A program made the translations under genes and the position numbers. The notes under the pieces are model-generated. The model did no database searches and was not told the DNA's origin. It saw nothing but the letters and a program-made list of their open reading frames with translations. Shown one piece after another: positions 1-64,000 of a stretch of 64,000 nt of DNA (within the stretch, counting starts at the first letter, position 1; the number at the start of each line of letters is the position of its first letter). The stretch is from Bacillota bacterium. GTDB taxonomy: Bacteria > Bacillota > Sulfobacillia > JACIYH01. The stretch spans positions 93,095-157,094 of the forward strand of contig JBFLXJ010000017.1 in the NCBI GenBank assembly GCA_040757085.1, in the 5' to 3' direction.

Positions 1-410
1 CCCCCCCCCCCGCCGCCCCCCCCCCCCACCCTCATAGTTCTGCTGGGCGAGATACTTTTCTCGCTGAGGCAGCCGCGTGGAGTGGCACAGAGAACCCAAA
101 GAGGCCGGGAGTCGACCGCCGGGAACTCCGGCGGGTGAGCTGAGGGGTTGGTCCAGGGCAACGCAGGGCCGCGCGCAAGGGCAGGGATGCGCGCGTGGCG
201 CAAAGAGGTGGGCAGGCAGCGGTTTTTCGCGCCGGGGCCGGCTGGCGTATTTGCTGACCTGTCCTTGCTGAAGGAACACCTGGAGCCGGCCAAGAAACAA
301 TTCGCAGACCGTCCGGTGAGCCGGGGCGTCGGGGTTGGGAAGTGCCTCGTGAGCTCTATAGCCACCGGGTCCGATCCCCGCGGCGGAGGTGTATTGCAGG
401 AGGCGAGAAC
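1..410. other. Gene-poor left edge with C-rich low-complexity start
   Basis: The first 27 bases are nearly pure C, which may be a contig edge or a low-complexity tract. The rest has open frames, but none has a convincing start, ribosome binding site or recognisable family. The stretch around 187-340 on the plus strand reads somewhat like protein but I cannot name it. Confidence 0.4.
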
Positions 411-596
411 GTGGATGTCGGGGACCCGGTTGCCAGTTTGCAGCGGGCCGTGCAGGAGGCGGCTGCGGCCAGGGACGCCCTGGACAGGAAGGTAGAGGAG
501 CTGGTGAGGGCCAGCCAGGCCCTGCACGGTGCCCTTGCTGCTCTCGCGGAGGCCTGGGAGGAGAGCGGTCCTTTGCCGGCCCGTCGCGCAAAGTGA
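411..596 (+). CDS. Small coiled-coil hypothetical protein
   Basis: Predicted 61-residue acidic, alanine-rich helical protein starting at GTG 411, with a good ribosome binding site (AGGAGG, 398-403) 7 bases upstream. The heptad-like pattern (LQRAV, LDRKVEEL, LHGALAAL) suggests a short coiled coil. No catalytic motif is present. It lies 36 bases before the decayed GAF/PAS gene and could be a separate small protein or the detached N-terminal coiled coil of that sensor. I do not recognise a family. Confidence 0.4.
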   Translation: MDVGDPVASLQRAVQEAAAARDALDRKVEELVRASQALHGALAALAEAWEESGPLPARRAK

Positions 597-632
597 CCGG
601 CCGCCGGCGCCGCGGAGCCTCCCGCGCCCGTC

Positions 633-2030
633 GTGGCGCTTCTCGAGGCAGCTCTCGATCTCTTGCTCGCGGTGCTCGGCTTGGATATGGGGGCTATCTG
701 GCTCGCGCCCCACAGGGTCTCACGCGGCCTGCCGAAAGGAGCGATTCGGATCGGTGAAGCCGTGCGCGCTGCCGGCCTGACCATACCCTCTATCCAGGCG
801 GTTCCCGACTGGGAAGCAGTGGGGGAAACCCACCCCGAACTGGCCCCGATCCGGGAGACCATGAGGCGCCTGGGCATTCGCGCCTCTATCGCCGTTTCCC
901 TGGAGCACAAAGGGCGCGGGGGCGGGTTTGCCCTGGCGGCGCCGCGACCGCGTGCGTGGACCGTTATTCCCCGGGGTCGGCGAGTTCGGCCTTCTGGAGG
1001 TTTTTCGGAGGGTCTGGAAGACAGGCAAGCCGGAGCGCCATCCGGTTGCCCTGTACAGGGACGCCCGCCTGGAAGGCTGGCGGGAAAACTACGTCTACAA
1101 GCTCCCTTCCGGCGAGATCGTGGCCGTCTATGACGACGTCACCGAGCGCAGGAAAATGGAGGGGGAAATTCGCCGCCAGGCCGCCCGCACTGAGGCACTG
1201 GTGCGCACCGCCTCCCACCTCAACGCCCAGCTCGACCTGGTCCGCGTGCTGAAGGTGGTTTGCGAAGAGACCCGCGCCGCGCTTGATGTCCCTGTGGCGT
1301 CGTCATGTTGCACGACGACAAGCGTGACGTGCTCTACCTGGCCGCCGGCTCGGGCCTGCCACCGGGGTTTGCCGAGCGCATGAAGCCTCTCCCACGTGCG
1401 CTTCACGATGAGTACGTCCGCCAGATGGGCCCGGTGGTTGTGATTCCAGATCTCAGGGCCACTCCGGACCTCCCCATGGTGGAGCCGTGCTTCGATCACA
1501 ACCTTCGCACCTGTGTGGGCGTCAGCATGCAACGGGACGGATACCTCGTTGGCGTTTTGGCCGTTGCCACCATTGGTGAAGTGCGCCGTTTCGCCGCAGA
1601 CGAGCTGGCGCTGCTGCAAGGCCTGGCGGATCAGGCCGCCCAGGCCCTGGTGAACGCCCGGCTGTTTTCCGAGACGCGACGCCGCTTGAAGCTCGTGCAG
1701 GCCCTGCGCAACATCGACATGGCCATCACGGGCAGTCTCGACCTGCGCGTCACCTTCAGCGTCGCCCTGGACGAGATAACCGCGCAGCTGGACATGGACG
1801 CCGGTGCCATCCTGCTCCTCAACCTGCACACCCAGACGCTGGAATACGCTGCCTGGCGCGGCTTTCGCACGAGGGCTCTCGACCGGATCCGCCTGCGCCT
1901 GGGCGAGGGCTATGCCGGCCGCGCCGCCCTGGAACGACGCACCATTTACGTTCCCAACCTGCCCGAGGCAGGGCTCGAATCTGCTCAGGCCCCGCTCCTG
2001 GCCAGCGAGGGCTTCGTCCGCCGCAGCAGA
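633..2030 (+). pseudogene. Decayed multi-domain GAF/PAS sensor gene
   Basis: Pieces of one signalling protein lie in alternating frames. From 633 a GAF-like segment is readable. After about 930 the frame changes, and a PAS-type end (LPSGEIVAVYDDVTERRKM) leads into a coiled linker and the start of a second GAF domain. Near 1302 a one-base loss moves the frame again, giving the rest of that GAF domain (MLHDDKRDVLYLAAGSG) and a third one starting near 1700. Homology stops abruptly near 2020, inside the third domain, so the output domain (kinase, cyclase or HD-GYP) is missing. Such proteins bind small ligands and pass the signal to an output domain. Two frameshifts plus truncation argue for a pseudogene; sequencing error could explain the frameshifts but not the truncation. 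Confidence 0.65.
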
Positions 2031-2381
2031 AAGACAGCCGCCCGGGGGCAGTTACTTGCACGGGTTTGGGCAAGTGAAATGTTGGTCCAGGCATTGACAG
2101 GCGAGATGCCAGGTGGTGGGCCTTCATGTATGAGGTTGACCTCCCGACCGCAGGGGATGTGGAAGGGTCCGACTACAAACCATGGTGTCTGGGGAAAGCT
2201 CTGGGGCAAGCTGGGCCGGTCACCCGGCCCAGCACCTGTTTGCTGGGGGGATAAGCGGCCGTCATGGATTGCGGCACCTATGGCCTTCCAAAATACAACT
2301 TGCGCCCCCCGGCTCACGAGCCCTACAGGGAACATTCGTACCGGATCTTGATAGTGTTGTCAGAAAACCTGACGCAAGATG
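2031..2381. other. Non-coding stretch between decayed sensor and gltS leader
   Basis: The open frame continues to 2351 but its residues no longer resemble a GAF domain or any family I know. No transposase, repeat or RNA was recognised here. Confidence 0.4.
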
Positions 2382-2410
2382 TTGACATTGCGGTCTGCTG
2401 TGACTAGAAT
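2382..2410 (+). promoter_or_regulatory. Sigma-A promoter of the glutamate synthase operon
   Basis: TTGACA at 2382-2387 and TAGAAT at 2405-2410 are separated by exactly 17 bases, a near-perfect vegetative promoter. Transcription should start near 2417, giving a leader of about 335 bases that contains the ykkC-type riboswitch and its terminator before the first gene. Confidence 0.8.
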
Positions 2411-2455
2411 TCGCATCAAAAGGAACATGGATCCGGGCCAAGTGCTGGTCCCGGG

Positions 2456-2590
2456 ACGGGAGTGCGCCTAGGGTTCCGCGTCCCTGGCTAAATGGTGTAG
2501 CAACGCACCCAGGGATGGACTGGTCCAAGCGGCGCAATGCAGCGGATGCTGCAACACCGTGGGTAGCAGAAGACCCGAGCGGCAGGTTCC
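2456..2590 (+). promoter_or_regulatory. ykkC-type riboswitch, probable ppGpp (subtype 2a) class
   Basis: The hallmark strings of the ykkC RNA family occur in order: CTAGGGTTCCG at 2468-2478, GGACTGGTCCAAG at 2517-2529, then CACCG and AGAAGACCCGAGCGG near the 3' end. The GTCCAAG form (not GTCCGAG) fits the subtype 2 RNAs that bind ppGpp or PRPP rather than guanidine. The downstream genes encode glutamate synthase, a known target of the ppGpp class, whereas the PRPP class usually precedes purine genes; the ligand is therefore inferred from context. The aptamer's 3' end overlaps the 5' arm of the terminator, as expected for a switch that prevents termination when ligand is bound. Confidence 0.75.
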
Positions 2591-2618
2591 GTCCGGCGGA
2601 AGTCCGCGCGGGTCTTTT
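2570..2618 (+). terminator. Riboswitch-controlled intrinsic terminator
   Basis: AAGACCCGagCGG (2570-2582) pairs with CCGcgCGGGTCTT (2604-2616) and ends in a T run. It lies inside the leader, 135 bases before the first gene, and its 5' arm is part of the conserved riboswitch 3' end. Aptamer folding and termination should therefore exclude each other. Confidence 0.8.
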
Positions 2619-2752
2619 GCATCTCCCGGCGGGTTCCGGGACTGACCCGCTCGCGGACGAAGTGTCAACTGGCAGCGGTCAGCTTTACAGTGTGCGCGGC
2701 GACTGCCAGTGGTTACCATAGCGCGACGCGACGGGAAGGGAGGACGGTAGGA

Positions 2753-3925
2753 ATGGGAACGCGGGTTTGGCCTCACCGGGGTGAGACTCGGGACGGAATG
2801 CGCATCCCGTCCGGGTGCGCAGTTGCCGGGGTGGCGAGTACAGGAGGGCGACTCATTTCGGGGGACACGGTAGTGTGCATGGTGTGTGCCATGCCGGAAC
2901 GGACTAATGGCCTGGGGGCGGGATATGCCGCCTACGGGATATATCCGGACCTGGCCGACTGTTACGCCTTCCACCTGATGTACGAGGACGCCCGGGCCCG
3001 TGCGGCCGTCGAGGAGCTGTTGCAGGCAAGGTTTCAGGTGGAGGCTGCGGAGCCCATTCCCACCCGACCGAGAGTCCTGGTCGGAGCCCCGATCCTGTGG
3101 CGCTACTTCCTGAGAGTGCCGGAGCGGGTCGCTCGTTCGTGGGAAGAGTCCCATGCCGAACCGGCGGGCGACGGGCCGCGCGGAGAGGACGATTACGTGG
3201 TGCGGACGGTGATGGACATCAACAGCGGGATCCCGGGGGCGTTTGTCTTTTCCAGCGGCAGGAACATGGGCGTGTTCAAAGCGGTCGGTCACCCCGAAGC
3301 GGTGGCAGACTTCTTCATGCTCGACCAGTACCGGGGCTACTCCTGGCTGGGTCACTCCCGGTTTCCCACCAACACGCCTGGGTGGTGGGGCGGAGCGCAC
3401 CCGTTCTCGCTGCTGGATTGGTCGGTGGTGCACAACGGGGAACTGTCGTCTTACGGGACGAACCGGCGCTACGTGGAGTCCTTTGGTTACCGGTGCACGC
3501 TACTTACCGACACCGAAGTGATCGTCTACCTGGTCGATCTGCTGGTGCGGCGGCATGGCCTGCCCCTGCAAGCGGCCTGCCGCATCCTCACCCCTCCCTT
3601 CTGGAGGGATCTGGATGGGATGGGCGAAGAGGCTGCGTGGCTCCGCACTGCCCGCATCATATACGGAGGCGCTCTGCTCAATGGGCCGTTTACCACCATA
3701 CTGGGTCACTCCCGCGGGCTCGTGGGGCTGACCGATCGCCTGATGCTGAGGCCGCTGGTGGCCGCCACCCGGGGAGATCTGTTCTACCTTGCCTCCGAGG
3801 AAGCGGCCATCCGGGCGGTTTGCTCCAGCCCTGAACGGGTTTGGTCCCCGCCGGCGGGGGAACCTGTCGCGGTGGAGGTGGGGCTATCGCAGTTCGGCGT
3901 TTCGGCGGGGGTGGCCCGGAGATGA
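2753..3925 (+). CDS. Glutamate synthase, glutamine amidotransferase (class II) subunit, archaeal-type split form
   Basis: Predicted 390-residue Ntn-type amidotransferase that releases ammonia from glutamine for the FMN subunit encoded next. The likely nucleophile is the Cys in SGCAVAGV (residue 22 from this start). Diagnostic blocks are GLGAGYAAYGIYP, GHSRFPTNTPGWWGGAHPF and VVHNGELSSYGTNRRY, which form the glutamine pocket. It corresponds to the first domain of bacterial GltB, here a separate protein as in methanogens and some Clostridia and Thermotogae. ATG 2753 is chosen for its GGGAGG ribosome site 9 bases upstream; ATG 2798 would bring the Cys to residue 7, as in many relatives. The stop overlaps the next start by 4 bases (ATGA). 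Confidence 0.9.
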   Translation: MGTRVWPHRGETRDGMRIPSGCAVAGVASTGGRLISGDTVVCMVCAMPERTNGLGAGYAAYGIYPDLADCYAFHLMYEDARARAAVEELLQARFQVEAAEPIPTRPRVLVGAPILWRYFLRVPERVARSWEESHAEPAGDGPRGEDDYVVRTVMDINSGIPGAFVFSSGRNMGVFKAVGHPEAVADFFMLDQYRGYSWLGHSRFPTNTPGWWGGAHPFSLLDWSVVHNGELSSYGTNRRYVESFGYRCTLLTDTEVIVYLVDLLVRRHGLPLQAACRILTPPFWRDLDGMGEEAAWLRTARIIYGGALLNGPFTTILGHSRGLVGLTDRLMLRPLVAATRGDLFYLASEEAAIRAVCSSPERVWSPPAGEPVAVEVGLSQFGVSAGVARR

Positions 3926-5427
3926 GCATTGCCACCCAGGACAGGATGCGTTACGCCTCCTACGTTCCGCCCGAATTCAGCATCAGGGTGGATGAGGCCC
4001 AGTGCAAGTCCTGTCACCTGTGTGTCCGCCAGTGTTCCTTTGGCGCCTTGACGTTCCGCGAGCGGGTGACCCCGCACGATACCAGCTGTGTGGGCTGCCT
4101 GCGGTGTGTGGCTGTGTGCCCCACAGGGGCGATCACCGTGGTGCACAACCCCTGGCCGCTGAAGCCGAACGATGCCTGGCCGGAGTGGGCAGTGCGCGGG
4201 ATTTGGAGGCAGGCCTCCAGCGGGGCCAAGATCCTCACCGGATGCGGCAACGACAAGCCCTATCCCATCCTCTGGGACCACCTGCTGATGGATGCTGCCC
4301 AGGTTACCAATCCCCCTATCGATCCCCTGAGAGAGCCCATGGAACTGCGCACTTACCTGGGGAGGAAGCCGGAGCGCCTGGTGCCGGGGCAGACCCTGGA
4401 ACCGCAGCTTCAGCTCGGGGTTCCCGTTATGTTCGCCGCGATGTCGTACGGGGCGGTGAGCCTGAACGTGCACCGGGCTCTGGCCATGGCTGCCCGCGAG
4501 ATGGGCACCTTCATGAACGCGGGGGAGGGAGGACTGCACAGGGATCTCGGGCCTTACGGAGAGCACATCATCGTCCAGTGTGCGTCCGGCCGTTTTGGCG
4601 TGGACCCCGATTACCTGCGGGCAGCCGCGGCGGTGGAAATCAAGATCGGGCAGGGAGCAAAACCGGGCATCGGTGGCCACCTGCCAGGGGAGAAGGTGAC
4701 GCCCGATATAGCTGCTACGCGCATGATCCCGGTTGGCACGGACGCCATCTCTCCCGCCCCGCACCACGACATCTATTCGATCGAAGACCTGCGCCAGCTC
4801 ATCTACGCCATCAAGGAGGCCGTGGATTACCAAAAGCCCGTGGGGGTCAAGATTGCGGCCGTGCACAACGTGGCTGCCATCGCCAGCGGTATCGTCAGGG
4901 CGGGGGCCGACTTCATCACCATCGATGGTTTCCGCGGGGGGACGGGTGCTGCTCCTCTGGCTGTGCGGGATCACCTGGGTATCCCGCTCGAGGTGGCGTT
5001 GGCGGCGGTGGACCGGCGGTTGCGCGAGGAGGGGATCCGGCACCTGGTGTCGCTGGTGGCGAGCGGGGGGATTCGAAGCAGTGCCGACGTCTTGAAGGCG
5101 ATCGCCCTGGGCGCCGACGCAGTCGCCATCGGCACCGCCGCCCTGGTGGCCCTGGGATGCCGGCTGTGCCAGAGGTGCTATACGGGCAGGTGCGCCTGGG
5201 GCATCACCACCCAGGACCCGGAACTGGTCAGCCGCCTGGATGTGGAGGCAGCGGCCTGGCGCCTTACCAACCTCCTGCGGGCCTGGAGCCTGGAGATCAA
5301 GGAGATGCTGGGGGCGATGGGGATCAACGCTATCGAGAGCCTGCGCGGCAACCGGGATCGACTGCGGGGCGTGGGTCTCGACCCGCTCACCCTGGAGATT
5401 CTGGGGGTGCAGCCCGCGGGCAGGTAG
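3922..5427 (+). CDS. Glutamate synthase FMN/Fe-S subunit with N-terminal 2[4Fe-4S] ferredoxin domain
   Basis: Predicted 501-residue synthase subunit that converts 2-oxoglutarate plus ammonia to glutamate using FMN. Two ferredoxin cysteine sets sit at about residues 28-38 (CKSCHLC...C) and 56-66 (CVGCLRC...C) and would pass in electrons. The TIM-barrel FMN domain follows, with GQGAKPGIGGHLPGEKV, DAISPAPHHDIYSIEDL, ITIDGFRGGTGAAP and ASGGIRSSADVLKAIALGA. A cysteine group near residues 412-423 (GCRLCQRCYTGRC) matches the cluster site of glutamate synthases. No NADPH-oxidising small subunit is encoded nearby, so ferredoxin is the likely electron donor. The start overlaps the upstream gene by 4 bases. 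Confidence 0.92.
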   Translation: MSIATQDRMRYASYVPPEFSIRVDEAQCKSCHLCVRQCSFGALTFRERVTPHDTSCVGCLRCVAVCPTGAITVVHNPWPLKPNDAWPEWAVRGIWRQASSGAKILTGCGNDKPYPILWDHLLMDAAQVTNPPIDPLREPMELRTYLGRKPERLVPGQTLEPQLQLGVPVMFAAMSYGAVSLNVHRALAMAAREMGTFMNAGEGGLHRDLGPYGEHIIVQCASGRFGVDPDYLRAAAAVEIKIGQGAKPGIGGHLPGEKVTPDIAATRMIPVGTDAISPAPHHDIYSIEDLRQLIYAIKEAVDYQKPVGVKIAAVHNVAAIASGIVRAGADFITIDGFRGGTGAAPLAVRDHLGIPLEVALAAVDRRLREEGIRHLVSLVASGGIRSSADVLKAIALGADAVAIGTAALVALGCRLCQRCYTGRCAWGITTQDPELVSRLDVEAAAWRLTNLLRAWSLEIKEMLGAMGINAIESLRGNRDRLRGVGLDPLTLEILGVQPAGR

Positions 5428-5463
5428 AACGATTCGCCACCCTCAAGTGACGGGGTGATCACG

Positions 5464-6201
5464 GTGAGTCCCACTGACGGAAGCGCTTGCACCATCCACG
5501 CGGGCGGGATGGACTTTCGCGAACTGGGGCGAAACATCCGCCAGGCGGTGGCAAGAGGGGCGCGTAACATCTACGTGCAGGATGTCTGCGGGCAGCGTTA
5601 CATAGCCGCCGGGCTGACCGCGGACGTGTCCATTGTGGTCCGGGGGGTTCCCGGTAACGACCTGGGAGCGTTCATGGAAGGGCCCCGCATCAGGGTACTG
5701 GGCAACGTCCAGGATGCCGTGGCCAATACGATGAGCGGCGGCGAGATCGTAATCCACGGCGACGCCCGCAACGTGCTCTGTTACGCCATGCGGGGCGGGC
5801 GCGTGTACGTACGGGGCGACGTGGGTTACCGGGCGGGCATCAATATGAAGGCCTCTGGCGATCGGTGCCCCGTCCTCGTCGTGGGTGGGTCGCCTGGAGG
5901 CTTCTTGGGCGAGTACATGGCGGGCGGACGCATGGTAGTGCTGGGAACCGTCGCCGGGGATTGGACGGGGGCGGGCATGCATGGGGGCGCCATCTACATC
6001 CGGGGAGGCGTTAGTCCCCATCGCCTGTCTCCGGATGTACGGGTGTGCGACCTCGACGACGCCGACTGGGGCCAGTTGCGGGCAGACATTTGGGAATACT
6101 GTCGGTTCTTCGACCTGGATCCCGACCCGTTCCTGGCCTCGTCCTTCGTGAAGCTGGTGCCCAGGCGCCTGCGGCCTTACGGTGACCAGTACACCCACTG
6201 A
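5464..6201 (+). CDS. Glutamate synthase GXGXG-domain subunit
   Basis: Predicted 245-residue protein equivalent to the C-terminal beta-helix domain of bacterial GltB, the third part of this split enzyme. Repeated glycine-rich turns are visible (GGEIVIHGDARN, GGRVYVRGDVGYRAG, GGRMVVLGTVAGDWTGAGM, GGAIYIRGG), typical of GXGXG domains, which have a structural and channelling role. GTG 5464 is preferred because GGTGATC at 5454-5460 is complementary to the 16S rRNA tail at good spacing; GTG 5455 is a possible alternative. It ends the operon 36 bases after the FMN subunit. Confidence 0.88.
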   Translation: MSPTDGSACTIHAGGMDFRELGRNIRQAVARGARNIYVQDVCGQRYIAAGLTADVSIVVRGVPGNDLGAFMEGPRIRVLGNVQDAVANTMSGGEIVIHGDARNVLCYAMRGGRVYVRGDVGYRAGINMKASGDRCPVLVVGGSPGGFLGEYMAGGRMVVLGTVAGDWTGAGMHGGAIYIRGGVSPHRLSPDVRVCDLDDADWGQLRADIWEYCRFFDLDPDPFLASSFVKLVPRRLRPYGDQYTH

Positions 6202-6343
6202 GCGCGTCGCGGGCCGCACCAGCGCCGGTACTCCCCGGGGGACTGCTCACCCGGGTGGGTGTTGAGCGTGGGAGGAGGATGGTGGCACGGGGGGCGAGAA
6301 GACCAATGGCGGGCCGGGACGTGCCCGAAAGGTGGCGAGCAGT

Positions 6344-7846
6344 GTGAGCGGTGTGCGCGGGATGGGGCGAGGACGGTCAGGCGGGGCAGCGGGAACGGGG
6401 GACGAGGCCCGGGCGTGGGCCCTTGCCGAACGGGCCCGGGCCTGCCTGGATCAGAGGAAGCTGGCGGAAGCAGAAAAGCTGCTGCGCCAGTCCCTGGAGG
6501 TGGCCTTCACCCGCGCTGCCGCCAACAACCTCGCTCTCTGCCTGTATGAGCAGGGCGACGCTGAGGGTGCGCTGGCGATACTGGAGCAGGTGTTTCAGGG
6601 TGACGAGCTGTCCCCCTACGCCCATGCCCTGGCCTCTCTGGCCCATTCCCGGCTGGGCGATAAGGGGGAGGCCAGGGCTCACGTCCAGCACGGCATCGCG
6701 GAGTTCGACACCGGGCTACGTGCCCTCCGCAACGGCCCGCCCGAGTCCCTGAAGTCGTGGCGGGAATACACGGTGATGATCAAACGGGCGGCAGCGGCCC
6801 TGGAGGATCACCGCCTGGTGTACGACCTCTACCGCCGCTGGGAGAACCTGCACTGGCAACCCGAAGACGACTTCCTGGGGGGCGTGGCCGCCTTCAACCT
6901 GGGCAAATACCGGCAGGCGGCACGCATCTGGCGACGGGTGCGCGATCCCCAGTGGGAGTTCGTGCGCGCCTATGTGGCCGCGGCAGAAGCGGTGGCCGAC
7001 GGGATAGTGCCCCCCTTCCCCATGGAGTACGACTACGGCTATGATGAGGAGGCTTTCGAGGAGGACGTACGCGTGATTTCAGCCCTGATGGAGGCAGACC
7101 CGGAGCGGGCGGAGGCTTACGTCCGTGAGAAGATGCAGCAGGCCCGCCTGCGGGTGCGGTTCCTGGGCCTGGCCTTGCTGGAGAAGGCGGAGAGCAGCCG
7201 GCAGGCGTTGGAGCAACTGGTTTATTACGGAGGGGAGTGGGGCATCGCCCTGGCGAAGCAGGTTTGCAAGGCGTCCATTCTCCCCGTGGAACTGAAGGCG
7301 GCTGCTGCGGAGGCTCTGGTGAGGCTGGGCGTGCAGCCGCCCGACCAGCCGGCCGAGATCATCCACGATGGCGAGCCGGTGCAAATCCAGATCAGGCAGA
7401 TGGAACTCATCATGCGAACGGACCCCGAACTGGCGCGTCTGACCGAGAAGGCGATGCAGTTGCGGGACGCCGGCCGGCCCGAGGAGGCCAAGGAAATCCT
7501 GGAGTCGATGCTGGTGGACGGTCGGGCCTACCCTCCCGCCATGCTGACGCTGGCCAACCTGTACCGCAGCGAAGGCGACCTGGACCGGGCACAGTCCCTG
7601 CTGGAGATTCTGGGCCGCGCCTTTCCCCGCCACCCCATCGTGCAGTTCAACCTGGCGGGATTCTGGCTGCAAAAGGGCGACCCGGGACGGGCGCTCTCCT
7701 ACTTCCGCCGGGTGGATCGCGCCGCCCTCCCCGCCGAAGCCCAGCCGAGATACGATGCCCTCGCCGCCCACCTGCGCGAATACTCCAGCCACGGTGCCCA
7801 TCCCGCGACCATCCGCAACCGCGCCAGGAGGAAGCGCGGGAAGTGA
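6344..7846 (+). CDS. Tetratricopeptide-repeat protein
   Basis: Predicted 500-residue helical-repeat protein with no signal peptide or membrane segment, so probably a cytoplasmic scaffold. TPR-like helix pairs are clear at the N-terminus (ALAERARACLDQRKLAEAEK, ANNLALCLYEQGDAEGAL) and C-terminus (LANLYRSEGDLDRAQSLLEI, FNLAGFWLQKGDPGRALSYF). The middle also has repeat-like helices but is more divergent. GTG 6344 is chosen for AAAGGTGG 9 bases upstream. It is 142 bases after the glutamate synthase operon. Its partner is unknown. Confidence 0.75.
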   Translation: MSGVRGMGRGRSGGAAGTGDEARAWALAERARACLDQRKLAEAEKLLRQSLEVAFTRAAANNLALCLYEQGDAEGALAILEQVFQGDELSPYAHALASLAHSRLGDKGEARAHVQHGIAEFDTGLRALRNGPPESLKSWREYTVMIKRAAAALEDHRLVYDLYRRWENLHWQPEDDFLGGVAAFNLGKYRQAARIWRRVRDPQWEFVRAYVAAAEAVADGIVPPFPMEYDYGYDEEAFEEDVRVISALMEADPERAEAYVREKMQQARLRVRFLGLALLEKAESSRQALEQLVYYGGEWGIALAKQVCKASILPVELKAAAAEALVRLGVQPPDQPAEIIHDGEPVQIQIRQMELIMRTDPELARLTEKAMQLRDAGRPEEAKEILESMLVDGRAYPPAMLTLANLYRSEGDLDRAQSLLEILGRAFPRHPIVQFNLAGFWLQKGDPGRALSYFRRVDRAALPAEAQPRYDALAAHLREYSSHGAHPATIRNRARRKRGK

Positions 7847-7929
7847 CGCTCCCCACTCGCCTGCGGCATTCGGTCGGTACCGGAGCGCCCGGCCGAGATC
7901 GACCTTGGGATCGCCCCCCCTACAGGGCC

Positions 7930-8307
7930 ATGGTGGAAATGGCGAAGCTGTGTACAGCCTGCCTCCGAAGAAGCGAGGAGGTAGGCGAGGTTCCGAATCC
8001 GGCCCAGGTTCAGCCGTTGGAGTGGGGGGACCCTGATCTCGGGGAGCGCCGCCGCCTGCACGTGTGGGGGCTGGCTGGCATCGGATGGGGACGAGGTGAC
8101 AATGCCAAATGGGGCGCCCGCATCATAAGGGAGGTACCGGCCGGCGAAGTGGTCGAGGTCGTCCGCGAAGAAGACGGGTTCGCCCACGTGCATGGCAGGC
8201 TGGTAAGGCGACCAGGAAAAGCAGCCCCAGCAGTGCGATTCCCTCGATGGCGCGCTCCCATCGTGTCTTCGCGATGGCCAGAATCGGCCGTACTGAACTC
8301 AGCTTGA
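7930..8307 (+). CDS. Doubtful hypothetical protein with SH3-like segment
   Basis: Open frame of 125 residues. The centre (ARIIREVPAGEVVEVVREED) resembles bacterial SH3 domains, but the ribosome site is poor and the C-terminal third looks random. A different family seems readable on the opposite strand at 8192-8326, and both cannot be intact genes. I regard this as a possible gene remnant. Confidence 0.25.
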   Translation: MVEMAKLCTACLRRSEEVGEVPNPAQVQPLEWGDPDLGERRRLHVWGLAGIGWGRGDNAKWGARIIREVPAGEVVEVVREEDGFAHVHGRLVRRPGKAAPAVRFPRWRAPIVSSRWPESAVLNSA

Positions 8308-8326
8308 GTCGCCTGCCCTCCCCTAT
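8192..8326 (-). pseudogene. Possible N-terminal fragment of a small membrane protein (DUF1648-like)
   Basis: Read on the minus strand, about 40 residues look like the beginning of a membrane protein: a basic stretch (RPILAIAKTRWERAIE) followed by one hydrophobic helix (GIALLGLLFLVAL), a pattern seen at the start of DUF1648 proteins. The family's LPxxIPxHF motif does not follow, so if real it is truncated or frameshifted. Confidence 0.3.
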
Positions 8327-8415
8327 CCCCCCGCATTGTATCACGTGGTGCTCCCTCCGACCGCGCCGTGGTGGGCAGGGGGCCGATAAGTCGGAGAGGC
8401 GCGACGCTCCCGGTA

Positions 8416-8421
8416 TATAAT
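8416..8421 (+). promoter_or_regulatory. -10 box before the GerMN lipoprotein
   Basis: A perfect TATAAT lies about 12 bases before the first possible start. No convincing -35 box is found 16-18 bases upstream, so it may belong to another sigma factor or be fortuitous. Confidence 0.35.
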
Positions 8422-8432
8422 ACGGCGAGGGG

Positions 8433-9044
8433 GTGGTGCCCCTGCAACGGATGCGGGCAGTACTTGCGGCCCCGGTGGCGCTGCTTATGCTCGTCCTGCT
8501 TCTCGCCAGCGCGGGCTGCACCGGTTCGGCCGTGCAGAACGACGTCAACCAGCTCAAGGAACGGGTGGGAAAGCTCGAGCAGGAACTGGCGGCCCTGCGG
8601 GCTTCCCTGGATGCACTCACCCAGGAGCTGCGGGGGACCAGGGTCACCATCTACCTGCGGGCGCCGGGCGAGGATCTCCTGGTGCCGGTGACACGGACGG
8701 TACCGCACGGGGAGGACCCGCCCACGGCCGCCTTGCGGGCACTGGTAGCCGGACCGCAGCCCGGGGAGAGGGCGGAGGCCGTCCTGCCGGCAGCGGTGAA
8801 GGTGCGGTCGGTGCAGACGAAAGAGGGTACGGCCACAGCGGACTTCTCCAGTGACATCATGCGTATGAACGTGGGTTCCATGGGAGAAGCACTGGCGGTG
8901 GCCGCCATCGTCAACACCCTCACCGAGTTCCCCCAAATACGCCAGGTGCAGATCCTGGTGGAAGGTAGGAAGGTGGAGTCGCTTGCCGGCCACGTGGACG
9001 TCTCCCGCCCGCTGACCAGGAACGAGAAGCTGATCAAGCGCTGA
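8433..9044 (+). CDS. GerMN-domain lipoprotein (sporulation/germination type)
   Basis: Predicted secreted lipoprotein of about 203 residues. A basic start and hydrophobic helix end in a lipobox (LASAGC), followed by a short coiled coil (VNQLKERVGKLEQELAALRA). The rest is a GerMN domain: VTIYLRAPGEDLLVPVTR, then TAALRALVAGP, then VNTLTEFPQIRQVQILVEG. In spore formers this domain occurs in GerM, an envelope protein needed for the spore-septum complex, and in other lipoproteins. The start is uncertain: GTG 8433 or 8436 sits beside GAGGGGG, while ATG 8451 gives a more usual signal peptide. Confidence 0.85.
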   Translation: MVPLQRMRAVLAAPVALLMLVLLLASAGCTGSAVQNDVNQLKERVGKLEQELAALRASLDALTQELRGTRVTIYLRAPGEDLLVPVTRTVPHGEDPPTAALRALVAGPQPGERAEAVLPAAVKVRSVQTKEGTATADFSSDIMRMNVGSMGEALAVAAIVNTLTEFPQIRQVQILVEGRKVESLAGHVDVSRPLTRNEKLIKR

Positions 9045-9381
9045 CATGGCGCGCAAAAGACCACCGGCATCCAGACAGGGAATGCTCATCTTTCCCAAAA
9101 GGGGGGCGGTCAGCCGGCGCCGGGGGTCTGGCCCATGTTGATTTCCGTCCTGTTCCTGCCCCTCGGCTATCGGAGATTCAGGCGCCAGCCCCTCCCGTAG
9201 CCCCCTGGTTCCGGCTCTCGGCCGCCGGAAGGGCCATCCGTGTCCGATCGCGTGGGGCGGTCCTGGTTGCCCCTGGTCATCCGCAATGCCGGCACAGCGC
9301 GGGAGGAGGATTGCCTCGTTGGGAGAAAGGATCATGGGGCACTTGCGTTATCCGCGGTGACCGGAAGGGGGGTCTGGGACG
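9045..9381. other. Intergenic region, no feature recognised
   Basis: A GGAGGAGG motif at about 9302-9309 precedes only very short open frames ending near 9361. No terminator with a T run or known RNA was seen. Confidence 0.4.
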
Positions 9382-10218
9382 GTGCCGGGTGCGGAACCGG
9401 TCTCGGCCGGGGCAGGCGTGGAAATCCGCATGAGAGCGGAAAGGATGGCCGAAGCGTTTCAGGGCCGGGAAGAGGTGATGGCCCTGTTCCTGGGCGGATC
9501 CCTGGCCTCCCATACCGCCGATGACCACTCGGACATCGATCTCTACGTTGTGGCGCGCGAAGGCCGCCTGGAAGCGGTCCTCGGGTACTCGCGTGAGGTC
9601 CTTGCCTCCGTGGGGCGCCTGGTATTCTGCAAGCGGGTGGGCCACGGCTTCCCGATGGACGTCTTCGTATATGCGGACGGAATCCGCGGGGAGGTGGGGT
9701 ACGGGACGCCCCGCTCGCTGGACGATCTCCACTACGGCCCCTATGTGGTGCTATATGACCCTGAGGGACTGCTTACCGAGCACGTGTTTCCAGGCCGGAG
9801 GGACCCGGCGGAACGCAAGCGTCAACTGGCCGGTTCGCTGGAATGGTTCTGGAGGGAGGCGCTCCTGGCCAGGGCGTACCTATGCCGGGGCGATCTGTGG
9901 TCGGCCGCCGCGCAGATTGAGGGACTCCGCAGGAGACTCGCCGGTATCCTCCGTTCCAGGCGCCCCGGCGGAGGAGACCCGGAGGAAGGCCTGAGCAAGC
10001 TGGGCAGGTACGTTCCCGACGGAGAATTGGGGGCTCTGAAGGAGAGTTTCTTCCGCTTTGACCCCCTCGAGATGGAGAAGGCCATGCAGACCCTCTGCTC
10101 CCTGGCCTGGGACCTCGGGCGGGAGTCTCTGGAGGACCCCACGCGGGAGAACGTGGCCATCCTGCGCGCCCTGGCTCTAGGTGAAGGAGCGGACAGGCCG
10201 GGGCCGGAAATGGCGTAG
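9382..10218 (+). CDS. Nucleotidyltransferase-domain protein (Pol-beta/MNT superfamily)
   Basis: Predicted 278-residue cytoplasmic protein. The nucleotidyltransferase signature is present: GGS at residues 38-40, then D51 and D53 (SDIDLYV), with a third acidic position in FPMDVFVYAD. The helical C-terminal half could bind substrate, as in aminoglycoside nucleotidyltransferase-like proteins. GTG 9382 follows GGAAGGGGGG by 9 bases. Its substrate cannot be told from sequence; nucleotidylation of a small molecule or a protein are both possible. The next gene, pepF, starts 39 bases downstream and may be co-transcribed. Confidence 0.75.
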   Translation: MPGAEPVSAGAGVEIRMRAERMAEAFQGREEVMALFLGGSLASHTADDHSDIDLYVVAREGRLEAVLGYSREVLASVGRLVFCKRVGHGFPMDVFVYADGIRGEVGYGTPRSLDDLHYGPYVVLYDPEGLLTEHVFPGRRDPAERKRQLAGSLEWFWREALLARAYLCRGDLWSAAAQIEGLRRRLAGILRSRRPGGGDPEEGLSKLGRYVPDGELGALKESFFRFDPLEMEKAMQTLCSLAWDLGRESLEDPTRENVAILRALALGEGADRPGPEMA

Positions 10219-10257
10219 CGTGTTCGTCTGGGTGTGCCCGCAACAGGAGGGATGGTC

Positions 10258-12057
10258 ATGCCCAAGCGTCTCACCCGTGCAGAGCTGCCCGTGGAACAAA
10301 CCTGGAACCTGGCGGACATCTTCCCGACTGTGGAGGCCTGGGAAGCAGAACTGGCCGTGGTATCCGCCGACATGCCCACCGTGACCCGCTACGCGGGCAG
10401 GCTCAGCGAGGGGGCCGGCACCCTCCTCGCCTGCCTGGAGGCCCTGGAGGAGCTGCAGGAGCGGTTCGGCAGGGTCGCCTCGTACGCCTTGCTCAGCCAG
10501 TCCGCGGACGGCACCTCCCCGGCGAACCAGGCCATGGCCGCCCGGGCCATGAGCCTGGGCGCCCGCATCCAGGCCGAAACCTCGTTCATCCGTTCCGAGA
10601 TCCTCGCCCTGCCCGAAGGAACCGTGGAAGATTACCTGGCCCGGGAACCCGGGCTGGCCAGCTTCCGCCGTTTCCTGGAGCGTATCCTGGCCGACAGGCC
10701 CCATGCGCTGAGCCCGGAGACCGAGCGGGCCCTTGCCGCATTGGGCGAAGTCCTCGATGCACCGGGGATGATCTACCGCCGCTCGAAGAGTTCCGACATG
10801 ACCTTCGAACCGGTCAGGGACGGTCAGGGGAACGAGTTACCCATGTCCTTCGCCATCTACGAGGGTCATTACGAGCGTTCGCCCGACACTGTCCTGCGCC
10901 GCAACGCCTTCGCCTCCTTCACGAAGGGCCTGAAGGCCTACCAGAACACCTACGCCGCCACCTGGGCCACCGAGGTGCGCAAGAACGTGGTGATGGCGCG
11001 GCTCCGGGGCTATCCGTCGGCCACCCACATGATCCTTGACCGGCAGGAGGTCACCCTGGACGTTTACAACAACCTTCACGACATAATTCTCCACGATCTT
11101 GCCCCCCACATGCGCCGTTACGTGGCGCTCCGCCGGCGGGTCCTCGGCCTGGACAGGATCCTTTACTGCGACATCGAGGCGCCGCTCGACCCCGAGTTCA
11201 ACCCGTCCACCACCTTTGCCGAGGCCGCCGAAATCATCCTGAAGGGCCTGTCGGTCCTGGGGCCGGACTACTCCGGGATCATGGCGAGCGGCCTCAGGAA
11301 CCGCTGGATCGACTGGGGCGACAACATCGGGAAGTCGACGGGCGCCTTCTGCAACTCGGTATACGGCGTCCACCCTTACATCCTCATCACCTGGACCAAC
11401 AGCCTGCACGATGTCCTCACGCTGGCGCACGAGCTGGGCCACGGGGGGCACGGCGTGCTGTCGCAGCGTCAGCACCTCTTGCTCAACAGCCGGCCGTCCA
11501 TGTTCTTCATCGAGGCGCCGTCCACGCTCAACTCACTTCTCGTGGCCGACAGCATCCTGGCCGAGGCCACCGACAGGCGCGTCCGTCGCTGGGTCATCAT
11601 GCAGTTGCTCGGGATCTACTATCACAACTTCGTGCGTCACCTCATCGAGGGTGAACTGCAGCGCCGCATGTACGCCCTGGCCGAGAAGGATGAGCCCATT
11701 ACCGCCAGCGTCCTCTCCCGGGTGCAGGGGGAAATCCTGGAGGAGTTCTGGGGTGGAGAGGTCGAGATCGAAGACGGTGCTCGGCTCACCTGGATGCGCC
11801 AGCCCCACTACTACAGTGGCCTCTACCCGTACACTTACTCGGCCGGCCTCACCATCGCCACCGCCGTGGCCCGGGCCATCCGGGAGGAGGGCGAGCCGGC
11901 CGTGAAGCGCTGGCTCGAGGTGCTCAAGGCCGGAGGTACGAGGAAGCCGCTGGAGCTGGCCCAGATGGCCGGGGTGGACATGACCCGGCCGGAACCCATC
12001 CGCGCTGCAGTGGCCTACGTGGGATCGCTGGTGGACGAGGTGGTCAACAGCTTCTAG
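10258..12057 (+). CDS. pepF: Oligoendopeptidase F, M3 family metallopeptidase
   Basis: Predicted 599-residue zinc endopeptidase that cleaves short peptides in the cytoplasm. The zinc motif HELGH is at residues 391-395, with the third ligand Glu in FFIEAPST near residue 419. The N-terminal PepF helical domain (WNLADIFPTVEAWEAEL) and the C-terminal YYSGLYPYTYSAGL block are characteristic. Length matches the family (about 600). ATG 10258 is chosen for CAGGAGG 7 bases upstream; ATG 10252 is too close to it. Confidence 0.95.
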   Translation: MPKRLTRAELPVEQTWNLADIFPTVEAWEAELAVVSADMPTVTRYAGRLSEGAGTLLACLEALEELQERFGRVASYALLSQSADGTSPANQAMAARAMSLGARIQAETSFIRSEILALPEGTVEDYLAREPGLASFRRFLERILADRPHALSPETERALAALGEVLDAPGMIYRRSKSSDMTFEPVRDGQGNELPMSFAIYEGHYERSPDTVLRRNAFASFTKGLKAYQNTYAATWATEVRKNVVMARLRGYPSATHMILDRQEVTLDVYNNLHDIILHDLAPHMRRYVALRRRVLGLDRILYCDIEAPLDPEFNPSTTFAEAAEIILKGLSVLGPDYSGIMASGLRNRWIDWGDNIGKSTGAFCNSVYGVHPYILITWTNSLHDVLTLAHELGHGGHGVLSQRQHLLLNSRPSMFFIEAPSTLNSLLVADSILAEATDRRVRRWVIMQLLGIYYHNFVRHLIEGELQRRMYALAEKDEPITASVLSRVQGEILEEFWGGEVEIEDGARLTWMRQPHYYSGLYPYTYSAGLTIATAVARAIREEGEPAVKRWLEVLKAGGTRKPLELAQMAGVDMTRPEPIRAAVAYVGSLVDEVVNSF

Positions 12058-12084
12058 AGCGCACCCGAGGTTCTGAGACAAACG

Positions 12085-12114
12085 GCCGGGCCGGGAGGAG
12101 GAAACCGGCCCGGC
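12085..12114 (+). promoter_or_regulatory. Perfect GC hairpin with a Shine-Dalgarno sequence in its loop
   Basis: GCCGGGCCGG (12085-12094) and CCGGCCCGGC (12105-12114) pair perfectly over 10 bases around the loop GAGGAGGAAA. The loop is an ideal ribosome binding site and GTG 12115 follows at once. It may be a translational control hairpin or a U-less terminator of pepF. Confidence 0.5.
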
Positions 12115-12226
12115 GTGCGGCCTGCCCTCGGCGTCCCCTTACCCGATCCTCAGCGCCGCCGCTCTCCTGGAACTGGCGGAGGAAGAGGGCCGGCTCGACG
12201 CCTCGGCAAAGGAGCTGGAAGAAGCA

Positions 12227-12703
12227 GTGGCAGCAACCCGGGAGGCCCTGGCTTCCCTGGATGATCTCCTTGCCACCCTGCGCAGTGCAGCCAATTGGGG
12301 GATCTGGGATATGGTGGGTGGAGGCCTGCTCGCGACGGCCATCAAGCACTCCCGCATCGACGAGGCGCGGGGCAAGGCGGCTCTCGCCCAGCAGTCGCTG
12401 GAGCGGCTGCGGAGGGAGCTGGCGGACGTGGGAGCCCGGGTGGATCTCGGCGTCGACATCGGCAGCTTCCTCACCTTCGCCGACTATTTCTTCGACGGGC
12501 TGATCGTGGACTGGGTGGTGCAGTCCCGTATCAACGAGGCAAGAGGCCGGACCGAAGAGCAGCGGGATGCGGTGGCATCCATGCTGCCGAAGCTGGAGGA
12601 GGAGTTGCGCCGCGTCGCTGCCAAGACCGAGGACGTCCGCGCCAGGAGGCAACGTTTGGTGGAAGACACCCACATGCCTCGCTTTCCCTATACCGGTCCA
12701 TAG
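12227..12703 (+). CDS. Conserved hypothetical coiled-coil protein
   Basis: Predicted 158 or more residues, mostly helical, with two similar blocks: GIWDMVGGGLLATAIKHSRI and LTFADYFFDGLIVDWVVQSR. Each is followed by a coiled-coil stretch. I recall similar proteins in Bacillus but no function. The same frame reads as plausible protein (ALLELAEEEGRLDASAKELE) back to about 12122 without a normal start codon. GTG 12115, preceded by the loop GGAGGAGG, is in a different frame, so either a one-base shift near 12140 has broken the N-terminus or GTG 12227 is the true start. Confidence 0.6.
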   Translation: MAATREALASLDDLLATLRSAANWGIWDMVGGGLLATAIKHSRIDEARGKAALAQQSLERLRRELADVGARVDLGVDIGSFLTFADYFFDGLIVDWVVQSRINEARGRTEEQRDAVASMLPKLEEELRRVAAKTEDVRARRQRLVEDTHMPRFPYTGP

Positions 12704-13248
12704 CCGGAGAAGTCCGGGGGGGCGGGCCGTGGGCAAGTGGGGAAGATTTCACCGCTTCCGGGGCGACCGGACGCGTACTTTTTCACCACAACCCGGGTGG
12801 TGGGTGGGCACCGGGCCGGGAGAGGGGCTCTCCTGCACGCGGAAAGTGCCAGATAGGCGGCGCGGGGTGCCGGTATTCGACAGGAATGTGCTGCACCCCC
12901 CGGCGCCTTCGACCCGACGGATGCCCCGGAGGCCGGGTCACCCCCCTCAGGCGGGGTCTGATTCCCCAGGTGGGGAATTCTTCACCACTCGTCAGCCGGC
13001 GGTGTGAGGAAAAAACCACCACGTACCCTCACGGTGCTGACCCGGGCTCCGGGATCCGGTCAGTCTGGACCGACAGGCGCCGCTGCCGCACGGGTTTATC
13101 ACTGATTCGAGTCTGGGCCGGGATGTGAGGGGGACGGCCGGGCGCTGGCCCGGGCCGCTGCACGTCCGCGCCCGGCACCGATAGTGGATGAGGAGGAGCG
13201 TGTCGGAGCGCCGGGGCAGTTCCTGGCGAGCAGGGGGGATGTCGGGGG
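12704..13248. other. Long structured intergenic region
   Basis: No coding signal. There are several G/C-rich inverted repeats, including ATTCCCCA/TGGGGAAT at 12961-12978. No known riboswitch consensus was recognised. Confidence 0.4.
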
Positions 13249-13995
13249 GTGACTGGCAGGTACCTCGGTGTGGACGGGTGTCCGGGTGGTTGGGTGGTAA
13301 CGGGGGTCGAGGGGGGTAGGCCGTCCGGTCCGGTGCTCCTGGGGACGTTCGCGGAGGTGATCGACCACGCGCACGGCGCGGCGCTGGTCCTGGTTGACAT
13401 CCCCATCGGCCTGCCGGACGCGCGGCAGGGGCAACGCGGTTGTGACGTGGCGGCCAGGCAGGCGCTCAAGCAGCGCGGGTGCTGCGTGTTCCCGGCCCCC
13501 ATCCGCGAGGTGGTGGAGTTGCCCGCAGTGTCCGGATACGAGGAGGCCTGCGCGCGCCAGCGCCAATTGGCGGGGCGGGGCCTGACCGCGCAGGCGTACT
13601 GCCTGCTCCCCAAGATCCGGGAAGTCGACCGGCTGATGCGGCCGGAGCCGGGCCTGCAGGAGCGGGTGCGCGAAAGCCACCCCGAGCTATGCTTTGCCGC
13701 CCTGAACGGCGGCCGGCCCATGCGGCACCGCAAGCGTGCTCCGAAGGGACACACGGAGCGGCTGGAGGTACTGCGGCGCCACCTGCCAGAGGTGGACGGC
13801 CTGCTCGACGGGGTATCCTCGACCAGGCGGCGGGGTGCTTACGCGGCCGACGACGTCCTGGACGCCCTGGCCCTGGCTGTCAGCGCCTGGCTCGGCAGCG
13901 AGCGCGGGTGGCGGGTGGCCCCTCCCCGGGGGCCGGAGCACGATGCCTGCGGGCTGCGGATGGAGATGGTCACTGCCTGCTGGGGGCTCGGCTAG
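13249..13995 (+). CDS. DUF429 family protein (predicted RNase H-fold nuclease)
   Basis: Predicted 248-residue protein. The family hallmark GVDGCPGGWVV is at the N-terminus, followed by VDIPIGLPD, VFPAPIREVV and a C-terminal DDVLDALALAVSAW. This acidic layout resembles an RNase H-like active site. Function in cells is not established. GTG 13249 follows a G-rich ribosome site about 10 bases upstream. A hairpin with a T run overlaps its stop codon, so it is probably a single-gene unit. Confidence 0.85.
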   Translation: MTGRYLGVDGCPGGWVVTGVEGGRPSGPVLLGTFAEVIDHAHGAALVLVDIPIGLPDARQGQRGCDVAARQALKQRGCCVFPAPIREVVELPAVSGYEEACARQRQLAGRGLTAQAYCLLPKIREVDRLMRPEPGLQERVRESHPELCFAALNGGRPMRHRKRAPKGHTERLEVLRRHLPEVDGLLDGVSSTRRRGAYAADDVLDALALAVSAWLGSERGWRVAPPRGPEHDACGLRMEMVTACWGLG

Positions 13996-14006
13996 CAGCC
14001 CCTTTT
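13983..14006 (+). terminator. Intrinsic terminator overlapping the DUF429 stop
   Basis: GGGGCT (13983-13988) pairs with AGCCCC (13997-14002), followed by TTTT. The gene's TAG stop lies in the loop. McrC converges from the other side, 61 bases away. Confidence 0.6.
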
Positions 14007-14066
14007 CCGCAGCGGCGGCAGGATGGGTGCGGGCGCGCACCCCTGAGGCCGGCCACGCGCGGGCCT

Positions 14067-15509
14067 TCATGGCGCGGGGGAGCGGGAGAAGGCGAGGTAG
14101 TGGGCGTACTGCCGGCGCTGGCGGCGGAGGGCGGTCGAGGAGGCGGCTGGCGCGTCTATGAGTGCGGCGAGGTAGTCCGCGTGGACGGGGCGCAGGGCTA
14201 CCAGGGCATGGCGGGAGCCGGAAGCGGGGTCGCGTACCTCAACACGCTGCTCGCTGGCCACGGGGCAGGTGGTCGGGTACAGGATGGCAGCGGAGCGGCC
14301 CGGCGTGCTGAGGGCGTACATGGCCAGCTGGTAGAGCATGTCCCGCGGAGGGGGATTCTCCCAGAGGTCGCGGTACTTGGCGTCGAGTACCGCCGCCGGC
14401 GCAGGGGCGGGACCCGATGGGCCAGCAGCGGCAGTGGCGGGTACGACGAGCATGTCGGGACGGGGCGTGGGCGATGCCCGGCCGCGAGGGTTGTAGTCGG
14501 GGTGGTAGCCGAGCATTCCCGTGAGCCGGCATTCGGGGCGTACCGTATATCCCTCCAGATTCTCAGTCAGGAAGCGCGTGAGCAGCGTCTGGAAGAACCG
14601 GTTCATGTCGAAGAGGAATCCCGGGAGTTGCAGCGGGTGCGCCTCGCCGTCGGCAGACAGCCCCTGGCCCTCCACCAGCATCTCAATCAGCGTCAGGGCG
14701 GGCCGGTAGGATCGGGTAAGCCGGTCCATTTGCAGGTGAAGCCGGCGGAAGGTGGGGCGGTCGAGCCGCGCCGGGGTAACGCCGTCCGCCAGCAAGGCGG
14801 CTACCCTGCGGAGGTGTCCCCGCAGGGCCACGTCCTCGGTGATGGTCGTCCCAAACTGCAGGCCCGCCAGGAGTACCTGGTTGGGCAGGCAGTCGGCGAG
14901 GCGGGGATGGTGCCAGCAGGGCAGGGCAGCTTGGGCAGGGTGCCGCCGCGCCAGGGTCGCAAAGTCGATGCGGCCCCGCGGTGCCGGGAGTACCTCGTGC
15001 CGGCGGATGTAGCGGCGGTGCAGGCCGCGGGCGGCGAGCTCCCCTGCCTCGGCGGCCAGTTGGTGCAGCAGGAGGTCGGGGAAGGACAGTTGCCCTGCGG
15101 TGATGTCAACCTCACCCACCAGCCTGAGCTGCCTCAGGCCGTAGGCGTAGCGGAGCAGGGAGAGCAGGGCCGGACCCGGGATCTTGGGCTCGATGCTGAT
15201 GTGCAGGGGGCCCAGGCGCAGGATGCCCACGTAAGAGCTGGCACGGATGCGCAGGCCGTCGACCAGCTCGAGGACCTCCAGTATCCCCTCCCGGGACAAC
15301 TCTTCAGCCAGCCGGCGGGCGCCCGGGTGAGCGGACAGGTTCAGGCCCACCAGCTTGCTGCCGAGGGGATCACGCGGATCAGGGGCAGCCGTCTGCCATT
15401 CGCTCATGTGCAGGCGAATGGCACCGCCCCCGCTCGCCCTCTCCCCGTTCCGGCCCTCACCGTCCATGGTGACCCCCCACCGACCCCAGCACGCCTGCTG
15501 GGCCTTCAA
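14067..15509 (-). CDS. mcrC: McrC-like subunit of the McrBC type IV restriction system
   Basis: Predicted 480-residue nuclease subunit that cuts modified foreign DNA when driven by the McrB motor. The N-terminal beta-rich region (YVGILRLGPLHISIEPKI) is typical of McrC. The C-terminal PD-(D/E)XK site is PDMLVV near residue 350 and DAKYRDLW near 375, followed by RDMLYQLAMYALS. TTG 15509 overlaps the mcrB stop by 4 bases and follows GGAGGAGA, so the two are translationally coupled; a later ATG is possible because the first 35 residues look non-conserved. About 100 residues longer than E. coli McrC. Confidence 0.85.
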   Translation of the reverse strand: MKAQQACWGRWGVTMDGEGRNGERASGGGAIRLHMSEWQTAAPDPRDPLGSKLVGLNLSAHPGARRLAEELSREGILEVLELVDGLRIRASSYVGILRLGPLHISIEPKIPGPALLSLLRYAYGLRQLRLVGEVDITAGQLSFPDLLLHQLAAEAGELAARGLHRRYIRRHEVLPAPRGRIDFATLARRHPAQAALPCWHHPRLADCLPNQVLLAGLQFGTTITEDVALRGHLRRVAALLADGVTPARLDRPTFRRLHLQMDRLTRSYRPALTLIEMLVEGQGLSADGEAHPLQLPGFLFDMNRFFQTLLTRFLTENLEGYTVRPECRLTGMLGYHPDYNPRGRASPTPRPDMLVVPATAAAGPSGPAPAPAAVLDAKYRDLWENPPPRDMLYQLAMYALSTPGRSAAILYPTTCPVASEQRVEVRDPASGSRHALVALRPVHADYLAALIDAPAASSTALRRQRRQYAHYLAFSRSPAP

Positions 15510-17764
15510 CTCTCCTCCTCTTCGGCGGCTTCGGCCTCGGCCCGGATGGCCTCCGGCGAGGTGATGATGTCCGGAGCGATCGCACGCAGGGCTTCCAGCA
15601 ACTCCTCCTTGCGGTTGGGGTCGAAAAGCTCCTCCCGGAAGCGCTGGCGGGGGAGGTCCACCAGGCGGTTCCCCAGGATGTTCTCCAGGGTTGCATAGTC
15701 CTCGTAGCAGTACTCCTGCAGGAGCGGCAGGATGTCGTCCCTCAGGACGCGCACGAGTTGCTCGAAGGTGGTGACAGGGCGCCCGCGGTGCAGGAGGTAG
15801 GAATGGCCGATTTGCAGGTTGCGGGCGTCGCGGCCGATGTACTCGCAGATGCGCTCGTTGACCGCCTCCAGCCAGCGACCCAGGGGGATCCCCTCCACTA
15901 CCGCATCCGCGAGGACGCCGGGATCGGGCATGAGTTCGACGAACCCGAAGCGCCGGCGCAGGGCGGTGTCCAGGAGGGCGATGGAGCGGTCGGCTGTGTT
16001 CATGGTGCCGATGATATACACGTTCTCAGGCACGCGCAGGATCTCGCCCGAGAGCGGCAGCAGGATGGGCTGGTTGCGCCTCGATTTCTCGAGCACGGTG
16101 AGGAGCTCGCCGAAGATGCGCGGGATGTCGCCGCGGTTGATCTCGTCGATGATGAGGTAGAAGTTGCGGTCCGGGCGCGCGGCGGCATCCCGGCAGAGCC
16201 GTTTGAAGATGCCCTCTTGCAGGGTGAAGCTGAGCTGCCCCTCGATGTTCTGAGGGCGGTAGCCTTCGATGAAGTCCTCGTAGCCAAAGGCGGGGTGGAA
16301 ACAGCACATCCGCACCAGGCCTCCCGCCTCTCCCACCGAGCCCACCACTGCCTCCTTCTGAACGGAGGCCAGATCACCGAAGGGCTTACCGAAGGCGTGG
16401 CGTGCCGCCAGTTCGCGGGCGGTCCATTCCGCCCAGTAAGTCTTGCCGGTGCCCGGCGGCCCGTAGAGGATCACCTGCCCCTTGCGTTCCAGGATGTCCT
16501 GGATGCGCCTGGGAATGCCCGTCAGTGCGTCGAGGCGAGGTGGCGGAGGCTGGGCCCGGGATAGCCTTTCTATCTGCACGAGTGCCCGGTAGTCCCTTAT
16601 CTCCGAGAGCAGGGCTGTCTCACCCATGGGCGCCAATCCCAGGGTGCTCAGATTCACCTGCCGCAGGCCGTCCCCTTCGGCGAGCCACTCCACGGGCACG
16701 CGATGGGGGAAATCCGGCTCCTCGCTGAACATGTAGGCACCCGCCACCCGACCGATGCCGAGTACGTTCTGGCCGCGGACCACGACAACGATGTCCCGCT
16801 CGGAAACTCGGGTCACGAACCAGTTCATCTGCCTCGCCAGAGTCAGCGCCTCCTGCGCCAGGGACGGATACGCAGTCGAGATCTTCCCCGCCAGGTTGTT
16901 GATGCTCTCTTGCCTCGGGGCCAGCCAGGATAGGTCACCGAGCGCAGGAAAGCCCAGCGCCATGACCTGGCGGTCTCGCATCACATCCCACGGCGGCGCG
17001 TGCGGTCCGAGATTGAACCCCCAGTAGCGGTGGGGGCTCCCGAAGTGCCCCTTCAGTACCGCGGTCAGGTCACTCATGGGCCAGCCGAAATCGGTCGCCA
17101 GGCGCACGTAACGCCCAGCAGCCACGTACCGCCCTCGGTGGTGTGGAGGCTCCTGCAGCAGCTTCACCAGGTAAAACCTTTGCCAGAGTTCGCTGTGAAA
17201 GTGGTCGAGCTTGTCCGGGTACAGGAGGCTCAGGTACTTGTGCCCCCAGGCGGTGTCGCTCACATCAGGTGCCACCTCGTCCAGGCGGTGCTGAAGTGCG
17301 AGGTATTGTTCGTCTGAGGCGCCCGGGGGGAGTTCCGCCAGGGCACGGCTCGCCTGGATCAACTGATCCCTGTGCCGGCGGGCGATGACGATGGCTTCTT
17401 CCACTGTGATGGACTTCGGATGTTGGGGAGTCCCCGTGATCCACGCGCCGGTTTCCTTCTGGCGGTAAATCTTGTAGTTGAAGGCACTTCCGCCCCCGAT
17501 GCCACCGAAATAATCGGTGCGGAATTCGTCGTCGTTCTTGGACTCCAGCCAGTACACTAAGCTATCGTGGTTGGAGTGGTGGTGCATGGTTTCCAGCAAC
17601 GCTTCCCCATCGAGCCCGGCCAACACCTCGGGACCAAACCGCTCCCGAAACCTTGCCTGGTTCTCGCGGATCACCTGCTCACCGACCAACTTGCCCTCGG
17701 AAGCAAGCTTGTTGTACACGGAGACCAACTGGTCCCTGACAGCTTCGGGTACTGGCAGCGACAT
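15506..17764 (-). CDS. mcrB: McrB-like AAA+ GTPase of the McrBC restriction system
   Basis: Predicted 752-residue motor and recognition subunit. The AAA+ domain has Walker A GPPGTGKT (about 430-437), a Walker B-type YLIIDEINRGDIPRIFGELL and the McrB-specific MNTADRS (about 586-592), used for GTP rather than ATP. Before it, VVVRGQNVLGIGRVAGAYMF with FPHRVPVEWL looks like a PUA/EVE-like fold that could read modified bases. The N-terminal 280 residues are a further helical domain of unknown role, making it larger than E. coli McrB. GGAGGGGAAACG precedes the ATG. The target modification cannot be predicted. Confidence 0.9.
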   Translation of the reverse strand: MSLPVPEAVRDQLVSVYNKLASEGKLVGEQVIRENQARFRERFGPEVLAGLDGEALLETMHHHSNHDSLVYWLESKNDDEFRTDYFGGIGGGSAFNYKIYRQKETGAWITGTPQHPKSITVEEAIVIARRHRDQLIQASRALAELPPGASDEQYLALQHRLDEVAPDVSDTAWGHKYLSLLYPDKLDHFHSELWQRFYLVKLLQEPPHHRGRYVAAGRYVRLATDFGWPMSDLTAVLKGHFGSPHRYWGFNLGPHAPPWDVMRDRQVMALGFPALGDLSWLAPRQESINNLAGKISTAYPSLAQEALTLARQMNWFVTRVSERDIVVVVRGQNVLGIGRVAGAYMFSEEPDFPHRVPVEWLAEGDGLRQVNLSTLGLAPMGETALLSEIRDYRALVQIERLSRAQPPPPRLDALTGIPRRIQDILERKGQVILYGPPGTGKTYWAEWTARELAARHAFGKPFGDLASVQKEAVVGSVGEAGGLVRMCCFHPAFGYEDFIEGYRPQNIEGQLSFTLQEGIFKRLCRDAAARPDRNFYLIIDEINRGDIPRIFGELLTVLEKSRRNQPILLPLSGEILRVPENVYIIGTMNTADRSIALLDTALRRRFGFVELMPDPGVLADAVVEGIPLGRWLEAVNERICEYIGRDARNLQIGHSYLLHRGRPVTTFEQLVRVLRDDILPLLQEYCYEDYATLENILGNRLVDLPRQRFREELFDPNRKEELLEALRAIAPDIITSPEAIRAEAEAAEEEES

Positions 17765-18258
17765 CGTTTCCCCTCCAGCTTTGAGTTAAAATGGCGCTAC
17801 CTACCTGCCCAATTCTACACCCTGGTCGTGTGCGCCTGCCCTCCTTTCACCCGTATTGGCCGCACCCTTTACTGCCGCTGAGCCGAGGGACTCCACGACT
17901 TACATGTAGCTCATCACCCAGAGGCAACGCTCTCTCGGGCCGATCATTCCTCCCGTGCTGGCTCTTTGGGTTGAGTATTGGGGCTCGCCCACATGGAGGT
18001 CGCAGACTACCGCCCGCAGTGGCTGGTCCGCCACAGGTGGCAGAGTAGGAAAAGTATCCCTCCATGTCGTACTACCGAACGAGCTACCGCGTGTGCGAAT
18101 TGGTGGTAGCGAATGCGGTGGCTCATCTCGCTTGGTTAACCAATTGCTTACAATTCCGATTGGGTCAGCGAAGGGAAGCAGGTTGTGTCTGTAATGCATA
18201 CGGAGCGGGGTATCCGCCGCCGGGCCAGGTGATCAAACAGGGCAGGGAGTGGCAGGTG
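17765..18258. other. Divergent intergenic region between mcrB and the RecD-like helicase
   Basis: It should hold promoters for both directions. A TACAAT (18149-18154) on the plus strand and TAGAAT on the minus strand near 17810 are candidate -10 boxes, but neither has a clear -35 box. The open frame extends upstream of the helicase start, but those residues look random. Confidence 0.35.
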
Positions 18259-21200
18259 ATGCATCTCTCGGCGCGGCTGACGTGGCATGACGGCGGGTGG
18301 GACGGGAGGATCTGCAGGAACCCTACCGGGAACGTCTGGTGCCTGATGCACGAGCACATCCGCTCCTCGCGGGATGATGAGCGGGAAGAGGCGCACAAGG
18401 GAAAGCTGCTCGCGGATATTCGGGACTGGGGTCCGCCGTGCGGACGGGACCCCGGCGCGTTCTCGCCGGTGGGATACCGTATCACGCACCGTGATCCCCT
18501 CGACTGGCGCGGCTTGCCACCTGCGGAAGAAGAGATCCCGCCGTATTCCTGGTGCGCCTCCCCGTACGGTCGTATGTTCTCTTCCGACCCGGAGGCGACG
18601 TGGGAAAGCGATCCGGTAGAGCAGGAGCGGCGGCTCCGGGAGTTCTGGGCCAGTGTCAAACCGGGGCGTTCCCTGGTGTTCTTCTACCTTAACCACGCCA
18701 ACCCACTGCAGGACGAAAGCGGTACCCGCCTCCTGGTCGGGATCGGGCGGGTCAAGGAGATAGGGCTGCTCCAGTACTTCGGCCAGAGCCCGAAGTACCC
18801 GGGGAAGAAGTTCCCGGTATGGTCCCGTCGCGTCACGCACGACTATCCGCGCCAGGGGTTCCGCCTGCCCTATCAGGAGTACGTGCAGCTCGGCCTGGAC
18901 CCCAGCGGCATCCTGTGCCCGATTCCGTCGTCGGCGATCCCGGCCTTCTCCTATGTGACCGAGCACGTGACGGACGACGTTGCCATCGCCGTCATCGAGC
19001 GTGCCATCCAGTCCCTGCAGGCCGTGATCAGCGAGGGCAGAGTCCCCGGGAACTGGGGTGAGGCCCTGGCATGGCTTAACGATGTGCTGGCCGAATGCTG
19101 GACCGGCCGGGGCCGCTATCCGGGGATAGGGGCCGTGCTGGATCACCTGGGGTTCGGTCAGGGCGCGGTCTTCCACTACAGGGTGCTCGCTCCCATGGCG
19201 GAGAGGGGCGATGACCCGCTCGCCTACGTGATCGCCCTGCTCGAGGGCCGCGAGGAACTCACGGACCCTTCCTACGCCGGCGGTCTCAGGGCGGCCGCGC
19301 AAATGTGGGGTCAACTGCCCCAGACACGCAGGGAGTTGCTCAAGACCCTTTGCCGGTTCGAGCTCACCAGGGCGCAGGTGGATCGTATTGCGCACCCTCA
19401 GAAGAGGGCGGAGGCAGGCATTCCCGCCGACGACCGGCAGCTGATCGAGAACCCTTACATCATCTGCGAACGCGATGCCGGCGGCTGGGACCGGGAGCGG
19501 AGGGAGCCGTCGCAGCCGGTGGCCTTTGAAACCATCGACCACGGCATGCTGCCGGGAGGTGAGGCGGCATGGGCGAAGGGGCATGTGGACCGCATTGCGC
19601 CAAGCGATAGCGGGCGGGTACGCGCCCTGCTGGTGGAGGTCCTCCGTAGCGCGGCCAACCAGGGCGATACCCTGTTGCCCCTCGGGGAGGCCGTGGCGAG
19701 GGCGCAGAGGCTGCTTCCCGATGCCCGGTCATGCCACCCCGACCCGGAAATCATCCGGGCCAATGCCGCCTTCTTCGGGGAAGCCCTGGCCCTGGATTTC
19801 GACGCCAGTCCGGCCACGGTGGCGCTTGACTGGCTGGCAGACATGGAAAAAGACATCCGCAACGTTGTACTGGAGTTCCTGGGTAAGACGTACCAGCCCA
19901 GTGGGTTAGACTGGGCGCAGATCATCCGGAGCATCCCGGGTGCGATCCCGGCCGACGCCGACGAGCGGGCCGTCGCTGAGGCCCTGGTGGGGCAGGCCAA
20001 TGCCCTCGAGCTGGTCTTCCGATCCCGGTTTGCCGTCATCCACGGGCCGGCCGGGACCGGGAAGACGACCATCGTGGCGGCGCTTCTGCGGGGCATCGAA
20101 GAGACGGAGGGCAGAAGGCCCGTACTTCTCCTGGCCCCTACGGGCAAGGCCCGGGTCCGCCTGGCAGAGAAAACCGGTCTCAAGGATCGGGCGTTCACCA
20201 TCCACCAGTTCCTCCTCCGGAACGGGTGGTTGAGAGAGGAGAACTTCACGCTGAAGCTCTCAGGGGGCCAGACGGAGGGGGCAGCTACCGTCATCGTCGA
20301 TGAGGCCTCCATGATCACCGTCGACCTGCTGGCCACCATGCTGCGAGCGCTCAAGAAGAACGAGGTGCGGCGCTTCATACTGGTGGGGGATCCCAACCAG
20401 CTGCCCCCCATTGGCCCGGGCCGGCCGTTCGTGGACATCATCTCGTGGCTGGAGCAAGATGAGACTATCCGCCGCTACGGCCGGCACGTAGCCCACCTGC
20501 ACCAGCGGGTCCGTCACAAGCACCGCAGTAGCGAAGCCCTCCGGCTGGCGGATGCCTTCGCCGCCGAGGACCCCAGCCCGGATGACGACGCCATCCTGTC
20601 CGCGGTGGCGCTCGGGCGGGTCGATCCCGCCTCGGACCTGGAAGTTCACTACTGGAACGACGCAGTCGAACTGTCGCACCTGCTCTCGGAACGCATGAAG
20701 GCCGTCCTTGGGGTGGCGGCAGACGGTCCCAAACCGTGGGACACCCTCGATGAGTCGCTGGGTCACGGCAAGGAGAAGCCGCATCCCGAACGCTGGCAGA
20801 TACTGAGTCCGGTGAGGGGCGAGTTGCACGGCACCAGCGAACTCAACCGAGTCATCCAGCGTACCTACCGGCGCGGCCTGATGGTTACTGCGAAACCGAG
20901 ACCGTTCGGTGAGCAGGAGATCGTCTGGCGCGACAAGGTCATCCAGATCGCCAATGCGCGCATGCCCTGGTGGGACGGGAAACAACAGCGCGAGGAGTAC
21001 GTGGCCAACGGCGAAGTGGGCCTGGTGGTGGGGACGCAACGAAAGGGTAAGCACGGCAAGCCCCCCTGGGACGTCCTCTACGTTCGCTTTCCCGCCCGGG
21101 ATTTCGAACTGCAATACCGGCGCCCGATCGTCGACAGTTACCTTGAGTTGGCCTACGCCATCACCGTGCACAAGGCCCAGGGGAGCGACTTCGACTACGT

Positions 21201-21840
21201 CTTCCTCATCATCCCCCAGAAGGCACCCACGCTTTCTCGCGAGCTTCTCTACACCGGCCTCACCAGGTTCAAGGAGCGCCTGATACTGCTCATCGAGAAG
21301 GACTGCGGTCCGCTCCTCCGTTGCCGCAGCCCGGAGGCGTCTGCCACCGCCCGGCGCAACACCAACCTGTTCTCACTGCAGATGCGCCCCGAGACCGTTG
21401 GCCCGTACCGCCCGGATCTCCTCATCCACCGCACGCGCGAGGGGATCCTGGTGCGCTCGAAGTCGGAGGTGGTGGTGGCCGACGTCCTCACCAGCGTCCT
21501 GGGCGAGGGCTGCTACAGGTATGAGCAGAAGCTGGAGAACCCGGCAGATCCCCGCGACTTCCGCCTGCCGGACTTCACCATCACTTATGCGGGCGACACC
21601 TTCTACTGGGAGCACCTTGGCATGCTCGGCAACCCGGCCTATCGCCAGGAGTGGGAACGCAAGCGGGCCTGGTACGAGGGCCTGGGCATCCCGGTGGTGG
21701 GCATCGGTGCAGCGCCGGGTCAGGAGCCGCCGCACCCCACACCCCCGTTCGTCATTACCTCAGCGGACGGGCAGGACGGCAGCATAGATGCCCGGGAGAT
21801 CGCCCACCTGGCTCGCAGATGGATAACCGGTCCGAGCTAG
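18259..21840 (+). CDS. RecD-like superfamily 1 helicase with C-terminal PD-(D/E)XK-like domain
   Basis: Predicted 1193-residue DNA helicase. A long N-terminal region opens with LSARLTWHDGGWDGRICRNP. It is followed by an SF1B/RecD core: Walker A GPAGTGKT near 596, VIVDEAS near 682, VGDPNQLPPIG, and the C-terminal AYAITVHKAQGSDFD. The last 150 residues carry SEVVVADVL, then RLPDFTI, then YWEHLGML, a layout fitting a PD-(D/E)XK-type nuclease with E before the last position. ATG 18259 (or GTG 18256) follows GGGAG. It sits between McrBC and BREX, ends 8 bases from the convergent brxA, and is probably a defence nuclease-helicase. Confidence 0.82.
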   Translation: MHLSARLTWHDGGWDGRICRNPTGNVWCLMHEHIRSSRDDEREEAHKGKLLADIRDWGPPCGRDPGAFSPVGYRITHRDPLDWRGLPPAEEEIPPYSWCASPYGRMFSSDPEATWESDPVEQERRLREFWASVKPGRSLVFFYLNHANPLQDESGTRLLVGIGRVKEIGLLQYFGQSPKYPGKKFPVWSRRVTHDYPRQGFRLPYQEYVQLGLDPSGILCPIPSSAIPAFSYVTEHVTDDVAIAVIERAIQSLQAVISEGRVPGNWGEALAWLNDVLAECWTGRGRYPGIGAVLDHLGFGQGAVFHYRVLAPMAERGDDPLAYVIALLEGREELTDPSYAGGLRAAAQMWGQLPQTRRELLKTLCRFELTRAQVDRIAHPQKRAEAGIPADDRQLIENPYIICERDAGGWDRERREPSQPVAFETIDHGMLPGGEAAWAKGHVDRIAPSDSGRVRALLVEVLRSAANQGDTLLPLGEAVARAQRLLPDARSCHPDPEIIRANAAFFGEALALDFDASPATVALDWLADMEKDIRNVVLEFLGKTYQPSGLDWAQIIRSIPGAIPADADERAVAEALVGQANALELVFRSRFAVIHGPAGTGKTTIVAALLRGIEETEGRRPVLLLAPTGKARVRLAEKTGLKDRAFTIHQFLLRNGWLREENFTLKLSGGQTEGAATVIVDEASMITVDLLATMLRALKKNEVRRFILVGDPNQLPPIGPGRPFVDIISWLEQDETIRRYGRHVAHLHQRVRHKHRSSEALRLADAFAAEDPSPDDDAILSAVALGRVDPASDLEVHYWNDAVELSHLLSERMKAVLGVAADGPKPWDTLDESLGHGKEKPHPERWQILSPVRGELHGTSELNRVIQRTYRRGLMVTAKPRPFGEQEIVWRDKVIQIANARMPWWDGKQQREEYVANGEVGLVVGTQRKGKHGKPPWDVLYVRFPARDFELQYRRPIVDSYLELAYAITVHKAQGSDFDYVFLIIPQKAPTLSRELLYTGLTRFKERLILLIEKDCGPLLRCRSPEASATARRNTNLFSLQMRPETVGPYRPDLLIHRTREGILVRSKSEVVVADVLTSVLGEGCYRYEQKLENPADPRDFRLPDFTITYAGDTFYWEHLGMLGNPAYRQEWERKRAWYEGLGIPVVGIGAAPGQEPPHPTPPFVITSADGQDGSIDAREIAHLARRWITGPS

Positions 21841-21848
21841 GACCGCAA

Positions 21849-22598
21849 CTACCTTCGCAGGGTCACCACGTGCTGGTCTAGCCCGAGGCGCAAAACCTCC
21901 AAGCGGCCTGAGGCGGGAAGTATCGTGTCGATGAGTGCCGGTTGAAACCGGAACGGGAACAAGCTTGGGCTATGTAACAGATGCTTCAGCGTTGCCGTAC
22001 CGTCCGGCCGCGTATATAGCCATGCCTCGACTAGCCAGGAAATGAGTTGGGGATCATCGACTGTGAGGGATAAGCCCGGGAGATAGACGCCTTTCGTGTT
22101 GCTATCTCGGAGGACGCCCCAGTCGACATAAGAACGCAGGACACGGCGACAGGCCCTGGAAACCGTCTCTCGTTCCCCATACTGCTCCCGCACCCGCCGC
22201 TGAACATGGGCTGCCGCGGCTGAGCCCTGGAGCTTGAGGAGCCGGCCGACAATGCTCGCCACAGCCCCCCAGAACGGGTAGGCCGCCATGACCATCCCCC
22301 AATGGACCGGAAGACGGTTGGTGGGGGAAAGGCGCCGGAGCAACTCCAGCCCGTGGGCACGCAAGGAGTCAAGCTCTCGTGAGGTCTGGGCCCAAACCTT
22401 CACCAGTATGGTAATAACCTTCTCACGGTTGCTACGTTCAGCATGCCCGCCGATAGATACCTTATCCTCCAAGAGATCGCCTAGGGCCGCCACTACGGTG
22501 GCCCGGTCGCTTCCGGCGAGGACGAGGTTTGCTGTCACTTCGAGCCACTCAAGCCGGATACGCTGGCTAATACCGATCTGATTGGCGCGCGAAGTCAT
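21849..22598 (-). CDS. brxA: BrxA-like protein, last gene of the BREX type 3 operon
   Basis: Predicted 249-residue helical protein without signal peptide. Its place as the last gene after pglZ and the pattern RLEWLEVTANLVLAG near the N-terminus followed by WAYPFWGA-like and RRVLRSYVDWGVL segments fit the BrxA (DUF1819-like) component. Assignment rests more on gene order than on strong motifs. BrxA proteins bind DNA, but their role in BREX is not settled. ATG 22598 follows AAGGGAGGG and overlaps the pglZ stop by 4 bases. Confidence 0.65.
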   Translation of the reverse strand: MTSRANQIGISQRIRLEWLEVTANLVLAGSDRATVVAALGDLLEDKVSIGGHAERSNREKVITILVKVWAQTSRELDSLRAHGLELLRRLSPTNRLPVHWGMVMAAYPFWGAVASIVGRLLKLQGSAAAAHVQRRVREQYGERETVSRACRRVLRSYVDWGVLRDSNTKGVYLPGLSLTVDDPQLISWLVEAWLYTRPDGTATLKHLLHSPSLFPFRFQPALIDTILPASGRLEVLRLGLDQHVVTLRR

Positions 22599-24673
22599 GA
22601 AATCCCTCCCTTCTGCGGTGTGGACGGCTGGTCGAGCTGCAAGGGAACAGCGCGAATGGCTGATGCCTCTTCGATCTGCACAAACGGTACAATTACCTCT
22701 TCGATGCAAATGCCGCCGTGGCTGACGACCCGTTCACCACGCGGGACGAAGGCGGCACGTCCGGGAGCAATCAGTGGGAGGCAATCTTGGGGAAGCCCGA
22801 CTGGTTCCCATTTCAAGGCGTCGCGGAACCGGGCGTGTACCCTGTCGCGGAGCAGGGTGTCCGAGTAAATCCGCACCCGCTCACCCCGAGCGTCGGCCAC
22901 GGCCCCTTCCGTCGGGCGGCCACAACCCTCAGCTTCGATGTTGCCGTGGTCCGAGGTGAGAAAGACCAGGAACCCGTGGTCGTGGAGAACTTTGAGCAGA
23001 TTGCCCAGATAAGGCTGGCAGGCCCACTGATGCACCTGGTTGTGCATCCCCGCCATGCCCAGTTCCATCCCGTGCATAATCCTGTCAACTTTCTCGATGA
23101 CTAGCCCGGAGACTCGAATTCTCGGGTCAGAGAGCAGCTCCGCTACATCCTGGAGGTCACCATCTCCCAATCGCTTAAGGTAGAGGACCTCGTCTTGGCT
23201 CAACCTCTGGCCCACCCAGAACTGCGTCCACAGTGCGGAGTCGTTGTCAGTCCTGTGGATGCTAGCCGGAAACAGAATAGGGGGCTTGGCTGAAAACGCA
23301 GCCTGGCGCGAGATCGAAGTAACGGTGGGAATCCACGCAAAAACCGCCGCTTCGCGAAAGCATAAGCTCGACCTCTGAAGCTTGAGAGCGTCTCGGAGGA
23401 TGATCCACTGGTCCAGCGCCAGTCCATCGACAACCACCAGGGCTACTTTGCTCTTCGAACTGGATCCCAGATGGTGGGCCACATATCGGGGGATATGGTG
23501 AACCATGGCTGGGGGAATGGCCGGCAGAGTGCTGAGCCCTGAGTACCGCTTCACCAGCCACGCGGTGAAAGCGGCATCTATTCTGGAACGTAAATCCGAG
23601 AACCTGTCCCTGGTGGTCGGGTCCATAATGCTAGTCCCTTCTAGCGGTCGGTGGACCAGGATGGTCAGTTCAGCCCACTGGCGTGCGAAACGTAACCAGC
23701 TTTCATGCCTCGCGTCCGGGGCCGGAATGCAGGACCGAACGCTCTCGATTAACGTGTTTAGTCGGCGTGCACGATCTTCGGCTGGATCGGTGTGGATGCC
23801 AACACCCACCCAAGTCTTGCGAAGTATCCCTGCATCCTCGTGAGAAGTGGGTTGGAGCAGCCGCTCAGCGAACAGGTTGTCCAGGTAAACCCGGACGTCG
23901 CCGTCGTCGAAAGGTAGGTCAACAGGACCGTTGAACGTCAGATCGTAAGGTTGGGTCCTCTGGCGGACGTGGGTTCCCCCGGCTTGGGCAGCGATGCGTT
24001 CCACAAAAGCCGGCCAGCGTTCTTGCAAGAACGCAAAGAAGGCGTCCCGGTCGGGAACAATGGACTCGAGTGGCCAGTCCTTGAACTTGTCATTCTGTTT
24101 CAGTAGTTCAATGAACCTTTCGTCCAAGACGGGAGGTACACGCTGCATGCGGTAGTGGCGACGGAGAAGTACACGCAACAGGTCCTTAGGTTCCTTGATG
24201 AGCTCGGGCGCGATCTCGAAGACATGCCGGAGGATGAAGTCTTTCGTGGCGTTATCACCGAGGAGACCCGGTGCATATCTTCGCTGAGCCTCGTCCAGCG
24301 GATCGAGATCGCCACGGTCAAGGGCCGCCACAATGGGATAGCTCAAATGAGGGAAAATCTCGCCCAGACTGAAGGAAAGTCGGCGCCCAACCTGGAGCAG
24401 GTCATAAGGCAACTGATTGAGATGCCGGGACTCGCACGGCAAGACCACCACCAGAGCTACGCCTTTTCCCTCGTCCCACTGAGAGCGGAACTTGGATTCG
24501 TACGCGTACCGGAAAGCGACGTGATCCTCGAAGGGGATGACCTCAAATCCTTGCTCCTGGATGGCTGCGAGGATCCCTTCCTCGAGCAGAAGACCGTCCG
24601 GGTCCGCCACCAGGGTGAGGCGTGACACTTTGGAAGTGAACTCCCTGAGGATCCGATCCCGCCAGCTACTCAC
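22595..24673 (-). CDS. pglZ: BREX alkaline-phosphatase-like protein PglZ
   Basis: Predicted 692-residue core BREX protein. The PglZ domain is in the C-terminal half: LVVVDGLALDQW carries the metal-binding Asp, and TSDHGNIEAEG gives the Asp-His pair of the alkaline phosphatase superfamily. The N-terminal part (RLTLVADPDGLLLEEGIL) matches the usual PglZ start. It is needed for BREX restriction and methylation in studied systems. GTG 24673 is chosen for GAGGGTGG upstream; GTG 24682 is also possible. It overlaps the helicase gene upstream and brxA downstream. Confidence 0.88.
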   Translation of the reverse strand: MSSWRDRILREFTSKVSRLTLVADPDGLLLEEGILAAIQEQGFEVIPFEDHVAFRYAYESKFRSQWDEGKGVALVVVLPCESRHLNQLPYDLLQVGRRLSFSLGEIFPHLSYPIVAALDRGDLDPLDEAQRRYAPGLLGDNATKDFILRHVFEIAPELIKEPKDLLRVLLRRHYRMQRVPPVLDERFIELLKQNDKFKDWPLESIVPDRDAFFAFLQERWPAFVERIAAQAGGTHVRQRTQPYDLTFNGPVDLPFDDGDVRVYLDNLFAERLLQPTSHEDAGILRKTWVGVGIHTDPAEDRARRLNTLIESVRSCIPAPDARHESWLRFARQWAELTILVHRPLEGTSIMDPTTRDRFSDLRSRIDAAFTAWLVKRYSGLSTLPAIPPAMVHHIPRYVAHHLGSSSKSKVALVVVDGLALDQWIILRDALKLQRSSLCFREAAVFAWIPTVTSISRQAAFSAKPPILFPASIHRTDNDSALWTQFWVGQRLSQDEVLYLKRLGDGDLQDVAELLSDPRIRVSGLVIEKVDRIMHGMELGMAGMHNQVHQWACQPYLGNLLKVLHDHGFLVFLTSDHGNIEAEGCGRPTEGAVADARGERVRIYSDTLLRDRVHARFRDALKWEPVGLPQDCLPLIAPGRAAFVPRGERVVSHGGICIEEVIVPFVQIEEASAIRAVPLQLDQPSTPQKGGIS

Positions 24674-27635
24674 CGCCGCCACCCTCTACACGGATCAGGA
24701 GCAGGCAGGTCATCTCTGGAGATACCTGTGCTCTACGCTCGAGTTCTTCCCAGGTGCTCCGCTCTTGCCTGGCCAGGAGGTTGAGGCGGTGGCCTCGCAC
24801 CTGCGGAAGCCCAATCCGTTCGATGGCTTTGCGCCTGGAGGCAAAGGCGTAGGCGGCCTTCTCTCGCTCACGCGCGATGTGGGCCTTGTGTTCCTGGACA
24901 AGTGCCTCGTAGACGGGCCTTCCGAATTCTTCAGCTGCCTTTTCCAGCTTTGCGAAGGCGGTCGCGGAGGACTCGGCATCAAGCGTGGAGTGGAGCAACG
25001 GAGTGGCGACGAGAAGTTGGTCCCAGATATGCCTTGCCGTGGGAATGAATACCTTGTTGCTGTCCGACAAGAAGAGTGGTACGACTCGCGTGTACCGGGT
25101 CTCGGGCCCTGAGTCGCCCACTGCAGAGATCTGCCAGAGAGACCAAAAGCCCTGGATTTCCCGGGCAACGCCCGGCAGGGATACCACGGGGACCGGTTGC
25201 CCGGGAACAAACCGTGGCAGGCGCATGGCCAGGCCTCGAACCCTGGGGTCTTCCAGTGTGAGGTGCCGGGCGGTTGGGAATTGTTCTGCTTCCTTAGCCG
25301 AAAAGACCACATCGACATACACTTTACCATCTGGCCAGGTGAGGTCCCAGTGGTGGCCGTGACGTTCTGCCTTGCCGCCATGGGCGTTGAGATAGTTGAC
25401 TGTCATACGCTCCACCCAATAGGGTAGGGGGTGCGTCAGTAGCTTGTGCGCCTCCCCCGGGTCGAGCACAGGCGCCGGCCCAAGAATAGAGGCGTTCGCT
25501 TGCAGTCCGCGAATTTGCCTCTCAATCTCGGCGATTGCCGTGTTCACGGAGTCCTCCACCTTGTCCGGATTCAAGATCGCCTCCAGATACAGGTCCTCGA
25601 ACACCCGCCCCGCCTGGGCCGAATCGAGGACATCGCCCGTTTTATCGACGCGGAGCTCCTCAAGAATCACCGCGAGCTTCTCTTCCAGGACTTCCCGGAC
25701 CCGATGCTCCACGGATTCCTCAAGAACAAAGTTGATCGCTCTTACCGCATGCTTCTGCCCGATGCGGTCCACGCGGCCGATCCGTTGCTCAAGCCGCATG
25801 GGATTCCACGGGATATCATAGTTGATGACCACGTGGCAGAACTGCAGATTCAAACCCTCTCCGCCAGCATCTGTCGAGATGAGAATGCGGGCTTCATGGG
25901 CAAAGGCCTCCTGAACCCGCCTCCGCTCCTCCAGATCCATGGAGCCATTGAGGCAGACAACCGTGAATCCCCGCTCGCTCAGAAACTGATGGAGCATTTC
26001 CTGGGTAGGGATGAACTCCGTGAACACGAGCAGCTTGAAGTTTGGGTCGCCTTCTTCGGCCTGAAGACGGTAAATCCAATCGAGGAGGGCCTCGGCCTTT
26101 GCGTCAGGGGTAGCCTCCTCGCACCGGGCGGCGATTTCCAGAAGGCGCTTAACCTCGGCGCGTTCGTTCCTTAGGGCCGTAAACCGAACTGGCAACAGTG
26201 CTTCCAACTGCTGCTGGCCATCCAACTCTCCCCACTCTTCTTCAAAGTTCAAAGGGAGGAGGGAGAGATGCTCCTGCGGATTGTTGAGGGCCTGCAACCG
26301 CCTTTCCAGCGCCGTACGGATGGCGCGAGTGCTGGAGACGACCAGGCGTTGCATCAATATCATCAGGAACCCGATGTAGGTGCGCCTTTCCCGTATCGCC
26401 TCGTTATATCCGTCCCGGACGTACTCGCTTACGGCCTGGTAAAGCAAGCGTTGGTCTTGGTGCCGCTCCCCCCAGGAAATCGGAACGAGCTGCGTGTACC
26501 GAGGTTTGAAGAGCGGCCTTCCCTCAGTATCAATGGCACGGCGTTTCTCCGTCCGGATGACGTAGGGCTGAATGCGCTCCCGGGTTACGCTTTCGGCATC
26601 GGGGAACGCCCGGGGGTCAATTAGGGAAACCAGCCGGTGGAAGGCGTCGGTCTTACCCTGATGTGGGGTCGCCGAAAGAAGTAAAAGATAGGGCGCTGCC
26701 TCGGACAACCCCCGGCCAAGTCTGAAGCGGGCCACCTGGTCGGTGCTGCCCGCCAACCGGTGGGCTTCGTCTATGATGACGAGGTCCCAGCCCGCCCAGA
26801 TCAGGTCTTCAAAGCGCTCCCGGTTGTATTGCTCTACCTGGGCTGCCGTCCAGCCACGGCGTCTGTCTATGGGCTTCACGGCGTCCATAGGTACTACTAC
26901 CTGCGAGAACATCTGCCAGACGTTCGGTTTGGAAAATCGCACACTGCTAGTCGTAAGCTCTCGGTTGCCGGCGGGCTGGTGCGCGCTGTCGGCCAGGCGG
27001 CGCAAGTTGGGGGCCCCAAGTTCCGGGCCTCGAGGCACGGGGCCGAGGTTCCTGTAACCCGGTGCACCCAAGTCAGAGCCGGACACGGAGAAAACGCGCC
27101 GCAATGCCTCCAGGTCCTCCGGAAGCACGACCTTGAAATCTTCCCCAAAGTGAAGACGCATCTCGGCCACCCATTGATCCACCAGGCCCTTGGGGGCAAC
27201 CACCAGGGTGCGTTTTACGAGCCCCCGTAGCTTTAGTTCCCGCATAATCAACCCGGCCTCGATGGTCTTACCCAGTCCCACTTCATCGGCAAGGAGGTAG
27301 CGAACGCGGTCACCAGAAACGGCGCGGGACAGGGCCAGGATCTGGTGGGGGAGTGGGATGATTGAGGACCCGATGGGGGCAAGCAACACATCCTGTGTGA
27401 GCGCATCCGCCACGCGAGCGGCAGCAGCGGTGTATTGGATGTGATCGGGCGAAGCGGTGCCGGCACTCTCCAGCGGCACCAGCCTGGAAGCGGAAATACG
27501 CACCACGACATCCCGGCTCGGCAGCCACACCCGGCAGATGGTCTGGCCCCAGATGGTCTGTGCCTCGATCACCTGGCCGAGTTCCCCGTGGTCGCAACTG
27601 TAGAACCATGCACCCTGGGCAAGGTCACTGGTCAC
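24666..27635 (-). CDS. brxHII: BREX-3 SNF2-family helicase BrxHII
   Basis: Predicted 989-residue SF2/SNF2 ATPase. Motifs in order: DEVGLGKT (about 117-124), LVVAPKGLVDQW, VIIDEAHRLAG (about 286), LLSATPHQGK, then the second RecA-like lobe with LLVFTEFIPTQ, LISTDAGGEGLNLQ and QRIGRVDRIGQ. This is the HepA-like group, shared by BrxHII of BREX type 3 and DrmD of DISARM. The neighbours (PglZ, BrxC, BrxF, PglXI) settle it as BrxHII. It may translocate on DNA during phage exclusion. Start overlaps the DUF3644 gene stop by 4 bases. Confidence 0.88.
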   Translation of the reverse strand: MTSDLAQGAWFYSCDHGELGQVIEAQTIWGQTICRVWLPSRDVVVRISASRLVPLESAGTASPDHIQYTAAAARVADALTQDVLLAPIGSSIIPLPHQILALSRAVSGDRVRYLLADEVGLGKTIEAGLIMRELKLRGLVKRTLVVAPKGLVDQWVAEMRLHFGEDFKVVLPEDLEALRRVFSVSGSDLGAPGYRNLGPVPRGPELGAPNLRRLADSAHQPAGNRELTTSSVRFSKPNVWQMFSQVVVPMDAVKPIDRRRGWTAAQVEQYNRERFEDLIWAGWDLVIIDEAHRLAGSTDQVARFRLGRGLSEAAPYLLLLSATPHQGKTDAFHRLVSLIDPRAFPDAESVTRERIQPYVIRTEKRRAIDTEGRPLFKPRYTQLVPISWGERHQDQRLLYQAVSEYVRDGYNEAIRERRTYIGFLMILMQRLVVSSTRAIRTALERRLQALNNPQEHLSLLPLNFEEEWGELDGQQQLEALLPVRFTALRNERAEVKRLLEIAARCEEATPDAKAEALLDWIYRLQAEEGDPNFKLLVFTEFIPTQEMLHQFLSERGFTVVCLNGSMDLEERRRVQEAFAHEARILISTDAGGEGLNLQFCHVVINYDIPWNPMRLEQRIGRVDRIGQKHAVRAINFVLEESVEHRVREVLEEKLAVILEELRVDKTGDVLDSAQAGRVFEDLYLEAILNPDKVEDSVNTAIAEIERQIRGLQANASILGPAPVLDPGEAHKLLTHPLPYWVERMTVNYLNAHGGKAERHGHHWDLTWPDGKVYVDVVFSAKEAEQFPTARHLTLEDPRVRGLAMRLPRFVPGQPVPVVSLPGVAREIQGFWSLWQISAVGDSGPETRYTRVVPLFLSDSNKVFIPTARHIWDQLLVATPLLHSTLDAESSATAFAKLEKAAEEFGRPVYEALVQEHKAHIAREREKAAYAFASRRKAIERIGLPQVRGHRLNLLARQERSTWEELERRAQVSPEMTCLLLIRVEGGGGE

Positions 27636-28717
27636 TTCCGCTTCCTACCTACAAACCTGTGCTTGTGTTTCTCCCACACCGCATCCGCATCGATCCCCGC
27701 ATTTATGGCGCTTCTCAGCCTATCCAAGGCCGCCTTGCTGTAACCCTTCAAAGTCGTTGCCTTTCTTCGCAAGACCTTGAAGCACTCTGGATCTTCTTGA
27801 ATACCAAGCTCGAGTATAAGAGCGCTGGTCCTGGGTCCGGACAGGTTGAGTTTCTGAGCGATGTCATCCCGGCTTAGGTTATACTTATCCCAGATGTTGA
27901 CCTCATGCTTGATCACGGTCCCGACAACTGGCTCACCCTCCTTTGCCACCCGGACGGCAAGGTCTGCATCTTTCTTGATGCGGAGGTAAATGGGGATGCC
28001 TTCGCCCTGACTGTCTAGCCTGAGTTGAGCAATCTCGGGAAGGATGATGCTCCACTCCTCCCCCCGCCGCCTGCGTTTGATCACCTTCCGCAACTCCCTT
28101 TCGGTTACCCGTTGTGCGTCGTCGCGGATTGCTGTTGCGAAGGCAAGGATTGGTCGGAGTCTTGCCGCAGCCTGAACACCTCTACGCCTGCCGGACTGCA
28201 AGAGGTCGTCCACCTGGCGCAGTTCGCTGTCTATTAAGAGTCTCAAGTCTTTGGGAGGACGAGTCGATATGGGCAAGACACGTTCAGGGATGGAGTCCGC
28301 AAGTCTTTCTTTGAAAACCCGGTAGAGCAGATCATCGAAAAGCGTCACGGCAGCCTGGGCCTGCAAATAAAGGAGGTCTTCCGACACCTCTTGGTAGTAA
28401 TGAACGGAGGTATCCCGGTAGGCGTCGAGAATCGACAACGTGGACCGTTCATCCGCAGAGATTACCTGTATCTCGTTGTGTGCCACCTCCAGACACTTGT
28501 CAAAACCATACGAGTATTTCTGCCCCTTAGTATGTACTGTCCCGGTCTTGTCCATGATAACCGCCTTCAGGAGCATCTCGAACGCGTGATGAAGGAGAAT
28601 CAGCACACCTTCGGCGCGGCCCCGGTCGTGGGGCCGGTTGAATAGTTCGATGCCAAGCACAATGGAGTTAACGGCGCGTTTCTTCAGTTCAGCCACATGC
28701 CGCTTGCATCGAGGCAT
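27632..28717 (-). CDS. DUF3644-family (HEPN-like) protein inside the BREX operon
   Basis: Predicted 361-residue protein. Residues 15-75 (VLGIELFNRPHDRGRAEGVL, LLHHAFEMLLKAVI) match the DUF3644 start, a helical HEPN-like domain common in defence islands. The C-terminal part has a helix-turn-helix (NLSRDDIAQKLNLSGPRTSA) that may bind nucleic acid. It is not a core BREX gene, yet it lies 6 bases after pglXI and overlaps brxHII by 4 bases, so it is transcribed and probably works with BREX. No RX4-6H ribonuclease motif is obvious. An accessory effector or regulator is plausible. Confidence 0.75.
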   Translation of the reverse strand: MPRCKRHVAELKKRAVNSIVLGIELFNRPHDRGRAEGVLILLHHAFEMLLKAVIMDKTGTVHTKGQKYSYGFDKCLEVAHNEIQVISADERSTLSILDAYRDTSVHYYQEVSEDLLYLQAQAAVTLFDDLLYRVFKERLADSIPERVLPISTRPPKDLRLLIDSELRQVDDLLQSGRRRGVQAAARLRPILAFATAIRDDAQRVTERELRKVIKRRRRGEEWSIILPEIAQLRLDSQGEGIPIYLRIKKDADLAVRVAKEGEPVVGTVIKHEVNIWDKYNLSRDDIAQKLNLSGPRTSALILELGIQEDPECFKVLRRKATTLKGYSKAALDRLRSAINAGIDADAVWEKHKHRFVGRKRK

Positions 28718-28723
28718 GAAGCG

Positions 28724-31700
28724 TCACTCTCCTGTACGGGTCACAGCCTGGTCGTACCACATAAGTAACTTCGGGTCTTCCTGCAGTATGGTCTCGGGTA
28801 TTTTCCGGGCGACGGTGATGATCGTGGCGTAGTCCCGCTCTTGCCAGGCCTTCCTGAATCCGGCGCGGACGGCTTCCATGCGGAATATCCTGAGACAACG
28901 TTGGGACGAGGCCTTGTATTCTTCAAATTCACGCAGCAGAGCTCGCTCGCGCAGCTTCTCTAAGTCACCTGCCTTGTTTGGGTCAGGCACGTACCAGCGA
29001 TCTTTTGCGGCGGCTATGAGTACAGGGTGCTGGGTGACTAGCCCCACTATCTCCTCGGCAGCCCGTCCCGCAGTGAGTTCTTCCTGCACAAGCTTGCGTA
29101 GTCTTTCGCTCTGCCTGATCCAGGCCACTAGTTGGGTGGGAATGGGGCCCCTCCCGTCGTAGACGAGGAAATTCTGCTGCAGAAGTTCTGATAGCTCGAG
29201 GGGTTTTTCGTGCTTCTGCCATCCGCCGATCTCCCGTAGGAACTGGGGGTGGAGTTCCTGGAATGTCTGTGGCTTCCTGGTGAGTTGCTGTTTGAGCCAC
29301 TGGATGGCCGAAGACTCATCGATGACGAAGAGCTGAAGCTGCAGGACATCCTTCACCGTCATGCGCTTCCGGTCATATTCAGCCGCCTGATCCGGCAGGA
29401 AGTACATCCCGTCGCGCTCGGGAAAGCGCTGGCCCAGACCCTGATAGAACTCTGCTGCCGAGAGCGGAACGGTCACGCCCCGCCGGACGTGGAAAGCCAC
29501 CATGCGGTCAAAAAGCAGGTAATTCATCCGCTCTGCGATGACCTCGGCTTTGCCGTCTCTCGCAACAAAGACCGGAAGGTGTCTTAGGTGTGTGCGAACG
29601 AAGTCCCACACCCCTTCTTCGGTCCCGGCCACGAGCCTGAACCGTTGCTCCAAACCGGCATTTGGCTTGTAGCAGGAGATGATGATGTCTTGCTTCACTG
29701 CAGCCGCACTCGTTAGCTGTTTGAACGTTCCCTGCTTCTTATCCAGCGTGCGTACATCGGCAACTACGAATCCCGCAGCTTGAAGCGCCTGCAAGATGGC
29801 GTTCCACACCCGGTTCTGGGAATTATGAAACTCGACCGTCATCCAGCGACCGGGTTTGAGCACGCGGTAGCATTGCTGAAAACAGCGGGTCATGAGCTGC
29901 TGGTACTCCATGGACCCCTTGCCCTGGGTTTCGTTCTCTATAGCTTCCGGCTTGTTGTTGGTGAAGACCTTGAGCCAGCTTTCCCACAGGAAGTTGAGTT
30001 CGGAGTACATCAGGTTGCCCCCGAAGGGCGGGTCCGTGAATATGTAATCACAGCTAAATTGTGTTCCGCCCTCCACAGACGTGCTGCGGGTTTCAGTCAA
30101 GACGGATGGAATATCTGTGTTTTTAACGCGTGCAATACTCTTAGGCAAGCGATTTCGCCAAGTCTCAAATGGCTGAACTTCGACGGAAAACGAAGGTATA
30201 TACAAAGTGCCCGAGAGCGGTGTCCCCACCCATCCGCCACCGCCGTGGAAATAGTAAGAAGTGAGAAAACGGGTGAGTTTGCTTTGCCGTATGGCGAGGC
30301 TGTCAAATTGGTACAGAAGCTCACGGCTCAGGCTGGATGCTAGAATCGCTCTTGCAAATGTGCAGAGCACCCACAAGTTTCGCTTGGTGTAGAAATGGTG
30401 CACATGGGTGATGCCAGCATGATAGCCAGCTCGCCAAGTATCCCCCCATTGCTCGCCCTTGAACATCATTGGCTGCGTGGGGAACCAGTACGGGATGTCG
30501 CTTTGCTCAATTTTCTCGATCAGAGCCAAATCGAAGACGTCGGGCCCTTTCTCGTAGCGCTCGTTGCCCACGGAGTAGTTGATAAGCACGGGGACCTGCT
30601 TGGCCTGGCGGATGGTCTGTCCGATGGCCTTGTCGAACTTGGTGACCCACGTGCGCTCCATGCAGCGCTTGGTGAGCATGGCTGTGCAATGGGGACAGGG
30701 GAATTGGTCACGTACCGTTCCCGCTTCTCTGTCCACTGCGGCCTCCCAGAAGATCACCTCCCGGGCACATTCCGGGCAGACGAAAACATCGGACCAGACG
30801 GTGTAGTTGATCATTCCAACGGGAGCGCCCTGAGCCTTGAGTCCGTTGACGAATGCTCGGAGTTCGTCCTCAGACTTTGCCGAACGTACCTTCTCGGCGA
30901 GGCTTTCAACGTAGGCTTGATCAGCCGGGCCGCTCCCGGGTAGGTTGCTTCCCCCAGTTGCATCAACCAGCGTTGCGTACATCCAGCCGCATTCCTCTTC
31001 CACTTTCTTGAGGATGTGCATGGCCTCGCGCTCGAAGGCCACAACGTCCACCGGCGTGTTGTAGTTGTACGCGATGAACGTGGCGGCCGGCGAGAGGTCG
31101 TTGAGTACGGCGATGCGTGGGCCCAGTTTCGAGAAGGGCTTCCAGACCGTCTTGACTTTTCCGTCCGCGCCCCTTTCTTCCTCGGGTTGATAGATGATGC
31201 CCTGCTCGTCAACTTTGTAGCCCAGGGACTCGACCGTGGCCTTGTCGCCGCACAGTTGGGCCGCTACCCCAGTCATCCCTGTACCGCAGAAGCCATCGAA
31301 GACGATGTCTCCTGGTTCCGTGTAGTGCAGGATGTAGCGCATTATGGCCTTGTGCGGTACCTTCGTGTGGTACGAGTGGGCGTTGTAGATGGGATCGTTC
31401 TTGCCCTCGCTCACGTCCGCCGCGAAGGGCTCCCGGCGGTAGTGGTCTGTGGCTGGGTCGTAAGGCTTAGCGTATTGCCGGATGAAATCCCCGATAAATG
31501 GGTTTGGGCACGCAGTGTAATACGGCGGATCGGACAGGGCAAGAATATCGTTGATGGTGCCGTGGGGAAAGCCGACCTCGTCCTTCCAGCGCTGCAGCAG
31601 GTCCTTGCCCGTTTCCCCGTAACGCATCCGCTCAGCCAGCTCCCGAAGGGTCTGTTCGTTGCCCATGGGCCAGTTCTCCACGGACTTCATGCGGTTGTAG

Positions 31701-31894
31701 GCGTCCTCCACTGAGGTGAATGGGACCCCGCCCAACTTTGTGTGCAATTCCTCCAGCCCGACCCGGAGCTTGTCGAGGAAGTAGGCGCGCCTGGCCTCAT
31801 CGTTCTCGAAGGTTAGCCCGAGGCACCGAACCTTACCCCCGCTCGTCGCGGTCTGGTTGTTAAGAAGACTCCCTAGACCGGGTTGTGTGTTCAT
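28724..31894 (-). CDS. pglXI: BREX-3 adenine-specific DNA methyltransferase PglXI
   Basis: Predicted 1056-residue methyltransferase of the Zn-ribbon COG1743 type. The catalytic motif SDPPYYTACPNPF lies at residues 121-133 and the SAM-binding FDGFCGTGMTG at about 199-209, an order typical of beta-class amino-methyltransferases. Between them and the middle is a zinc ribbon (VCPEC...PCPHC). A second TDPPFGGNLMYSELN is near residue 622. In BREX the methylase marks host DNA so that only unmodified phage is excluded. ATG 31894 is chosen by homology-like N-terminus (LGLTFENDEARRAYFLDKL follows soon) and an AGGAAG site 12 bases upstream. Confidence 0.87.
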   Translation of the reverse strand: MNTQPGLGSLLNNQTATSGGKVRCLGLTFENDEARRAYFLDKLRVGLEELHTKLGGVPFTSVEDAYNRMKSVENWPMGNEQTLRELAERMRYGETGKDLLQRWKDEVGFPHGTINDILALSDPPYYTACPNPFIGDFIRQYAKPYDPATDHYRREPFAADVSEGKNDPIYNAHSYHTKVPHKAIMRYILHYTEPGDIVFDGFCGTGMTGVAAQLCGDKATVESLGYKVDEQGIIYQPEEERGADGKVKTVWKPFSKLGPRIAVLNDLSPAATFIAYNYNTPVDVVAFEREAMHILKKVEEECGWMYATLVDATGGSNLPGSGPADQAYVESLAEKVRSAKSEDELRAFVNGLKAQGAPVGMINYTVWSDVFVCPECAREVIFWEAAVDREAGTVRDQFPCPHCTAMLTKRCMERTWVTKFDKAIGQTIRQAKQVPVLINYSVGNERYEKGPDVFDLALIEKIEQSDIPYWFPTQPMMFKGEQWGDTWRAGYHAGITHVHHFYTKRNLWVLCTFARAILASSLSRELLYQFDSLAIRQSKLTRFLTSYYFHGGGGWVGTPLSGTLYIPSFSVEVQPFETWRNRLPKSIARVKNTDIPSVLTETRSTSVEGGTQFSCDYIFTDPPFGGNLMYSELNFLWESWLKVFTNNKPEAIENETQGKGSMEYQQLMTRCFQQCYRVLKPGRWMTVEFHNSQNRVWNAILQALQAAGFVVADVRTLDKKQGTFKQLTSAAAVKQDIIISCYKPNAGLEQRFRLVAGTEEGVWDFVRTHLRHLPVFVARDGKAEVIAERMNYLLFDRMVAFHVRRGVTVPLSAAEFYQGLGQRFPERDGMYFLPDQAAEYDRKRMTVKDVLQLQLFVIDESSAIQWLKQQLTRKPQTFQELHPQFLREIGGWQKHEKPLELSELLQQNFLVYDGRGPIPTQLVAWIRQSERLRKLVQEELTAGRAAEEIVGLVTQHPVLIAAAKDRWYVPDPNKAGDLEKLRERALLREFEEYKASSQRCLRIFRMEAVRAGFRKAWQERDYATIITVARKIPETILQEDPKLLMWYDQAVTRTGE

Positions 31895-31974
31895 GATGCT
31901 GCATCTTCCTCTTTTCGGTGTTCCGTCTCCCCGGACCCCGGGTCCGGCCATCTCTTCCGCAATCGAATTGCCCG

Positions 31975-34900
31975 CTATTCCAGGATTACACGCACTTTGC
32001 CCGGGTCCTTGCCCCTCGCGAGGTCCTCCAGGAATTCCTCGAAGCGCTTCTTCAAGTCACCGAGGGTGGCGGGGGAACCGCCGGTGAATAGGGCCGCGCG
32101 GAGGTCTTCCATCTTGATGGGTACTCTCACGAGGCCAGAAAGCACCTCTTGCAGAGCGTGGATGAACGCCTGGTCAATCTTCTCTGGTAACATCCGCCGG
32201 CTCATGAAACCCTGTAGAAGCTTCTTGGCCTCGGGCTCGAGCAGGTCCAGGTTGCCTTGTGCGGTAGGATCCTCCAGGTTGTCGAGGAGTGCCGCGGTCC
32301 AACTTTCCATCAGCGCATCGAGCCTTTCGTCCAAGGCGTCCAGTGCCAAAGCAGCCGGCACGGTCACCGGCTCCAGTGCCGGTTTATAGCCGCAGTGCGG
32401 GCACACGGGCGACATTTCCAGATCGTGTTCTGCGAGGGAAAAACATGACCGCAAGCTGGCGAGGCGGTTCTGGAAGTCGGCCAGCTCCTGGCGGGGCAGG
32501 AGGTCAATAGTGGAGAGACTCTGCAGAACCTTCAGCCGGCTATCGGTAGTGAGTTGAGCCTTGCGTTTGTCACCATTCACCCCCAAGCGTGCTCTTGTGT
32601 GCGCAGAAAGATATGCCTGCCGGTAGGCGTTCTTTAATTCCGCGAGCTGGCGGTAGGCTTCTTGACGGAAGGCAACACTACGGCGCCTGGCGGGATCGCC
32701 CAACTGGGACAGGACCCCGTCCCGCACTGTCTCCATCTTGCTAACCAATTCGTGATCGCCAGGCAGTACCGCCTCAGCTGTGGCGAGGTACGAAGCCACG
32801 GCCCCGAGGTCGTTTACCAGGCTCTGAAGTACTTCCACTTCTTCCAGCGCGGAGAGACCTGCCCGCTGCGCGGTTACTTCCGGAACATCGTACCGCAGGT
32901 TCTTCAATTTCCCCGGGGAGGTATATACCTGGAGCGATTCCAGGAACGCCTTTGTGTCATCCATTTGGGAACGCAATCTCGCCCCCTCTTGGTCGCTCAC
33001 GAGGCTCTTGCCCCAGAAAACCAACCCGCCTTTCAGAGCCTCCTTCGCAAGGACCAGTCTTTGAAGTTCTAGTTCTACGGCCTTTTGCAGCTGTTGTACT
33101 GGCTCCTCTTTCCCCTGGGTGACCAACTGTGCCATCCCCGGCGTCAGTTTCAGAAGCTCGAAGAGCGCCTTGAGCGCGGGCAGGTTCCATTCCTTGGGGT
33201 GCTCTATGTGCTTAAAACGGGTGAGCTCATCGACTGGAGTCGACGCCAATTGGGCAACCCCGGTGGCGTCGAATTTCTTCCCGGGAATTGCCAGAACTAC
33301 ATCGCCCGAGTACACCAGGGCGGCCAGGATAACAACCAACCACTCTGGCTCCAGACGGTACCCCTTGTCCGGTGCGAAGTACTCGACACCCGACACGTCT
33401 TGGAGAAGCTCGCTACGGTTGACCACCTGGCCCGTGCCCTTCTTGGCTTGGATCTCGAGAACGTAGTTTGCATACCTCGACTTGTAAGGGACCAGTCGCT
33501 CACCGTCCAGGAGTTCCAGGGCATCGAGTACGGCTGTTGCAGGTTTGCCATGGCTTTGCCCGGCGATGGCTCGCAGGGCATCCTGAGCAGCCTGGGCCCG
33601 GTTGGCTGTGGTGATGATCACCGGGAACGAAGGGTAAGCTGGAGCCGCGTTCTCAAAGTGAGCCCGAAGGCAGGTCCCCGCCACGGTGTTCACCAGATCG
33701 CGGAAATTGATCCGCTCCGGAGTGGCTGAGATCTCCCGCACCAGCCTCCCTTCAAGCCACTCAACGAGTGGCTTGGCTCGCCCCCGGTAAGTGACTTCGA
33801 AGGCCGTGGAAACGCCTTGCCTCAGCCATTGAACGAGTTTATCCAGGAACCCGGATGCCTTAGATTCGTAGGTTGACTTTGTGTGCCCGGAGGCAGTCGA
33901 GGCCAGATCCAGGGCCGCAGCGTAGTTACGGAGGGCCATGCGGAATGCCTCGTCCATACCTTTCATGCGGAAGAAGACTTCATCCGGCTTCTTGTCGTCT
34001 CTAAAGTCAGGGGGATCAAAGGGCTGGAGGAAGTAAAGGTAAAAATCGCGCGGCGGCACTGCTGTCGAGCGCTCGTTGGGTGCGCCGAAGAAGAGATACC
34101 CCAGGCGCGTCGCCCTACGATCTGGCCACGTCAATTCGTGCTGCCATATCCTGTAGCCAGTCACGTAGGTGTGGTCGGTGCACTCCATGACCCGCTTAAG
34201 GGCTTCGTAGTAGTAGCGGTTGAGTTGGGAGGGCTCGAGAGTCTCGGCTCGCTTTTCGATCAAGGCGTCGAAGTCCTCGGTCTTCTTTAGGTCTAGATAA
34301 TACTGGCGGTTCTCCGGGTTAAAGGAAATGAACTGTCCACTCACCGTCTTGTGGATTTCCCGAAGCACGGTTTCCACCAGGGTCAGCAAGTCGTCCGCCG
34401 GCTCCCCGCCCAATTCTTCGATTCCGGGCTGAAACAGGCACAGGCCGTCGCGCAACTCCTCGGCGGTAGCACCCAGGGGGACGTGAATGTCCCCGGTTGT
34501 AAGGCGGTGCACTGACAGGGCGTGGATGATGCGTATGGCCATGGGTTTGTAAGCAGGTCGACTGAAAGCCCGGTCGACTCGACTCTCCAGTACCTCGCTA
34601 CAGCCGATCACCTCCCTGATGTCGGGGTCCGCGCGGAAAGCCGCGTTTTCTCGTAGGGTGGCCCAGTAACTGTCCCATGCAATCAACCCCGGCCTGTCGG
34701 TCGGGACCTCCTGGTCGAGAAGCTTCTGCATGGTCCGCGAAAGGGTTTTGAGCACCTCGCGTTTCTCAACGGCCTTGATCTGTTCGAAGACATCGACGTA
34801 ATCAGCGTGGACGGGGAACAGGCGAACGAATTCGTCCATGCGTTCGTTCATGCGCCCGTAGAACTTGGCAAACGGCGTGAGGTAGTCACGGATCTTGGCT

Positions 34901-35700
34901 AGCTGGTCCCCGGTTTTTTTTAGCAAACGCTCGGCCACGACGAATTTGATGTCCGTGCGGGCTATCAGTACCTCCTCAAAGCGGTCCTTGACGCGGCGGA
35001 TGCTGTCGGCCGCGAAGGAGAAGCGGGGGTTGTCAAACAGGGCCTCCTGCACCCCGGCGATAAAGCGGAACCGCAAGTCCTTGCATACCTCGCCGATCTC
35101 CCTCAGGAAGTTTAAGTCCAGGATGAGTTCCTGGTCCTTCCGCGTGCGCAGGTAATCGAGCAACTCGTCGATTACCAGCAGGAGCCCGTGGTCGGGGTAC
35201 TCCTGGTGGAACGCGGCCATCATCTTCTCCAACGCTGGCTTGTTGCTCGGGACTTCCGCTGCTGACGGGAAAACGTAGCTCACACCCATATTCGCCAGGT
35301 GTTCTTCCAACTCAGCCACAACGATATCCCGTAGTGACATGGTGGTGGCTCCGATCTCGCTACGCACCACCTTAAATCGGCCGCCGATCTTGCTTGCGGC
35401 TTCGGCCACGTTGGGGTTATTAACGTGTGCGAGGAAATCCGCGTTTTCTGCTAGGGCAGAGAGCACCGACATGAGGTGCGATTTGCCTGTACCGTAATTC
35501 CCCACGATCAAGAGTGCCTTGTTGTCTGCGGGCCGGTCGAACTGGAGGTGAGGGATGACGAGGTCAGTGAGTTTCTCGGCCATTTGGGGGGAAATGACAT
35601 AAGTCTCCACCAGTTGCCGGGCGAGAGGCTCCTTGTCTGCATCCCGCAATTGAACCACAGATTCGATCGGCTCAAATTGGATGAGGTCCCGGTATTTCAC
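31975..35700 (-). CDS. brxC: BREX P-loop ATPase BrxC (DUF6079-type)
   Basis: Predicted 1241-residue ATPase, the largest BREX core component. The start [20 protein letters not shown] and Walker [11 protein letters not shown] (about 66-75) are characteristic. A Walker B-like [16 protein letters not shown] follows. The long C-terminal part is helical, with a CPHCG knuckle near residue 1100. It is thought to form the ATP-driven assembly of the system. GTG 35700 has AGGAGG 9 bases upstream and gives the conserved N-terminus; an upstream in-frame start at 35775 would overlap brxF and adds non-conserved residues. Confidence 0.88.
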
Positions 35701-35759
35701 TTTCTCCGCCTCCTCTCCTGATATGCGGCTACCTCTCGTATCTCTGGCATTTCCTCTGT

Positions 35760-36263
35760 CTAACTCCCGTCGCACGGCGACCGCCGGTCCAGGTCTACGT
35801 ACAGGAAGTCCTGCAAGGGGTACCGCCTATACTCTGGGTGCTCGGGAGTTGCATACGTGAGGTTTCCGTCACGAAGCGCGCCATTCCACGCAGCGACTGT
35901 AGTCCTGGTTCGCGAGAGGCCTTGCAGAAGGCGAAGCGGGTCCTGCCTGAGCGCCACGGCAAAAAGGATCTCGGTGTTGTCCAGCAGGACCACGTCACTC
36001 TTGAATGCCCTAACAAGTTCCGAGAGCAACTGCGGTAGTCGCACTGCCCGCTGCCGCTCCGTAAGATCCAGCATGCGCCGGGAGAGTTCGAGGTTGACAT
36101 TTATCAGAGGAGCACCTGTGACCGCATGTACGCACCTGAGCACACGGGTCTTGCCCTTGCCCGCCGGTGCAATGACCAGAATCAGGCGATGATAGAGATC
36201 AACCGCCTGGCTCATCTTCTCTATAACCTGATGGGCGAACATCTGGAGTAAGCGATCTCCCAC
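35760..36263 (-). CDS. brxF: BREX-3 P-loop protein BrxF
   Basis: Predicted 167-residue small ATPase that opens the BREX type 3 operon and replaces the BrxB of other types. [20 protein letters not shown] contains Walker A (APAGKGKT), and [13 protein letters not shown] looks like Walker B. The C-terminus ends in a short hydrophobic strand (DFLYVDL). GTG 36263 follows GGGAGA; ATG 36242 and GTG 36308 are alternatives. Its presence with pglXI and brxHII identifies the type 3 system. Confidence 0.85.
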
Positions 36264-36632
36264 CGCGCTCTCCCGCTCCAAGGTCCCGTCACTCGGCAGA
36301 CCCGCCACAACCTGATCGTGCGGAATGAATCCCTCACCCCTTCCGCCGTACCCAGCAATAGCCCCCGTCTCATTTCTCCAGAATGTGTTTCCATTCCTAC
36401 CACATTGTGAGGACCCGTGGTTAGCCCAGGTCTTCCACGGGCGTCAGGGCGAATTGATTCACCGGTTAATGTTTCCGTGGTATCCGCGCCCCGGCAGAAA
36501 GCAAGCGTCCAGAACTCCGGGCACGAAACGTGGCGCCGCCCGGCGTGCTCGACTGGTCGTTATGTCTCGCGTTCGCGTGATTATTGCCCACTTACCCTTT
36601 TTGTGGTATCGTCTGACTTGAGGGATACAGAG
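36264..36632. other. Promoter-bearing region upstream of the BREX operon
   Basis: The BREX promoter should lie here on the minus strand, but I find no strong -35/-10 pair. No coding signal was seen. Confidence 0.4.
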
Positions 36633-36674
36633 GGACATACTGGTCACCATGTCCGACAACTGGAGTAGTATGTC
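36633..36674. promoter_or_regulatory. Inverted-repeat operator candidate between BREX and the TIGR04141 gene
   Basis: GGACAT (36633-36638) and ATGTCC (36649-36654) form a 6-base inverted repeat with a 10-base spacer, a size that fits a dimeric helix-turn-helix regulator. A second overlapping pair, GACATACT (36634-36641) and AGTATGTC (36667-36674), is perfect over 8 bases. No regulator gene is adjacent. Confidence 0.45.
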
Positions 36675-36751
36675 TGCCAGGTATGTGCGGTTGCTTCCTG
36701 ATCGTGCCGGCGGATAACAAATGAAACAGCAGATCCTGTGGGGGGAGGTCA

Positions 36752-38347
36752 ATGCAGCAGCCGGATGACGAAAGTCCGCCAAGTAACCGTGTACCTGCTG
36801 AAGCCTGCAGTCAAATCCCCGAAAGAGGCACTGAAGTACGAGCGGGGTTTGACCGAATACAGACTCGACTCACGACTCACGTTTACCGGCTCTTTTTATG
36901 TGCAGACGCCAAGCCCCTGCGTCCCTGCGTGGGTGGATTTCGTGCAGGAAGGTCTGGTCGGCCAACTCAAGTCCCCGACAAGTGCGACCGTGTCTGCGGT
37001 TCTGCTCATCAGACGCGAGTGATCGTTGGTTCGCTATTACTTTCGGCTACGGGCGCAAGCTCTTGAGACCTGACTGCTTCGAACGTTCCTTCGGTTTGAA
37101 GGTAGTGCTCAACACCGTGGATCCCCTTAACCTGAGGAGCATTGACATGCGCACTTTTGAGGAGTTGACATTGCACACTCGCCGCCAGGCCAGTCGGGGA
37201 GCCAGCCTGAATACCTTTGGCGTCAACATTGCACAGGACCTGTTGCGGGCGGTCACCGGCAAGCCCAGGGACGAGGCCTTTGCCCGGCGTGTCTCCGGCG
37301 CGGATGCAGTCGTGCTGTCGGCAAGCCTGCGCTTCGACGAACTGGGACATAAGTGCGCTGAACTCCTCGAAGCGTACTCCAGCGAAAGGTACCGCCGGGA
37401 TTTCGGTTTTGTTGACCAAATCCAGAAGATAGCTGACCCGGAGGTGGCGGAAGAGCTCAACAGGATGCTGATTGAGCGCCTGCAGACGGGAGACCTAAGT
37501 TTGATCCACCTTGCACCGCCTGAACCTGTCGAGTGGGAAGCAATTGAAGGATTCACTTATTCCACCGAGCACCACCGTGCAGTTCACGACGACCTCGAGG
37601 TGGACGATCTCTTGGCAACATTGAACAACCGCTGGCCTCTGTCGTTATCGCGTCTGAGGCGACACCGCATAGGTGTGAAGTACCATTCAGTGGAGCAACC
37701 CATCGAAAAGTGGACGCTGTATGACGCCATAGTGGCCGAGATTGTTCGCGACCGCCAGGTGTACGTCTTGTCAGGCGGCCATTGGTTCGAGGTGCACGAG
37801 CGCTTCGCGGATCGGGTGAATGCGATCGTCAGCAACTTGGGCTCGAAAACGTTTAGGCTTCTGCCGGCTCGGAAAGGCGAGCATGAGCCGATATACAACG
37901 AGCGCGTTTGCTCAAGTAACGGGTACGTTCTAATGCACGGTAGGAAGGCGATGCCTGCGGAGGGAACGCAGATCGAGTTGTGCGATATTTTGACGCCCGA
38001 CGGTAAGCTCATACACGTCAAAAGAAGGAGCCGATCCGCCACCCTCAGTCACCTGTTCAACCAAGGGGTCGTCTCAGCCGAGGCTCTTGTCTACGACGAA
38101 GCGTTTCGGAGTCAGGTGAGGGAGATCGTGGCGCAACTCGACCCAGAAACCGCGAAACTCATACCAGCCGAGCGGCCTAATCCGTCCCGGTATGAAGTGG
38201 TCTTTGCGATCATAGGCAGGAGGGCAGGGAACTGGCCACTCTCTTCCCTTCTTCAGCCGACTGAGCCTCAAGAACAATGCCGATCGCCTACAACGCTTGG
38301 GTTATCACGTTTCTGTAGTTCAAATTAACGAGGTCGATGCGCTGTAA
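36752..38347 (+). pseudogene. Frameshifted TIGR04141/DUF6119 family gene
   Basis: The family is clear from VRQVTVYLLKPAVKSPKEAL, ALKYERGLTEYRLD, DRWFAITFGYGRKLLRPD and TFEELTLHTRRQASRG, but the reading frame changes at least twice. Near 37011 one extra base separates the N-terminus from the main body (36898-38240). Near 38245 a second shift moves the last 33 residues (ending EVDAL, stop 38345-38347) to another frame. The only good ribosome site (GGGGGAGG) serves ATG 36752, again in a different frame from the body, suggesting a third lesion near 36765. Function is unknown; the family is scattered in defence islands, and this one sits divergently next to BREX. Confidence 0.75.
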
Positions 38348-38556
38348 ACTTGTCTGCCGGCTAAGCCTGCCCCGCTGGGGGAATAGTTTGACGGGCTGGA
38401 GATAACGGCGGAATCCGTGGCTCCGTCAGCCGGTTCGGGTTTCTTCTCGGCGGAGTGCCAGGTAGGGATCGGGCCCTCCGCGTGCACTGCTGCTCTGCCG
38501 CCGACGAGGAGCGCCGCGCCCCCCGTAGAACCGATCGAGCGGGACAAGGGCATGCC

Positions 38557-40692
38557 CTAACCGGAGGAGGCGGTCTTCACGGTGACGTATACGGTGTAGC
38601 CGGGTCCCTTCTTCTTGGGCCTTCTCTCCGTGGTCCATGCTCCCTTGCCGAACAGAGCGTCCAGCACCTGCGGCATCAGCCGGTATGCGTCGTGGTCCTT
38701 ATCCACCACGTGGTCCGGGAGGATCCCTTCGATCTCAACCTGTATGCCCTTCCAGGGATGGCCCTGAGTGCGCACCTTCTCGGGCAGGTCTGTCTCTTGG
38801 ATACGCTTGACCGCCTCTTCCACCCAAAGCTTCTGGGTATCCACCGGCGGCGTACCCGTGGTCTCGGCGCCCTCCCCTTCCTCGGAATCGGGCGCTGGCC
38901 CGGTGTGGCGGCCGGGGATGGAGGCGAGTCGCGTCGCGAAGGTAGCACGAAGTTGGGCGGCGTAGGTCGGTGCTGCGGGCCTGGTGTAGGTGGGGTCGGC
39001 GGCGGTGTACATCTTTTCGAAGGACATCACGCGGAGGGAGACGGGGTAGCTCTTGCCGCCCGCGCTGCTCCAGAAGACGCAGTGGCCGGGGATGGGTTCG
39101 TTGAGCAGGGCGCTCAGGATGTCGTCGCTGAAGTGGGCGTTCGCCTTCTTCAGGGCGAGGAGGTCGCCGGTGGAAAGCAGGTGGAAGACGAACCAGTTAT
39201 CCCCCTGGCTGAGTATCTCGTGGGGGATGCTGCCCGGCTGCTGGGTGATGAGGACGGCGCCCAGGTCGTACTTACGGCCCTCCTTCACCCAGGTGACGTA
39301 GGGGGCGTAGCCGGAGGTCCCGCCGGAGGAGCCCAGCACCGCCTGGGCCTCCTCCACCACGGCGATGACGGGGATGGTCTCGGGGTCGGCGCGGGTGAAC
39401 TGCTCCTGATTGTAGTCGAAGATCCGCTGCAGGATGAGGGCCGAGAGGATGAGTCCCGCCTGCCCGCGCATCTGGGAGAGGTCCACGATGCAGAGTTTGC
39501 CGGCCTTGAGGGAGTTGATGAGCATGTCCAGCACCTGGCTCCCGGGGTCGTGCAGCATCTTGACGATGGTGGTCATGTTGGCTCGCGCCGCCGCCATCTC
39601 TGCCTCTTGCGTCTTTTCCAGGTGGAGGAGTTCGCAGATGATGGCGGGGTCGGCCAGGTTGCCCTGGGCGTAGATCTCGTCCACCAGGCGGCTCCAGTCC
39701 GAGTCGTTCAGTTGCTTCAACCTGCGCACGTTCTGCTGGTCCTGCTTCTCTGGGGGCAGGGCGACGGAGACCACGTCCGCCGGGCGTAGCCTGCGGATGT
39801 CCAGCCTGATGTCCCCGGCGATGAAGGAGTCGTAGAAGGGGCTGGGACCCCTGCGGTTGGTGAAGAGGACCAGCTTGTCTTCCAGGTGCGGTACGTCGCA
39901 CAGGCCAGGGCGGTTCTGGTCGTCGGGCCAGAAGTACTCGCCCTCCGGGTCGAAGATGATGGTACCCACGGGGGCCCTGCGACCGCCGCGCTTCTCGACC
40001 GTGGGCGTATCCCGGTAGAGGCTGCTGAAGAGGAGCTTGGTGAGGTTGGATTTGCCGAAGCCGGCCCGGGCGAACACGAAGGTCCGGCGCGACACCAGAC
40101 CCCGGATGTCGAACTTGGGGGTGACCCTGGGGTGCCTGATCTGCATCCAGTCCTCCACGGTGATCAGCGGCTGTCCCCCGTTGACGTCATCTCCGGCAAA
40201 GATGTACTCGCCCAGGGCCAGGTAGCCCAGCTCGGCGCCAGGGAGGTTGTGGCCGGCCACCTCCCGCAGCACGTCTTCTGCCAGGAAGGCCACCTTGCTG
40301 CCCAGGTGGGGGAGCCGGCGGTGGGAGGCGGCGAAGACGAGGCGGTCGCCGACCACCCGGACCACTCCCAGTACCCGTATGTTGATGCGGTACTTGAGGT
40401 AACGCTCGCGCAGTTCCTCCGGTATGGGGCGGTCCTCGGCTACCGCCCTCACCCCGTAGTCTTCGCCCTCGCTTGAGGTCAGGCGACCTTCGGCGGAGAT
40501 GGAGCAGATCCTCCCCAGCACGGCTTCGCTCTCGGTTTCCAGTTGCACCACCACGAACTGGCCGTGCATGGGGCTGTTCTGGTAGTCCTCCCGGTAGGGC
40601 AGGACCAGGTCGGCGTGGAATTCCAGCCCGCCTTCACTGAACCCCCGGAAGATGCCCGCCACCTGTTCCCTGCGGAATAGCTTCAGGCTCAT
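38557..40692 (-). CDS. herA: HerA-like hexameric DNA-translocase ATPase
   Basis: Predicted 711-residue ATPase of the HerA/FtsK-like group (DUF87). An N-terminal HAS-barrel-like beta domain (FHADLVLPYREDY, GQFVVVQLETESEAVLGRI) is followed by Walker A ARAGFGKSN (about 208-216), IIFDPEGEYF, Walker B VIAVVEEAQAVLG and VLITQQPGSIPHEILSQG, all typical of HerA. HerA pumps double-stranded DNA and works with the NurA nuclease. The start overlaps the nurA-like stop by 4 bases. The charged tail (about 610-711) with TTERRPKKKGPGYT is extra and may contact a partner or DNA. Confidence 0.88.
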   Translation of the reverse strand: MSLKLFRREQVAGIFRGFSEGGLEFHADLVLPYREDYQNSPMHGQFVVVQLETESEAVLGRICSISAEGRLTSSEGEDYGVRAVAEDRPIPEELRERYLKYRINIRVLGVVRVVGDRLVFAASHRRLPHLGSKVAFLAEDVLREVAGHNLPGAELGYLALGEYIFAGDDVNGGQPLITVEDWMQIRHPRVTPKFDIRGLVSRRTFVFARAGFGKSNLTKLLFSSLYRDTPTVEKRGGRRAPVGTIIFDPEGEYFWPDDQNRPGLCDVPHLEDKLVLFTNRRGPSPFYDSFIAGDIRLDIRRLRPADVVSVALPPEKQDQQNVRRLKQLNDSDWSRLVDEIYAQGNLADPAIICELLHLEKTQEAEMAAARANMTTIVKMLHDPGSQVLDMLINSLKAGKLCIVDLSQMRGQAGLILSALILQRIFDYNQEQFTRADPETIPVIAVVEEAQAVLGSSGGTSGYAPYVTWVKEGRKYDLGAVLITQQPGSIPHEILSQGDNWFVFHLLSTGDLLALKKANAHFSDDILSALLNEPIPGHCVFWSSAGGKSYPVSLRVMSFEKMYTAADPTYTRPAAPTYAAQLRATFATRLASIPGRHTGPAPDSEEGEGAETTGTPPVDTQKLWVEEAVKRIQETDLPEKVRTQGHPWKGIQVEIEGILPDHVVDKDHDAYRLMPQVLDALFGKGAWTTERRPKKKGPGYTVYVTVKTASSG

Positions 40693-41852
40693 GACGCACC
40701 TCCCATGCCGACCTCGGGGTGAAGTCGGGCCTCATCCAGGATCCCCCGCTTGTCGGGGGGTAGCAGGTCGCGCACTGCCTGGTAGATCTCGTCCTGCAGG
40801 ATGGTGAGGTCGAAGCCGGTCACCTGGGCGTACTCGTGGGCTTTCTGCAGGCACCGCGGGTAGAGGGGCACGGGGAAGCCCGCGATGGCGTCCGCCAGCA
40901 GATACCCGAATATCTCGCCTGCGCTCTCGCTCTGGGAGGAGAAGACGTCTATCGTCCAGATGGGGTCTCCCGGTCGGGATCCAAAGCGCACGAAGTACAT
41001 GTCGCCGGCGACGAACTTGGGCGCCTCGCGTTCGCCGCCTTCGGCCTCGGGCCCGCGAGCCCACTCGGGCCAGACGAAAGCCTTTGCCTCCATCTCTCTG
41101 GGCACGCGCACGTAGCAGGGTTCATCACGGAGCATCACACCCTCGATGGCCAGGGCCAGGCGGTAGCGCTCGAGCACCTTGCTGCGCTTGGCGATCCCCA
41201 CCAGGTAGATGCGCCGCCGCTGCATCCGCCAGACCCTCTCGATCGCTTCCTCTATCTTCTGGCGCCACCTGATGAACAGCTCCCCGCGGAATACCTTGCT
41301 GCGCAGCATCCCGTCCCGCACGATGAGGGTATCCGTGGCGAAGGAGTGGTTGCGGATGCGGTCGTAGAGGACCGCCCACTCGCACAGGTCGCGGTAGACC
41401 TGAATCCATGAGGGCGAAACCATTTCCGGGTGCTCCCTGATCATGCTCGCCGGGGGGATCATGGGGCTCAGATTCCACAGCAGGGGCGGATCCACACCCA
41501 GTTCGGTCATCATGACCCCCAGCGCGGTTTTCGGCTTTCCGTCGGGGGTGAACTGGGCCCGGCTGAGGGCTTCCGTGTCCGTGGTGGGGGAAACGCATTC
41601 GATGTGGTGCTCCTGCCCGTAGGAGTCGACCACGCGCACGAACTGCATGAAGAAGGGGTCGAACAGGAGCCGGTTGTTTCCCCCATCACTTCCCACCAGC
41701 GAGACCGCCGTGGTCGACCGGGGCCGTATAGGTTTGACGTTCCCGGCCAGGGGGCGCACCTCGCGGCACAGGTCCTCCAGCACCCTGCGGTCTTCCTCCG
41801 CCCGGCGGGCGATCAGCTCGCGCACCTGCCTCAGGGTTTCCGGTTCCAGCAT
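40689..41852 (-). CDS. nurA: NurA-domain nuclease
   Basis: Predicted 387-residue nuclease. The NurA hallmark GSDGGNNRLLFDPFFMQFVR (Asp near residue 56) is followed by a second conserved acidic block, TLIVRDGMLRSKVF near 175, and a C-terminal YPRCLQKAHEYAQ stretch. NurA cuts or resects DNA only when coupled to HerA, which is encoded next with a 4-base overlap. ATG 41852 sits 2 bases after the methyltransferase stop and uses GGAGG inside that gene's end. The pairing with a methyltransferase suggests action on unmodified foreign DNA rather than general repair. Confidence 0.82.
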   Translation of the reverse strand: MLEPETLRQVRELIARRAEEDRRVLEDLCREVRPLAGNVKPIRPRSTTAVSLVGSDGGNNRLLFDPFFMQFVRVVDSYGQEHHIECVSPTTDTEALSRAQFTPDGKPKTALGVMMTELGVDPPLLWNLSPMIPPASMIREHPEMVSPSWIQVYRDLCEWAVLYDRIRNHSFATDTLIVRDGMLRSKVFRGELFIRWRQKIEEAIERVWRMQRRRIYLVGIAKRSKVLERYRLALAIEGVMLRDEPCYVRVPREMEAKAFVWPEWARGPEAEGGEREAPKFVAGDMYFVRFGSRPGDPIWTIDVFSSQSESAGEIFGYLLADAIAGFPVPLYPRCLQKAHEYAQVTGFDLTILQDEIYQAVRDLLPPDKRGILDEARLHPEVGMGGAS

Positions 41853-41854
41853 GG

Positions 41855-43039
41855 CTACGCCTCCAGTCGGGCTACCAGGTCCACCTCTTCGACGGCGGTT
41901 CCCGCCCGGCAGAATTGTTCGGCCTGCCGTTTCCCCCGGGTGGAGGGGCCGGCGCTGCGCACCTCTTTGACGGACCAGCCGCAGTCGGCAAGGGCCAGGG
42001 TTCTCATGAGGACCTCTGTCCCGCTGTAGCGGGCACTGGGTATGCACCCGAAGCGCACCACCAGGCGGGCCCCCGGTGCGCAAAGGCGGGAAACGGCCCG
42101 CCATACCTGGGCCAGGGCACCCGCGAAGGCCTCACCGCTCAGCTGGCCGATCTGACCTTCACATGAGTAATCGACCGTGCTGGGCCCGCCCACGAACCAG
42201 TTGCGCAGCCACTGGTCGGGTACATAGTTCCGCATCCGCATGTAAGGTGGCGAAGTCACCACCCAGCGGAACCGTTCGGGCAAAACGTGCTCGTCGAGTC
42301 TCCTGCTGTCATCCTCCATTATCCACCCGGGGGTGCGCGGCGGTATGGTCCCGAAGAAGCGGCGCGCGCGCCGAGATACTACCTCTAGCACGCTGACCCT
42401 GGGCGGCTTCAGGCCGCGCTTGAGCCAGAAATTGACGGCGCTGTTCGGCTTGGTTGCATACGTGCGGGGCATCTGGTTGGACAGGTAAGCGGCCCCGGTT
42501 TTCTGCAGGGGGCCGTGCAGGGCGCCCAGCATGATCCCACGTAAGGCAACCTGGGGCTCGGTGATGCATTCCCGTAACAGGGCTTCGCGGACCTTACAGA
42601 TCTCAAGGAGCGTTGCAGGGTGGTAGCACAGGTCCCAGAAGGGTCCGGTGGGTACGTCTGCGGGCTCAGCGTCGGCTTGCAGGATGCGGGCGCACAGGGC
42701 GGTGACTTCCTCGGGGGTGACCTGCACCATCTTGGCGGCTGCGATGGCGACGGCTACGCGGCACCGGTCGACCCCCACCGAGGGCAACCCGAGCAACCTC
42801 GCAGCGTAGTTGGTGGTCCCCCGGCCGCAAAAGGGGTCGAGCACCCACTCGCCCGGTCCTGCCTGGCTCAGGTGGGCCAGCGGGAAATCCAGGGGGAACA
42901 TGGAGAAATAGGGGCAAATGCCGTTCAAGCGGAGCATCTCCGCGGGGAAGCCCGCCACGGGGTCGTCCTCGGGTTCGTCATGTGCTGCGTTTTGTATTAC
43001 GTTGACATCCGCAGGCTGACAGCAATTCCAGGCCCCCAT
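41855..43039 (-). CDS. DNA N4/N6 amino-methyltransferase of the NurA-HerA operon
   Basis: Predicted 394-residue DNA methyltransferase. The SAM-binding motif VLDPFCGRGTT is near residues 67-76 and the catalytic TSPPYMRMRNYVPDQWL near 260. This is the motif order of small amino-methyltransferases making 4-methylcytosine or 6-methyladenine. The middle (QMPRTYATKPNSAVNFWLKR) may recognise the target. ATG 43039 follows GGAGAGGACA. It is the first gene of the operon with nurA and herA, and would mark self DNA if they form a restriction-like system. Confidence 0.82.
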   Translation of the reverse strand: MGAWNCCQPADVNVIQNAAHDEPEDDPVAGFPAEMLRLNGICPYFSMFPLDFPLAHLSQAGPGEWVLDPFCGRGTTNYAARLLGLPSVGVDRCRVAVAIAAAKMVQVTPEEVTALCARILQADAEPADVPTGPFWDLCYHPATLLEICKVREALLRECITEPQVALRGIMLGALHGPLQKTGAAYLSNQMPRTYATKPNSAVNFWLKRGLKPPRVSVLEVVSRRARRFFGTIPPRTPGWIMEDDSRRLDEHVLPERFRWVVTSPPYMRMRNYVPDQWLRNWFVGGPSTVDYSCEGQIGQLSGEAFAGALAQVWRAVSRLCAPGARLVVRFGCIPSARYSGTEVLMRTLALADCGWSVKEVRSAGPSTRGKRQAEQFCRAGTAVEEVDLVARLEA

Positions 43040-43372
43040 TGTCCTCTCCCCATGGCTCAGCCCATCGCGCTGCCTTTCTCTCGCCCCGGCTCACGCCGCC
43101 GCGCGAAACCCCTGCCACATCGTGCAGCCACCGCGTACCCCATATGCCCCCGCTTGTCGTAGGATTGGTAACCCATTGCGCTATCTGAAGAGTACCAAAC
43201 CTGGAACACCTTATCAACGGTACCAGCGGTCGGGTGTGGCGGCCGCGCCGAGCCGGCAAAGGGGTACCTCCGCCAACCGTGGCGGAGTAGGAGGAACGGG
43301 GTCGTACACGTCACGGTGGGAGGCCTTGCCACTGCGTTCCCCATAACCTTGTTCCGGCAATACGGGGGATGG
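43040..43372. other. Upstream region of the methyltransferase-NurA-HerA operon
   Basis: Non-coding; expected to carry the operon promoter on the minus strand. No consensus pair was recognised. Confidence 0.35.
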
Positions 43373-43579
43373 ACCTGGGGTGACCTGGGCTTCGCGGAGT
43401 TGGCCGGCCCTCACCTCCGAAAGTCTGAGTGACACGGTTAAACCGTGTAAAGCCTGGGATGGCTCAGCGTGAATGTCGTACGAGGCGAGCCGGAGGTGCA
43501 AGCGTTGCCAGCGCGTGGCTGCGTCGTGCGCGGCCTCGGCCGCCTTTCGAAGGTCGCCGCGAATGACCCTGGCAGCCAC
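43373..43579 (-). pseudogene. Possible decayed fragment, helical protein
   Basis: On the minus strand about 70 residues read as natural helical protein (GDLRKAAEAAHDAATRWQRL, ALHGLTVSLRLSEVRAGQL). The pattern recalls DUF4363/YpjB-like sporulation proteins, where paired helices surround a W-x-R-L core. Flanking residues in the frame look random and there is no proper start, so it is a fragment if real. Confidence 0.25.
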
Positions 43580-43858
43580 GTCGAGCCGATTCCTTTCGGA
43601 AGCTCCCCTCGAGCAGACCCCGGGCACACGCCAGGGCTATCCGCGCGAGGGAAACCCGCCCTGAGAGTTCATCCGCTGCCACTACCGCCGAAATGGGCGG
43701 GTGCCGCGCTGCACAGAATCGACATGCGGGATGGGCAAACCTGGAACCTACTGGCAAGAGCCCACTCCCTGCACCCCACCCACCCCTAAAGGTACCGTCC
43801 CCCCCGAGATCGCGACTCTGCTCCACCGGGCAGGGGCCACCCGCTCCACGTCCGAGTG

Positions 43859-44593
43859 TCAGACGCCCCAGGCCCGGTCGTAGTACACGCCGGACGGCCC
43901 GAGCATGGAGCGGGGCTTGCAGATCAGCTCGCGGATCTCCAGGCCGTACCTGGGATGGAACACGGCATCCGAATACGAGGGCTTGATGACCACGGCGGTG
44001 TCCAGCCCCTGCTCCATACCCCCGAAGGCCACCACTTCCCCATCGACGGGGATGGCCCCGGCGTCGGCCGCCGTCAGGGTGGCGAAAACCGCCACCTTCA
44101 GGCCCGCGCAGAAGAGGAACAGCGTCTCCTTCATCACCGTCTTGGCACCAGGGACCCCGAGGTGCCTGGCTATAGAAGCATCGACCTCGCAACCCAGGTC
44201 GGTCCCCTGTATCACCCGTACCCCCCGTCCTTCGAGCCTGTCGCGGATGGTCGGATCGAAGGTGATCGTCTTAAGGCCCTTCCGCCGCCACTCTTCCCAG
44301 CGGGCTCTGAGTTCAGGCACTTCCCGCCAGTGGGCGGCATCGGGTGGGTCCCCCGTCACGTCCCAGGCGCCCCCGGCGCGAAAGGTCACGCATACCAGCC
44401 GCGGTTTCTCCCCCACCCCGAGTTGCTCCAGCTTCTCAAAGGCGCGCCAGGCACTTTCCCCCGTCAGCGACGGCACCACCAGGTGCCCGGCGCCCAGTTC
44501 CACGGCGCGGGCGATACCCAACTCCAGGGTTCTCTCCGTGTTGACCGGGCCCGGCCTGGCAAAGTAATGGACCCACTTGCCGGCATCCTCCAT
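43859..44593 (-). CDS. Pyruvate-kinase C-terminal-domain-like protein (COG1751)
   Basis: Predicted 244-residue protein resembling the stand-alone alpha/beta domain of pyruvate kinase. NTERTLELGIARAVELGAGH and LVVPSLTGESAWRAFEK match the typical start, and GLDTAVVIKPSYSDAVF the C-terminus. It lacks the catalytic barrel, so it is not a pyruvate kinase. In relatives its role is undefined, perhaps binding a phosphorylated effector. ATG 44593 follows AGGAGG. Confidence 0.8.
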   Translation of the reverse strand: MEDAGKWVHYFARPGPVNTERTLELGIARAVELGAGHLVVPSLTGESAWRAFEKLEQLGVGEKPRLVCVTFRAGGAWDVTGDPPDAAHWREVPELRARWEEWRRKGLKTITFDPTIRDRLEGRGVRVIQGTDLGCEVDASIARHLGVPGAKTVMKETLFLFCAGLKVAVFATLTAADAGAIPVDGEVVAFGGMEQGLDTAVVIKPSYSDAVFHPRYGLEIRELICKPRSMLGPSGVYYDRAWGV

Positions 44594-44632
44594 TGCGCTG
44601 ACCTCCTCTTGAAACGCCAGTTCCGACTCTAA

Positions 44633-44824
44633 TCATCTCTCCTCCGTGCGGCAAGCACCACCCTGTATCGCGTATTGCCCTCCTTGATAGGTGGGTGGGA
44701 AGACCTTATCTTCCGGCCCCCCAGCAGGGATAAGCCGGCTACGGACTCGGATACCGGCGCTGCCCCCCCGAACAAACCTTTCAAGTTCATCTAGCGTCGG
44801 GTGGGCACAGTCCATCTTAGACAT
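44633..44824 (-). CDS. Small hypothetical protein
   Basis: Predicted 63 residues with a strong ribosome site (GGGGAGG) 9 bases before ATG 44824. The start CAHPTLDELERFVRG resembles the first helix of zinc-finger anti-sigma proteins, but no second cysteine pair or membrane segment follows. It is either a small unknown protein or a shortened anti-sigma factor. Confidence 0.4.
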   Translation of the reverse strand: MSKMDCAHPTLDELERFVRGGSAGIRVRSRLIPAGGPEDKVFPPTYQGGQYAIQGGACRTEER

Positions 44825-45170
44825 ACTGGCGTCCTCCCCTCATTCTCATTGCACACAGCCGATCCTCGTGGAAATGGGCAGATATTGGCGCTTCTACAGA
44901 TCCCACCCCCCCTCCCGTTTGGCCACGGGCCGACAACCGAGATCGCAGCGCCGCACAACCCGGCGGGGCGCGGGCGAATCCCGCTCAGAGCAGCGGAAGG
45001 GTCTTTGGGTGACAAGGCCCACGCTTCGGGCTCCCGGGTCCCCGCAAGTTGCTGGTCCACGGCCCCGGAAACCTCACCGCCATCATGGCCCAGACAAGGA
45101 TGCCTCATCCAGTCCGTCAACAAGTGACGGACCTCCACTCACCTGGCGGCTGCAGCAGAGCCGTCGGCTA
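44825..45170. other. Intergenic region, no feature recognised
   Basis: Open frames here have no ribosome sites or family resemblance, and no terminator or RNA was identified. Confidence 0.4.
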
Positions 45171-45800
45171 CTATCTCTTGCTTTTGGGGGAGATCAGAGT
45201 CAGGTCTGCCGTGGCCTTCCTGACGATCTCCGGGTTATCCCTTCTCACGATCCGCACCACCGCAGTCCTTCCGGTCAGGCGTGTGGTCTCATTTCCCACG
45301 GTAAACACATAATCCCGTGCCACTGTTCTCCCAAATACCCAAAACCCCGCCCGATCTAGCTCCTCGATCATCCGCCCAAGCTCGTACCCTACTCTTACCC
45401 GCTCCGCCGGACTCACCTCGTCCAGCACGTCACAGTCCCCTAACAGGCCGCAAAACCCGCTCACCAAGGCCACTTCATCTTCTGATACCAAGTCGTCGTG
45501 GGATAGGTCGAGGAACGCTGCCCCCACGACAATCGACAGGATCTCGTTACCGCTTGTTACCCGTGGGAGCAAAGTCTGATCTTCTTTCGTCGGCCGAGGC
45601 TTGGCCCTGAGCGCTTCAAGGTCAACGCCAAGGGCTTCGGCCACCGCCTTAACGCTTGCAAACGATACGGCCTCACCCTTCTCGATCCTCTGGACGGTCC
45701 GCACGCCTATCTTGGCGATTTCCGCAAGTTGTTCCTGCGTCCAAGCCCTCTTTTCCCTCAGATAGCGGACAGTCCTCGGGTTGATCGTTACCCTGCCCAT
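45171..45800 (-). CDS. XRE-family transcriptional regulator
   Basis: Predicted 209-residue regulator. The N-terminal helix-turn-helix spans about residues 7-62 (LREKRAWTQEQLAEIAKIGV, RTVQRIEKGEAVSFASVKAV), a Cro/CI-type DNA-binding domain. The C-terminal 140 residues are a separate alpha/beta domain (VALVSGFCGLLGDCDVLDEV) that I do not recognise and which may sense a signal. ATG 45800 follows GAGGAGGTGA. It probably controls itself and perhaps neighbours. Confidence 0.8.
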   Translation of the reverse strand: MGRVTINPRTVRYLREKRAWTQEQLAEIAKIGVRTVQRIEKGEAVSFASVKAVAEALGVDLEALRAKPRPTKEDQTLLPRVTSGNEILSIVVGAAFLDLSHDDLVSEDEVALVSGFCGLLGDCDVLDEVSPAERVRVGYELGRMIEELDRAGFWVFGRTVARDYVFTVGNETTRLTGRTAVVRIVRRDNPEIVRKATADLTLISPKSKR

Positions 45801-46183
45801 CTCCGCGTCACCTCCTCAAACGTCGCAGATCCAATTTGCGCGAAAGTACGCGGAGCAGTCAACGCCAACAACATGCGAGTCTAGCGCAAGGAGCCCGCAA
45901 CCTTCGCGCCACGTTGGGAACCTCGGGAGCCGAGCGACCGCCACAGCCAGTTCAGCCCCCGACCGACAGGGTTCAGCGCCACCGCGTCACCGAAGCCCAA
46001 GCCTATTCGGGCCCGGCTAATCGCACGCGACACATGGTGGTCACAAGAGGCGTGGGGACACTGCCTCCGGCGGCAGTCTGCGCCGGGAGATCATCAGAGT
46101 AATGCTTGCATAGTGTCGTCTGAACCCGCACGACAATCACCAACAGCACCGCGTCGGAGGCGGGGCCGGGGACCCCGGAAACG
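45801..46183. other. Intergenic region upstream of the XRE regulator
   Basis: Minus-strand TTGACT near 45860 could be the -35 of the regulator gene, but no good -10 follows. TGCG/CGCA-type short inverted repeats occur near 45870-45885. No gene recognised. Confidence 0.35.
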
Positions 46184-46698
46184 GTGGAGCTACTGGCGAT
46201 CGCGGTGAAGTACAATGCGGTGCGCTGCCGGAGGCTCACCGACGGCGGCATCGTGACTTTCGGCCAGTGGGCGGCGTGCGGGACGAAGCCGAGGGCCAGA
46301 TCCTCACCGTCGTGCCCATCAAGGAATGGAGCTACATGCAGGGTCACTACTTGTCGGGCAAGGTGGTGGCCGCGCGCGTGGACATGGCCGCGGTGGCAGC
46401 CCGTTTCGGGCTCCCGCCCCTTGTCCTGCACCCCGAAGGCATTTGGGATCCCCTACAAGAACACTGGCTGGCGGCGGACCTGGACGAGATCCTCGCGGAA
46501 GAGGGCGTGGCGGCGGACCTGGACGAGGTGCTCGCCGAGGAGGACGGCGCGGAAGATAGGGTCCGCGAGGTGGAGGTCCCGCTGGTGGGGGGAGCCGTGC
46601 ACCCGAATGGGGATCTCGTCGAAGTTCCCGGGGGGAGCAGAACCGGCCTGTACGACACCGGGACGGGCGAGTTGATCCCCGACGAGCGTGGGAGGTGA
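46184..46698 (+). pseudogene. Frameshifted conserved hypothetical gene
   Basis: The N-terminus (ELLAIAVKYNAVRCRRLTDG) and the remainder (FRPVGGVRDEAEGQILTVVP, then YLSGKVVAARVDM) lie in different frames that join near 46260, where a one-base change would restore a protein of about 170 residues. The acidic segment DLDEILAEEGVAADLDEVLAEEDGAED contains an internal duplication. The type resembles uncharacterised bacterial proteins seen next to small-gene operons. The nitroreductase gene starts 7 bases later. Confidence 0.5.
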
Positions 46699-46704
46699 CG
46701 CCCG

Positions 46705-47214
46705 GTGGATGCCATGGAAGCACTGCGGGGAAGGAGGAGCATACGCAGGTACACCGCGGAGCCGGTGCCGGAAGCCCTCACGGTGGAGATACTGCAAGCC
46801 GCTATGAGCGCCCCTTCGGCGGGGAATCAACAGCCCTGGCACTTCGTGGTGATTACCGACCGTCGACTCCTCAACGAAATCCCCCGCTTTCACCCCTACG
46901 CCCAGATGTCAAGGGAAGCAGCGGTCGCCATCCTGGTCTGTGGTGACCTCCACCGGGACCGCCTGGACGGCTTCTGGGTGCAGGATTGCTTGGCGGCCAC
47001 GGAAAACATCCTCATCGCCGCTCATGCCCGGGGCCTGGGAGCGGTGTGGGTGGGCGTCTATCCCAGGGAGGAGCGCGTGGCCGCTTTCCGGCGGTTGCTG
47101 GGGATTCCGGAGCACGTGGTTCCCTTCGCCCTGGTGCCCATGGGCTTTCCGGCGGAGCAGAAGCCGCCTGCCGACCGGTACGACCCGGGGCGGGTGCACT
47201 GGAACGGGTGGTAA
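46705..47214 (+). CDS. Nitroreductase family protein
   Basis: Predicted 169-residue FMN-dependent oxidoreductase. The family start RRSIRRYTAEPVP, the flavin-binding SAPSAGNQQPWHFVVI and DCLAATENILIAAHARGLG followed by GIPEHVVPFALVPMGFP are all present. Such enzymes reduce nitro, quinone or flavin substrates with NAD(P)H. Length is normal for the short clostridial type. GTG 46705 follows GGGAGGTGA by 8 bases. The substrate cannot be inferred. Confidence 0.92.
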   Translation: MDAMEALRGRRSIRRYTAEPVPEALTVEILQAAMSAPSAGNQQPWHFVVITDRRLLNEIPRFHPYAQMSREAAVAILVCGDLHRDRLDGFWVQDCLAATENILIAAHARGLGAVWVGVYPREERVAAFRRLLGIPEHVVPFALVPMGFPAEQKPPADRYDPGRVHWNGW

Positions 47215-47241
47215 CGTACGCCGGTCCCGGGCCCTGGCGGC

Positions 47242-48726
47242 TCAGCGCTCGTGGGCCTGCCGATCGACGATTTCGCCCGTGTAGGGATGCACGTGTACCA
47301 CGAGGCGATGGGGCGGGTCTCCCATCTTGCAGAGCATGACAACCTCCCACAGGCCCCGCACGAAGGTCACCTGGACGTCCGGAAGCAGGTTGGCCACCGT
47401 AGACGCGTATTCTCCGGTGGCCTTTTGCCAGCCTTCCGCGGTCTTCACGTACCACTGCCCGTTCTCCTGCTTAACGAGGTTTCGGCCCGCGTGAGCATCC
47501 CACCACCGCCCTACTTCAGGGTCCTTCAGGGCCAGGTCGCGGGCCTGGTCGGCGTTTACGAGGATGGCACCCTCGCCGGCGATCTCAATTTCCACACTGG
47601 CGGAGATCTCCGTCGGCTCAAGTTGGGTCCCGCCCTTGGTCTCGGTGGCGGCGGTCCCCTCCGTGCCAGCGGCAGACAGTGGTTGCAGGTAGAACGAGGC
47701 CGTTATCCGGTACTTCCCCGGGGGCAAAGCTTCGGGAGGCTGATCCGGTGTGTCGCCTGGCAGGGATGTCCCCGGGAACACCGTCTTCCAGGCAATGCGC
47801 TGCGTAATGCTGGTTCCCGCCGCCAGGGTGCCGGTGCTCACCGCCGGCAGCCGGACTGGCGAAAGCCCCTCCTCCTCCAGGGTCATGCGCGGTACGGGCG
47901 ATCCGGGATCAACCGGTTCAGCCCGTACGTATATCGCGGGGTCCCCGATGTTCCAACGCGTGAAAGCCAGTTCCCGGGAGGAGCGGTTCTCCGCGCCCGC
48001 CACCACCCCGACCGTCTCCCCTTTGCGGTACAGACTCCTATCCGTATACAGGACCAGCCTGAGATCCCCGGTACTCTTCTCCGTCAGGTTCACGGGGAGG
48101 GAGGGAACCGGGATCCGCTCTGTAAGCTCGAATTTCTCCACCGCCCGGCGGAGGAAGGTGGCCGCCTCGGCCAGGGTGAGATACTGCCGGGGGCGCAGGG
48201 TACCGTCGGGGAATCCCGCGATGAGCCCGCGCTCCACGGCCACGTCTACGAGAGCCCCCTGGAGGTCCGGTACTTCGGCCCAGTCCGCGAACCTGGTGGC
48301 GTGGCGCGGGGATCCCAGGGAGGACAACTTCTCCCGGCCGTACAGGTTGAGGATCTTCATGAACGCTCCAAAGGCGTGCCCCCGGGCTATCCCTTCTTCG
48401 GTACCGAAGGCGCCGGTATAACACCACAGCCAGTAGCGCAAGCTGCCCGTGACGTGGTCGTCCCCCGGCACCGCCCCGAACAGGCGGCACACCATGGAGT
48501 TCCATTCGGTCGGGGTCACGGGAGCATCATAGTTCGGTTCTTCTGCCCCCGCTGGCGCGGGAGCGCGCAGCCCGATCTCCTGGATGAAGCGGACACTCTC
48601 CTGCGCCCAGTGCCCGCCGCCAGCGTCGGGACCATCCGCTCGGCCGAGTTGCGGCCCTGCGATCGCACCCCCGAGCAACACGACGAGCACGGTGAAAACG
48701 GCTAGCTCTCTCAACGGTCTGCCCAT
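47242..48726 (-). CDS. Secreted SLH-domain protein with BsuPI-like domain
   Basis: Predicted 494-residue exported protein. A signal peptide (ELAVFTVLVVLLGGAIA) is followed by SLH-like repeats: GGHWAQESVRFIQEIGL and RGLIAGFPDGTLRPRQYLTL, which anchor proteins to cell-wall polymers. A middle beta domain (LVLYTDRSLYRKGETVGVVA, LPPGKYRITASFYL) resembles the BsuPI intracellular proteinase inhibitor fold. The C-terminus (VTFVRGLWEVVMLCKMGDPP) looks like a PepSY/YpmB-type end with HVHPYTGEIVDR. ATG 48726 is selected to match the signal peptide. Probably a surface protein of unknown role. Confidence 0.78.
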   Translation of the reverse strand: MGRPLRELAVFTVLVVLLGGAIAGPQLGRADGPDAGGGHWAQESVRFIQEIGLRAPAPAGAEEPNYDAPVTPTEWNSMVCRLFGAVPGDDHVTGSLRYWLWCYTGAFGTEEGIARGHAFGAFMKILNLYGREKLSSLGSPRHATRFADWAEVPDLQGALVDVAVERGLIAGFPDGTLRPRQYLTLAEAATFLRRAVEKFELTERIPVPSLPVNLTEKSTGDLRLVLYTDRSLYRKGETVGVVAGAENRSSRELAFTRWNIGDPAIYVRAEPVDPGSPVPRMTLEEEGLSPVRLPAVSTGTLAAGTSITQRIAWKTVFPGTSLPGDTPDQPPEALPPGKYRITASFYLQPLSAAGTEGTAATETKGGTQLEPTEISASVEIEIAGEGAILVNADQARDLALKDPEVGRWWDAHAGRNLVKQENGQWYVKTAEGWQKATGEYASTVANLLPDVQVTFVRGLWEVVMLCKMGDPPHRLVVHVHPYTGEIVDRQAHER

Positions 48727-48947
48727 GTGTGCGGCCACTCCCTCCCTGCGGGCTGTCCCATCAGGCCGGCCCATTGGACTACCTCGGCTGTCCCATCGGG
48801 TGGTGCTCACTACGCCCCACCCACGATAACAGACGGCGGCGGCCTCCGGTGAGTTGCAGCAGACGCACGGCTTCCCCGGTTGATCCGTGACGCCTCTACC
48901 GGTTCCCGCTCGAGGACACGGTCCAGATCGACATCAATCGCCGGTCC
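48727..48947. other. Non-coding lead-in to repeat array
   Basis: No gene recognised. The SLH gene promoter should lie here on the minus strand. Confidence 0.3.
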
Positions 48948-49122
48948 GACCGTGGACTATACGCCACGATGTCGGCGTGGACCGTGGACTATACGCCGCG
49001 ATCCGCGCCCGACCGCGGACTATACGCCATGATGTCGGGGTGGACTGCGGACTATACGCCGCGATCCGCGCCCGACCGTGGACTATACGCCGCGGTCGCG
49101 GGCCCACCGTGGACCCTACGCC
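48948..49122 (+). repeat. Six tandem 31/32-bp repeats with core GGACTATACGCC
   Basis: The core GGACTATACGCC starts at 48954, 48986, 49017, 49049 and 49080, with a degenerate copy (GGACCCTACGCC) at 49111. Spacing alternates 32 and 31 bases, so two units make a 63-base higher-order repeat with two linker types. The average of 31.5 bases equals three helical turns, placing all cores on one DNA face. A 63-base unit is also 21 codons, so a repeat-coding remnant cannot be excluded. Confidence 0.85.
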
Positions 49123-49181
49123 CCGATCACGGTCCGGCGGGGGTGGCGCCGCAACAGCAAGAGTGCTAACCAGACCCGTCG

Positions 49182-49300
49182 GTTGCCCCGGGGCAGAAGC
49201 ACCTCCCCGCGCCCCTGGCCGCTCAGGTTGCCTCGGGGCAGAAACACCTCGCCGCGCCCCCGGCCACTTAGGTTGAGTGGGGGTAGAAGCACCTCAGTAG
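49182..49300. repeat. Three tandem 45-bp repeats
   Basis: GTTG-started units begin at 49182, 49227 and 49272; the first two are close to identical and the third is partial. The unit is exactly 15 codons; on the minus strand it reads LSGRGRGEVFLPRGN-like repeats. No start, ribosome site or family supports a live gene. Confidence 0.75.
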
Positions 49301-49341
49301 AGAGTTGATGAGGTGGATCTTGCCGAAGTCGCCCCCGGTGA

Positions 49342-49455
49342 GGTAGTACCGAGGGCACCCTGCGGGAGGCCGTGTTCAGGGACGGCGGCTGGCGCGACCA
49401 GCACCTCATGGCCGTCCTGGCCGACGAATTCCGCCGGTGCTGTTCCACTTCATGA
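49342..49455 (+). pseudogene. C-terminal fragment of a GNAT acetyltransferase
   Basis: Read from 49342, the frame gives TEGTLREAVFRDGGWRDQHL followed by MAVLADEF, the standard end of RimJ/RimL-type GNAT acetyltransferases. The acetyl-CoA binding part is absent upstream, where the repeat array lies. A decayed remnant. Confidence 0.5.
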
Positions 49456-49497
49456 TGAACTTGACCGGGGTGAACCCACCCGATTGATCGCGAAAGA

Positions 49498-50466
49498 CTA
49501 CCTGCTGGTGTGGACAGCTCTGCTGACCGTCGTGGTCGTGGCAGCATGCGGCCCCGAGCGACTTTCCCCGGGGAGTGCCCGTACGTTGGTTTGGATGCCC
49601 ACCTCTTCAGCAAGAGACTTTGCCATCATCTCAAAGTCTGCCCAGTAGCCAATGGGGTCCCGGAGGTATTGCTCGAGATAGGGGAGGGCACCGGGGAACC
49701 GGCGCCTGTACGTGTCTTGAAGGAGCGCCACGCTTCTCGGATAGGGGTTCAGGCGGTCGAAACTGACCCTAAGGATGCCGGCATCGCGGATGGCTGACAG
49801 GAGGCCTTGCAAGGATTCTCGGCGGTCTCCCACTCCCGGAAGGACCGGTGCCACAAACACCCACACGGGGATACCCTCTTGAACGAGACATTTTGCCGCC
49901 TTCAGCCTTTCCGAAGGCAAAGAAGCGCCCGGTTCGAAAGCTTTCGCGATGTCGTCGTCGAGAAGGGTTATGGTGAAACCGACTGAAAGTCGAGTGCCGG
50001 GACGGTGGTCAATACCGTCGTCATTTCCTCGGGTCCGGGAAGGCTCATCATTTCCTGAGATCCATCTTCTGAAAAGGTCCACATCTCTTGTCACAAGTGC
50101 CGACTTGGTGAGGATTGAGACCCCGGCGTCCGGCAGTTCGCCCAGGATCTCGAGACACCGCCGGGTCAGACCCAGTTCTTGCTCGCACGGCTGGTAGGGA
50201 TCAGTCACGCTGCCGAGCATCACGATCCCCACGGGAGTACGTTTGCGTAAAACCTCCTTAGAGAGTACGTCGGGGATATTCATCTTGGCCTGGACCTTCG
50301 TTCCCCAGGCGTCCGAGACGGGTGAGAAACGCAGGATTACAGGGGCGTAGCAGTAAAGGCAGCCGTGCCGGCACCCGGTGTACGGGTTGAGGCAATACTT
50401 ATGCCCCGGAATGCCCGTCCGGCTTAAGGCGGTCTTGCAGGTTACGGGTTGCACTCCTGCTCTCAC
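49498..50466 (-). CDS. Radical SAM protein of the spore photoproduct lyase-like family
   Basis: Predicted 322-residue radical SAM enzyme. The [4Fe-4S] motif C-x3-C-x2-C is at residues 32-39 (CRHGCLYCYA), preceded by LNPYTG. VMLGSVTDPYQPCEQELGLT and SILTKSALVTRDVDLF are typical of the SplB-related COG1533 group that includes many uncharacterised members. It lacks the conserved extra cysteine context needed to call it true spore photoproduct lyase. GTG 50466 has a poor ribosome site, so the start may be off by a few codons. Confidence 0.8.
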   Translation of the reverse strand: MRAGVQPVTCKTALSRTGIPGHKYCLNPYTGCRHGCLYCYAPVILRFSPVSDAWGTKVQAKMNIPDVLSKEVLRKRTPVGIVMLGSVTDPYQPCEQELGLTRRCLEILGELPDAGVSILTKSALVTRDVDLFRRWISGNDEPSRTRGNDDGIDHRPGTRLSVGFTITLLDDDIAKAFEPGASLPSERLKAAKCLVQEGIPVWVFVAPVLPGVGDRRESLQGLLSAIRDAGILRVSFDRLNPYPRSVALLQDTYRRRFPGALPYLEQYLRDPIGYWADFEMMAKSLAEEVGIQTNVRALPGESRSGPHAATTTTVSRAVHTSR

Positions 50467-50945
50467 TGTGGCGGCTACGACCCCCCGGTTCTTCCTACTC
50501 TACTCCAGGCACGCTGTCAAGCACATGCCTGCGGGCATTTGCCCGTCGTACTGCATGGGGCCTCCGTCCGGTCTGGCCCCACTGCCTGTTTCTTCAGCAA
50601 CTCCCCCATCCCCTGGTGGCCGAGAGCGATAGGAATGCGCCCACCCGGCGGTTGCGGACGCACTCCTCCCCCGGGTTCCGAATTTTGGAATCGGATGGGC
50701 GGCCGGGAGGTTCCAAAACCTGGACGCTCGGGGGTGACCGCGGGGGCGGCAAGCCGGTCGGGTCGTCTGACTGGAGGAGAAGCAGAGGAATATGGCCCCG
50801 GAGATGTGTACAGAGGGGTTATTAGTTCCCCTTATGCTGGAGTCGCATGGATAGTAACCGGAATTGCCTGGCGAGAGTTGCACGCCGGGAGAGCCGGGAG
50901 GATCGGAGTCGGGGCCGGCGGGGCGGTCGGAGGGGGGTGGGTTCC
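50467..50945. other. Intergenic region, no gene recognised
   Basis: G-rich with a few short inverted repeats. Open frames read as random protein. Confidence 0.35.
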
Positions 50946-51188
50946 ATGGTTTGGAACCTCGGAGGGGGGTCCCAGCTTCCAGATTACTGCGACGGCTGCC
51001 GCGGGGACCGTGCCAGGCACTGGTCCCCCGATTGCTGGATACTCAAGTGCTGCGTGGACGAGCGGCGCCTGGAGTTCTGCAGCCAGTACGGAGAGTTCGC
51101 CTGGTTGCGACTGCAGGAATGGGCGGCCAGGCACGAGGACTACGGTCGCGCCCTGGCGCGCCTCAAGGGTATGGTGGAGAGCACCTGA
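50946..51188 (+). CDS. Short DUF3795-like cysteine-rich protein
   Basis: Predicted 80 residues. DYCDGCRGDRARHWSPDCWI, LKCCVDERRLEFCSQ and WAARHEDYGRALARLKGM follow the DUF3795 pattern of paired cysteines that probably bind zinc. Two positions that are usually cysteine are changed (SQYGEFAWLRL instead of SQCxxFPCxRL), and the family's N-terminal CGLxC region is missing. ATG 50946 has a good GGAGGGGGG site, so it may be translated, but it looks like a shortened or decaying member. Confidence 0.5.
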   Translation: MVWNLGGGSQLPDYCDGCRGDRARHWSPDCWILKCCVDERRLEFCSQYGEFAWLRLQEWAARHEDYGRALARLKGMVEST

Positions 51189-51189
51189 A

Positions 51190-51260
51190 ACCTGAAGGCC
51201 CGGGCACCACGTGAAGGCACGGGCCCGAAGCGACCGCCTGAAGGCGCGGACCCGGGTGGG
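51190..51260 (+). repeat. Short degenerate direct repeats
   Basis: TGAAGGC followed by a CGGGC-type string occurs three times at about 20-28-base spacing between the DUF3795-like gene and the methyltransferase gene. Significance unknown. Confidence 0.3.
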
Positions 51261-51280
51261 CGGGTGCCTGAAATGCGTGC

Positions 51281-52294
51281 TCAGGTGGCCACGAGAGTGC
51301 ACCACTCCAGGGTGGTTTCCGCCACCGGGAGGGCGTCGATCCCGAACTCCGGGATCAGCACGCTCCGGGGGGTGGGAAGCGCCCTGGCCCGGCGGACGTT
51401 GACGACCTCCACCCGCCATCCGGATCTTTCGAACAGGTCCAGGGCCTTGTCGCGGAAGAGAAAAGCGTCCAGGCCGTGAGCCTCGATGGCATCCCGGTTG
51501 ACGCGATCCTCCGGCGGGTAGAAACAAGAGATGGCGTAGAACGTGCCGGACGCGATGCGTCTGAGTTCCCGCAGTAGATCACCGGGGTGCTCGATGTTGG
51601 CGAGTCCGGCGAAGGTGGTCAGCGTACTGACGCTGCCGTCCCGGAAAGGGGTGCGCCGGGCGTCGAAGGCGAGCAGGCTCACCCGGTCGTACAGTCCGAC
51701 GAACTCAAGATAGCGACGGTCCCGGCGGAGGACGCGGGGACTGAAGTCACTGGCCACGAGGGGCCGGTCGAGGTGGCGGGCCAGCCTCTCCACCAGGGCG
51801 CATCGCCCCGATGCCAGGTCGACCACCGGGCGGCCGGCCGCAGGCCGACCGTGGTCGGCCAGGCGGTCGCACAGGTACTTCATCTGGCTGTCTACCGCGG
51901 CATTGTACTCATCGGTGTACAGTTTCGGCCCCGCCTGCGCCTCCAGGGCAGCCGCCGCTGCGTAATCGCCCCGCTCCTCAAGGGCCATGGCGCGGATGAA
52001 GCGATCCGCGGCCGCAAGGGTCCCGGGGTCTGAGTTGAGTAGCCGGTCCTCGATGTCGGGGTGGGCGCGCAGGTACCGGCTCAGGCCACTCTCCACCTGC
52101 TCCCAGAGGTCGTGGCGCGTGAGGCCGGGTGTCAGGAAGACCCCGATGCCTTCCCGCACAGGGTATTCGGCCTCGCATCCCGGGCAGCGGATGTCGGCCC
52201 GTTCGATGTGATCTCCCCGTGCTTCCTCGATGGTGAAGCGGAGATCGCGCCGACAGGCAGGGCACTGAAGCATTTCCAGCAGATAGCGGTGCAT
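51281..52294 (-). CDS. SAM-dependent methyltransferase with Trm112-like zinc ribbon
   Basis: Predicted 337-residue class I methyltransferase. The N-terminal zinc ribbon has cysteines at residues 11, 14, 37 and 40 (CPAC, CPGC) with EYPVREGIGVFL, the Trm112/YcaR pattern. The SAM-binding motif is PVVDLASGRCALVERLARHL, then LVASDFSPRVLRR and the acidic FDARRTPFRDGSVSTLTT. Many such proteins act on small molecules or quinone precursors; the substrate here is unknown. ATG 52294 has GGAGG 8 bases upstream, preferred over ATG 52309. Confidence 0.8.
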   Translation of the reverse strand: MHRYLLEMLQCPACRRDLRFTIEEARGDHIERADIRCPGCEAEYPVREGIGVFLTPGLTRHDLWEQVESGLSRYLRAHPDIEDRLLNSDPGTLAAADRFIRAMALEERGDYAAAAALEAQAGPKLYTDEYNAAVDSQMKYLCDRLADHGRPAAGRPVVDLASGRCALVERLARHLDRPLVASDFSPRVLRRDRRYLEFVGLYDRVSLLAFDARRTPFRDGSVSTLTTFAGLANIEHPGDLLRELRRIASGTFYAISCFYPPEDRVNRDAIEAHGLDAFLFRDKALDLFERSGWRVEVVNVRRARALPTPRSVLIPEFGIDALPVAETTLEWCTLVAT

Positions 52295-52457
52295 CGTTTG
52301 GGCCTCCATGGTAGCACCGATGGTCCGGTCCCCCAGGTCCTGGGTTGACGATTCGCGGTACCGACGCTCCGGTCCTGCAGGTGCGACGCCCGAGGGCGGA
52401 GGAATTGGCACCGGGGAGTGGCGAACACCTGGGCAGGGAACGAGGGGGGTGACGGGA

Positions 52458-53576
52458 TTGAGCGGGCAAGAGGTGCGGGCAGCGGTAATGACGGGGCCGG
52501 AGAAACCGATCGAGGTGCGCGGGTTCCCTCCGCCCCGCCTGGAGCCGGGCGGCGTCCTGCTCAGGACGGTGTACAGCGAGGTGTGCGGGACTGACGTGCA
52601 CCTCTACCACGGGCGGCTGGCCGGGGTTCCCTATCCCATAATCCCGGGTCACGTGAGCGTGGGCATCGTGGAGGAGGTTATCCCGCCCGCCGCCGGCCAG
52701 GAGGTGGTCACGCCGGTGGGACGGCCGGTCCGCAGGGGCGACCTGGTCACCTTCCTCGACGTCCACGAGACCTGCGGGCGGTGCTGGACCTGCCTGGTGG
52801 CGAAGGCCGCCACCCGGTGCCCCCAGAGACGGGTGTACGGTATCACGTACTCGGCCACGGAGGGACTCCTGGGGGGATGGAGTGAGAAGATCTATCTTAA
52901 GCCGGGCGTCCTCATCATGCACCTCCCGGAGGGCCTCAGCCCGGAGAAGTTTATCGCGGGGGGATGCGGCCTGCCCACGGGATTCCACGCCGTGGAGCGA
53001 GCGGGCGTCCGCCTGGGCGACACCGTGGTGGTGCAGGGGTCGGGGCCCGTCGGCCTGAGCGCCTGCTTCTTTGCCCGGCTGGCCGGTGCCCGGCGGGTGG
53101 TCGTGATCGGTGCACCGCGACTGCGGCTGGAGATGGCGCTCTCCCTTGGCGCCGACGAGCTGGTTGACCTGGAGGAGTATCCGTCGCCGGAGGCCCGCGT
53201 CGATCGGATCCGCCAGCTGACGGCGGGTAGGGGCGCCGATGTCACCATCGAGGCGTCGGGCGTCCCCAGGGCGGTGGCGGAAGGCATGCGCATGACCCGG
53301 GACGCGGGCACCTACGTCGTGGTGGGCCAGTACACCGACAACGGGCCGGTCGAGATCAACCCCCATCTCGACATCAATCGCAAGCACCTCGACATCCGCG
53401 GGTGCTGGGGCACCGAGTTCACCCACCTGTACCGGGCCACCGACCTGCTGGCGACCAGGGGACGCGATGTCCCCTACGAAGAGGCGATTTCGCACTTCTA
53501 CTCGCTGGAGGAGTGCCAGCAGGCCCTGCTTGACGTCGAACACCTGCGGGTTATCAAGGCCGTCATTAAGCCCTGA
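52458..53576 (+). CDS. Zinc-dependent medium-chain alcohol dehydrogenase
   Basis: Predicted 372-residue MDR-family oxidoreductase. The catalytic zinc region has EVCGTDVHLYHG and PGHVSVGIVEE; the usual GHE is GHV here. Structural zinc cysteines are in ETCGRCWTCLVAKAATRC. The NAD(P)-binding Rossmann fold follows (VVVQGSGPVGLSACFFARLA, RRVVVIGAPRLRLE). Similar enzymes oxidise sugar alcohols or amino alcohols. TTG 52458 follows GAGGGGGG by 9 bases. It diverges from the methyltransferase gene. Confidence 0.88.
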   Translation: MSGQEVRAAVMTGPEKPIEVRGFPPPRLEPGGVLLRTVYSEVCGTDVHLYHGRLAGVPYPIIPGHVSVGIVEEVIPPAAGQEVVTPVGRPVRRGDLVTFLDVHETCGRCWTCLVAKAATRCPQRRVYGITYSATEGLLGGWSEKIYLKPGVLIMHLPEGLSPEKFIAGGCGLPTGFHAVERAGVRLGDTVVVQGSGPVGLSACFFARLAGARRVVVIGAPRLRLEMALSLGADELVDLEEYPSPEARVDRIRQLTAGRGADVTIEASGVPRAVAEGMRMTRDAGTYVVVGQYTDNGPVEINPHLDINRKHLDIRGCWGTEFTHLYRATDLLATRGRDVPYEEAISHFYSLEECQQALLDVEHLRVIKAVIKP

Positions 53577-53645
53577 CTCTGGCGCCGCCAGGCCATGACT
53601 CTGGCGCCGCCAAGCCCAGACCCTGGCGGCACCAGGCCCGTGGCG
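53575..53645 (+). repeat. Tandem ~22-bp CTGGCGCCGCCAGGC-type repeats
   Basis: Three imperfect copies of a unit containing CTCTGGCGCCGCCA just after the dehydrogenase stop. Each unit is partly self-complementary (TGGCGCCGCCA), so it may act as a transcription end. Confidence 0.5.
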
Positions 53646-53715
53646 GCGCATACGTCACCGCCGGGGGTTAACCAGTAGATGGCTGCGTGGGCATGGCATC
53701 CCTCACAGGTCCTCA

Positions 53716-53901
53716 GTGTCGACCTACTCCCACGGCAAAGCTGCCTTGCGCGGGAGCCTCCTCATCGACGACAACGCCGACAACATCCGGTTGTTGTGCC
53801 AGTCCGGCTGGTACGGCATCTTGTTCGACCGCAGCTGGAATCGTGCACTTGAGACGACACACGTAGCCGGCGAACGGGCATTGTCGCCGGGAATCAGCTA
53901 G
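53716..53901 (+). pseudogene. Fragment of a HAD-type 5'-nucleotidase
   Basis: The frame reads SLLIDDNADNIRLLCQSGWY then GILFDRSWNRAL, the C-terminal signature of NT5C-like HAD nucleotidases, where DD is a metal ligand. The N-terminal catalytic DxD part is absent. Confidence 0.55.
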
Positions 53902-54090
53902 GGTGTGCCCAACCTGAGGTGCACGGCTGGTCACCGCCATCATGGGAATCCAGAACGCCCATGCCAGGGGGATGGTCAGCAGGAAGTACCAGGGGTTATA
54001 GGGAGCGTTCCAGTCCAGGGGCGGATTTCTTGCGGGCATATGGGGAAGCGTGAGTGTCTACACGGGAGTATCGTTTGAAGGGGTGGCCGC

Positions 54091-54528
54091 GTGAGCACTC
54101 CGGCGCAGGAAGGCTTCGATTGGTGCTTGCTACTTCTTGTCGCCATGGTTGTCGTGGTGGGGTGGGCGGGGTGGCGCATCATCAGGAACCCGGTTCGTTT
54201 TTGGCCTCAACTCGCCGGCATGCCCGCGCCCGTCTTGCGGGCAATGAGGTCGTTCGGGATCACCTTCCTCGCCATGGCGGGGACGGGGATCGTCCTGCTG
54301 GTTTCCAACGCTGATACGCCGGTCGCACTTGGGCTTGCCATCTCATGCACGCTGATGGTGGGTTCGCTTGTCTGGGTGGGGTTGGTCCACGCGTTCTTGC
54401 CGCCAGGTACGCCGGGGGTGAGCCGGGGAGAGGCAATCTTCACGATGCTGGTGTGTCTTGGGGGGGCCGCGGCGTTCGGCTATCTCGCTTGGATGGTCTG
54501 GATGGGAGCCCTGTGCGGGTTCGAGTGA
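54091..54528 (+). CDS. Small integral membrane protein
   Basis: Predicted 145 residues with about four hydrophobic helices: CLLLLVAMVVVVGWAGW, ITFLAMAGTGIVLLVS, LGLAISCTLMVGSLVWVGLV and TMLVCLGGAAAFGYLAWMV. It is probably a cytoplasmic-membrane protein of unknown function. GTG 54091 follows AAGGGGTGG by 8 bases. No family is recognised. Confidence 0.65.
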   Translation: MSTPAQEGFDWCLLLLVAMVVVVGWAGWRIIRNPVRFWPQLAGMPAPVLRAMRSFGITFLAMAGTGIVLLVSNADTPVALGLAISCTLMVGSLVWVGLVHAFLPPGTPGVSRGEAIFTMLVCLGGAAAFGYLAWMVWMGALCGFE

Positions 54529-54546
54529 CGATGCTCCCGAGGAGCC

Positions 54547-54663
54547 GAGCTGGAACGCTGGGCCGGGGAGGCGGTTGCCAAGGCGGAAAGGACCGGGCTG
54601 GTCAGGGGCTACCCGGACCATGCCTTCAAACCCGGGGACAACGCCACCGGAGCGGAGCCGTGA
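54547..54663 (+). pseudogene. Orphan SLH-domain fragment
   Basis: A frame without start codon reads ELERWAGEAVAKAERTGLVR then GYPDHAFKPGDNATGAEP and a stop. This is one S-layer-homology repeat detached from any gene, a remnant of a larger surface protein. Confidence 0.6.
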
Positions 54664-54691
54664 CCATGTTTGTTCGCTGTCTCGTTCGGGG

Positions 54692-55903
54692 TTAAGCTTG
54701 TGATTCGGGCCTGAGCCGGCCCCAAACCAGGCGGTCGTCGTAGCGCCCGTCGCGGGCGGCGGCCATGCGGCCTCTGGCCTCGACGAAGAAGCCGAGCCCG
54801 TGAAGCACAGGGAACAGCCACTCTTCGTCCGGGTACGTGTCCAGGCGCAGCCGGTTAAGCAGGAGCCAGCGATCCGCCAGGTCCAATGCTGCGTCGAGCA
54901 GGGCCCGTGCCACCACCGGGGCGGGAAAGCCCAGGGCCTCGGCCAGAGGGCTGCCGGGTGGTGGTACCAGCAGGGTGACCTGGGCGCTGTGGGCCATCCG
55001 CGGCGAGCGCTGGGGTGCCAGCCGGACCTCCCCGCAAAGCTCCCCGCGCAAGACAGCGACAAACACGTGCACAGGTACCCCGGGTGGGGTCCCCAGTTTG
55101 TCTGCGATCTCCTTCTCGTCCGGGAGTGGGTCCGCGACGAGCAGGCTGTTGCGGATGAGGCCGGGATCGCGGTACAGGCGCACCAGGCCGCCGGCGTCGC
55201 CGGGCTCCGGCGGCCTCACCTCGAGCCCCTCCGCGTCGCTGACCGCGGCATCCCATGCGACTTTCCCGGGAGCGGGATCACGCCTCGCCGGGAGATCGCC
55301 GGTGCCCCGTCCGTGGGCAACCGGCGGCCGGTCGGGTGTCTCTTCTTCCCGGACGTCACCGCACGTGGCAAGATCGGGACGGATTCGGGCCATGACCACG
55401 GTGTCCGTGTACGTCCCATCCCGGATGGCCATCCGGGCCAGGCGGCCCTCCTCCCGGAATCCGAAGCGGCGGTACAGGCGCAGGGCGGGTTCGTTGTCGG
55501 GGTAGACCGCGAGCTGGATGCGCAGGACCTGCCACTCCCGGTCGGCCGCATCCAGCGCAGCCTCCATCAGCCTCGTCCCGATGCCACGCCCGTGGAAGGC
55601 GGGGTGTACGAACATCCCCAGGCCGGCCACGTGCTGCTGGCGCCCCGTCATGCGCCGCAGGGAGATCATCCCCACGACGGCGTGCGGTGCCTCCTGTCCC
55701 GGATGCCCGGTGGGATGGACCACTTCCGCCACCAGGCTAATGCTACTCTGGGGATCGGCCAGCCACTCGCTCATCCAGCCTACCTGCAGCGATGGCAGCT
55801 GCAGGGTTTGCCTCACCACCTCCGGCTGCCTCAGGATGCCGTGTATGCCGGTGAGATCCTCGCGCCGGAGCGGCCTCACGCGTACTTCCACGTCACGCCC
55901 CAT
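54692..55903 (-). CDS. Protein with two GNAT acetyltransferase domains
   Basis: Predicted 403-residue protein. The N-terminal GNAT domain (1-175) is intact: the acetyl-CoA loop MFVHPAFHGRGIGTRLMEAA, then PALRLYRRFGFREEGRLA. A linker rich in charged residues (about 180-225) leads to a second GNAT-like domain (VRPPEPGDAGGLVRLYRDPG to GLGFFVEARGRMAAARDGRY) whose acetyl-CoA loop is poorly kept, suggesting a binding role. Substrate is unknown. Confidence 0.8.
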   Translation of the reverse strand: MGRDVEVRVRPLRREDLTGIHGILRQPEVVRQTLQLPSLQVGWMSEWLADPQSSISLVAEVVHPTGHPGQEAPHAVVGMISLRRMTGRQQHVAGLGMFVHPAFHGRGIGTRLMEAALDAADREWQVLRIQLAVYPDNEPALRLYRRFGFREEGRLARMAIRDGTYTDTVVMARIRPDLATCGDVREEETPDRPPVAHGRGTGDLPARRDPAPGKVAWDAAVSDAEGLEVRPPEPGDAGGLVRLYRDPGLIRNSLLVADPLPDEKEIADKLGTPPGVPVHVFVAVLRGELCGEVRLAPQRSPRMAHSAQVTLLVPPPGSPLAEALGFPAPVVARALLDAALDLADRWLLLNRLRLDTYPDEEWLFPVLHGLGFFVEARGRMAAARDGRYDDRLVWGRLRPESQA

Positions 55904-55948
55904 GCCCCCTCGCCCCCTTCGTCACCGGGTGAGCTCTAGCCTGTGCGC

Positions 55949-57376
55949 TTATTCGGCAGATGGCAGCGGCAGGACCGTTGTGAGGCGGATCCCCAGCGGG
56001 AAAGCCGGGTCATCTACGCTGGTTTCGCGCGAGCCATCCTCGTAGAATGCTGTGTTGCCGCCCCAGTGCCAGCCAAAGCGGCTCTTCGCCACCACAATGG
56101 CGAGCTGTTTGACCCGGGATCCTTTTGCCGTCGCAGTGGCGCTGTCCGGAGACACGTATAGCACAAGAAGGTCTTTGTATCCCTCTCTTATTGTGTATCG
56201 CCCGGAGCCGGCCAGCGGAAGGTCCACCCTGAGCGTCCCGTCACTGCCCAGCGTCACGGTTACCGACCGAGCACCTGCCAGCTTCCACGCCTCGCTCTCT
56301 GTCCTGCCGGGAGGGAAGACGGTCAGGGTACCGGAGAAGCCCTCGGGCACATCCAGTTCCAGCCTGACGCCTGAACCCTTCACCGCCGCCTCAGCCTCCG
56401 ACCGCAGCGCCTCCCGGAATGCGTCCGGGAACGCTCCCGCGTCGACCCCGAATGCGTTCCGGAACGCATCCTCGTGCGTCTTGCCCTCGCTGAGGGCCCA
56501 AAGGTAGGCGATGAGGGCACCCCGACCAGAGCGTGCGACGAGCCAGTCCACCGCCAATAACGCCTGGTCGTGGATCGGGTAAATCCCGAAACGGTCCTCC
56601 CACTGCTCGTCGGTTGCGGGCAGGTCTTCCAGCGTCCCGGAGAGGGCGTGGGAGAGCACCTCCTGCCGGGCCGACTCCCACAGCACACTTCCCCTGGCGG
56701 AGGGCCGCAGGTACCCCGTGGCTTCCCGCGCTATGTACTCGGCGATCCCCTCGTTCAGCCAGCGCGGCATCGCGCTCTGCAGGCCACGCCTGCGGAGGAG
56801 CACGTGCACGAACTCGTGGGCCACGGTAAGCTCGGGAATGGAGCCCTTTTCCACCAGGACCTCGGCGTAGTCATGGGCGCACCCGGCCGCGTACTTTGCC
56901 AGTTTGGCCGCGCGGTCCTCGGGCATCCCCTGCCCGGTGAGGTGCCCGTACCACGCCTGGCGATCACTGAAGACCCATGTGAAAGGTATTTCGCCGGCTT
57001 CACCCAGGCTGGCCTCGATGCTGTCCCAGCCCTCGGCGGCGGCCTCCTGCACCCTTTTCACCCATTCCGGGCTGGCGCTATCGTCGGCGATCACGGGTGC
57101 CTCGCCCACGCATACCGCCTTCAGGGTCCCGTCCCACCAGACTTTCTGACCGAGTGCCTCTGCAACGACACGCAGGGGAACCAGGGTCCTGCCGTCGATG
57201 ACGATGGCCGGCACGTCACCCTCGACCGGGCGACCGTTGACGTAGAGGTCTACCGTGGGAAAGCCCCGATAAGTGGCACCGGCAGCGTGGGCGGGTGGTG
57301 TCAGACTGAAACAGACCCAAAACGCGATGACGAGAATTACGGCCCGCTGGCACCATTGGCTTCTCTCTCGAAGCAT
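55949..57376 (-). CDS. Secreted zinc metallopeptidase-like protein with copper-amine-oxidase N-domain
   Basis: Predicted 475-residue exported protein. A signal peptide (AVILVIAFWVCFSL) is followed by the copper amine oxidase-like wall domain (IVIDGRTLVPLRVVAEAL), frequent in clostridial surface proteins. The peptidase-MA-like part has HEFVH at about 187-191 and the downstream NEGIAEY near 208. This is a gluzincin-type site with Glu as third ligand. The C-terminal 130 residues are beta-rich. ATG 57376 has GGGAGGAG 7 bases upstream. The gene lies 13 bases after the Nudix gene and may be co-transcribed. Confidence 0.82.
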   Translation of the reverse strand: MLRERSQWCQRAVILVIAFWVCFSLTPPAHAAGATYRGFPTVDLYVNGRPVEGDVPAIVIDGRTLVPLRVVAEALGQKVWWDGTLKAVCVGEAPVIADDSASPEWVKRVQEAAAEGWDSIEASLGEAGEIPFTWVFSDRQAWYGHLTGQGMPEDRAAKLAKYAAGCAHDYAEVLVEKGSIPELTVAHEFVHVLLRRRGLQSAMPRWLNEGIAEYIAREATGYLRPSARGSVLWESARQEVLSHALSGTLEDLPATDEQWEDRFGIYPIHDQALLAVDWLVARSGRGALIAYLWALSEGKTHEDAFRNAFGVDAGAFPDAFREALRSEAEAAVKGSGVRLELDVPEGFSGTLTVFPPGRTESEAWKLAGARSVTVTLGSDGTLRVDLPLAGSGRYTIREGYKDLLVLYVSPDSATATAKGSRVKQLAIVVAKSRFGWHWGGNTAFYEDGSRETSVDDPAFPLGIRLTTVLPLPSAE

Positions 57377-57389
57377 GCGATCTCCTCCC

Positions 57390-57875
57390 TCATGAGAGTG
57401 ATCGATGGGTGCGCTGCAACTTCTCGACGATGGGGAGGTCGGCGGGGGCAAAGGCGTAGCGGTGCAGATCCGGGATCTTCACCCACCGGCACGGTGCGCG
57501 ACCAGGGTGGGACGCCGCCTCCTCCGGCTCCCGGCCCTCGGTCAGGCGAGGGGCGTGGTCTTCGGGCAGGCGGCAGGCATATGCAAGAAGCAGGACCGGC
57601 CCGCTGGGGTATTCGTGGTACACCACCGCGAAGATGTCCCCGACCTCTACCTCCAGGCCCAGCTCTTCCTGCAGTTCCCTGGCCAGGCATGCCTCGGGGC
57701 TTTCCCCGGGTTCGAGCTTGCCGCCGGGAAACTCCCACTGGCCCGCCAGCGGTCCCGATTCCCGGCGGGCGATGAGGACAGTGTCGTCCCTGCGGATGAC
57801 TCCCGCTGTGACGATGAGCGGATACCTGTGCGGGATGCCACTGCCCTCGTACGTCCCCACAACGGCATTCGCCAC
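57390..57875 (-). CDS. Nudix hydrolase (MutT-like)
   Basis: Predicted 161-residue pyrophosphohydrolase. The Nudix box is at residues 52-74 (GKLEPGESPEACLARELQEE), preceded by WEFPGGK as in MutT-type sanitising enzymes that hydrolyse oxidised nucleotides. Binding residues such as WVKIPDLHRYAFAPAD lie in the C-terminal part. GTG 57875 is assumed; its ribosome site is weak. Confidence 0.88.
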   Translation of the reverse strand: MANAVVGTYEGSGIPHRYPLIVTAGVIRRDDTVLIARRESGPLAGQWEFPGGKLEPGESPEACLARELQEELGLEVEVGDIFAVVYHEYPSGPVLLLAYACRLPEDHAPRLTEGREPEEAASHPGRAPCRWVKIPDLHRYAFAPADLPIVEKLQRTHRSLS

Positions 57876-57940
57876 CGGTGATTCCCCCGCTGCGGTCAGC
57901 GCCCTGCGCGCCTATTCTACCAGAGTGACCCGCACCGGAG

Positions 57941-57996
57941 GGACCGGCATGCCGGGTGACCGGCATGCGGAGTGACCGGCATGAGTGGCCGGCATG
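57941..57996 (+). repeat. CCGGCATG iterons next to the dprA promoter
   Basis: CCGGCATG occurs four times within 56 bases at intervals of 16, 16 and 13 bases, mostly as TGACCGGCATG. The last copy ends right at the -35 box of the promoter that follows. The first copy is part of the palindrome CCGGCATGCCGG. The placement fits binding sites of an activator or repressor. Confidence 0.6.
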
Positions 57997-58025
57997 TTGA
58001 CAGGTTAGGCCCAGGCATGTACAAT
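57997..58025 (+). promoter_or_regulatory. Promoter of the dprA gene
   Basis: TTGACA (57997-58002) and TACAAT (58020-58025) have exactly 17 bases between them. Transcription should begin near 58032, so in-frame starts upstream of that (57972, 58017) are unlikely to be used. Confidence 0.75.
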
Positions 58026-58166
58026 CCTGTCGGAGAGTCCCAGATCTTGGCGAAAGCCCCAGTTCTAGGGGCCAGCGCACATGGGTGCGCTCGAGGAGGG
58101 GGCGCGGGAAGGCCCCGTGGGTACGGAAGTGCCCGAGATCTGGCCTCTCATCAGCGAGCGGCTGCG

Positions 58167-59264
58167 CTGAATCGGGAAGGGGGTCGCAGCGCCGCGGAAG
58201 AGATCCACTACCTGGCAGCGCTGTTGCGGTTACCCGGGGTGTCGCCTCACTGGATTCACGTACTGCACGGTGCCCTGGGGTCCGCCCGCGCCATCTGGGA
58301 AGCTTCGCCCGCCCGCCTGCGGGAGGCGGGCGTGCCCGAGGCGCAGATTGCCGCCATGTCGTCTCATCCTGCTCGCCTGGCTGGGCCCTCGCCCGACCTG
58401 GAGCGGGCCTGGCGGCTGGGATGCCGGGTGTTTTCCCGCTGGGATGAAGAATATCCTGCCTGGCTCCGGCAGATGCCCGACCCTCCCCTCATCCTGTACA
58501 GCCGTGGGAAGGTCTGCCCGCAGGACCAGAAAGCGGTGGCCGTGGTGGGTACCCGGCACCCGACCGCCTATGGGATGGAGGTGGCCGGGCGACTGGCCCG
58601 GAACCTGGCGGCGGCCGGGTTGACCGTGGTGTCCGGGCTGGCCCGGGGCATCGACACCTGCGCCCACCGGGAGGCACTGGCGGCCGGTGGCCGTACCATA
58701 GCAGTGCTGGGCTCGGGGCTGGATCGTATCTACCCGGCGGAAAACCGGCACCTCTGCGCCGACATCGCCACGCGGGGCGCGATCCTTACCGAATATCCCC
58801 CCGGCTCTGTCGCCCTTCCCTATCACTTTCCTGCCCGCAACCGCATCATCGCCGGCCTGGCCCTGGGTGTGGTGGTGGTAGAGGCGCCCCTGCAGAGCGG
58901 GGCCCTGAACACCGCCGAGCATGCCGCCAACCTGGGACGGCCCGTCATGGCGGTCCCCGGGCCCATCACCAGCAAGGAGAGTGCCGGGTGCAATCGCCTG
59001 ATCCGGGACGGGGCCCACCTGGTGGAGGGTGTAGAAGATGTTCTGGCGGTCCTCGGTACCCAGGCTGTACGGCCCGCCGGGCCACCGGCGCTGCAACCGC
59101 GCGAGCAACTGGTGTGGGACCTGCTGGAGCAGGGGTCCAGCTACGACCGCCTCCATGTCCGGAGCAACCTGGCGGCGGGAGACCTGGCGGCGGTCCTGTT
59201 GTCCCTTGAACTCAAGGGCCTCGTACGCAGGCTGCCCGGGCAGGTATACGTGCGCACCTGGTGA
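58167..59264 (+). CDS. dprA: DNA-processing protein DprA
   Basis: Predicted protein of about 365 residues that loads RecA onto incoming single-stranded DNA in transformation. Rossmann-fold motifs are clear: AVVGTRHPTAYG, VSGLARGIDTCAHREAL, LGSGLDRIYPAENR and PGSVALPYHFPARNRIIAGL. The C-terminal winged-helix follows. The start is unsettled: the promoter makes starts before 58032 unlikely, and no ATG/GTG/TTG lies in frame between 58032 and the conserved N-terminus. ATG 58081 is in another frame and ends at TGA 58168-58170, overlapping CTG 58167 (CTGA). Either a one-base error fuses the two or translation restarts at CTG. Confidence 0.85.
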   Translation: MNREGGRSAAEEIHYLAALLRLPGVSPHWIHVLHGALGSARAIWEASPARLREAGVPEAQIAAMSSHPARLAGPSPDLERAWRLGCRVFSRWDEEYPAWLRQMPDPPLILYSRGKVCPQDQKAVAVVGTRHPTAYGMEVAGRLARNLAAAGLTVVSGLARGIDTCAHREALAAGGRTIAVLGSGLDRIYPAENRHLCADIATRGAILTEYPPGSVALPYHFPARNRIIAGLALGVVVVEAPLQSGALNTAEHAANLGRPVMAVPGPITSKESAGCNRLIRDGAHLVEGVEDVLAVLGTQAVRPAGPPALQPREQLVWDLLEQGSSYDRLHVRSNLAAGDLAAVLLSLELKGLVRRLPGQVYVRTW

Positions 59265-59286
59265 ACTGCACCGGGGCGGCTCGGGC

Positions 59287-59313
59287 TTGAACCGGATGCG
59301 CATAGTGTATAAT
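59287..59313 (+). promoter_or_regulatory. Possible promoter of topA
   Basis: Perfect TATAAT (59308-59313) with TTGAAC (59287-59292), but the spacer is only 15 bases. It overlaps the end of dprA's trailing sequence. Confidence 0.4.
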
Positions 59314-59334
59314 TAGCGGCGCGGAGGCGATCGC

Positions 59335-61473
59335 TTGGCAAAGACCACCGGGCAAGAAGCGGCAGGTCCAAAGACCACCGGGCAAAGGGCGGCAGGTCGG
59401 GCTCGGCCCCTGGTAATAGTGGAATCTCCGGCCAAGGCCCGCACCATCGAGAAGTTCCTGGGCAGGGAGTACCGGGTGATGGCGTCGATGGGGCATGTGC
59501 GGGATCTGCCCCGCAGCCGGCTGGGGGTGGACGTGGAGAACGGTTTCACGCCCCGTTACATAACCATCCGGGGCAAAGGCCAGGTGGTGGAGGCCCTGCG
59601 CCGGGAGGCGTCCCGTGCTCCCAGGGTGGTGCTGGCCACTGACCCCGACCGGGAGGGAGAGGCCATCTCCTGGCACCTGGCCCAACTGCTTTCCCTCCGG
59701 GATGGGGAAGCCCTGCGGGTGGAGTTCCCGGAAATCACCCGCCAGGTGGTGCGGGACGCCATGAAGCATCCCCGGCCCCTGGACATGAAGCGGGTGGAAT
59801 CCCAGCAGGCGCGCCGCATCCTGGATCGGCTGGTGGGGTACAAGTTGAGCCCCCTGCTGTGGGAGAAGGTGAGGCCCGGGTTATCGGCCGGGCGGGTGCA
59901 GTCGGTGGCCCTGCGCCTCCTCGTGGACCGGGAACGGGAGATCGCGCAGTTCGTCCCCCAGGAGTACTGGACGCTGACCGCCCACCTGAAGACGGCCGGG
60001 GAGCGCCCGTTCCAGGCCCGTTTCTGGGGCGCCGCGGGTGAGAAGGTGGAACTGCACTCGGAAGCCGAGACCCGGGCCGTCATGGATGCGGTGGGCAACG
60101 AGGTATTCCGGGTGGTCAGGGTGACGCGCCGCCAGCGCCGGCGCAGCCCCGCACCACCCTTCACCACCAGCACCCTCCAGCAGGAGGCGTTCCGCAAGCT
60201 GGGGTTCACAGTCAGGCGCACGATGGCCATCGCCCAGCAGCTGTACGAGGGGCTGGACCTGGGACCGGCAGGGCGCACGGGTCTGGTCACCTACATCCGA
60301 ACCGACTCCACCCGGGTGGCTCAGGAGGCGGTTAATGCTGCCACCGCGGTGGTGAGAAGCCGCTACGGTGACGACTTTGCTGCCGGAAAGGCGCGGGCGG
60401 GCACGCGCAAGCCGGGGGAACAGGGTGCCCACGAAGCCATCCGACCCACCTCCGTGGAGCGGGACCCCGAGTCGATACGGCCCTACCTGACCACCGAGCA
60501 GTACCGGCTGTACCGGCTTATATGGGAACGGTTCCTGGCATCCGTAATGACCGATGCCGTGTACGACCAGGTCCTGGTGGAAATCGAGGCAGGGAGTCAC
60601 CAGTTCCGTGCTTCGGGGTCCACCCTGCGCTTTGCCGGCTTCCTGGTGCTTTACAGCGAGGGGCGCGACGAGGAGACCTCCGCCGAGGACGAGGAAGGCG
60701 AACTCCCACCCCTCTCCGAGGGCGAGGTGGTCAACCTGATTTCCCTGGAGCCGGCCCAACACTTCACCCAGCCTCCGCCTCGCTACACGGAAGCCACCCT
60801 GGTAAAGGCCCTGGAGGAGAAAGGAATCGGTCGCCCCAGCACCTACGCACCCATCATGGCCGTCCTCCAGGAGAGGGAGTACGTGCGGCGGGAAGGGGGG
60901 CGCCTGGTTCCTACCGAGCTGGGCATGGTCGTGGTGGATCTTTTGCGGGAGCATTTCCCCGACATCATAGACGTAGATTTTACGGCCCGGGTGGAGGAAC
61001 ACCTGGACAAGGTCGAGGAAGGGGCAGTTTCCTGGCGAGACGTGGTGGAGGATTTCTGGGGGCCCTTTTCCGCCTCGCTGGAACGGGCGGAAAGGGACAT
61101 CGAGCAGGTGCGTCTGCCGGAGGAGGAGACGGGAGAGACCTGCCCCTTGTGCGGGCGTCCCCTGGTGGTGAAGAGGGGGCGCTACGGCAAATTCCTGGCC
61201 TGCTCGGGATATCCCGAGTGTACCCACACCCAGCCCCTGGTGCTGAAGAGCGGGGTCCGGTGCCCCGAGTGTGGTCAGGGGGAACTGGTGCAGAAGAGAA
61301 GCCGCAAGGGCCGTACTTTCTGGGGTTGCGATCGGTATCCGGAGTGCCGCTACGTGATCTGGAACAGGCCCGTACCGGAGAAGTGTCCGCGCTGCGGTTA
61401 CTTCCTGGTGGAGGTTTCCCGCAAGGGAGGGACCTCGCTGCAGTGCGGGGCGCGGTGCGGTTATCGTCGTTAA
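59335..61473 (+). CDS. topA: DNA topoisomerase I
   Basis: Predicted 712-residue type IA topoisomerase that relaxes negative supercoils. TOPRIM begins with LVIVESPAKARTIEKFLG, including ATDPDREGEAISWHL. The active-site Tyr is residue 320 in GLVTYIRTDSTRV. Three C-terminal zinc-finger-like modules are present, the first two with clear C4 sets (CPLCGRPL...C...C, CPECGQGE...C...C). TTG 59335 follows GGAGG by 8 bases. A lysine/threonine-rich lead (AKTTGQEAAGPKTTGQRAAG) is an internal duplication. It starts 70 bases after dprA. Confidence 0.96.
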   Translation: MAKTTGQEAAGPKTTGQRAAGRARPLVIVESPAKARTIEKFLGREYRVMASMGHVRDLPRSRLGVDVENGFTPRYITIRGKGQVVEALRREASRAPRVVLATDPDREGEAISWHLAQLLSLRDGEALRVEFPEITRQVVRDAMKHPRPLDMKRVESQQARRILDRLVGYKLSPLLWEKVRPGLSAGRVQSVALRLLVDREREIAQFVPQEYWTLTAHLKTAGERPFQARFWGAAGEKVELHSEAETRAVMDAVGNEVFRVVRVTRRQRRRSPAPPFTTSTLQQEAFRKLGFTVRRTMAIAQQLYEGLDLGPAGRTGLVTYIRTDSTRVAQEAVNAATAVVRSRYGDDFAAGKARAGTRKPGEQGAHEAIRPTSVERDPESIRPYLTTEQYRLYRLIWERFLASVMTDAVYDQVLVEIEAGSHQFRASGSTLRFAGFLVLYSEGRDEETSAEDEEGELPPLSEGEVVNLISLEPAQHFTQPPPRYTEATLVKALEEKGIGRPSTYAPIMAVLQEREYVRREGGRLVPTELGMVVVDLLREHFPDIIDVDFTARVEEHLDKVEEGAVSWRDVVEDFWGPFSASLERAERDIEQVRLPEEETGETCPLCGRPLVVKRGRYGKFLACSGYPECTHTQPLVLKSGVRCPECGQGELVQKRSRKGRTFWGCDRYPECRYVIWNRPVPEKCPRCGYFLVEVSRKGGTSLQCGARCGYRR

Positions 61474-61536
61474 CCACTGGCGCCAATTCAGAAGTTATGG
61501 TAGTATTATGCGTGTTCAGTCGCAGGGGAGGTTGCT

Positions 61537-62460
61537 GTGTTTCAGGCCCAGTGGGATCGCTGGCAGGATGAGTTCCTCGCCTATTGCCTTTCCGCCCGAG
61601 GAGGGTCTCCCCACACGGTCACCGCATACGGGGCCGACCTGTCTCAGTTTGCCTCGTACGCCCGCAGCCGGGGGGTGGTTTCCCTTGACCGGGTGGACAG
61701 GAACCTGGTGCGGGATTTTCTGGGCCAGATCATGAGGGCGGGGTACGGCCGCTCCACCGTCCGCCGCAAGATCTCTGCCCTGCGTTCTTTCTTCCGGTTC
61801 CTGGCCTGGCGGGGGGTGGTTTCCCAGAACCCGGTGCGCGACCTGCTCTTTCCCCGGCGGCCGCGGCATCTTCCCTCCTACCTGGGCATACCCGAGGTGG
61901 CCAGGTTGCTGAGCCTGCCCGATACCACCACGCCCCTCGGGTTGCGGGACCGGGCCCTGCTGGAGGTCCTCTACGCCTGCGGTCTCCGGGTATCTGAGCT
62001 GGTGGGCCTGGACGTGGGCGACGTGGATTATTCCGACGGCTTCGTGCTGGTTCGCCGCGGTAAGGGAAAGAAGCAGCGCTTCGTCCCCCTGGGGTCCCAG
62101 GCCATCGCTGCACTGGGAGAGTACCTGAGGCGGGGCCGGCCGGTGCTGGCCCAGGGTAAGGCGACGGCGGCCCTCTTTTTGAACCACCGGGGCGGGCGGT
62201 TGTCCGCGCGCAGCGTGGGGCGTATCCTCCAGGGCTACCTGCGCCACATGGACGTGGGCGGGCACGTTTCCCCCCATACCCTGCGCCACAGTTTTGCCAC
62301 CCACCTCCTGCAGCGGGGGGCTGACCTGCGCTCGGTGCAGGAGATGCTGGGGCACGCCAGCGTCAAGACCACCCAGATTTACACCCACGTGGACTCCATC
62401 CGCCTGCGGGAGGTTTATGCCCGGGCCCACCCCCGGGCCGGGGAGGAACGAATCAGGTGA
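61537..62460 (+). CDS. xerC: Tyrosine recombinase XerC
   Basis: Predicted 307-residue recombinase that resolves chromosome dimers. SAM-like N-terminal core-binding domain ([20 protein letters not shown]) and catalytic domain are complete: Arg in [11 protein letters not shown] (about 151), Lys in [18 protein letters not shown] (about 247-253), [15 protein letters not shown] with the nucleophilic Tyr. GTG 61537 follows AGGGGAGG. Only 63 bases separate it from topA; the trmFO gene found there in many Bacillota is absent. The stop touches hslV. Confidence 0.93.
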
Positions 62461-62468
62461 GGACAGCC

Positions 62469-63002
62469 ATGATCGGCACCACCATCCTGGCCGTGCGGCA
62501 CAAGGGTCAGGGAGCCATGGCCGGCGACGGGCAGGTGACCCTGCCGGGGGCTACGCCCACCGTGGTGAAGCACGGGGCCCAGAAGATCCGGCGGCTGTAC
62601 GAAGGCAGGGTGCTGGCCGGCTTCGCCGGGGGGGTGGCCGATGCGTTTACACTATTTGAGAAGTTTGAAGGGAAGTTGCAGGAATCCCACGGCAACCTGG
62701 CCCGCGCTGCGGTAGCCCTGGCCCGCGAGTGGCGCACCGATCGTATTCTGCGCCGCCTGGAAGCGCTGCTCCTGGTGATGGATTCCGAGCACCTGTTCCT
62801 GCTTTCCGGCTCGGGCGAGGTGGTGCAGCCCGACGACGGCCTGGCCGCCATCGGGTCCGGGGGGCCCTATGCGCTGGCTGCGGCCCGGGCCCTGGTCCGC
62901 TTCAGCGATCTGGGAGCAGCCGACATCGCCCGGGAGGCCATGCGCATCGCGGCTTCCATCGACGTGTATACCAACGACCAGATCGTGGTGGAGACGGTCT
63001 GA
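62469..63002 (+). CDS. hslV: ATP-dependent protease subunit HslV
   Basis: Predicted 177-residue proteasome-like peptidase. The catalytic Thr is in [13 protein letters not shown], exposed after short propeptide removal. [30 protein letters not shown] and [16 protein letters not shown] are family hallmarks. ATG 62469 has GTGAGG 6 bases upstream; GTG 62457, overlapping the xerC stop, is possible. It works with HslU encoded next. Confidence 0.95.
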
Positions 63003-63032
63003 ATTATGGAGGCACGCGTAGGGGGGAAACCA

Positions 63033-64000
63033 GTGGATGATCTTACTCCCCGGGAGATAGTGGCTGAACTGGACAGGTACATCGTCGGACAGGACGAAGC
63101 CAAGCGGGCGGTGGCGATTGCCCTGCGCAATCGCATGCGGCGTCGGCGTTTGCCACCGGAGATGCAGGAGGAAGTGGCCCCCAAGAACATCCTCATGATA
63201 GGGCCCACGGGGGTGGGCAAGACCGAGATCGCCCGCCGCCTGGCGCGCCTGGTTAACGCGCCCTTCGTGAAGGTGGAAGCCACCAAATTCACTGAGGTGG
63301 GGTACGTGGGCCGGGACGTGGACGCCATGGTGCGCGACCTGGTGGAAGCGTCCATCCGCATGGTGAAGCAGGAACGTATGGAGGAAGTGAAGGAGAGGGC
63401 AGAGCAGTTGGCGGAAGAGCGCCTGCTGGACATCCTGGCCCCGCTTCCCCACCGGGAGCCGGTTCCCCGCAATCCCCTGGAGGCCCTGTTCGGCCAGCTT
63501 GCCCACGAACGAGTCGAACCCGGGGATTTTGAGGAGCGGCTGCGGCAGGCCCGGGCCGAGCGCCGCATCGTCGAAAAGCGACTGGCGGCGGGCGAACTGG
63601 AAGGTGAACTGGTGGAGATAGAGGTAGAGGATGCTTCCGCCCCCATGGTGGACATCTTTTCGCCGGCCGGAGTGGAAGAGCTGACCATCAACTTCCAGGA
63701 TATGCTCGGGGGTCTATTCCCGAAGCGCAAGAGGAAGCGCAAGGTTACGGTGGCGCAGGCGCGCCGCATCCTGGCCCAGGAAGAGGCCCAGAAACTCATC
63801 GACATGGATGCGGCCATTTCAGACGCCATCTTCCGGGCCGAGCAGTACGGGATCATCTTCATCGACGAGATCGACAAGATCGCGGGACGGGAGGCAGGGG
63901 TGGGCCCCGATGTCTCCCGGGAAGGGGTGCAGCGGGACATCCTGCCCATCGTGGAGGGCTGCACGGTGAACACCAAGTACGGTCCCGTGAAGACCGACCA
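63033..64000 (+). CDS. hslU: ATP-dependent protease ATPase subunit HslU (partial, cut by window end)
   Basis: The first 322 codons of the AAA+ unfoldase that feeds Hsl[21 protein letters not shown] is the standard N-terminus, with Walker [31 protein letters not shown] and Walker [14 protein letters not shown]. The I-domain lies between. GTG 63033 has GGGGGG 7 bases upstream; ATG 63006 is in frame but without a site. The 3' end lies outside the window. Confidence 0.95.

Follow-up and report, generated by a model that had tools for sequence, protein, structure and literature searches.

RNAs with the ykkC fold fall into subtypes that share this fold. Subtype 1 is the Guanidine-I riboswitch (RF00442), and subtype 2 includes the ppGpp riboswitches (2a), the PRPP riboswitches (2b), RNAs for nucleoside diphosphates (2c) and a further group, 2d. 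According to PMC5912903, the leaders of branched-chain, glutamate synthase and natA genes are subtype 2a and verified ppGpp riboswitches, and purine leaders are subtype 2b. PMC6031431 describes helix P0 of subtype 2 as formed by the two ends of the aptamer. It gives position 96 as G in more than 97% of the PRPP aptamers and as absent or A, C or U in ppGpp aptamers, and the exchange G96A alone makes a ppGpp aptamer out of a PRPP one. The same paper reports that C75 pairs with the guanine of ppGpp and that C75U shifts the specificity to adenine ligands.

The window considered here is a stretch of 64,000 nucleotides (G000:C17:93095-157094) from a 2.67 Mb assembly of an uncultured Bacillota bacterium with 34 contigs. 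Upstream of the genes for a split glutamate synthase, it contains a genuine leader RNA consisting of a promoter, a full ykkC-fold aptamer at 2454-2594 and an overlapping terminator (Table 1). This leader very probably is a ppGpp riboswitch of ykkC subtype 2a that acts as a transcriptional ON-switch for the glutamate synthase operon.

Table 1. Features of the leader and of the genes downstream of it (positions in the window)
Feature	Position	Strand	Basis and remarks
Sigma-A type promoter TTGACA-17-TAGAAT	2382-2410	+	11/12 matches; hexamers and spacing invariant in 3 congeners
Leader hairpin between transcription start and aptamer	2433-2454	+	predicted fold; poorly conserved, sequence diverges in G001
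P0 helix, 5' strand GGACGGGA	2454-2461	+	pairs with 2587-2594; 8/8 pairs standard in 3/3 congeners
P1 helix, 5' strand	2463-2468	+	pairs with 2531-2536; 6/6 pairs covary in A1
Conserved ykkC core CTAGGGTTCCG	2468-2478	+	sequence, RF00442 alignment, fold
Distal arm of first hairpin GTCCCTGG/CCAGGGAT	2480-2516	+	3/8 pairs change on both sides among congeners
Conserved ykkC core ACTGGTCCAAGC	2519-2530	+	C2530 is residue 49; residue numbering from PMC6031431
P1 helix, 3' strand	2531-2536	+	predicted fold, congener comparison
Short hairpin TGCAGC/GCTGCA between P1 and last hairpin	2538-2553	+	predicted fold, congener comparison
C75-A76-C77	2555-2557	+	C75 is C2555; pairs with ppGpp guanine in the published structure
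Last aptamer hairpin CCGTGGG/CCC..GCGG	2557-2582	+	holds specificity site G95-A96-G97 at 2577-2579
Intrinsic terminator	2570-2618	+	5' arm is the aptamer 3' end; predicted fold
P0 helix, 3' strand UUCCGUCC	2587-2594	+	also within terminator; predicted fold, congener comparison
Ribosome-binding site GGGAGG	2738-2743	+	sequence; invariant in 3 congeners
Glutamate synthase, class II glutamine amidotransferase subunit	2753-3925	+	Pfam GATase_6/GATase_2
Glutamate synthase FMN subunit with ferredoxin domain	3922-5427	+	Pfam Glu_synthase E 2.2e-137, Fer4
Glutamate synthase GXGXG subunit	5455-6201	+	Pfam GXGXG E 3e-33

The consensus sigma-A promoter proposed by a first-pass annotation is the only site of this quality in 1501 bases, a length in which shuffled sequences give 0.2 such sites. 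Its spacer varies in sequence in two congeners, with the spacer length and both hexamers kept. Promoter, aptamer, terminator and ribosome-binding site are all conserved in both congeners (G001 and G002). The elements of the leader were originally placed at 2382-2618 and were confirmed there; the functional leader extends slightly further, to the start codon at 2753, and the predicted transcript leader has a length of 336 nt. In the region just upstream of the leader (633-2351), open frames overlap and GAF domains are encoded in more than one of them, which resembles a sensor gene that is truncated or has lost its continuous frame.

Within the aptamer, both conserved ykkC strings that had been pointed out earlier are present, CTAGGGTTCCG at 2468-2478 and CTGGTCCAAG at 2520-2529. 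Pairing is kept in 98.1% of the cells across three congeners, and the three pairs that change on both sides all belong to the first hairpin, where they lie in the distal arm. For P0, four of the six pairs show changes on both sides in the alignment of 28 family sequences. The helices of the R1 model (see below) covary as well, with changes on both sides in 17/27 pairs and 120 cells, compared to 39.2 for shuffled and 13 to 46 for slid alignments. Several aptamers of the family have lost positions around 96, which would fit a decayed or ligand-blind aptamer before a constitutive terminator or leader. However, the core is invariant in the three congeners, in contrast to the divergent flanks and distal arm with their three compensated pairs, which makes decay of this RNA highly improbable.

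Assignment of the aptamer to a subtype

A scan of the window with Rfam 15 at gathering scores gave no match. In a relaxed search of positions 2350-2760 (411 bases), RF00442 was found at 2457-2583 with 42.3 bits (E 2.2e-6), so the standard scan is empty because this score lies below the gathering score of 63. As RF00442 is the sole credible match and is sub-threshold, the fold is that of ykkC and the subtype has to be decided by other evidence. Taken by itself, the only credible Rfam match would suggest a guanidine-I riboswitch, but seven guanidine-type RNAs of the same class reach 81.6-90.1 bits with this model, residue 49 is the pyrimidine C2530 and not the A of guanidine-I, and the target is unrelated to guanidine. 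Guanidine-I was thus rejected on the score and on residue 49, and its probability is close to negligible.

Searches with RF00442 covered 61 relatives as well as 154 genomes of the class, and 89 RNAs were extracted. To derive their gene contexts, the longest frames downstream of the RNAs were clustered and one or a few representatives of a cluster were compared with Pfam; tblastn was used for leu, pur, glt and ilvE. The context comparison leaves out 22 of the 89 RNAs that had no assigned context, and four rows had an unparsed field. Residue numbers were mapped onto the window by counting along the PRPP consensus, not the crystal sequence; on this count the specificity site reads CCC-G-A-G at 2574-2579, and residue 96 is A2578. 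The counts of this survey are not independent, as the members of a family are related to one another. G stands at position 96 in 10/10 purine-gene leaders, in 0/27 leaders of branched-chain synthesis genes and in 0/15 leaders of amino-acid or peptide transport genes. The 27 branched-chain synthesis leaders include 13 with A96, two that are parsed with an extra C before GAG, and 12 that are shortened and lack position 96. A96 is also found in both glutamate synthase leaders of the genus in the survey set (2/2), and a third, from G002, likewise reads GAG. Residue 49 is C in all branched-chain (27/27) and purine leaders (10/10) and A in 6/6 leaders with a guanidine context; transport leaders have C or T in 12/15 cases, G in two and A in one.

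Two held-out covariance models were built from other families of the same class, none of the sequences coming from the genus of the window. R1 represents the ppGpp context with 28 leaders: 19 of branched-chain synthesis genes, five of branched-chain-type transport binding protein genes, two of ilvE and two (L176 and L112) without Pfam support for a branched-chain gene. R2 represents the PRPP context with 10 purine leaders. The window RNA scores 85.9 bits with R1 (E 6e-25; the next best place in the 64 kb has 12.3 bits) and 53.7 bits with R2. The glutamate synthase leaders of the congeners behave in the same way, with R1 and R2 scores of 84.9 and 57.8 bits in G001 and of 82.7 and 54.1 bits in G002 (L009). 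The seven guanidine-type RNAs reach 30.7-43.3 bits with R1 and 30.1-46.3 bits with R2. The first-pass annotation had proposed a ppGpp-sensing subtype 2 RNA, and the opposite of a better score for another subtype was found, namely 85.9 bits for the ppGpp context against 53.7 for PRPP and 42.3 for Guanidine-I. Together with C49, C75, A96 and P0, this points to ppGpp as the predicted ligand. One argument used earlier was lost: the form CTGGTCCAAG had to be given up as a marker of ppGpp and PRPP RNAs, since it is also present in L090, a guanidine-type RNA that has A49 and carries CTGGTCCAAGAG. The features that separate the subtypes are C49, A96 and P0.

A PRPP riboswitch of subtype 2b, which would tie glutamate synthesis to the supply of nucleotide precursors, has P0, C49 and C75 in common with the window RNA, and a PRPP-like RNA precedes a fused gltB in genome G143. 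This identity is nevertheless very unlikely, since the window has A96 as opposed to G in 10/10 purine leaders, R2 stays 32 bits under R1, and GGGA/UUCC, not GAAA/UUUC, is the form of P0 and of the 3' end. The fold is common to all subtypes and would also suit another subtype 2 ligand, that is 2c with nucleoside diphosphates or 2d. Judged by gene context and residue 75, this is very unlikely: C75 is kept, whereas the C75U exchange described in PMC6031431 moves specificity to adenine ligands, and the targets, glutamate synthase and leu genes, are those of 2a and not the NUDIX or phn genes listed in PMC5912903.

At seven tested loci with ppGpp- or PRPP-type RNAs, RF00442 was the only Rfam 15 match at E <= 0.01 except for one T-box; its gathering score was reached at none of them, and no separate Rfam 15 family for ppGpp- or PRPP-type RNAs came up there. 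The T-box match (78.5 bits; gathering score 93) directly follows a ppGpp-type RNA at L104:1501-1935, before a gene for the small subunit of acetolactate synthase; tandems of this kind have already been described.

Aptamer and terminator as alternative structures

The overlap between the 5' arm of the terminator and the 3' end of the aptamer, as claimed at first pass, is borne out by the predicted fold and by the shared strands. The terminator alone folds with -28.4 kcal/mol (z -3.65; 1/200 shuffles equally good). The 3' strand of the last aptamer hairpin serves as its 5' arm, and the 3' strand of P0 lies in its upper part. If the RNA is folded up to position 2597, the aptamer-constrained structure (-74.4 kcal/mol) and the minimum free energy structure (-75.5 kcal/mol) are almost degenerate. 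With the terminator arm added, the minimum free energy structure contains the terminator and reaches -96.7 kcal/mol, versus -85.8 kcal/mol with the aptamer retained. The stem is followed by a short U-run (TCTTTTGC), and an automatic terminator scan did not list 2570-2618, probably because the stem is interrupted. Among the three congeners, pairing in the terminator is retained in 96.5% of the cells; as none of its pairs changes on both sides, this conservation is not independent proof.

Aptamer and terminator need the same strands and exclude each other by pairing. This supports the proposed ON-switch architecture and corresponds to the published design, in which the closing helix is stabilised by ppGpp against terminator formation according to PMC10687018. 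In the proposed mechanism, RNA polymerase would start near position 2417 and produce the aptamer, which comprises P0, P1 and another two hairpins. With A at position 96, there would be a free place for the guanine of ppGpp at C75. Pairing of this guanine with C75 would hold P0 and the last hairpin closed, so that the terminator is denied its strands and RNA polymerase reads through into the three genes. When ppGpp is missing, the terminator, predicted to be about 11 kcal/mol more stable, would capture the strands and transcription would stop. Amino-acid starvation would thus lead to more glutamate synthesis.

Glutamate synthase genes and sister copies of the RNA

The three genes at 2753-6201 had been recognized as an archaeal-type glutamate synthase, and their Pfam domains confirm this: the GATase, the FMN-binding Glu_synthase domain with ferredoxin, and the GXGXG domain are encoded by separate genes in one operon, and the start of the FMN subunit gene (3922) overlaps the stop of the preceding GATase gene. 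NCBIfam gave only domain-level matches to the fused enzyme, below the cut-off, and PF01645 (Glu_synthase) has a single match in the genome. Glutamate synthase had also been called a known target of ppGpp-class RNAs, in agreement with its entry under subtype 2a in PMC5912903. As glutamate synthases are already listed among these targets, the suggestion that the target makes this RNA special is weakened. An incomplete literature search for ppGpp riboswitches and glutamate synthase returned PMC5912903 alone, and absence elsewhere therefore means little.

In the 154 genomes of the class, the search found 10 split gltB genes of near-full length (at least 60% identity). Five of these (G000, G001, G002, G045 and G057) are preceded by an R1 match that has the same orientation, lies on the same contig and is at most about 3 kb away. 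G045 and G057 belong to another family, and position 96 is C in both. In G045, genes for a 4Fe-4S protein and a pyridine nucleotide oxidoreductase lie between the RNA and the glutamate synthase genes, and in G057 a pyridine nucleotide oxidoreductase gene is likewise present. No R1 match was found near split gltB in G019, G028, G037 and G039, RNA and gene are on different contigs in G036, and the partial split gltB genes of G023 and G042 have no R1 match upstream. Since 5/10 gltB genes lack an upstream RNA on the same contig, RNA control of the split glutamate synthase is not universal.

The genome of the window encodes two further RNAs of this fold. A ppGpp-type RNA with A96 (L006:6586-6735, minus strand, on G000:C27; R1 99.0 versus R2 67.1 bits) stands before leuA-leuC-leuD-leuB-ilvE. 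A PRPP-type RNA with G96 and a GAAA/UUUC form of P0 (L007:613-762, G000:C23:266612-266761; R2 79.9 versus R1 56.6 bits) precedes purE-purB-purC-purQ-purL. The congeners keep the pur leader RNA with large insertions in one hairpin, and their R2 scores are only 43.9 and 30.9 bits, probably because of these long insertions. Translational control or an OFF-switch was first considered for the pur copy, as no obvious T-run follows it. This idea was dropped because a long hairpin of the congeners, GCCCAG..GGUUUC / GAAACC..CUGGGC, uses the 3' strands of the aptamer; by eye, the pur copy hairpin looks like a usual terminator with a weak U-run.

Regarding the supply of the ligand, the genome contains one RelA/SpoT gene. 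It also contains one CodY gene (G000:C17:157564-158097), about 470 bases beyond the end of the window. As RelA/SpoT and CodY are both present, there may be two ways in which the stringent response acts on amino-acid genes.

In G143, a PRPP-like RNA with GGG at 95-97 (L169:569-692, G143:C1:999868-999991; R2 85.2 versus R1 63.6 bits) is followed by a terminator-like hairpin and then by the gene for the fused glutamate synthase large subunit (gltB), the single such case among the 154 genomes. Across the class, glutamate synthase leaders thus have A or C at position 96 before the split enzyme, in two families, and G96 before the fused gltB of G143. A tentative reading, which we consider possible but doubtful, is that one scaffold, through differences at position 96 and in P0, divides control in the same cell of the genus between the alarmone (glt and leu, A96) and PRPP (pur, G96), and that glutamate synthase is under either type of ligand across the class, for which reason a natural switch of ligand at one target gene may have occurred.

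Comparison with described riboswitches

The closest described system is the ppGpp riboswitch (2a), with which the window RNA shares the core sequences, P0, C49, C75, a residue other than G at position 96 and a terminator overlapping the 3' end, as well as glutamate synthase as a class of target according to PMC5912903. It differs by its GC-rich sequence with GGACGGGA/UUCCGUCC as P0, by an extra hairpin 5' of the aptamer and by its target, a split enzyme encoded by three genes. The PRPP riboswitch (2b) has the same fold with P0 and is represented in the same genome by the copy before purE-purB, but the window has A96 instead of G96 and GGGA/UUCC instead of GAAA/UUUC in P0. Guanidine-I (RF00442, subtype 1) shares the ykkC fold and is the only matching Rfam model; in contrast to it, the window has C at residue 49, possesses P0 and scores 20.7 bits under the gathering score. 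Because Rfam 15 shows only sub-threshold Guanidine-I matches at the seven loci, routine annotation misses such RNAs or would misname them.

Both the switch class and the target gene class are already in print, and the window RNA is a clean new case of them. It adds a well-conserved predicted ppGpp riboswitch in an uncultured member of the Bacillota, located at the single glutamate synthase gene that was identified in this genome. The leu and glt leaders with A96 and the pur leader with G96 provide a natural matched set in which the effect of one position on the choice of ligand can be examined.

Follow-up and report, generated by a model that had tools for sequence, protein, structure and literature searches.

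A three-gene operon in the window (the whole 64,000-nucleotide stretch of Bacillota DNA that was analysed) encodes a DNA amino-methyltransferase (MTase), a NurA/TdpB-like nuclease and a HerA/TdpA-like DNA translocase. This trio is probably (we put the chance at about two in three) a restriction-modification-like defence system in which methylation replaces phosphorothioation as the self mark. In the TdpABC system of Thermus, phosphorothioation serves as the self mark, and the operon combines HerA and NurA with the DNA-modifying enzyme TdpC.

Gene layout and identity of the three proteins

A check of the open reading frames placed all three genes on the minus strand at 38557-43039 of the window. 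The MTase gene (41855..43039; 394 aa; Pfam N6_N4_Mtase, 1.9e-8; PADLOC MTase_II, 1.7e-16) is followed by the nuclease gene (40689..41852; 387 aa) and then by the translocase gene (38557..40692; 711 aa). The operon described in the initial annotation was confirmed by these coordinates and by the family matches: a 2-base gap separates the MTase stop (41855) from the NurA ATG (41852), and the NurA stop overlaps the HerA start by 4 bases (40689-40692). The longest reading frame for NurA extends to 42104, but conservation points to the ATG at 41852 as its start. A scan of the trio operon for promoters and terminators returned nothing.

The translocase was identified by a Pfam DUF87 match (8.5e-18), by its best PDB match, TdpA (3.9e-19 with the protein and 4.3e-33 with a profile), and by intact motifs, namely a Walker A sequence (ARAGFGKSN) at 208, a Walker B sequence (IAVVEEAQ) at 443 and ITQQPGS at 482; the PDB profiles for both translocase and nuclease were built from ten homologues. 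Its last 140 or so residues form a C-terminal domain (38557..38979, minus strand). Among the open reading frames of the fetched loci, a profile of this region picked up the HerA proteins linked to an MTase, plus one HerA that is truncated; the domain was absent from DruA-linked HerA and from all other reading frames called in those loci.

The Pfam NurA match of the nuclease was weak (0.011, below the family cut-off), and the NurA assignment therefore needed further evidence, which came from a PDB profile, a structural model and invariant columns. In the profile search against the PDB, TdpB was the sole significant chain (4.7e-7). Foldseek of the AlphaFold model (mean pLDDT 80.7), which has an RNase H fold, likewise gave one significant match, chain G of TdpAB (2.8e-10), and VIA-align scored the model at Z 24.1 against TdpB (334 aligned residues, rmsd 4.6) and at Z 13.3 against archaeal NurA. 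D56, E158, D180, K222, Y331 and H339 are invariant among the nucleases. The catalytic residues of drNurA include D53 and K201 (PMC9960219), and D56 and K222, matched to them by motif and not by direct alignment with drNurA, stand at the likely corresponding places. No PADLOC or NCBIfam model matched the window NurA.

By sequence and predicted fold, the nuclease and pump of the trio are thus nearest to TdpB and TdpA and not to the housekeeping NurA and HerA. The archaeal end-resection pair, which had been offered earlier as a precedent, consequently gave way to TdpAB as the closest solved relative (Z 24.1 versus 13.3). Archaeal and Deinococcus HerA-NurA resect DNA ends (PMC9960219), and the trio could by analogy serve in double-strand-break repair of the host, with a methylase that is unrelated or regulatory. 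We regard this as very improbable, because the same genome carries its own, canonical NurA (7.4e-26) and HerA on another contig (C30; L025:7785-10632); in addition, the trio is rare, patchy and always accompanied by an MTase.

The motif order of the MTase is permuted, with the SAM motif DPFCGRGTT at 68-76 and the catalytic TSPPY at 262-266, some 190 residues apart, and both motifs are invariant among eight orthologues. TSPPY is typical of N4-cytosine methylases. The motifs suggest a permuted N4-cytosine/N6-adenine methylase, with the target base left between these two, and together with the gene context they point to DNA rather than RNA as the probable substrate. Foldseek of the MTase fold against the PDB returned generic Rossmann methyltransferases alone, tRNA enzymes included.

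Conservation, mobility and defence neighbours of the trio

The initial annotation had proposed a search for conserved adjacency of the three families, and such adjacency was found in a sample of 545 genomes (299 of the same phylum and 246 Planctomycetota). The NurA clade was defined by identity, its members sharing about 46% or more and the next relatives (L022, L023) 31-36%. Among the 299 genomes, clade NurA was present in six and the strictly defined MTase in seven; the two overlapped in six genomes and were adjacent in every one (co-occurrence 6/6, or 5/5 once the window's own genome is set aside; hypergeometric p ~7e-12). All three clade NurA genes of the Planctomycetota adjoin an MTase as well (p ~4e-6), which brings the count to 9/9 across the 545 genomes, a rare and patchy distribution (9/545) unlike that of a housekeeping function. 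Separately, two operons of very divergent NurA-HerA lineages carry DruA (DUF4338) in place of the MTase (L022:7296-11652 and L024:10864-15069).

Twelve trio loci were collected from Bacillota-type genomes, Planctomycetota and one phage contig, a count that takes in Alicyclobacillus, of which A. acidiphilus NBRC 100859 has the trio, as well as a near-conspecific MAG and that phage contig. The order was MTase-NurA-HerA in six and NurA-HerA-MTase in four, and NurA-HerA with a convergent MTase in the remaining two (L016, L092); the linkage therefore outlives rearrangement. At a thirteenth locus, L048, the three families recur as a HerA-NurA-MTase operon of very divergent sequence, whose NurA matches Pfam at 4.5e-10. 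On the phage contig (L067:1079-12044), the whole trio lies between the gene for the terminase large subunit and a major head/protease gene, on the same strand. A tblastn search of plasmids and phages gave no match to NurA, and the HerA search of plasmids returned distant HerA only. The three genes are conserved and mobile as a single unit. Solo MTases exist (L026, L047), and at L066 an intact MTase adjoins a truncated HerA, but clade NurA-HerA without an MTase was not seen in the loci examined; a nuclease that endangers the cell when its methylase is missing would leave such an asymmetry. Distant MTases (L050-L058) were left out of the counts, because neither HerA nor NurA adjoins them.

A setting among defence genes was also found, in the window and at many further copies. 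Downstream of the trio, a BREX type 3 set (BrxA, PglZ, BrxH, PglXI, BrxC/DUF6079 and BrxF) occupies 21849-36308 on the minus strand and has an extra PDC-S19 gene (27632-28717) within it. Between the BREX set and the trio, on the opposite (plus) strand, lies a gene for a sporadically distributed DUF6119/TIGR04141 protein (36898-38328). The far side of BREX carries a PDC-S68 RecD-type helicase gene (18064-21840, plus strand), together with a gene for a McrB-like AAA protein and a gene in the McrC position (14067-17764). Besides BREX-3 and McrB-like genes, the neighbours of the trio copies include DrmA/DrmB, DrmD, AbiU, a type III REase, DpdE/DpdF-like proteins, GmrSD and a type I MTase. At two loci (L015, L091), whose flanks were inspected without a profile search, none of the trio's neighbours was recognised as a defence gene. 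Elsewhere in the window, short repeated stretches that encode a repetitive reading frame were noted at 48930-49140, and they recur at L014:3177-3353.

With such neighbours, the trio might not stand alone but serve as an accessory to some bigger composite system, BREX-3 in the window and a DISARM- or Dpd-like system at other loci, as the presence of BrxF/C in the window, DrmA/B at L017, DrmD at L016 and L019, and DpdE/F-like genes at L019 and L020 would allow. The partners, however, change from locus to locus, and the phage contig has the trio without BREX-, DISARM- or Dpd-like partners. At L014, the trio is 95% identical in DNA to that of the window over 4.4 kb, and the match stops at the HerA stop with no BREX after it; the trio is therefore a unit separate from BREX-3. 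No BREX-3 core genes were present in the fetched flanks of the other trio loci. We consider a composite role quite improbable. As regards the MTases of L014 and the window, a swap of specificity between them was considered and rejected, since their differences are scattered and form no single TRD-like block.

Comparison with known systems

TdpABC (PDB 8wet, 8wfd, 8y1k) and the trio share a HerA-type translocase and a NurA-type nuclease of the same subclade. In contrast to TdpABC, the third gene of the trio encodes a SAM methylase (DPFCGRGTT, TSPPY) and not a phosphorothioation enzyme such as TdpC; moreover, the trio HerA has an extra C-terminal domain, and the structural alignment gives the trio NurA 18% identity with TdpB. 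The antiphage systems HerA-Sir2 and HerA-DUF4297 similarly couple a HerA-type translocase to a partner effector but, to our knowledge, use other effectors and no methylase, and the trio HerA scored far below the cut-offs of the NCBIfam anti-phage HerA models. Type II restriction-modification resembles the trio in joining an N4/N6 methylase with conserved motifs (DNA being the presumed substrate in the trio) to a nuclease; here, however, NurA takes the place of a sequence-specific endonuclease and would be driven by a translocase. In the DndFGH and HerA/FtsK capture systems (PMC10853773) and in BREX-Related Capture (PMC12839542), a HerA/FtsK pump is likewise proposed to hand a nuclease the DNA of an invader, and some of these systems include a DNA-modifying enzyme, but the nucleases are different and NurA is mentioned in neither paper.

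The initial annotation had not known the trio as a named system, and this needs to be amended: the ICETh1 operon of T. thermophilus HB27 already carries the three families, which lowers the novelty of the trio (PMC5365140, PMC7767461). That operon encodes the type IIG enzyme TthHB27I, NurA (TTC1878), the HerA-like TdtA (TTC1879) and, as TTC1880, a methylase of the N4/N6 type. It is presented there as DNA-donation machinery, and DNA donation is lost or nearly lost in tdtA and nurA mutants (PMC5365140, PMC7767461). The strongest rival to a defensive role is accordingly a transjugation-like one, in which HerA would export donor DNA with the help of NurA, as for TdtA, and the methylase would be accessory. 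The likeness to ICETh1, a NurA-like nuclease, a HerA-like ATPase and an N4/N6 methylase in one operon, holds at the level of gene families. ICETh1 differs in its type IIG enzyme, in being an element with an integrase and in its role in donation, whereas no type IIG enzyme was recognised among the profiled neighbours of the window operon and most trio loci are without one. The Eco57I-type methylase at L019 adjoins a DrmD-like gene and fits DISARM better. One trio sits within a phage packaging module, and the trio HerA, at 711 aa, is longer than TdtA (568 aa) and bears the C-terminal domain described above. For these reasons, we consider DNA donation unlikely as the function of the trio.

A literature search, with thin coverage of subscription journals, found no account of the trio as a defence system. 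Loss of the corresponding T. thermophilus methylase is reported to have only a minor effect on DNA transfer, and the available text of that paper does not mention self-damage (PMC7767461); this minor effect would count against a reading in which methylation guards the host from the nuclease.

Proposed mechanism and re-use of the methylase

Gene linkage, protein families and catalytic motifs were observed directly. In the restriction-modification-like reading that we prefer, the MTase would mark host DNA at a motif, a HerA hexamer would load on DNA and translocate with ATP, and unmarked DNA would be fed to a NurA dimer and degraded. Host methylation, sensed at the HerA-NurA complex or at the clade-specific C-terminal domain of HerA, would act as the off-signal that prevents self degradation, and the outcome would be defence. 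The likeliest link between the pump and the self mark appears to be the C-terminal domain. A shared mark reader was sought by looking for this domain in the effectors that accompany related MTases, both the SF1 helicases and the GmrSD and HEPN proteins, and it was not found there. The pattern that this reading predicts was observed: a conserved mobile unit, defence neighbours, HerA-NurA of the TdpAB type, and an MTase re-paired with restriction-like effectors.

The re-pairing was seen in relatives of the MTase that occur without NurA-HerA on plasmids and viral contigs. Members of the family stand beside a 1,415-aa SF1 helicase at L027, L028, L062 and L068-L075 (plasmids and viral contigs), mostly in convergent and nearly overlapping pairs (e.g., L027:11965-17315, L028:11965-17324), and on other viral contigs genes for a GmrSD-type and a HEPN protein come after the MTase gene (L063:4102-7628, L064:4794-8350). 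In the MTase tree, the SF1 pairing arose independently at least two times, while the MTases with GmrSD/HEPN fall within the other branches. A further viral contig (L066:7266-10201) has a truncated HerA followed by an intact MTase and a second, divergent MTase. Re-pairing with an SF1 helicase or with GmrSD/HEPN is as a mobile self-marking module would behave, and the family would be an example of one methylase re-used with unrelated effectors.

More tentatively, and with doubt prevailing, HerA-NurA may be a general degradation engine whose self marks can be exchanged: Tdp would use a phosphorothioate, the trio base methylation, and the NurA-HerA-DruA operons perhaps whatever DruA makes. In MTase-linked HerA, the C-terminal domain would read the mark. 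If so, a translocating nuclease would be under the direct control of base methylation, with no need for a sequence-specific restriction enzyme. The restriction-modification-like reading of the trio itself, if true, would mean restriction-modification without a restriction endonuclease, with a processive pump-nuclease kept off self DNA by methylation. The trio would then link Tdp, classical restriction-modification and the ICETh1 operon, and it raises the question of which role came first and was co-opted for the other, defence or that of ICETh1.
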